This document shows positions 1 through 20,350 of a stretch of DNA of 20,350 bases, one piece after another (positions within the stretch are counted from its first letter, which is position 1; the number at the start of each line of letters is the position of its first letter). The notes under the pieces are model-generated. The model was not told the DNA's origin and ran no database searches. It worked only from the letters and a program-made list of their open reading frames with translations. The DNA lies in the IMG/VR virus record IMGVR_UViG_3300046757_000164, positions 1-20,350 of that record. One strand, given 5' to 3'. This DNA is from a virus. The position numbers were made by a program, and so were the translations under genes.

Positions 1-432
1 ATGTTGTTCTGTAAATTTTTCATATGTTATATTAGGATATTCTTTTTCAAACCATTCAAACACAGATTTTAAATCAGCAGGCGAATGTGCAGATATTTCA
101 AGTTGCCATCCTCTTTCATTCCAGTTACTTGGTATGTTAGATAACTTACGTCCGTTTGTTACTATCCATTTGTCTTGGTGATTAGGCCAGTTTATGTCTA
201 CTAGTGTCATCCATTCATTTAGATGCGGATTAGTAGTTGGTTCTCCACCAAGAATTGTAATGGTTTCAAAATCAACTTTGCCTTTAAGTTTCTCTAAATG
301 ACCTTCAGGTTTGAAATGCCCGCCCCAATTTAAGTTGTTATAAGTAAAACAACTATCACAGCCGATATCACATGTATGGCTAATATATAAACTAAGTTCG
401 GGTAATGTAAGCACATAACTATTTATTGTCAT
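1..432 (-). CDS. Radical SAM protein, C-terminus cut by window edge
   Basis: An open frame of 144 codons runs from an ATG at 432 to the window edge with no stop, so this is the N-terminal part of a longer gene. The cluster-binding motif CX3CX2C is at C21, C25 and C28 (CDIGCDSC), and the radical SAM GGEP motif is at about residues 62-65. These mark a radical S-adenosylmethionine enzyme that binds a [4Fe-4S] cluster and starts radical chemistry. The short spacing between the Cys motif and GGEP resembles QueE or activase-type members, but the substrate cannot be named. It is transcribed divergently from the dioxygenase gene at 496, across a 63-nt gap. A second radical SAM protein lies in the neighbouring operon, so the block is rich in radical chemistry. 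Confidence 0.85.
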   Translation of the reverse strand, partial: MTINSYVLTLPELSLYISHTCDIGCDSCFTYNNLNWGGHFKPEGHLEKLKGKVDFETITILGGEPTTNPHLNEWMTLVDINWPNHQDKWIVTNGRKLSNIPSNWNERGWQLEISAHSPADLKSVFEWFEKEYPNITYEKFTEQH

Positions 433-495
433 GTTTCGAAAATGTTTTGCTGGTGTGAAAACTATGATAAGTATAATTATTAGAAAGGAACACAG
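433..495 (+). promoter_or_regulatory. Divergent intergenic region with probable -10 box and RBS
   Basis: The 63-nt gap separates two divergent genes. On the plus strand a TATAAT hexamer lies at 472-477 and an AAAGGA ribosome binding site at 484-489, seven bases before the ATG at 496. The best -35 candidate (TTGCTG, 447-452) is poor and 19 nt away, so the promoter is weaker or of a different type than the five strong ones elsewhere in the window. No good promoter is seen for the minus gene. Confidence 0.4.
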
Positions 496-1572
496 ATGAA
501 GGTATCAAATATTCCAGGACTTGGATCTTTTGGACGCTATATTGATGATGTAGATTTTGACAACCTCACCTCCGAAGAATGGTTTGAAATTGGAAAATTA
601 CATCTAAATGGTCTTGTAACAATATTAAGAAATGTTAATATTACCAAAGACCAGTTTAATTCGCGTATGCGAGAGTTTGGTCCATTTAAAGGAACACGAA
701 ATTCTAGAGCACATTTTAAAATCAAATACGGAGAAGACTTTGATCCTAAAGACGAAAACGCATTTGATCGGTTTAATGTTACTCCACAAGACCGTAGCTA
801 TCTGAGCTACAAAAAACACTTTGTAGAACAAACTGAAGGCGGCAACTTCCTAACAAGAATAACAGGACGCAAGGATGAAGATGGTAATGCACTTGGTGTT
901 TTTTCGTCTGGTGAATTGCATTGGCATAGTAACGAGTCTAGTGAAATTACATTTTCGCCAGAAGTAGCATTGTTAGGCGGACAACATATGATAGGAAGTA
1001 CAACTGGATTTGTACAGAGTGTTGATGCATATAATGACTTTAGTGAAAGTTTCCGTAGTGAATTAGATGAGATGGTTGTTATACATAACTATATTCCGGG
1101 CGGTATTAATGATATTGAACTTACAGACAAAGAAATGGGTAACATGTTACAGATGGAATTTTGTTACCATCCTGATGCAGAAGTTCCTTTAGTATTAACT
1201 AGTCCAGGCGGACACAAAGGCTTGCACTACACAACTAATACAGCAACAGGCATTAAAGGTATGAGTCAAACAGAAAGTGATAAGATCTTTAAAATTATAG
1301 ATAATCAAGTGTTTACTGACAAGTACATTTATGACCATAAGTATAAAACTGACAACGAATTATTATTGTTTGATAATAGTGTAACACTTCATAGAAGAAA
1401 AGATCCCGGACATCCTGACAGAGTAGCATATAGAATACAATATGATCCTTCAAATCTTTTAGATAGTCCTTGGTATCCATTTGATCATTTGCCCGAATAT
1501 GCAGAGAAGTATAAAGTGCAAACACATGAACTAATTCAAACATTAAATATTCAGGATTTTAAATTACCTTAA
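496..1572 (+). CDS. TauD/TfdA-like 2-oxoglutarate dioxygenase homologue
   Basis: This 358-aa protein resembles the TauD/TfdA family of Fe(II)/2-oxoglutarate dioxygenases, which hydroxylate small molecules. The C-terminal signature is clear: LLLFDNSVTLHRR places the distal iron-ligand His at H299, and R313 (YRIQYD) fits the Arg that holds 2-oxoglutarate. The proximal motif is odd. Where TauD enzymes have WHxD, this protein reads HWHSNES, so the HxD metal pair appears as H144-S-N146. The upstream H142 could be an alternative ligand. Loss of the carboxylate may mean changed chemistry, as in halogenases, or a non-canonical metal site. The start has a good RBS (AAAGGA). It is the first gene of a three-gene plus-strand operon and its stop abuts the next ATG. 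The substrate is unknown. Confidence 0.75.
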   Translation: MKVSNIPGLGSFGRYIDDVDFDNLTSEEWFEIGKLHLNGLVTILRNVNITKDQFNSRMREFGPFKGTRNSRAHFKIKYGEDFDPKDENAFDRFNVTPQDRSYLSYKKHFVEQTEGGNFLTRITGRKDEDGNALGVFSSGELHWHSNESSEITFSPEVALLGGQHMIGSTTGFVQSVDAYNDFSESFRSELDEMVVIHNYIPGGINDIELTDKEMGNMLQMEFCYHPDAEVPLVLTSPGGHKGLHYTTNTATGIKGMSQTESDKIFKIIDNQVFTDKYIYDHKYKTDNELLLFDNSVTLHRRKDPGHPDRVAYRIQYDPSNLLDSPWYPFDHLPEYAEKYKVQTHELIQTLNIQDFKLP

Positions 1573-3426
1573 ATGAAAAACGTATACCTCTTTCAAGTCA
1601 ATTACCAGATGGGGCATGGACAATATACTAGTCTATGGCTACCTTATAGTGTAGCATCTATATGGGCATATGTCGAACAGTTTGATGAGATAAAAAATAA
1701 CTTTCATGTTAAGGATTGTATTTTTAAGCGCGAAGAATTTAAAGACGTAATAGACAGAATGGAAGATCCTGATGTTTGTTTGTTTAGTCATTACTTGTGG
1801 AATGATAATTATAATCTAGAACTTGCTAAACTAATTAAAGAGCGTTGGCCAAATGTACACATTGTATTTGGTGGCCCGCAAGTAGACGAAACAGCAAGTA
1901 ACTTTTTGTTAGTTAATCCGCATGTTGACACTGTAGTAATTAATGAAGGCGAAGTATCTCTACATACACTTCTTAAAGACTATTTAGAGGATGATGTAAA
2001 ACCAATATACCATGTTGCACGTAGAGTACAACTAGAAGGCTTACCTAGTCCATTTACAGATAGTAATATTCTACAAAAAATAGTTGATGAAAATCCTGCA
2101 ACAAAGTGGGCTACTTGTATTGAAACAAATAGAGGTTGTCCATTTAAATGTAGTTTTTGTGATTGGGGAAGTCTAACACAAAGTAAAATTACAAAATTTG
2201 ATCTTGATAAAGTATACAAAGAATGGGACTGGATAGTAAACAATGGTATCGAATACGTTCATATTGCAGATGCTAACTTTGGTGTGTTTTATGAAAGAGA
2301 TAAAGAAATAGTTGACTACATTGTAAAATGTAAAAAAGATACAGACTTTCCTCATAATGTAAGTGCTACATGGTATAAAAATGCTGCTGAAAAAATGATT
2401 GGTCTTGCTAAAATACTTGAAGATGTAAATCTAAACAAAGGATTTACGCTTAGTGTACAAAGTATGAATGAAGAAACACTTGATAGTATCGAACGCAAAA
2501 ATATGGAAATGTCTAAATTAGCAGACATGTATGCACAATGCGAAAAACAAGATGTAGCATACTATACTGAATTTATTTTAGGATTACCTTTTGAAACATT
2601 ACAAACGTGGAAGAAAGGATTATGTGCTGCGGTAGAAGCAGGATGTCATCATCATATTGATATTCACCCATTGGAAGTATTAAAGAATAGTGCATTTGCT
2701 CAGCAGGTAAAACAATTTAATTACGAAGTGTTTACGTTTACTGTTGTAACTAAAAAACAACCTTCTCTTATACCAGAAAGACACAATTATGTTATTGCTA
2801 GTGAATTTATGACAAGACAAGAATACATAGATTCTTGGATGTTTAGTTGGCTAGTACTACACTTCCATCATTATGCATGGACACAACTTCTTGCTAGATT
2901 TGCTCGTAAATATAAAAACCTTTCTTACTTACAGTTCTATGAAGATCTATTTGAACAATGTATAAGCAAAGATTCGTTCTTTATGGATTTATACAATAAA
3001 CAAGAAGCTGAACTTAAAAGTTTCTTTTGGAATACATCTAGTGATACAGTATTTGACAACGACAATGTAATTGTAGTTCTTAATCAAATAGAATGGCACG
3101 AAAATAGAGACAAGGTACAACAAATAATATCTGATTGGGCAAGAACATATTTTAGTGATCTTGAAGACGACTTACTTGAAGAAGTAATACATATGAATAC
3201 ACTGTGGGTTACAAACATGGGTAGACATGATGTACATGAAGAAATGTTTGATTACAATATACCAGAGTATATTGTTGGCGATCAGGAACTAGTAAAACAG
3301 CCAGTAACTTATACATTCAGTAATAAGTATCGTTGGCCAAATAATAAAGATTTCAAAGATAAGTTATTCTATAAAAATAGAAACGGCTTTAGTATACAAA
3401 AAATAGAAAGGGTTAGCGATGCCTAA
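1573..3426 (+). CDS. B12-binding-type radical SAM protein
   Basis: The 617-aa length and domain order fit a cobalamin-dependent class B radical SAM protein. Residues 1-145 look like a Rossmann-type B12-binding domain: a hydrophobic strand then FSHYLWN at about 71-77, VHIVFGGPQVDE at about 95-106, and VVINEGE near 121-127. The radical SAM core follows with CX3CX2C at C189, C193 and C196 (RGCPFKCSFCDWG). A further C-terminal region of about 200 residues is of unknown role. Such enzymes often methylate unreactive carbons or make C-C or C-S bonds on lipids, antibiotics, peptides or nucleosides. The classical B12 DxHxxG motif is not seen, so cobalamin binding may be base-off or absent. It starts directly after the dioxygenase stop and overlaps the next gene by 8 nt, implying co-translation. 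Confidence 0.85.
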   Translation: MKNVYLFQVNYQMGHGQYTSLWLPYSVASIWAYVEQFDEIKNNFHVKDCIFKREEFKDVIDRMEDPDVCLFSHYLWNDNYNLELAKLIKERWPNVHIVFGGPQVDETASNFLLVNPHVDTVVINEGEVSLHTLLKDYLEDDVKPIYHVARRVQLEGLPSPFTDSNILQKIVDENPATKWATCIETNRGCPFKCSFCDWGSLTQSKITKFDLDKVYKEWDWIVNNGIEYVHIADANFGVFYERDKEIVDYIVKCKKDTDFPHNVSATWYKNAAEKMIGLAKILEDVNLNKGFTLSVQSMNEETLDSIERKNMEMSKLADMYAQCEKQDVAYYTEFILGLPFETLQTWKKGLCAAVEAGCHHHIDIHPLEVLKNSAFAQQVKQFNYEVFTFTVVTKKQPSLIPERHNYVIASEFMTRQEYIDSWMFSWLVLHFHHYAWTQLLARFARKYKNLSYLQFYEDLFEQCISKDSFFMDLYNKQEAELKSFFWNTSSDTVFDNDNVIVVLNQIEWHENRDKVQQIISDWARTYFSDLEDDLLEEVIHMNTLWVTNMGRHDVHEEMFDYNIPEYIVGDQELVKQPVTYTFSNKYRWPNNKDFKDKLFYKNRNGFSIQKIERVSDA

Positions 3427-3904
3427 TTACGTAACTACTATTCCAAATTTTTGGAAGAAAGATCTAGCCGAACATACCTATGCTAGAAAAGTAGATTGGT
3501 CCGCAAAAAACTTTGATCACTTAGATAAAGGTGACTATAATACTGGTCATTTACTACAAAGTTTTAACGAAGAGTTACCCAATATACAGCAATTTAAAGA
3601 CGTCTTAGACGCTCATACAGCGTCTGTAAGCTGGACTTGCATATTGCCCAATGTCATACTACCAACGCACAAAGACACCTTTTATACGCTACGACAGGAG
3701 CATAATGTAGAGCTTGACGACTGTTATCGCTACTTAATATTCTTAGAAGATTGGGTGTTTGGACAGTACGTTGGGTTTGAAGATACTAGTATAACTAAAT
3801 GGGGTGCTGGTGATGTGTGGAGGTTTACAGGACACGAAATGCATTACGGAGTAAACGCTAGTGCGTTAAACTTCCATACCTGTCAAGTTAGTTCTTTTAA
3901 TTAG
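3419..3904 (+). CDS. Small 2OG-Fe(II) oxygenase-like protein
   Basis: This 161-aa protein has the layout of short phage and bacterial 2-oxoglutarate/Fe(II) oxygenases of the aspartyl/prolyl hydroxylase type. A probable HxD pair is at H84-K-D86 (LPTHKDTFYTLR), and a distal His lies in the GDVWRFTGHEMHYGVNAS segment, most likely H142 with H139 as the alternative. A partner Arg is less clear. The ATG overlaps the end of the radical SAM gene by 8 nt. The stop overlaps the stop of the opposite-strand tail-fibre-like gene at 3901-3904, so the two operons collide tail to tail with no terminator between them. Its place as third gene of an oxidative/radical cassette suggests work on the same substrate as its neighbours. 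The substrate is unknown. Confidence 0.65.
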   Translation: MPNYVTTIPNFWKKDLAEHTYARKVDWSAKNFDHLDKGDYNTGHLLQSFNEELPNIQQFKDVLDAHTASVSWTCILPNVILPTHKDTFYTLRQEHNVELDDCYRYLIFLEDWVFGQYVGFEDTSITKWGAGDVWRFTGHEMHYGVNASALNFHTCQVSSFN

Positions 3905-4998
3905 TGTAAGTCGGTCCAAGCACTGCCATTCCAAACCTGTGCTTTATTTGTAGCAGTTAAGTAAATCATCATACCTGCTGTTGGAGTAGGAATAGCTGCA
4001 TCTCTTTCTGTTGTACCTGCATAACTTGCTAATTGAGCTGCACCACCAAATACAGCGGTCTGTTGTGCATTTAATGAAAGAGCGGCTACTGTGCCTGTTA
4101 CTGGATTAGTTGTACCAAATACTATGCTTCCAGGTACTTTGCCTGATGTAGGAGTACCGTCGACAGCTACTTGGATAACAGCTACTGGTGATGGAGCATT
4201 ATCTGAATCATAACCAAAGTAGTTAATACCTAAAATTTCATCTTCGTCATTTAAGCCTGTTCTGGCTGCATGTGTACCTCTTGACTTAGTAAAAACAACT
4301 GAAGAACCTACATCGGATTCTTTAGCTGCATCAATGTCAAAAAGTGAATAACCATCATCAGCGTTTCCGTCCGTAGTAATTGCAATACCTGCTTTATTAT
4401 TACCTGTTGAGTCTAAGCCCGAAAGTCTTAAAATAGCAGTATTAACATCTTGTGTTGTAACAGTAGAGTTAACTACATTACCTAATACTCGTCCGTCTGT
4501 ACCATCAATAATTGCTGTTGAATCAGTAGCAAATAATGAACCATTTACATCACCTGTAATGTTAATGTCGTAAGTAGCACCTGATATTAAACCACCTGAC
4601 TGATCGTTTGCTGGAACAAATGATGCCCCGTCCCACTTTAATACTTGTCCTACAACAGGAGCATTAGATGCTGTATCTACGTCTGATAGTAAGTTAATTG
4701 ATTTATTAAAAAGTACAGTGGCGTCACCTGGTTGGAATTCGCTATCACTGTCGTTCCATACAAGACTTTGTCCGTCTGTTGGAGCAACAGTAGTAATATC
4801 TACATCAGTTAAATCATCAACACTTAAAGTGGAATTAGCAACGTCAACAGCAATACCACCTGTTGTAGCACCATCGCCTACATAAAGTTTTTTAGTATCT
4901 GTTGTATATATTAATTCGCCTTCAGCTGGCACCGGCAAAGCTACACCGTCTAGTGTCAATCTTTGTGCATCTGTGCCTCTTCGTAATCGCAATGCCAT
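3901..4998 (-). CDS. Phage tail-fibre-like structural protein
   Basis: This 365-aa protein begins with the module MALRLRRGTDAQRLTL, then PAEGELIYTTDTKKLYVGDG at about 24-43. That N-terminus is typical of tail fibre or tropism proteins (Mtd-N-like) in marine phages and anchors to the baseplate or fibre. The middle is rich in Gly, Ser, Thr, Asp and Asn and reads as beta-structured fibre repeats: DLTDVDITTVAPTDGQSLVW and LLSDVDTASNAPVVGQVLKW are two copies of one motif. The C-terminus (MIYLTATNKAQVWNGSAW) is a common fibre end module. The start has a GGGAG RBS and a late-type ATAAATA promoter about 36 nt upstream. Its border with a variable enzyme cassette is typical of phage host-range regions. 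Its exact position in the tail cannot be read. Confidence 0.8.
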   Translation of the reverse strand: MALRLRRGTDAQRLTLDGVALPVPAEGELIYTTDTKKLYVGDGATTGGIAVDVANSTLSVDDLTDVDITTVAPTDGQSLVWNDSDSEFQPGDATVLFNKSINLLSDVDTASNAPVVGQVLKWDGASFVPANDQSGGLISGATYDINITGDVNGSLFATDSTAIIDGTDGRVLGNVVNSTVTTQDVNTAILRLSGLDSTGNNKAGIAITTDGNADDGYSLFDIDAAKESDVGSSVVFTKSRGTHAARTGLNDEDEILGINYFGYDSDNAPSPVAVIQVAVDGTPTSGKVPGSIVFGTTNPVTGTVAALSLNAQQTAVFGGAAQLASYAGTTERDAAIPTPTAGMMIYLTATNKAQVWNGSAWTDLH

Positions 4999-5033
4999 GT
5001 GTTATAACTCCCAATGATTTAAGTTTACATATG

Positions 5034-5042
5034 TATTTATCA
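5034..5042 (-). promoter_or_regulatory. Late-type promoter ATAAATA before tail-fibre-like gene
   Basis: Read on the minus strand, the gap contains TGATAAATA (5034-5042), matching the T4 late consensus TATAAATA and the cyanophage form NATAAATA. It lies between the stop of the 105-aa gene and the tail-fibre-like ATG at 4998, a normal late leader length. Late-type control fits a structural gene. Confidence 0.6.
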
Positions 5043-5050
5043 TCAAAGAG

Positions 5051-5368
5051 TCATTTTCTTTTCTTCATAAATATCTTTGTACGCTTGGTAATATCCTTCT
5101 TTACACGTTCGATATCAACGACAAAGTTTACACTTTGTAGCACATCTTCGTACTCGTCCATGAGATCTTCCATGCTTTGTTCAAAGGCTTCTGCGTTTTC
5201 GCCTATTGGTAATTTTGGATCATTCTCTATGACCCATATTTTACCGTCTGTGAATGTGACTTCAACGGCCTTAATGTATTCAGTAGGAACAACTTTTATG
5301 TCGATATTACTGAGTACTTCAGGCCATTTGTCAATAACTTGTTTACTGAGCTTATTCTTCTTAGGCAC
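5051..5368 (-). CDS. Hypothetical phage protein, 105 aa
   Basis: I do not recognise a family. The 105-aa product starts at a GTG (5368) that overlaps the 3' end of the upstream gene by 8 nt; no in-frame ATG occurs until deep in the protein, so GTG is the best start. It has a basic N-terminus (PKKNKLSK), a middle strand region (VEVTFTDGKIWVIEND), an acidic helix (EAFEQSMEDLMDEYEDVL) and a very basic C-terminal tail (KKDITKRTKIFMKKRK). The charged tail suggests nucleic acid or partner binding. It is the last gene of a three-gene late-type operon with the 80- and 199-aa proteins. Confidence 0.7.
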   Translation of the reverse strand: MPKKNKLSKQVIDKWPEVLSNIDIKVVPTEYIKAVEVTFTDGKIWVIENDPKLPIGENAEAFEQSMEDLMDEYEDVLQSVNFVVDIERVKKDITKRTKIFMKKRK

Positions 5369-5960
5369 TTGCGGCGGACTTCTTACTACTTTTCTTAGTA
5401 GGTACTAGATCTTCCGCCTGTTCTCTTAAACGCTTTGCTTCTTTAAATAAAGAATCTGCTTGAGAACGGTATTGTGCTGCTAAGTCTTCATCGCTTAAAA
5501 CATCGTTAGATGATGGAGCAACTGGTGCTTCTGCAACCACAGGTTTTGGTGTTGATTCAGACTGTTCAGAACTGCTGCTCTGAGGTTGTAGAGCTAAGTC
5601 TTCTACTGTAACACCTTTTTGTGTTGCAATAGCATCGTTAAGTTCTGACAACGTAACAGTGTTCTGCATGTCTGGAGTCATTTCAATTTTATCAGTTGGC
5701 ATCTTTGAAAACTTACCAGTAGCAGCAAATGCTCTAAGCATGTTTCTACCATCTGGTAATACAGCTCTGTCCATTGCTTCTGCAAGTTCGTATGCTGATT
5801 GTCCTGCATTACTTTCAACTAAGTTCATTAATGCATCATGTGCGTCTGATTCAAGACTGTCTGTGAATACAACCAAACACTGATTTGGTTCTTTAGGTAC
5901 AACTCTGTACGCTACTACAGCTCGTCTTTTTGGATTAATTTGTCTTCCAATATGTTTCAT
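5361..5960 (-). CDS. Hypothetical phage protein, 199 aa
   Basis: The product has an ordered N-terminal half with strand-like VVAYRVVPKEPNQCLVVFTD at about 15-34 and helices to about residue 110. A low-complexity linker rich in Ser, Glu, Pro and Ala follows (QPQSSSSEQSESTPKPVVAEAPVAPSS in two overlapping parts). The C-terminal end is a charged helix ending in a Lys/Ser/Ala-rich tail. This layout suits a structural or scaffolding-associated protein, but no family is recognised. A strong RBS (AGGAG) sits in the end of the preceding gene, 1 nt before the ATG boundary. It is the second gene of the operon behind the late-type promoter at 6242. Confidence 0.75.
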   Translation of the reverse strand: MKHIGRQINPKRRAVVAYRVVPKEPNQCLVVFTDSLESDAHDALMNLVESNAGQSAYELAEAMDRAVLPDGRNMLRAFAATGKFSKMPTDKIEMTPDMQNTVTLSELNDAIATQKGVTVEDLALQPQSSSSEQSESTPKPVVAEAPVAPSSNDVLSDEDLAAQYRSQADSLFKEAKRLREQAEDLVPTKKSSKKSAASA

Positions 5961-5961
5961 A

Positions 5962-6204
5962 TTATTCTCCTGTTGGAGCCTCTTGTGCTTCCGTCTGTGC
6001 TTCTTGTTGTGCTTGTACAGCGTTTAAGAATGCTTCTAATTTACTATACACCGTGCCAACAGTAGTCATTTCGTTAGGCTTAAAAGCGCCACGAGTTGAT
6101 GCAACATCAATAATTGATTTCATTGCTGTAAGATCTTGTACAGTAAGATCTGGTGCAGGTGCTTGTTCAGTAGCAGGTGCTTCTGTTTTGTTTTCGTCGC
6201 TCAT
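5962..6204 (-). CDS. Small acidic hypothetical phage protein, 80 aa
   Basis: The N-terminal 20 residues and the C-terminal 15 are disordered and rich in Glu, Ala, Pro, Thr and Gln. Between them a helical core (TVQDLTAMKSIIDVASTRGA, then VGTVYSKLEAFLNAVQ) forms about 45 residues. The family is not recognised; similar short acidic helical proteins are common in T4-like marine phages. It has a GGAG RBS about 10 nt before the ATG and is the first gene after a late-type promoter. The stop is 1 nt from the next gene's start. Confidence 0.75.
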   Translation of the reverse strand: MSDENKTEAPATEQAPAPDLTVQDLTAMKSIIDVASTRGAFKPNEMTTVGTVYSKLEAFLNAVQAQQEAQTEAQEAPTGE

Positions 6205-6241
6205 AATTTATATTCTCCTATATTAATATATATGCGTACTT

Positions 6242-6250
6242 TATTTATTT
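6242..6250 (-). promoter_or_regulatory. Late-type promoter ATAAATA before the 80-aa gene
   Basis: On the minus strand the sequence AAATAAATA ends at 6242, about 37 nt upstream of the ATG at 6204. It matches the T4/cyanophage late motif and overlaps the stop codon of the preceding 87-aa gene (6245-6247). The spacing to the start and the RBS resembles the motif at 5034, which supports real use. Confidence 0.55.
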
Positions 6251-6508
6251 GTACTTCAAATGTGGACACGCCAACATGAAATAACTTGCTTCTTTTGGAT
6301 CTTCAAATCCTACTTTAATAGTACTATTGAATCCGCGACTGTCACGTGAAACATAATATCTATTTTTCAAATTTTCAAATATCCACTTTTCAATACTACT
6401 TTCCATATTATATGAAATAGGTAAACTAAGAACTTCAAAATGCCTAGGCAAATATTGAGTGCTTCGTACCTTAAAGTAGTTTAAAGGGTTAGGCTGTTTG
6501 AGCTTCAT
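6245..6508 (-). CDS. Hypothetical phage protein, 87 aa
   Basis: The start is set at the ATG at 6508, because GGAG lies about 10 nt before it; the longer frame needs a TTG at 6526. It then overlaps the end of the VWA gene by 20 nt. The 87-aa product begins MKLKQPNPLNYFKV and includes a helix MESSIEKWIFENLKNRYYVS and a C-terminal KVGFEDPKEASYFMLACPHL. The strand-helix-strand look and the GFEDPKEA segment suggest a small alpha/beta domain. I recall similar sequences in T4-like marine phages but cannot give a function. It is translationally coupled to the VWA gene. Confidence 0.75.
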   Translation of the reverse strand: MKLKQPNPLNYFKVRSTQYLPRHFEVLSLPISYNMESSIEKWIFENLKNRYYVSRDSRGFNSTIKVGFEDPKEASYFMLACPHLKYK

Positions 6509-7796
6509 AATGAGCTGTAACTCCAAATGGGGCTAATAGTTCTTTATTGTGATTACTATGAATAATAAACACTGTATCACAGTAATCGGGATCTCCCCAG
6601 CTATCCCAAGCATAACCGTCAGTAAACATTAAAAACTTTTTAGGCGTAATGCCTTGGTCTTTCATGTATGTCCAGTTACACATAAAGTCAGTACCACCAC
6701 CGCCTAAGATTTCATATGACATTAAATCTTGGCCTTCCGCGGCAGTAAAGTCTTCTTCATTATAAACACCAGTATCAAAGCACCACAACTTAATGTTGTA
6801 ATCTTTGTACTCATCCATAATACCTTTTACTTCACCTAAAAAGTCTTCAGCCTGTGAGTTACCAATTGAACCACTCATGTCAATTGCAATACATAAGTCG
6901 ATAGTATCTTGGAAGTTCATTCCAGGCAGTATAGCACCAGTGTGCCAACCTTTACGTGAAGGACGACTAAATGTATAGTCGCTTTTAATTGTTGATTGAA
7001 TTTGCTGACGAAGCAGGTCACGCCAATTGATCTTAGGCTCTGTAAGCTCTTTGATCATACGTTCGACACCTTTAGGAACATTACCAGCACCTGCACTCTG
7101 TGCGGCTGTTACCATGTTCTCTTTTATTTCGTCACGTATCTTTTTAAGTTCGTCTTTAGTGTAAGTAGGCTTCTTGCCTTCTTTACCTTCACCGTCATCT
7201 TTGCCGTCCTTACCAGATGAAGCACCTTCGTCACCATCACCGTCAGTCCAGTCAATATGCTCGTCTAGTAATTCGCCTAATGCGTTAAGTTGATCTTCGT
7301 CATACTTTTCAAACAAGTCATCATAAACTTCTTCTGAAGTCCAATCTTCGTATTTAAAGTCTTGGTAACAGTCAACGATTCTAGGCTTAGTACCAATGCT
7401 GTCTCTTACAAGAATGTTGTTTACAATGTAGTCTTGTGCAATATTAGACAGCATAGCATCTAAGTTGCGTCCTTGCCAAGTTCTACGTTCTAAGTGATCA
7501 AATACACAATGTAAAATTTCGTGTGCAATAACAAACTCAATTTCTTTATTGTCCATTGCATTAAAGAACTGAGTGTTAAAAAATAAGTTTCTGCCATCTA
7601 CGGCTGCTGTAGGACACCAGTCGTCTGCGGCTTGAATTTTAAGGCGTGTTGCCATATTACCAAAGAAAGGGTGCTTAAGAAGAAGTCCTACCCGTGCAAC
7701 AATAATACGATCAAGTACTTCTTCACGCATTACTTTAAGTTCGGATTCAGTAATGTCTGGATTAGGTGCCCAGTTCTTTTTACCTTCTACGCTCAT
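6489..7796 (-). CDS. Zincin-like plus von Willebrand A protein, MoxR partner
   Basis: This 435-aa protein resembles the DUF2201 family: a putative metallopeptidase domain followed by a VWA-like domain. The zinc motif HEXXH is intact at 92-96, within AHEILHCVFDH, with D100 and H101 as possible third ligands. A low-complexity acidic-to-basic linker covers about 185-212. The VWA domain starts near 299 with the MIDAS motif DMSGS (D306, S308, S310), then GGGGTDF with T369 and FTDGYA with D393, so all MIDAS elements are present. Proteins of this kind act with MoxR-type AAA+ ATPases as chaperone or metal-insertion pairs (the RavA-ViaA and CoxD/CoxE type), and a MoxR gene lies directly upstream. It has its own strong sigma70-type promoter. 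Whether the protease site is active is unknown. Confidence 0.85.
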   Translation of the reverse strand: MSVEGKKNWAPNPDITESELKVMREEVLDRIIVARVGLLLKHPFFGNMATRLKIQAADDWCPTAAVDGRNLFFNTQFFNAMDNKEIEFVIAHEILHCVFDHLERRTWQGRNLDAMLSNIAQDYIVNNILVRDSIGTKPRIVDCYQDFKYEDWTSEEVYDDLFEKYDEDQLNALGELLDEHIDWTDGDGDEGASSGKDGKDDGEGKEGKKPTYTKDELKKIRDEIKENMVTAAQSAGAGNVPKGVERMIKELTEPKINWRDLLRQQIQSTIKSDYTFSRPSRKGWHTGAILPGMNFQDTIDLCIAIDMSGSIGNSQAEDFLGEVKGIMDEYKDYNIKLWCFDTGVYNEEDFTAAEGQDLMSYEILGGGGTDFMCNWTYMKDQGITPKKFLMFTDGYAWDSWGDPDYCDTVFIIHSNHNKELLAPFGVTAHYEAQTA

Positions 7797-7826
7797 GTGC
7801 TATGTCCTTTCTAAGTTTATGTTTAT

Positions 7827-7855
7827 ATTATACAAGTATTTACGGAGTTTGTCAA
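7827..7855 (-). promoter_or_regulatory. Sigma70-type promoter of the VWA gene
   Basis: On the minus strand there is a perfect -35 TTGACA (7850-7855), a 17-nt spacer and a perfect -10 TATAAT (7827-7832). Transcription would start near 7820, giving a leader of about 24 nt with an AAAGGA RBS before the ATG at 7796. It lies just after the MoxR terminator, so the VWA gene is independently transcribed. Confidence 0.85.
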
Positions 7856-7857
7856 CC

Positions 7858-7894
7858 AAAAAAAGGAAAGGGCGAGCATTATACCCGCCCTTTC
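7858..7894 (-). terminator. Rho-independent terminator after MoxR gene
   Basis: On the minus strand, 5 nt after the MoxR stop, a 9-bp perfect stem (GAAAGGGCG with CGCCCTTTC; arms 7886-7894 and 7866-7874) has an 11-nt loop. One C later a run of seven T follows (7858-7864). This is a classic intrinsic terminator, the only clear one seen in the window. The loop happens to contain TATAAT. Confidence 0.88.
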
Positions 7895-7899
7895 TATTC

Positions 7900-8988
7900 T
7901 TACGAACCCTGTGCAGCCTTAATATACTTACCATAACGTTCATGGAATTCATCAAAGCATTCCACAGCATCCGGATCAATGGGTAATGAATACTGAGTAA
8001 GTGCGAGCTTAATGCCCATTACAACTAATTCAGTATCAAAGTTATCCATCGAAAATCGCAGGAAGTTATTAACCTTCTTATCGAAGTCTTTATCGTTTTT
8101 GTTATCAGCTTCTTGTAGCTCATAACACAATGACACAGTGAGGGAATACATAGCACTGATTTCTTTACTGGCCATCTCCATGACTTTTCCTGCGAGGATG
8201 TCACTTGGATTAGGCATCTGAGACGCAACCTTACGGTGCGCCATAAACTTGACAGCCAAGCCTTCTCCAACTGACCCACTAACTAAGTCTGTAGTAGTGG
8301 TTTCATCTAAGCCGTCTTCAAGCAATTCGCTTACAAACGACCAAGAACGAGGTGTTGCAAATGAACGACTTGCACTTCTTGGATCGAAGTCATATAAGTC
8401 TTTCTTTGCAAATGTTAAGTAACCAACAACGTCTGCATGTTGGTTGTTTACAACAGCCCACTGGAACCAGTCATCAAATGATACAGCAAGTTCTAAGTGG
8501 ATAAAACGGTTTGCTAACGGAGCAGGCATTCTATAAGTAACACCTTTGTCAGCTTCACGGTTACCAGCCGCAATAATTACAACATTGTCTGGCAACTTAT
8601 ATTGCCCAACTCTGCGATTAAGAATCAGCTGATATGCAGCCGCTTGTACAGCAGGTGCCGCTGAGTTCATTTCGTCTAAGAATAAAACGACATAGTCGTA
8701 TTGTGATGCAAATTCTTCTGTAGGAAGTTCTGCTGGTGCGCCCCAAACCATTGTACCTGAGTTGCTATCAAAGTACGGAATACCTTTAATGTCTGTAGGC
8801 TCCCAAAGCGACAAACGAATGTCGATCAAATTCGAGTTACCAAGGTCGTCGGTAATTTGTCTAACAATATCAGACTTACCAATGCCTGGAGGACCCCAAA
8901 GGAAGATCGGACGATTCTTGCGAATAGCATGTTTAATGCTAGATTTTGCGCCGTTGGGCGAAACTGTTCTTGTGATTACGTTTTCCAT
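7900..8988 (-). CDS. MoxR-type AAA+ ATPase
   Basis: This 362-aa ATPase has Walker A GPPGIGKS at 32-39, Walker B VVLFLDEM at 100-107, sensor 1 IIAAGN at 138-143 and a PLANRF segment with R161 as a likely Arg finger or sensor. The spacing and the GKGVTYRMPAPLANRF-like region (here starting ADKGVTYRM at 147) match MoxR/RavA-type AAA+ proteins. These form hexamers and act with VWA proteins to remodel or load metals into target complexes. The VWA partner is the next gene downstream, behind a terminator and its own promoter. The operon is a single gene behind a strong sigma70-type promoter. The target in phage infection is unknown. Confidence 0.9.
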   Translation of the reverse strand: MENVITRTVSPNGAKSSIKHAIRKNRPIFLWGPPGIGKSDIVRQITDDLGNSNLIDIRLSLWEPTDIKGIPYFDSNSGTMVWGAPAELPTEEFASQYDYVVLFLDEMNSAAPAVQAAAYQLILNRRVGQYKLPDNVVIIAAGNREADKGVTYRMPAPLANRFIHLELAVSFDDWFQWAVVNNQHADVVGYLTFAKKDLYDFDPRSASRSFATPRSWSFVSELLEDGLDETTTTDLVSGSVGEGLAVKFMAHRKVASQMPNPSDILAGKVMEMASKEISAMYSLTVSLCYELQEADNKNDKDFDKKVNNFLRFSMDNFDTELVVMGIKLALTQYSLPIDPDAVECFDEFHERYGKYIKAAQGS

Positions 8989-9038
8989 ATTGTATTACCT
9001 CTTGAGTTATCAGTGCTTAATTTCTAACTTATGTATAT

Positions 9039-9067
9039 ATAATACTACCAAATGGGGGTAATGTCAA
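9039..9067 (-). promoter_or_regulatory. Sigma70-type promoter of the MoxR gene
   Basis: The minus strand has TTGACA at 9062-9067, a 17-nt spacer and TATTAT at 9039-9044. The -35 lies about 20 nt after the stop of the 130-aa gene. The leader is about 44 nt and carries an AGAGGT RBS before the ATG at 8988. Confidence 0.8.
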
Positions 9068-9086
9068 CCGTTTTCTGCAGTTTTTT

Positions 9087-9479
9087 CTAATTATTTTCGT
9101 CTTTATTTTGACGGGATAATGCTTTAGTAAGTCCATACTTGCGTAGATCACCTGAGAAAAGAGACAGTTCGACCGCCTTCTTTTGGTGTGTTACTTGAAT
9201 AGATCTTGGTCCTATGTAGTAAGGACAGTCGATAAACTTATCTAAAAAGATAATAACTTGTGTAGTCATCGGCATATCATGTGGATAAGGTACATCGTAT
9301 GTTGCTACTTCTGCTTGTGTAAGTGCGTCTAAACCTGCATCTGTAAGTCTAAGTCCACCAGCATCCTTGTTACGTGTATTATGCCACCACAACGGCATAT
9401 GCTCCTTAACAGACAAGTCGTTAAAACTTTTGCCTAGTTCTTTTAGGAATAACTTTGTATAGGTTTCTTTCCAGTTCAT
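9087..9479 (-). CDS. Hypothetical phage protein, 130 aa
   Basis: The family is not recognised. The 130-aa product has an N-terminal helix (NWKETYTKLFLKELGKSF), a Trp-rich segment HMPLWWHNTRNKD, and a compact LRLTDAGLDALT stretch. A C-terminal domain, FLDKFIDCPYYIGPRSIQVT then AVELSLFSGDLRKYGLTKA, looks alpha/beta. LRLTDAGLDAL resembles a short winged-helix-like segment, only as a guess. The ATG overlaps the stop of the 95-aa gene (ATGA), so the two are coupled and share the late-type promoter at 9792. No terminator is seen before the MoxR promoter. Confidence 0.75.
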   Translation of the reverse strand: MNWKETYTKLFLKELGKSFNDLSVKEHMPLWWHNTRNKDAGGLRLTDAGLDALTQAEVATYDVPYPHDMPMTTQVIIFLDKFIDCPYYIGPRSIQVTHQKKAVELSLFSGDLRKYGLTKALSRQNKDENN

Positions 9480-9763
9480 TCGGTTACAATTTCGCCAGAT
9501 GACAACTTATATACTTTGAAGTCTTCACAGGAAAACAGTTCGTTAAGTTTTTGTGCTAAATTGTGTGCATGCCCTGGATTAGAGAAACTTGTCTTTTTAT
9601 ACTTCGGTCCAGGATAATTTGTTAAAGCGTTTGAACTTTTTAAATTGAATGGTTTTTCTTTATAGAATACAGCCCAGATAGCATCAGCATCTAGGACTTG
9701 CTCACATCTATAATTCTTTTTGTTTACATGTTCTAAAAGAACATTTGGTTTGGGTCTGCTCAT
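9476..9763 (-). CDS. Hypothetical phage protein, 95 aa
   Basis: This basic 95-aa protein has the segments MSRPKPNVLLEHVNKKNYRC, DAIWAVFYKEKPFNLKSSN and GHAHNLAQKLNELFSCEDF. The Lys- and Tyr-rich N-terminal half followed by a helix suggests a small nucleic-acid- or polymerase-associated domain, but no family is recognised. It is the first gene after the late-type promoter at 9792. Its stop overlaps the start of the 130-aa gene by 4 nt, as TGA within ATGA. Confidence 0.7.
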   Translation of the reverse strand: MSRPKPNVLLEHVNKKNYRCEQVLDADAIWAVFYKEKPFNLKSSNALTNYPGPKYKKTSFSNPGHAHNLAQKLNELFSCEDFKVYKLSSGEIVTE

Positions 9764-9791
9764 ATATACGTACCTTAATTAACTACGTATA

Positions 9792-9799
9792 TATTTATC
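9792..9799 (-). promoter_or_regulatory. Late-type promoter ATAAATA before the 95-aa gene
   Basis: The minus strand carries GATAAATA (9792-9799), about 29 nt before the ATG at 9763. Its spacing is similar to the other two late-type motifs and it lies between coding regions. The gap 9764-9822 otherwise holds only AT-rich sequence. Confidence 0.55.
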
Positions 9800-9822
9800 T
9801 CTTTTTTTAGTTAAATGCTAGT

Positions 9823-10077
9823 TTATTTCCACTCAGTACCACCGTCTAATTGCACCTCTACGGGCTCATTGTCTAGGGTTTGTACATGTTCTTTAATAAA
9901 CTGTTCCATGTCTCCGTTAAGTCGAGACATCACTTCTCCGAGTGTAAACGCTAATCTTTTTGCTGTATCAATGTCAATTCTAACATCTTTAGCTCTACTA
10001 GCGTCAGCACTCTTAACAGTTTGAATAAACTGTTGTACTGGAAAAGTGTTTACCGGATCAAGATTTTTGGTTGGCAT
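9823..10077 (-). CDS. Hypothetical phage protein, 84 aa
   Basis: The 84-aa product is mostly helical: PVQQFIQTVKSADASRAKDV, DTAKRLAFTLGEVMSRL and GDMEQFIKEHVQTL. It has a short acidic C-terminus. No family is recognised. It has an AGGA RBS and overlaps the end of the 156-aa gene by 20 nt. It is the last gene of the exonuclease operon. Confidence 0.75.
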   Translation of the reverse strand: MPTKNLDPVNTFPVQQFIQTVKSADASRAKDVRIDIDTAKRLAFTLGEVMSRLNGDMEQFIKEHVQTLDNEPVEVQLDGGTEWK

Positions 10078-10528
10078 TTGATAGTTCCTGACGCATGGTA
10101 AGATCGTTTTTGAATGGACCTTTGTAGTCGTAACGTTCTAATGTAATTAGTTTAGGACAAAAACTCTTTACCCAACCTTTGTCAAAGTGGATAATATAGT
10201 ATCCTGCACAATACAAGCTCTTACTCTTACGGCTTTTAGTAAACAATGCAAACTTACGATGTACATCATAAATTACATTGTAAGGAGTAGTGCTAGTTGG
10301 AAAGCCATAAATTTCTTTTTCAGTTTCAAACTTTATTGAGTCGTCTTTATCGAATATAGTAAGACCAAGTTCGTTCTTTAATTGTTTTTTGTTTTCAAAA
10401 AATGCAACACCATTGTTTGCAGAGAACATAAACTTTTCGTCATTGAAACTTAAGGTTCCTAACTTTTCACCTTCTTCTTCAACAATCCAGAACTTGTCTT
10501 TTAGTATTGTTTTTGCTTTTATGCTCAT
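10058..10528 (-). CDS. Hypothetical phage protein, 156 aa
   Basis: This 156-aa protein begins with beta-rich repeats (FWIVEEEGEKLGTLSFNDEK, KFMFSANNGVAFF). Its C-terminal half contains SLYCAGYYIIHFDKGWVKSF, then CPKLITLERYDYKGPF, which look strongly conserved in type. I associate this layout with T4-like marine phages but know no function. It starts inside the end of the exonuclease gene (4-nt overlap, ATGA). Coupling to a replication/repair nuclease hints at a DNA metabolism role, by context only. Confidence 0.75.
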   Translation of the reverse strand: MSIKAKTILKDKFWIVEEEGEKLGTLSFNDEKFMFSANNGVAFFENKKQLKNELGLTIFDKDDSIKFETEKEIYGFPTSTTPYNVIYDVHRKFALFTKSRKSKSLYCAGYYIIHFDKGWVKSFCPKLITLERYDYKGPFKNDLTMRQELSNANQKS

Positions 10529-11514
10529 TTAATATATCTCGCTTGTAAAGGTTCTGCATAGTATTGAGCCTGATCAGCAATACGTTGCATATCCCACTTA
10601 GCACAGAACTTCATAAGACGCATACCAACTTGTGCTATCTCCTTAGGATTATCTGTTGCTTCGTTAATTGTTTCGTTTATAATTGCTCTAATGTCTTCAG
10701 GCTGTGCTGTTAAATCACATAGAACAACATTACGTTGATAGTCATCTAGTACACGATGTTCTACACCTTCATGATCAGTCCAACGCTGTAACATCATGTT
10801 ATTCCAATTGTAGCCTTTGTTATCTTTGTCTGCAAATGCTTCAATAAGACCTACTTTATTCTTAGTGCCTTTCTTACGTACACCTGGATATGCACTAAAC
10901 ACGTTGTCACTAGTGTCGCCACGCATACACTTTTCAAACAACATAAATGCAGGATCGGGTGCAGGCTTCTCTAGTTTAGTTTTCTTGTCTATTACAGGAT
11001 TACCTTTCTTATCAAAGTAACCTTCGTGTGTAATAGTTAAGTCTTGTATGCCACTGTATTGTGTTACGTTAGGTGCAATAAGTTGTGCAAAGTCGCCATC
11101 TGTACTAATAATAACATGTTTATCATTAGGGTGTGCTTGTACCCAACCTGCAATAAGATCATCTGCTTCTAGTTGCTTGTGTCGCATAACAGTACAGTTA
11201 GTCTTGTCGCTAACAAAGTCTTTAAACTCGTCAAAGATTTCCCAAAACACTGTATCTTCTTCAGACTCAGTAACAGTCATCTTATCACGTGCAACTTGCC
11301 TGTTACGCTTGTAAGGTTCGTAAAAGTCTTTACGCCAGCTACGGCCTTCTAAACAAAACACAACATGTGTACCACTAAAGTCTTGCCATGCTTTCTTAAC
11401 ACTGTTAAGTGTAATATGCATAGCCATGCCTACCTTAGTGTCAATGTCGCCACGTACTACATGCCTTGCACGAAAGAATGTGTTAGCTGTATCTACTAGA
11501 ATATATGTTGCCAT
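10525..11514 (-). CDS. 5'-3' exonuclease (FEN / T4 RNase H type)
   Basis: This 329-aa protein fits the FEN/PIN-like 5' nuclease family, which removes RNA primers and flaps during replication. Acidic metal-binding motifs appear in order: D8 in VDTANTFF, EADDLIAG with E116, D118 and D119, STDGDFAQL with D139 and D141, and GDTSDN at 199-204. The helix-hairpin-helix region (about 205-222, SAYPGVRKKGTK) follows. Family members are about 300 aa and T4 RNase H is similar in size, so the protein is complete. It is the first gene after a strong sigma70-type promoter, with a short leader and an AAAGG RBS. Two unknown genes follow in overlap. It could serve host-like DNA repair, but in a phage a lagging-strand role is most likely. 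Confidence 0.88.
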   Translation of the reverse strand: MATYILVDTANTFFRARHVVRGDIDTKVGMAMHITLNSVKKAWQDFSGTHVVFCLEGRSWRKDFYEPYKRNRQVARDKMTVTESEEDTVFWEIFDEFKDFVSDKTNCTVMRHKQLEADDLIAGWVQAHPNDKHVIISTDGDFAQLIAPNVTQYSGIQDLTITHEGYFDKKGNPVIDKKTKLEKPAPDPAFMLFEKCMRGDTSDNVFSAYPGVRKKGTKNKVGLIEAFADKDNKGYNWNNMMLQRWTDHEGVEHRVLDDYQRNVVLCDLTAQPEDIRAIINETINEATDNPKEIAQVGMRLMKFCAKWDMQRIADQAQYYAEPLQARYIK

Positions 11515-11543
11515 TAGTTTGCCTTTGTGTAATTTATAATACT

Positions 11544-11572
11544 ATTATAACACCAGATCTGGCTGTTGTCAA
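11544..11572 (-). promoter_or_regulatory. Sigma70-type promoter of the exonuclease operon
   Basis: The minus strand carries TTGACA (11567-11572), a 17-nt spacer and TATAAT (11544-11549), both hexamers perfect. The -35 begins 4 nt past the stop of the 130-aa gene at 11576. The leader is about 23 nt before the ATG at 11514. Confidence 0.85.
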
Positions 11573-11575
11573 GCA

Positions 11576-11968
11576 TTAAGATACTTCTGATTTGCCTTTA
11601 TCGATAGGTACTACGTTAATATACCCTGCTTCAGTTTTAGGATCTTGTCCTTCTTCTTGAAGCATTTGACTAACAATAGTTCTAAACCACTGATCAACAA
11701 TCTGTTCGTTTGATTCACCTTGATACCCTGCATCAAGAAGTTCTTCAATAAACTCATTGTTCCAGTCAAGTTCAAAGAACCCGTTTCGAATGTTATCTTT
11801 GTTGACTTGTGTATCTAATACAGCAACCCAAGGTTCGCCTGCTTTAGTAGCGGCTGCCTTTTCTTTATCTAATGCCGCACGTCGAACATCTTCCGGAGTA
11901 GGTTCCTTTGTATCTTCTATTATTTTAGGTTGTACACCTAGTGCTTTTTTTATTTTATTCCAGTTCAT
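11576..11968 (-). CDS. Hypothetical phage protein, 130 aa, downstream of queE
   Basis: The N-terminal part is charged (MNWNKIKKALGV, then EPTPEDVRRAALDKEKAAAT). A folded segment follows with WVAVLDTQVNKDNIRNGFFE at about 47-66, then LDWNNEFIEELLDAGYQGES and IVDQWFRTIVSQML. No family is recognised. The ATG overlaps a short upstream frame through ATGA. It is the last gene of the folE-queE operon and the exonuclease promoter follows directly. By position it could serve base modification or DNA metabolism, but nothing in the sequence proves this. Confidence 0.75.
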   Translation of the reverse strand: MNWNKIKKALGVQPKIIEDTKEPTPEDVRRAALDKEKAAATKAGEPWVAVLDTQVNKDNIRNGFFELDWNNEFIEELLDAGYQGESNEQIVDQWFRTIVSQMLQEEGQDPKTEAGYINVVPIDKGKSEVS

Positions 11969-12027
11969 AGTCCTGCTCTCCTTACACGTTTCTCTAAATC
12001 ACCACCGTCTTCAATTGGTGCTGTCAT
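11965..12027 (-). CDS. Possible 20-aa minigene between queE and the 130-aa gene
   Basis: The 87-nt gap after queE contains an in-frame ATG at 12027 that encodes MTAPIEDGGDLEKRVRRAGL and ends in a TGA overlapping the next ATG as ATGA. The overlap is the same coupling found between real genes here. The RBS is weak and the peptide is short and charged, so it may be only a coupling leader or chance. A long frame extends upstream into queE in another phase and is most likely a shadow. Confidence 0.3.
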   Translation of the reverse strand: MTAPIEDGGDLEKRVRRAGL

Positions 12028-12055
12028 AGCTCGTTCGTGTTGTTCGTTTTTATAT

Positions 12056-12940
12056 CTAGGTTCCCCATGCGTTACCGAATAAGTCGATGTGTAATCGTGG
12101 TGTGAATCGCCATCCTTTTTCCATACAGAGCTCAGCCACTTCTTGAATGTTGAGCTTGTATTCTTCACTGCGTCCACCCAATGGCATACAATATACCGGA
12201 CATTGTATCCCGGCGTCTCTATAACTCGCCACAGCTCTACCAGCTTCTTCGACATCAGTTTCATCAGCGACAACAAACTTAAAGTAAAGGTTACTATTAG
12301 CAACACTGTAATACTCACTAGCAATATCAGGCATAATAGCATCCTCCCAGCGTTCTCCGCTAACTGAAAGTTTTGGGGAACAACTCCAAGTGACTTCAAA
12401 TCTATCTTGATTGTTGAGATAGTCTCTAAAGTCTGGTCGTAGCTTTTGCGTAGTATTCGTTTCAAATGTAACATTTTTTAAATCCTTCATACGCGGGTGT
12501 TCTAATAATTCAGCATAGAATCTTTGCCACCCTAACAAAGGTTCTCCGCCGGTAAAAATCAAGTGAACATCTTGTCCACTATCCATTGTCCACTTACCTT
12601 CTGGAGTAAGTGATAACAAATGTTCTACAACTTCATCTACAGTTCTATCCATCATAAACTTTTTAAACTCTGGATAGATACTAGCATATGTATCACAACC
12701 TGTATGTATTACAGGTAAGTCTGTAAATTTTTCAACAGTGCTTATAATATTACTATCAAGTAACTTCTTAACTTCTGGATTATGTTTTACACCATCTGCT
12801 CTTGCAGGTGTGCCTCTTTCTAATCCAAAGTTCATGCAACGAAAGTTACAACCGAATGTACGTAAGAACACACTAGGTACTCCTACAAACTTGCCTTCTC
12901 CTTGTACGCTATAAAACGCTTCTGAATATCTAAGTTTCAT
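12056..12940 (-). CDS. queE: QueE-like 7-carboxy-7-deazaguanine synthase
   Basis: This 294-aa radical SAM protein fits QueE, which converts carboxytetrahydropterin to 7-carboxy-7-deazaguanine. It opens with the QueE-type sequence RYSEAFYSVQGEGKFVGVPS, then FLRTFGCNFRC, and has TGGEPLLGW near 130-138. The cluster motif is unusual: C31 and C35 are present, but the third position of CX3CX2C is F38. C82 (HTGCDTYAS) is the likely third ligand, 46 residues later. I recall this variant in phage QueE-like proteins. Length exceeds the usual 200-245 aa because of this insertion. It lies 3 nt after folE in the same operon, which supports the pathway. Enzyme activity needs test because of the altered motif. 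Confidence 0.85.
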   Translation of the reverse strand: MKLRYSEAFYSVQGEGKFVGVPSVFLRTFGCNFRCMNFGLERGTPARADGVKHNPEVKKLLDSNIISTVEKFTDLPVIHTGCDTYASIYPEFKKFMMDRTVDEVVEHLLSLTPEGKWTMDSGQDVHLIFTGGEPLLGWQRFYAELLEHPRMKDLKNVTFETNTTQKLRPDFRDYLNNQDRFEVTWSCSPKLSVSGERWEDAIMPDIASEYYSVANSNLYFKFVVADETDVEEAGRAVASYRDAGIQCPVYCMPLGGRSEEYKLNIQEVAELCMEKGWRFTPRLHIDLFGNAWGT

Positions 12941-12943
12941 ACT

Positions 12944-13633
12944 CTACTTCCCACATGCAAATTCTTGTTGGAGTTTAATATTATCCATAAACTCTTTCTT
13001 TGTACCTGCGTCATCCTTAAACGCACCTTTTAGTACAGTTGTTTGTGTAAGACTACTGTGTGCCTTAACACCTCTGTTCTCAACACAACCGTGTGTTGCT
13101 TGTACATAAACACCTAAGTGTTCTGCACCTGTTGCTTTCTGTATTTCACGTACAATGTCATTTGCAAGTTCTTCTTGTAGTGTACCTCGCATAGCACACC
13201 ATTGTGCAATACGTGTATACTTGCTTAACCCAATTAACTTGTCTGATGCAATAATACCAATGTATGCTACACCTCTAACTATCTGGTGATGATGTGAACA
13301 CATACTTGTAAGTTCACTACGCACAACTAACATACCTTCATAACGATCATCGCTATCATTTGGAAATGCTGTTGCAGGCGGCATTGGTTCATAACGTCCT
13401 GCCATTAGTTCATTGATATACATCTTTGCAAGACGTTTACCTGTACCGTTACTGTTAGGATCGTTTTCTGTATCTATTACAAGACCTTGTAATACGTCTT
13501 CAAACTTAACAGCAAGCTCGTCAATTAGTACTTGCTTTTCGCCGTCTTTAATAAAGTCTGAAATGTTGTCGCCGGCCCAGAAGCGTTTGTCTGCTTGTTG
13601 CAAACGGGCTTTTATCTCTTTGGATTTATCCAT
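12944..13633 (-). CDS. folE: GTP cyclohydrolase I (FolE)
   Basis: This 229-aa protein matches type I GTP cyclohydrolases, which turn GTP into 7,8-dihydroneopterin triphosphate, the entry step to folate and 7-deazaguanine compounds. Family length is about 190-222 aa. Zinc ligands are visible: C112 and H115 in MCSHHHQIV and C183 in HGCVENRGV. The intervening GLSKYTRIAQWCAMRG and LQEEL segments are the typical core, and DTENDPNSNGTGKRLAKMYI matches the family's DTPxRTPxRVAKM region. It is the first gene of an operon with queE, behind a perfect sigma70-type promoter, and has a GGAG RBS. In a phage its product more likely feeds deazaguanine synthesis than folate, given queE next to it. Confidence 0.95.
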   Translation of the reverse strand: MDKSKEIKARLQQADKRFWAGDNISDFIKDGEKQVLIDELAVKFEDVLQGLVIDTENDPNSNGTGKRLAKMYINELMAGRYEPMPPATAFPNDSDDRYEGMLVVRSELTSMCSHHHQIVRGVAYIGIIASDKLIGLSKYTRIAQWCAMRGTLQEELANDIVREIQKATGAEHLGVYVQATHGCVENRGVKAHSSLTQTTVLKGAFKDDAGTKKEFMDNIKLQQEFACGK

Positions 13634-13698
13634 TTTTTTAATCTCCGATGTTTAGGCAGTGGATTGCCGTTAATAATACAATGCACAATATAACTTAT

Positions 13699-13727
13699 AT
13701 TATACATTGTATTTAGGTTTTTGTCAA
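13699..13727 (-). promoter_or_regulatory. Sigma70-type promoter of the folE-queE operon
   Basis: The minus strand shows TTGACA (13722-13727), a 17-nt spacer and TATAAT (13699-13704), both perfect. The -35 starts 5 nt after the stop of the preceding gene. The leader of about 59 nt contains only a weak 4-bp hairpin (GGCA/TGCC) and a CGGAG RBS. I see no preQ1 riboswitch in it. Confidence 0.85.
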
Positions 13728-13732
13728 GTATA

Positions 13733-13939
13733 TTAAACAAAATATGTGTTTAACATATCAAGACGATCATGTGCTGTAGACATAGCATCTAGTTCTTTCT
13801 GAATTGTTTCTACAATATCAGAATGCTCGCCAATACCTACAACCTTTTGCATGTATACTTCAATGTTAGTCTTATGCAATTCTATCTCCGCTTCAGCGTG
13901 TAGTCTTGCCGCTTTAATCATTTGTTCCTTCAAGTCCAT
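13733..13939 (-). CDS. Small helical phage protein, 68 aa
   Basis: The 68-aa product is predicted almost wholly helical, with heptad-like segments (MDLKEQMIKAARLHAEAEIE, then DIVETIQKELDAMSTAHDRL). It could be a small coiled-coil protein. No family is recognised. It has a strong AAGGAAAGGA RBS and is the last gene of the nine-gene operon that starts at the QueD-like gene. Confidence 0.75.
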   Translation of the reverse strand: MDLKEQMIKAARLHAEAEIELHKTNIEVYMQKVVGIGEHSDIVETIQKELDAMSTAHDRLDMLNTYFV

Positions 13940-13950
13940 AGTTCCTTTCC

Positions 13951-14325
13951 TTAGTATTTTTGTTTAGATGGAATGACGCCTCTTACGCCACCTTTCGGAT
14001 CTTCCATGTCTCCATCACGACGGAAGATTAAATGTACATGTGGATACATAACTGTTTGTCCTGCACTTACACCTATATTTAGACCAATATTATAACCTGT
14101 TACATTATTCTTGGTTGTTGTAACATTATCATTGCCCATTGACATAGCAAACTTAAAACATTTTTCTACACAATCCATAACATTTACTTTGGGTACTACT
14201 AACAAATGTCCTTCAGTTACAGGATACTTGTCTTCGTATACTACAAAGTCTCTAGTATCTAAGTATACGTTATCCCATGGTGCTCTGCCTTCTTGCTGAG
14301 CTTGTTCTAATGTATCAAGCGTCAT
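13951..14325 (-). CDS. HIT-family nucleotide-binding protein
   Basis: This 124-aa protein fits the histidine triad family of nucleotide hydrolases or transferases. The core GLNIGVSAGQTVMYPHVHLI (81-100) corresponds to the HxHxHxx motif, with the middle catalytic His as H96 and the third as H98. The first His of the triad is Tyr (Y94). The C-terminal DPKGGVRGVIPSKQKY is typical of bacterial and phage FHIT-like proteins. HIT proteins act on AMP-lysine, Ap4A-like or nucleoside phosphoramidate substrates; in a phage it may clear nucleotide by-products. The ATG overlaps the phosphoribosyltransferase gene by 11 nt. It lies in the same operon as the QueD-like gene. Confidence 0.85.
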   Translation of the reverse strand: MTLDTLEQAQQEGRAPWDNVYLDTRDFVVYEDKYPVTEGHLLVVPKVNVMDCVEKCFKFAMSMGNDNVTTTKNNVTGYNIGLNIGVSAGQTVMYPHVHLIFRRDGDMEDPKGGVRGVIPSKQKY

Positions 14326-14872
14326 ACTTACCTACTATTTCCCAAGGGTAAACTAACCAAACATCTTCTTCTGCTTTGTTAACTTCGTGTGCTGAATAAT
14401 TAACACCTTCGAACTCACTTGCAAGGTTTTCAGTTAGTGTAGCAAATCTTACATTTTTATTCCATACAGTACCCCAAGTGCTTTCATTGGGTAAACAACT
14501 AGCTGGCCAATCTTTTTTGATCCAATTAAGTGTTGCACCTGTATCGTTAATATCGTCTACAATTAAAATATTTTTACGTCTGTTAACGTCCCAACGACTT
14601 TTAGTTACAGCACGTTCTTCTTCTGGTACGTAACCAAATGCATCTTCAGCCATCCAAGAATTAGATTCACAATCTGTTTCGTCATCACGTAAACTTACTT
14701 TTAATGCTTCGCAACGAACTCCTAACATATGCGATAATATTGTAGCAGGAACATTACCACCTCGTGTAATACCTATAATATAGTCAGGCTTCCAGTTGTC
14801 TTTTTGCATCTGCATTGCAATATCAATACACATTTTTTCAATGTGTCCCCAAGTGTAATAATGTTTGTTCAT
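14315..14872 (-). CDS. Purine-type phosphoribosyltransferase
   Basis: This 185-aa protein carries the PRPP-binding signature ILIVDDINDTGAT at 102-114, and an upstream loop GITRGGNVPA at 34-43 as in type I phosphoribosyltransferases. The C-terminal VWLVYPWE resembles the end of xanthine/guanine phosphoribosyltransferase (Gpt). Such enzymes join a purine base to PRPP to give a nucleotide. Here it may salvage guanine or, by context, handle a 7-deazaguanine base; the latter is inference. An insertion rich in Asp/Glu at about 62-90 varies within the family. The ATG overlaps the preceding gene's stop by 4 nt and has an AAAGGA RBS. Base specificity cannot be read from the sequence. Confidence 0.85.
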   Translation of the reverse strand: MNKHYYTWGHIEKMCIDIAMQMQKDNWKPDYIIGITRGGNVPATILSHMLGVRCEALKVSLRDDETDCESNSWMAEDAFGYVPEEERAVTKSRWDVNRRKNILIVDDINDTGATLNWIKKDWPASCLPNESTWGTVWNKNVRFATLTENLASEFEGVNYSAHEVNKAEEDVWLVYPWEIVGKYDA

Positions 14873-15138
14873 TTATTATTCCTTTTGTATTCGTCGAGAA
14901 GTGCGTCTCCACTAAGTTCCTTACCAAAGATTCGTACAGTGTTATCTTTTAGTGTGCGTCTTATTACACCATTGTTATATTCAACATCCATTACCATACC
15001 CATGTCGGTATCTTCAGGATTAGTGTCATACCACATACTTTTTAAACTATGAAAGTGTAAACTTTTTACACCCTTTGCCCATGTCTCTGCTTCTAACAAA
15101 TCTCGTTGCCTTTCTACTACGTCATTATACTGACTCAT
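14869..15138 (-). CDS. Hypothetical phage protein, 89 aa
   Basis: The product of 89 aa has a helical N-terminus (VVERQRDLLEAETWAKGVKS), then a mixed segment with MVMDVEYNNGVIRRTLKDNT and an acidic end. No family is recognised. The RBS (AAGGAG) lies in the end of the cupin gene, with a 3-nt gap. The stop overlaps the phosphoribosyltransferase start as ATGA. Confidence 0.75.
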   Translation of the reverse strand: MSQYNDVVERQRDLLEAETWAKGVKSLHFHSLKSMWYDTNPEDTDMGMVMDVEYNNGVIRRTLKDNTVRIFGKELSGDALLDEYKRNNK

Positions 15139-15141
15139 AAA

Positions 15142-15606
15142 TTACTCCTTAGCGAGGTAGTCTACGCTATTTTGCCATCTATAACCAATGCCTTGTACAA
15201 AAGGTACAAAGCCCCATTCTTTTGCTTTTTTGCCCATATAGAATAAACTCCAACATGGTATTTCATTACCGTCTTTGTCTTTTTCTAAAGTCAAAAAATG
15301 TAAGTCATTTGACTTACGAAATCTAAAGTGTCCTGGCCCACGCCAGATACCACGTGATCCTACTATGTTACCTTCTTTACTAACAATAGGAACATTCTCC
15401 CAATAACCACCTTTAAGTATAAGTGTTGCGTAACTCCAAGGATGGTCATGTAATGTTGCTTCGTCACTTTTTAAAACTTTGTGCAAAGTGACATTGAACG
15501 GAAAGTTCTTTCTGTCCTTTAGGAACAAGTACCAACGAACCAAGTAAGGCTCGTTACTATCTCTATCTTTAATTACACGTTTACGACCTTTTAAAAAACC
15601 AAACAT
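15142..15606 (-). CDS. Cupin-fold protein
   Basis: This 154-aa protein has the HDH cupin-type motif in ATLHDHPWSYATLILKGGYW (50-69) with H53, H55 and E70 as likely metal ligands, and a later H103 in DLHFLTLE as the second-motif ligand. This suggests a single cupin domain that binds a metal, as in small dioxygenases, isomerases or binding proteins. H42 is a further candidate. The substrate is not known. Its ATG overlaps the previous stop by 1 nt, with AAGGA as RBS. It sits between a structural-looking unknown and the phosphoribosyltransferase in the QueD-like operon. Confidence 0.75.
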   Translation of the reverse strand: MFGFLKGRKRVIKDRDSNEPYLVRWYLFLKDRKNFPFNVTLHKVLKSDEATLHDHPWSYATLILKGGYWENVPIVSKEGNIVGSRGIWRGPGHFRFRKSNDLHFLTLEKDKDGNEIPCWSLFYMGKKAKEWGFVPFVQGIGYRWQNSVDYLAKE

Positions 15607-15956
15607 TATGCTGAGTCCTTTAGAGTTTCGAACGTTTCGATCTTTGCTAGTTCACGTTCATATGCTTCTGCGGCACGTTTTAAGCCTTTGTACTTTTCTT
15701 CTTTTTCAAGATCTCTACTAACTACACCTAGTACAAGTTGCAAATCTTTAATAGATTGCATAACGTCTACGCCATCTACTTCTAGTTTACCTTCAACAGA
15801 AAGACCGTATTTTCCGTCCAAAGCATCTGTAAATGTAAAAGTATCATTAGTATATATAGATGAAGGACTAGTAGTAAAACTATCGTCCCAATTACTAGTA
15901 TCTATTGTAATAGTATCATCACTACTGTAATTATACGTATAAGTATTATCGCTCAT
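15606..15956 (-). CDS. Hypothetical phage protein, 116 aa
   Basis: The start is placed at 15956, where the ATG (MSDNTYTYNYSSDDTIT) has a GAAAGG RBS and overlaps the glycosyltransferase end by 11 nt; the longer frame upstream is a shadow of that gene. The N-terminal 45 residues are Thr, Ser, Asp and Tyr rich, low in charge and likely beta or disordered. A conserved-looking KYGLSVEGKLEVDGVDVMQS follows, then a helical, charged C-terminus (DLEKEEKYKGLKRAAEAYER) that may be coiled coil. The layout suggests a virion-associated protein. No family is known. Confidence 0.75.
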   Translation of the reverse strand: MSDNTYTYNYSSDDTITIDTSNWDDSFTTSPSSIYTNDTFTFTDALDGKYGLSVEGKLEVDGVDVMQSIKDLQLVLGVVSRDLEKEEKYKGLKRAAEAYERELAKIETFETLKDSA

Positions 15957-17007
15957 CTTTAAGCCTTTCATATAATGCACTACCACTAAAAAAGTCTTTG
16001 TTAAGTATCTTACGTTGTTTTTCCAAACTAACCAAATAGTCGGAATAATTTTCCATGTAGTCGCGTATCTTTGTAACAACTTCGCCTCTATGCTTTCTAT
16101 ATGCTGTATAGTCTTCAGTCCATTTGCTAGGATATAAAAACTCTTGCACGGACATTTCACTATAGCTCAGTCTATCTGGTACCATAGGAATAGCATCAAC
16201 TAATGCACCTTCGTACCAACTAATACCTAGTGTTTCTTGTAGGTTAGCACTAAACACAAGTTTAGCTTCGCCTAACAAGTTATGATATTCATTCTTTGTA
16301 AGATCACGTTCTTGACATACAACAAACTCGTATTCGGGTAGTTGTTGTGCTAAGTCGTGAAATATATCAACTTGTTTTTCAGGAGCAACTCTGTGTGGGA
16401 AAAGTATAAGGTTACGTTTTTCCATACCTTTATAACTATCCAAACTATTCTTTAGATACTCCATAGGCCAGCCTACTCGATGTATTTTATCATTGTCAAT
16501 TTGATAATCTTCACCTAGTGTATCTGTAAACATATCAATATGAAAGTCAGTTGCAAAGAAGTTATCATCATAACATTCAAACATTGACATTTCAGCATGT
16601 CTTACCCAAGGCTTATCTCCTATAAGTCTACCTAGGAAATCTTGAGGATCATAAGACCCTGCATGCCACAAACCGCCAATACAAACATCAACGCCTAGTA
16701 GTTCTGCCATGTAACGAAGTTGTATAACAGTAGGGTTCCAAGCGTCAGTGTATAAGAAGTAATCACCATCTTTAACAGCACCATTACAAAACATTTCTCC
16801 TATTTGCTCGAGCTGTTTTGACTTGTATACATTAGTACCGCCGAAGTTGAGGAACGCCCCAGGCGTAGTTGCCTGAGGTGTATCCCCGCCACTAATAACA
16901 TTTATCTTTTCATTTGTAGACTTCAACAGTTGACGTGGAAGATAATCTTTCCACTGCTTAGTATAGCGTGTGTCTACGGCTTCAATATCTACAATATGAA
17001 TAGTCAT
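15946..17007 (-). CDS. GT-B (GT4-like) glycosyltransferase
   Basis: This 353-aa protein looks like a GT-B fold glycosyltransferase related to family 4. The donor-binding C-terminal half has NLILFPHRVAPEKQVDIF (199-216), where R206 and K211 are typical donor-phosphate contacts, then the EX7E motif with E258 and E266 in LQETLGISWYEGAL, followed by DAIPMVPDRLSYSEM. The N-terminal half holds HAGSYDPQDF near 115. Such enzymes transfer sugars from nucleotide donors. The gene lies in the operon led by the QueD-like gene, so glycosylation of modified phage DNA is possible, though a glycan or tail protein acceptor is equally open. It overlaps both neighbours (TAATG and the 11-nt overlap). Confidence 0.8.
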   Translation of the reverse strand: MTIHIVDIEAVDTRYTKQWKDYLPRQLLKSTNEKINVISGGDTPQATTPGAFLNFGGTNVYKSKQLEQIGEMFCNGAVKDGDYFLYTDAWNPTVIQLRYMAELLGVDVCIGGLWHAGSYDPQDFLGRLIGDKPWVRHAEMSMFECYDDNFFATDFHIDMFTDTLGEDYQIDNDKIHRVGWPMEYLKNSLDSYKGMEKRNLILFPHRVAPEKQVDIFHDLAQQLPEYEFVVCQERDLTKNEYHNLLGEAKLVFSANLQETLGISWYEGALVDAIPMVPDRLSYSEMSVQEFLYPSKWTEDYTAYRKHRGEVVTKIRDYMENYSDYLVSLEKQRKILNKDFFSGSALYERLKDER

Positions 17008-17240
17008 TAGTTTCTCCGTTTGTGATTAAAGTTCTTACCTGAAGAGCGGTTCTTTGCCTTAAGGTGGTTAACATGACGCTGATATGAGCGCCACACATAA
17101 GATCGTTCGTTATACAAATCTTTCTCATTGTATACGAACGCCACGTTTTTAGCATCGCCAACGTAGCGACAGAAGTCTTTAAAATTTTCCAAGTCTCGGA
17201 AAATTTTGTCGTAAGCGGGCTTATTAAACTTGATTGCCAT
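17007..17240 (-). CDS. Small basic phage protein, 77 aa
   Basis: This 77-aa product is basic, with helices KPAYDKIFRDLENFKDFCRY and ERSYVWRSYQRHVNHLKAKN and a C-terminal SSGKNFNHKRRN tail. The charge suggests nucleic acid binding. No family is recognised. Its RBS is AGAGGA. It is the second gene of the QueD-like operon and its stop overlaps the glycosyltransferase ATG by 1 nt. A longer competing frame (16982-17266) is a shadow. Confidence 0.75.
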   Translation of the reverse strand: MAIKFNKPAYDKIFRDLENFKDFCRYVGDAKNVAFVYNEKDLYNERSYVWRSYQRHVNHLKAKNRSSGKNFNHKRRN

Positions 17241-17267
17241 TTTTTAATATCCTCTATTAATAGCACT

Positions 17268-17681
17268 TTAATTTTTAGGGTTTGGGTAATAAATTACACA
17301 GCCGTTTTCGTTGTCTTCAGCGACACTAATCTCTACAAATCGGCCGGGGAACTTTGTAGAAATTTCTTTATATAAATCATCTGCGATCATCTCACAAGAC
17401 TTATAATCTAGAACGAGCACTTCACCGTCGGAAGAAGCACTATAGAGTCTTTCCATCCATCTTTTGAATTGGATGAACTCGATGTCTCTATCGTTGTGGA
17501 ACACTTCGATACGCACCCTGAAGTGGAAAATATGACGATGAGGCACAGCAAGAAACGACACATCGTCCCAATCGCCTGTTGCAAGTTTTGGATCACTATC
17601 TGCTCCTGGATACTTATGGATGCCTTCTTTAGTAAAAGTTACCCATATACTTCTAGTAGCATTATTTATTGGATCATTCAT
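17268..17681 (-). CDS. queD: QueD/PTPS-like T-fold protein
   Basis: I place the start at ATG 17681, giving 137 aa, because AGAGAGGA lies just before it; the upstream ATG 17738 coincides with the expected transcription start. The protein resembles QueD, which converts dihydroneopterin triphosphate to carboxytetrahydropterin. A likely zinc triad is H22 (GIHKYP), H48 and H50 (PHRHIFHF). The IEFIQFKRWM stretch matches the family's MVxDFxxLK helix region and AEDNENG the late Glu (E122) segment. The canonical Cys and Asp-His catalytic pair are not visible, so this is a diverged member. FolE and QueE nearby support the pathway assignment. It starts a nine-gene operon behind a strong promoter. Confidence 0.6.
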   Translation of the reverse strand: MNDPINNATRSIWVTFTKEGIHKYPGADSDPKLATGDWDDVSFLAVPHRHIFHFRVRIEVFHNDRDIEFIQFKRWMERLYSASSDGEVLVLDYKSCEMIADDLYKEISTKFPGRFVEISVAEDNENGCVIYYPNPKN

Positions 17682-17744
17682 CTTTTTATTTTCCTCTCTT
17701 GTTCTGCGTAGCATGTAATCGTAATAACGTTCTTGCATTGTTAT

Positions 17745-17773
17745 AGTATACTTTCATTACAATGGTTTGTCAA
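17745..17773 (-). promoter_or_regulatory. Sigma70-type promoter of the QueD-like operon
   Basis: The minus strand has TTGACA (17768-17773), a 17-nt spacer and TATACT (17745-17750). The -35 lies inside the last codons of the 172-aa gene. The expected transcript start near 17738 leaves a leader of about 57 nt before the ATG at 17681. Confidence 0.8.
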
Positions 17774-18275
17774 GCGAATATTTTGTCCAATCCGTAAACT
17801 TTTCGCTATCCATTAAATCGTGGAGTCTATGACACCACACACCTGGATTGGTTGCTTTAAAATCTTTGTCATCGATTTTAATCATTGTATTGTAATTCCA
17901 CTGTTTAACATAAGGAACTACTACACGTATTTGTGGAATAAAGTAATCTGTTTCAACAAGGCCGCCATCTAAGAACCATTCCATATTAATTGTACTTGGT
18001 ATGTCCAAACTACATAATATTTCCTGATCAGTAAATGCACGTATCATTAGATCCCAGTCTTCAAAGTCATCTGAAGTTACAGGATTATAACTATGATTAG
18101 CACCAAAGAAGATATGTTCACACTGTTCATCTGTATAGTGTTTCATTATTGTATTATAGTCTTGTTTGCCTGTAACAAACAATGTTTTCATTCCTAATGC
18201 AGGAGTCTTTTCAACTTCTACACCTGTAAAGAATGTAATACTATCTGCTATGCCTGTATCATAATCTCTTTTCAT
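17757..18275 (-). CDS. Hypothetical protein linked to the DpdA-like gene, 172 aa
   Basis: The family is not recognised. The 172-aa product reads as an alpha/beta protein: ITFFTGVEVEKTPALGMKTL near 14-33, EHIFFGANHSYNP near 53-65, and a Cys/His-containing NPGVWCHRLHDLMDSEKFTDW in the C-terminal part. The FFTGVEVEKTPALG and FFGANHSYNP segments look like active-site or ligand loops. It starts with an ATGA overlap on the DUF465-like gene, downstream of the DpdA-like gene, and carries the next promoter's -35 in its 3' end. Its location makes it a candidate base-modification or accessory protein, by context only. Confidence 0.75.
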   Translation of the reverse strand: MKRDYDTGIADSITFFTGVEVEKTPALGMKTLFVTGKQDYNTIMKHYTDEQCEHIFFGANHSYNPVTSDDFEDWDLMIRAFTDQEILCSLDIPSTINMEWFLDGGLVETDYFIPQIRVVVPYVKQWNYNTMIKIDDKDFKATNPGVWCHRLHDLMDSEKFTDWTKYSLDKPL

Positions 18276-18472
18276 ATTGTTTTTAACCTTGTTTCTAATC
18301 TGTGGATTTCGTCTTTATACCAAAGTTTTTTTGTTTTAAGCCTGTTAATAGAACTATCACTTGCAAAAGTATTATACATTAATTTTATTTCTTCGTCAAG
18401 TTTTCTATGCTTCTTATATAGCTCTTGTAAATAGCCTGCAATTTTATTGTGTTCATCTGTGAAGTTGCTCAT
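18272..18472 (-). CDS. DUF465/YdcH-like coiled-coil protein
   Basis: The ATG at 18472 gives 66 aa and has AGAGGA about 8 nt before it; a TTG at 18478 is the alternative. The pattern KKHRKLDEEIKLMYNTF, then INRLKTKKLWYKDEIHRLE, matches the YdcH/DUF465 layout of a short helical hairpin with a conserved HRxLDxEI and LKKxKLxLKDEI pair. Cellular members are about 70 aa and of unknown role. It overlaps the DpdA-like gene by 20 nt, so expression is coupled. Confidence 0.75.
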   Translation of the reverse strand: MSNFTDEHNKIAGYLQELYKKHRKLDEEIKLMYNTFASDSSINRLKTKKLWYKDEIHRLETRLKTI

Positions 18473-19991
18473 CCTCAAGATCCTCTAATTTCGTTTCATC
18501 TAGATCTTCTTCGTCTGTAATTACAGGTTCACCTACTTCTTCAAATAAGTTTCCAAAGTATGTACTACTGTTTACAGTCTTTTTACCAATCGCTCCTCTT
18601 GTACCAGGTATGGTCATCCAAAAGCGACTATAGTGTTCAATTATTGCGTTGGCTTCTTCTCTGCCGTTAGCCGCAAATATTGCTTCCACAACGTCTCTAA
18701 ATAAAATCCTGTCAAATTGTTCTTGTACAAGCATCTTAGGAAGTATGCCTGCATCGTATTGTCTGTTTGCTTCTTGTACAGCATTAATATGACTCCATAC
18801 ATTATGACCCATTTGGATAGCATATGAAAAACTATCCCATGACGTCTTTCCTTCTTTACCAATCTTGTTTAACATTCCTGGTGCATAATGACATACATCA
18901 TTTACTTTAAGGTCTTTTGTAATTGGACTATTAGTAAAGTTTTTAAATATGTTATCTTGTAGTACAGCGTCTTTAAACAGTCTAGTATCTGCAGCATACT
19001 TTTTATCATCAATACTAGGAACCATTCTATAGACCCATTTAGTTCTATCTTCAGTTTCAGTTTGAATATAAATTTGTCCGTTTGCTGTTGCTAAGAAAGG
19101 TGAAGCACAATCAAATGTAATCATAAAGTTTGGGTTATGATACTTACGAACAGCTCTTTGTATGTCTGTTAGTAACGTAGCCCATTCTAGTTTAGATGTG
19201 CCTAAGAAGTGCATTACATCGTGTACACCTGTTTGTAGTAGGTCATCATATATCAATGCAACTATACGTTTAAGAACCAAATGCACATCGCACATGTTCT
19301 GTCCACCCATTGACCAACCATTAAAATGATTGTCTGGATACACTTTAGGATCACAGTAATCTTTCATTTGCTCGTACCAGTCATCTGCGTCTGCATGATT
19401 CTCACCCTGCAAAACGTTTAAGAACTTACAAGCACCTGTTCTGTGTTTCATCCAATAGTCATTGTTAATGCGTGTTGCTTTGACTGCTTCATCATATGTG
19501 CTAATGCCAGTTGCTTTAGCACCTGCTTCTGAACGTGCTACCCAGGCTGGAATATCAAGTACCATGCCATAGTCCATATAAGCGTCCATCCAACGAAGAA
19601 CTCCGTCACGTTTCTTTTGTGCTTTAGGACAATTAGGATCTTTCCAATCACCTTCCCAAACACCTTTACCAATTTGGAAACCACCTGAGTCGCCTAGTAG
19701 CCAAGTGTTTTCTCTATCTCTGTTTCGAACCATGTCTTCTTTAGGTACTTCTTTAGTAGTATCTAAGTCCGCATGTCCTGCTGAATACAGTGTCCATTTA
19801 TATGTAAACGCACCTTCGTTTTTATTTAGATAGTTTAAACTCTCAACACCATTTGCAAAGTTGCTTGGAATACGTGCTTTGTCTACGTATTCATCAAAAC
19901 GTTGTTTACCTACATATGTAGCATAAAAGCCACTAAGTGCAGGTAAAAATGTTGCATAATCATTTTGTGTTGCGGTTAAATCTTTGTTCAT
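18453..19991 (-). CDS. dpdA: TGT-paralogue transglycosylase (DpdA type)
   Basis: This 512-aa protein matches tRNA-guanine transglycosylase motifs in order. DSGGFQ (101-106) is the base-binding loop, LDIPAW with D146 fits the second guanine-binding Asp, LQGENH has Q195-G196, FNGWSMGG (223-230) is the GG loop, and TFDCASPF has D294 at the nucleophile position. The tRNA-TGT zinc site is not seen: only C367 is near the expected region, with H396 and H401. Length exceeds the bacterial TGT 370-380 aa, and the extra 100 C-terminal residues end acidic. Such zinc-poor TGT paralogues in phages with FolE/QueD/QueE genes are DpdA, which insert 7-deazaguanine bases into DNA. A tRNA role is the alternative. 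It follows two membrane-protein genes in the same operon. Confidence 0.8.
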   Translation of the reverse strand: MNKDLTATQNDYATFLPALSGFYATYVGKQRFDEYVDKARIPSNFANGVESLNYLNKNEGAFTYKWTLYSAGHADLDTTKEVPKEDMVRNRDRENTWLLGDSGGFQIGKGVWEGDWKDPNCPKAQKKRDGVLRWMDAYMDYGMVLDIPAWVARSEAGAKATGISTYDEAVKATRINNDYWMKHRTGACKFLNVLQGENHADADDWYEQMKDYCDPKVYPDNHFNGWSMGGQNMCDVHLVLKRIVALIYDDLLQTGVHDVMHFLGTSKLEWATLLTDIQRAVRKYHNPNFMITFDCASPFLATANGQIYIQTETEDRTKWVYRMVPSIDDKKYAADTRLFKDAVLQDNIFKNFTNSPITKDLKVNDVCHYAPGMLNKIGKEGKTSWDSFSYAIQMGHNVWSHINAVQEANRQYDAGILPKMLVQEQFDRILFRDVVEAIFAANGREEANAIIEHYSRFWMTIPGTRGAIGKKTVNSSTYFGNLFEEVGEPVITDEEDLDETKLEDLEDEQLHR

Positions 19992-19992
19992 A

Positions 19993-20133
19993 TTATAGTC
20001 CTAGGATGCCAAATAAGTTAAACCATCCCATTGCTGTTCCAATAATGATTGGCAGTCCTACCATTGTAAAAGCAATAATTAAAAATGCTAAACCTGCGCC
20101 TTTATTGTGATACGGTTCGTTTGGGTTACTCAT
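19993..20133 (-). CDS. Small membrane protein, 46 aa
   Basis: The real start is the ATG at 20133, with GGAGG 5 nt before it. A longer frame from 20208 is a shadow of the overlapping gene. The 46-aa product has a short polar N-terminus (MSNPNEPYHNKGAG) and one long or two short hydrophobic spans (LAFLIIAFTMVGLPIIIGTA, then WFNLFGILGL). No family is recognised; it is not a high-light-inducible or photosystem protein. It overlaps the preceding gene by 8 nt and ends 1 nt before the DpdA-like ATG. Confidence 0.7.
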   Translation of the reverse strand: MSNPNEPYHNKGAGLAFLIIAFTMVGLPIIIGTAMGWFNLFGILGL

Positions 20134-20341
20134 GTTCGCCTCCATAACCACGTGAATTAATTCCGTTATCTTTACGGAATGAACTGGGTCTACGTTTTGC
20201 TGTTTCAAATGTTGCTACTGTTACTGCAATAGCACCGAGCAATAGTGTGTGTAATATCATACTAAACACTCCTGCCCACATGCTACCTACAATAATAGCA
20301 AACACAATACACCACATCCAGGCAAGCACTTGCATCACCAT
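20126..20341 (-). CDS. Small membrane protein, 71 aa or longer
   Basis: The product has two hydrophobic spans (VLAWMWCIVFAIIVGSMWAG and MILHTLLLGAIAVTVATF) followed by a basic soluble tail with AKRRPSSFRKDNG, which suggests the tail lies inside the cell. The ATG at 20341 and another at 20335 are both possible. The frame is also open to the window edge, so the N-terminus may extend beyond it. No family is recognised. It overlaps the 46-aa gene by 8 nt. Confidence 0.6.
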   Translation of the reverse strand: MVMQVLAWMWCIVFAIIVGSMWAGVFSMILHTLLLGAIAVTVATFETAKRRPSSFRKDNGINSRGYGGEHE

Positions 20342-20350
20342 ATGACGTGT

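What the first reader, a model, noticed from the sequence alone, without database searches (positions are those of the whole stretch)
12056..19991. 7-deazaguanine DNA modification pathway across three operons, without QueC
FolE (12944), QueE-like (12056), a QueD-like protein (17268) and a zinc-poor TGT paralogue of DpdA type (18453) occur within 8 kb. Together these are known to make 7-deazaguanine precursors and insert them into phage DNA in place of guanine, protecting it from restriction. QueC, which makes preQ0, is not seen here, so the final base may be 7-carboxy-7-deazaguanine, a derivative made elsewhere in the genome, or need host QueC.
Basis: partly seen in the sequence, partly recalled or inferred. 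Interest (0 to 1): 0.85.

Follow-up and report, generated by a model that had tools for sequence, protein, structure and literature searches.

The report
QueC-free deazaguanine DNA-modification gene cluster
A widespread group of phages, known mainly from metagenomes, carries a gene set that probably swaps guanine in their DNA for a guanine look-alike, made without the usual QueC enzyme and perhaps then decorated with a sugar, which could hide the DNA from bacterial defences.

Summary
The four genes exist, all on the minus strand: FolE 12944-13633, QueE 12056-12940, a QueD-fold protein (P0003) 17268-17738 and a DpdA/TGT-fold protein 18453-19991. The window is a 20-kb contig fragment, so missing QueC alone means little.

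One gene was misread. P0003 is not QueD: it lacks QueD's catalytic Cys and Asp-His, and a QueD-family protein lies elsewhere in 10 of 11 cultured P0003 phages (9 with intact motifs) and 4 of 14 related contigs. P0003 instead replaces QueC: QueC passes its cut-off in 1 of 11 P0003 phages against 12 of 12 chosen QueE phages without P0003 (Fisher p about 1e-5). It probably processes the QueE product CDG, best guess by decarboxylation to 7-deazaguanine.

The module is larger than reported. A GT4-type glycosyltransferase is in 35 of 35 related viral loci with room. Among P0003 phages it is in the same 5 of 11 that have a recognised DpdA; it is absent from 4 of 4 DpdA phages without P0003. A phosphoribosyltransferase is in 28 of 28 loci.

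Verdict: real, a new variant of phage 7-deazaguanine DNA modification. Boldest reading: glycosylated 7-deazaguanine in DNA. No DNA was measured.

The parts
18453..19991 (-). DpdA-type guanine transglycosylase (512 aa), divergent family shared with PA5oct, Phosso and, over part of its length, Vibrio phage 2.275.O
   Evidence: Motifs DSGGFQ / LQGEN / GWSMGGQ / HFLG / FDCASP; D101 and D294 invariant in 30 of 30 (their match to the TGT catalytic aspartates is recalled); Foldseek top hits TGT, fifth DpdA 7ui4, VIA Z 13.9 to TGT 6h62 and 12.3 to DpdA 7ui4, on a low-confidence model (mean pLDDT 51.8); no CxCxxC in 30 of 30; relatives
18272..18478 (-). small conserved ORF next to dpdA, unknown
   Evidence: tblastn match in 76 of 85 loci searched, of which 80 are dpdA loci
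17757..18275 (-). conserved protein of unknown function (A7 family)
   Evidence: 52 of 52 loci with room; homologues in PA5oct group (40-41%) and ACP17 (29%); no Pfam hit
17268..17738 (-). P0003: QueD-fold protein without the QueD active site; proposed CDG-processing enzyme in QueC's place
   Evidence: AlphaFold mean pLDDT 86.2; VIA Z 11.4 to E. coli QueD 4ntk, 12.1 to PTPS 2dj6; H41, H67, H69, H81, R84, E87, S114-C115-E116 and E141 invariant in 31 of 31; 46 of 46 loci with room; phrog_17812 1.6e-30
17007..17240 (-). small conserved ORF between P0003 and the glycosyltransferase, unknown
   Evidence: tblastn match in 69 of 85 loci searched
15946..17007 (-). GT4-type glycosyltransferase (353 aa), proposed tailoring enzyme
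   Evidence: QETLGISWYEG (E-x7-E) and R205/K210; R205, E209, K210, E265 invariant in 36 of 36; Pfam Glycos_transf_1 in 11 of 36 members, best 8e-12, but not in the window member itself; 35 of 35 loci with room
15606..16160 (-). conserved ORF, unknown, start uncertain (listed ORF overlaps the GT gene)
   Evidence: tblastn match in 50 of 85 loci searched
15142..15606 (-). protein matching a PHROG called 'cysteine dioxygenase', optional member
   Evidence: PHROG 4786 2.8e-31; 20 of 30 loci with room
14315..14872 (-). phosphoribosyltransferase, xanthine/guanine type; proposed salvage of the guanine freed by base exchange
   Evidence: Pfam Pribosyltran 9.4e-13; NCBIfam xanthine PRT 1.3e-13, below cut-off; 28 of 28 loci with room
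13951..14325 (-). HIT-family protein
   Evidence: Pfam HIT 1.8e-08; 23 of 28 loci with room
12944..13633 (-). FolE, GTP cyclohydrolase I
   Evidence: Pfam 1.2e-36; C112, H115, C183 (positions) spaced as the zinc ligands of E. coli FolE (recalled); 27 of 28 loci with room
12056..12940 (-). QueE, 7-carboxy-7-deazaguanine synthase, with a phage-type insertion between cluster Cys 2 and 3
   Evidence: PHROG 2076 1.1e-50; C31, C35, C82 in 43 of 43; same architecture in nt-1 QueE

Best explanation
This is a phage 7-deazaguanine DNA-modification module of a QueC-free kind. FolE and a QueD supplied elsewhere in the phage genome or by the host feed QueE, which makes 7-carboxy-7-deazaguanine (CDG). P0003, a QueD-fold protein without QueD's nucleophilic Cys but with the His motifs and a conserved Glu, then acts on CDG where other phages use QueC; the most likely chemistry is decarboxylation to plain 7-deazaguanine. 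The divergent DpdA exchanges guanine in phage DNA for that base through its conserved aspartates, and the phosphoribosyltransferase recycles the guanine set free. The neighbouring GT4 glycosyltransferase probably tailors the P0003-derived base. The purpose is most likely to hide phage DNA from restriction. Shown here: genes, folds, conserved residues, linkage and the exchange of QueC for P0003. Inferred: the reaction of P0003, the sugar step, insertion into DNA, guanine salvage and the protective role.
For: Gene identities. TGT/DpdA fold and conserved Asp pair. P0003 has the QueD fold but no Cys ahead of its HxH pair and no [F/I/W]DH motif, whereas 14 of 14 single-length QueDs taken from the same genomes have both. 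Separate QueD-family protein over cut-off in 10 of 11 cultured P0003 phages (9 with intact motifs) and in 4 of the 14 longest related contigs. QueC over cut-off in 1 of 11 P0003 phages against 12 of 12 comparison QueE phages; P0003 in 0 of those 12 apart from one weak partial match at E 0.0099; Fisher p 9.6e-6. Module order dpdA - 17757 protein - P0003 - GT - PRT - FolE conserved and shared in part with PA5oct. Vibrio phage 2.275.O carries a partial relative of this DpdA in a cluster with an annotated preQ0 reductase and a QueC, and no P0003, the expected pattern if P0003 replaces QueC.
Against: No activity or DNA mass was measured. The DpdA model is poor (pLDDT 51.8), and profile comparison with other phage DpdAs aligned the motifs in order but with low probability (1.6%). 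Six of 11 P0003 phages have no DpdA that either profile or Pfam TGT can see. One P0003 phage (D479) has a partial QueC-family match over cut-off and only a weak QueD match; Ahp1's QueD match is an odd double-length protein. One related contig (G006) has a PP-loop protein that passes the QueC cut-off (19.2 bits, 22.9 with its neighbours in the frame). QueD was not found in 10 of 14 related contigs, including the two closest to the window (L004, L005; partial contigs), so for the window's own phage it is assumed. The 12 comparison phages were picked by me for lineage spread, and pf16 was already annotated with QueC before the test. Plain 7-deazaguanine offers no obvious hydroxyl or amine for a glycosyltransferase, which sits badly with decarboxylation being the last step.
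Confidence: 0.62

Rival explanations
1. P0003 is a working if divergent QueD, the missing QueC is supplied by the host, and the final base is dPreQ0 or similar.
For: QueD fold; some phages may rely on host enzymes (statement in PMC6884629, section read); no other QueD seen in the window or in its two closest longer contigs.
Against: Catalytic Cys and Asp-His missing in P0003; a separate QueD-family protein in 10 of 11 P0003 phages and 4 of 14 contigs; P0003 near-exclusive with QueC.
Confidence: 0.07
2. CDG itself is inserted by DpdA (dCDG in DNA) and P0003 and the GT modify it afterwards on the DNA, for example as a glycosyl ester of the carboxylate.
For: No QueC over cut-off in 13 of 14 related contigs and 10 of 11 P0003 phages; the carboxylate would give the glycosyltransferase a handle; QueF-Like, which I recall acts on tRNA-bound substrate, shares the fold (Z 9.7).
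Against: P0003 also occurs in 6 of 11 phages with no GT, so it does something that does not need the GT.
Confidence: 0.15
3. The base enters DNA through nucleotides (PRT makes the nucleotide, the polymerase inserts it), with DpdA acting on tRNA or as a side enzyme.
For: PRT in 28 of 28 loci; in tubercidin synthesis TubE joins PRPP to CDG (passages of PMC6112128); six P0003 phages have no recognised DpdA.
Against: Intact Asp pair and the linkage of DpdA to the other genes in this group; the PRT is closest to xanthine/guanine PRTs.
Confidence: 0.08
4. The glycosyltransferase belongs to another pathway (another base, or the virion surface) and is only a neighbour.
For: Glycosyltransferases are common in phages (general knowledge); thymidylate-synthase family proteins, whose relatives make hydroxymethylated pyrimidines (recalled), are in 6 of 10 records tested; one GT relative (PhiXhv-12) is in a phage without P0003.
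Against: GT is 35 of 35 in the viral group with room, in 5 of 5 P0003 phages with a recognised DpdA and 0 of 6 without, and near P0003 in 18 of 24 genome loci; three of those five GT phages have no thymidylate-synthase family match.
Confidence: 0.3

Closest known systems
Phage 7-deazaguanine DNA modification (FolE-QueD-QueE-QueC-DpdA; phages 9g, CAjan, Rosebush, nt-1), Hutinet 2019 (PMC6884629: abstract, introduction, part of the results and the discussion read)
   Same: FolE, QueE and a TGT-fold DpdA in one cluster; QueE with the cysteine architecture of nt-1
   Different: No QueC; P0003 in its place; a different, very divergent DpdA; a constant GT4 neighbour and PRT
Cui et al. 2023, NAR 51:9214 (not held; existence seen in reference lists; contents recalled): dCDG, dDG, DpdL (CDG decarboxylase), DpdA3 and DpdA4
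   Same: If DpdL is the P0003 family, which I could not check, the decarboxylation step is already predicted there
   Different: I recall no glycosyltransferase or sugar-bearing deazaguanine in it; subfamily membership of this DpdA not testable here
PA5oct group (Arenbergviridae) deazaguanine system, noted in Iyer 2021 (PMC7824862, one passage)
   Same: dpdA, GT, P0003, PRT-like gene, QueE and exonuclease in one stretch; P0003 61%, GT 45%, DpdA 37% identical
   Different: GT and P0003 in swapped order; the 17757-type protein and QueD elsewhere in the genome; that passage names no GT or P0003
Huimycin cluster (PMC7439116, passages)
   Same: A glycosyltransferase (HuiG) encoded with FolE/QueD/QueE/QueC homologues is assigned the attachment of N-acetylglucosamine to a 7-deazaguanine-type base
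   Different: Makes a free nucleoside antibiotic and uses a QueC homologue (HuiB); no DpdA mentioned in the passages seen; similarity of HuiG to the phage GT not tested
Tubercidin cluster (PMC6112128, passages)
   Same: CDG, joined to PRPP by TubE, is proposed to be decarboxylated; a PRPP transferase in the cluster
   Different: The proposed decarboxylase TubF is UbiD-type, not QueD-fold, and acts on the nucleotide; product is an antibiotic

Membership tests
Phage 7-deazaguanine DNA modification | TGT-fold DNA transglycosylase with catalytic Asp pair | tested here: met
   D101, D294 in 30 of 30; fold matches TGT and DpdA 7ui4, on a low-confidence model; action on DNA not tested
Phage 7-deazaguanine DNA modification | FolE and QueE encoded nearby | tested here: met
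   FolE 27 of 28 loci with room; QueE matched in 36 of 85 loci, many of them too short to reach it
Phage 7-deazaguanine DNA modification | QueD (CPH4 synthase) | tested here: inconclusive
   Not seen in the 20-kb fragment; present in 4 of 14 related contigs and over cut-off in 10 of 11 cultured P0003 phages
Phage 7-deazaguanine DNA modification (preQ0 branch) | QueC or Gat-QueC | tested here: not met
   Window 0 (fragment); 1 of 14 related contigs, 19.2 bits or 22.9 with its neighbours in the frame; 1 of 11 cultured P0003 phages
Phage 7-deazaguanine DNA modification | 7-deazaguanine base in virion DNA | not testable with these tools
   needs nucleoside LC-MS
QueD (6-carboxytetrahydropterin synthase) | PTPS/QueD fold | tested here: met
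   VIA Z 11.4 to 4ntk, 2.6 A over 111 residues; Foldseek E 1.1e-4
QueD (6-carboxytetrahydropterin synthase) | Catalytic Cys (C-x3-HG[H/Y]) and Asp-His motif | tested here: not met
   Absent from the P0003 rows shown and from the invariant columns; present in 14 of 14 single-length QueDs of the same genomes; residue roles recalled
tRNA TGT | CxCxxC zinc motif and Pfam TGT match | tested here: not met
   0 of 30 with CxCxxC; no TGT match at E up to 1 in 30 members
DpdA3 / DpdL of Cui 2023 | Subfamily sequence clustering | not tested
   Paper not held; no sequences of those subfamilies identified as such
GT4 glycosyltransferase | E-x7-E and R/K donor-site motifs | tested here: met
   R205, K210, E265 invariant, E257 in at least 90% of 36; Pfam Glycos_transf_1 in 11 of 36; motif roles recalled
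GT4 glycosyltransferase | GT-B fold and sugar transfer | not tested

The most novel reading that the evidence does not exclude
The module makes a sugar-bearing 7-deazaguanine in DNA: DpdA inserts the P0003-derived base and the GT4 enzyme glycosylates it (possibly as a C-glycoside at C7, or on a group that P0003 leaves), giving a hypermodified guanine unlike the eight deazaguanines I recall as reported. Supporting pattern: among 11 P0003 phages the GT is in exactly the 5 with a recognised DpdA, of two very different DpdA types; it is in 0 of 4 DpdA phages that lack P0003 (nt-1, Moby, pf16, 2.275.O); and in the genome collection all 14 P0003 loci with this DpdA carry it. A separate lead is Xanthomonas phage PhiXhv-12, without P0003, where a GT relative follows a QueC-domain gene and a gene annotated as an N-acetylglucosaminyl malate deacetylase, as if attaching and trimming an amino sugar.
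Probability: 0.33. Interest if true: 0.85.

Novelty: new variant of a known kind. Interest (0 to 1): 0.64.

Why it matters
It offers an explanation for FolE/QueE/DpdA phages that lack QueC: a QueD-fold protein has taken QueC's place. Bulky or sugar-bearing guanines would be expected to affect restriction, CRISPR, sequencing and library bias (inference). The same dpdA-P0003-GT set on long contigs of bacteria such as Magnetospirillum aberrantis also asks whether cells use it to mark their own DNA.

Tried and rejected
Rejected: P0003 as the pathway's QueD; absence of QueC in the window as evidence by itself, since the window is a contig fragment. Sequence search of the P0003, GT and DpdA profiles against PDB chains found nothing useful. 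Pfam TGT matched none of the 11 P0003 phages, including the five whose DpdA other profiles find, so it cannot be used to say a phage lacks DpdA. Profile comparison of the window DpdA with the ACP17/X1/BUCT type gave probability 1.6% although the motifs align in order; the relation of the two types is left open. A first attempt to pull QueD ORFs by motif picked wrong frames and was redone by position. In one search the ORF chosen for L098 was a spurious frame and is not used. Promoter-like sites: total not above shuffles. The CoiA-like nuclease beside the module in Magnetospirillum is shared by only two close strains of the 25 loci. Thymidylate-synthase family proteins, as a hint of hydroxymethyl-pyrimidine acceptors for the GT, occur in 6 of 10 records and do not track the GT. 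One P0003 candidate locus of 25 (L158) gave no profile match and was dropped, leaving 24. Two QueD-related double-length proteins (L108, L109) were left out of the QueD alignment. Literature: searches; I saw no glycosylated deazaguanine in phage DNA in the titles and abstract starts listed, and the term DpdL with 7-deazaguanine is in no held paper, but the key 2023 paper and the 2024 review are not held, so this says little.


Full report
What the window is. The window is a whole virus record of 20,350 bases, a fragment. The genes that matter here lie on the minus strand, with no gap over 103 bases between the listed genes from 20.3 to 5.05 kb. The closest cultured relatives by gene content are the PA5oct group of jumbo phages: DpdA 37% over 80%, P0003 61%, GT 45%, exonuclease 50%, AAA ATPase 49%. 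These 80 are close relatives (77 to 100% identical in DpdA) and include near-duplicates, so the counts below are not independent.

The named genes. FolE is clear (Pfam 1.2e-36). QueE matches PHROG 2076 'QueE-like radical SAM domain' at 1.1e-50 and QueE models of NCBIfam below cut-off. Its cysteines are C31-x3-C35 and, after an insertion, C82; all three are kept in 43 of 43 aligned sequences. Vibrio phage nt-1 QueE has the same kind of insertion, and nt-1 DNA was reported to contain dPreQ0 (Table 2 of PMC6884629, section read), so the insertion need not harm activity. The 512-aa protein at 18453-19991 has no Pfam match, yet carries the motif series DSGGFQ, LQGEN, GWSMGGQN, HFLG, FDCASP, which I recognise as TGT-like, with D101 and D294 invariant in 30 of 30. 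A low-confidence model (mean pLDDT 51.8, pTM 0.60) still has TGTs as its four best Foldseek hits and the DNA preQ0 insertase DpdA (7ui4) as the fifth; all 50 VIA rows shown are TGT-family or DpdA entries, best Z 13.9 (6h62, 5.1 A over 301), DpdA 7ui4 Z 12.3 (4.0 A over 251). The TGT zinc motif CxCxxC is absent in 30 of 30.

P0003 is not QueD. The model of 17268-17738 is good (mean pLDDT 86.2) and is QueD/PTPS-like: Z 12.1 to 2dj6 (2.1 A over 97), Z 11.4 to E. coli QueD 4ntk (2.6 A over 111), Foldseek E 1.1e-4. But in 31 aligned members the invariant residues are H41, P44, L63, H67, H69, F71, V79, H81, R84, E87, F88, S114-C115-E116 and E141; the rows shown have no Cys four residues before the HxH pair and no Asp-His motif of the QueD kind. 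Fourteen single-length QueDs from the same genomes (four related contigs and nine cultured phages, PA5oct having two) all have C-x3-HG[Y/H] and [F/I/W]DH (their catalytic role is recalled). A QueD-family protein occurs apart from P0003 in 4 of the 14 longest related contigs and over cut-off in 10 of 11 cultured P0003 phages: nine with intact motifs, Ahp1 with an odd double-length protein, and D479 below cut-off at 16 bits. The two contigs closest to the window (L004, L005, 82 and 60 kb, 99% in DpdA) show no QueD and no QueC in what is held. The C-terminal halves of P0003 and QueD align by profile (E 3.4e-5, probability 72%), consistent with common descent.

P0003 and QueC exclude each other. 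One search found 26 phage records with P0003, in 11 apparent groups; I took one of each. QueC passes its cut-off in 1 of these 11 (D479, a partial match whose protein reads SGIDS where canonical QueC has SGGxDS; signature from a passage of PMC13329287) and is below cut-off in another (X1). In 12 QueE phages without P0003, chosen by me for lineage spread (ten from the 154 QueE records: Moby, nt-1, PhiXhv-12, GR11A, Voja-6, HVTV-2, CP220, Quesadilla, phiSM, JG054; 2.275.O; pf16), QueC passes in 12 of 12, Moby's being a partial match at 32.6 bits, and P0003 is absent apart from one partial match in Moby at E 0.0099. Fisher p is 9.6e-6; the sample is not random and lineages are few, so the number is a guide. 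Among the 14 longest contigs of the window's own group QueC passes in 1, at 19.2 bits or 22.9 with its neighbours in the frame against a cut-off of 22, without the spacing of the QueC zinc motif (L081, by eye). P0003 therefore most likely takes CDG onward in QueC's stead. The simplest product is 7-deazaguanine; I recall that Cui et al. 2023 named a CDG decarboxylase DpdL and found dDG and dCDG in phage DNA, but that paper is not held and I cannot say whether DpdL is this family.

A larger module. In the 80 viral loci, counting only those with enough sequence downstream of dpdA, the 17757-18275 protein is present in 52 of 52, P0003 in 46 of 46, the glycosyltransferase in 35 of 35, the phosphoribosyltransferase in 28 of 28, FolE in 27 of 28 (missing in L011), HIT in 23 of 28 and the 15142 protein in 20 of 30; P0003 and the GT lie on the same strand in 66 of 66 pairs. 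QueE was matched in 36 of 85 loci; no locus was long enough for the length set for QueE, so there is no denominator. The GT keeps R205, E209, K210 and E265 in 36 of 36 and E257 in at least 90%, the GT4 pattern (recalled); Pfam Glycos_transf_1 is found in 11 of 36 members, best 8e-12, though not in the window's own, and depositors called the Phosso and PAC2 relatives glycosyltransferases.

The GT goes with P0003 and DpdA together. In the 11 P0003 phages the GT profile matches 5 (PA5oct, Phosso, ACP17, X1, BUCT-ZZ01). A DpdA is recognised in the same 5 and no other: window type in PA5oct and Phosso, the nt-1/ACP17 type in ACP17, X1 and BUCT-ZZ01. The remaining 6 have neither, although an unseen DpdA type is possible because Pfam TGT misses all 11. 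Of four DpdA phages without P0003 (nt-1, Moby, pf16, 2.275.O) none has the GT. Of the 12 comparison phages one, PhiXhv-12, has a GT relative without P0003. In the genome collection, 24 confirmed P0003 loci (several from close strains, many from metagenome-assembled genomes that may hold phage contigs) include 18 with the GT and 14 with the window-type DpdA, all 14 of which have the GT. Of the 19 phage records with a GT relative at E up to 0.001, I saw a QueE in 12; the other 7 are second records or close relatives of these and were not checked; QueE is in 154 of 50,697 records at the same limit. In PhiXhv-12 the GT relative follows a QueC-domain gene annotated as an aminotransferase and a deacetylase gene, a set that would fit attaching and trimming an amino sugar. 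A precedent for sugar on a 7-deazaguanine-type base is huimycin, where HuiG is assigned that step (passages of PMC7439116).

How it probably works. FolE, a QueD from elsewhere, and QueE make CDG; P0003 removes or rebuilds the carboxylate; DpdA swaps guanine for the product; the PRT turns the freed guanine back into nucleotide; the GT decorates the base. Only the parts list, the conservation and the co-occurrence are shown. The weak link is chemical: if P0003 makes plain 7-deazaguanine, the GT would need to form a C-glycoside or use another acceptor. If P0003 instead leaves an acceptor group, the product is not dDG. LC-MS on BUCT-ZZ01, PA5oct and phiST DNA would settle it.

Known or new. The kind of system is known (PMC6884629, abstract and named sections read; PA5oct's system is mentioned in PMC7824862, one passage read). 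QueC-less phages are also known: PMC6884629 notes Mycobacterium phage Bipper and an incomplete contig. What I did not find in the searches named under Tried and rejected is the exclusivity of P0003 and QueC or the constant GT. I file it as a new variant of a known kind, with a bolder reading kept open.

Noticed in passing
window 496-3904 (+): Opposite-strand trio: TauD-family dioxygenase (Pfam 1.8e-21), a B12-binding radical SAM protein (NCBIfam KedN5-type C-methyltransferase 9e-59, below cut-off) and a 161-aa ORF without a match. Function unknown.
   Followed up: partly
window 6489-8988 (-): A DUF2201 metallopeptidase/VWA protein beside a MoxR-like AAA ATPase; PA5oct has an AAA homologue at 49% in the same stretch.
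   Followed up: partly
window 3901-4998 (-): Protein with an Mtd N-terminal domain (Pfam 7.3e-11), probably a tail or receptor-binding part.
   Followed up: no
window 17757-18275 (-): Protein of unknown family (F-x-G-x-E-x-E-x-T ... TLF ... NHS ... KxDDxxF ... NPGVW) in 52 of 52 dpdA loci with room; phage relatives found only in the PA5oct group and ACP17.
   Followed up: partly
L142, L143 (Magnetospirillum): GT-P0003-DpdA-QueD set on long bacterial contigs (424 kb and 1.4 Mb), with a CoiA-like nuclease just upstream in these two close strains. Possibly a cellular modification or defence island rather than a phage.
   Followed up: partly
L144 (Aurantimonas), L148 (Methylobacterium frigidaeris): DpdA-P0003-GT without recognised FolE/QueE in the fetched stretch; may use the host's queuosine pathway.
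   Followed up: no
L156, L157 (Streptomyces sp. NEAU-Y11): P0003 relative next to QueD and FolE, on two scaffolds with the same layout; could belong to a deazapurine antibiotic cluster.
   Followed up: no
L117 (Vibrio phage 2.275.O): A partial relative of the window's DpdA (34.5% over 43%) in a cluster with an annotated preQ0 reductase, vitamin-uptake transporter, QueC-family gene and FolE: related inserter, different base.
   Followed up: partly
L133 (Xanthomonas phage PhiXhv-12), 6911-10145: QueC-domain gene annotated as aminotransferase, then a gene annotated as N-acetyl-glucosaminyl malate deacetylase and a GT relative.
   Followed up: partly
L108, L109 (Ahp1, D479): Double-length QueD-related proteins (292 and 306 aa) with a C-x4-HGH motif in the second half instead of C-x3-HGH.
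   Followed up: no
window 13727-13699, 11572-11544, 17773-17745 (-): Perfect or near-perfect sigma-70-like sites in the gaps before folE and the exonuclease gene and just before P0003, although promoter-like sites overall are not above shuffles.
   Followed up: partly
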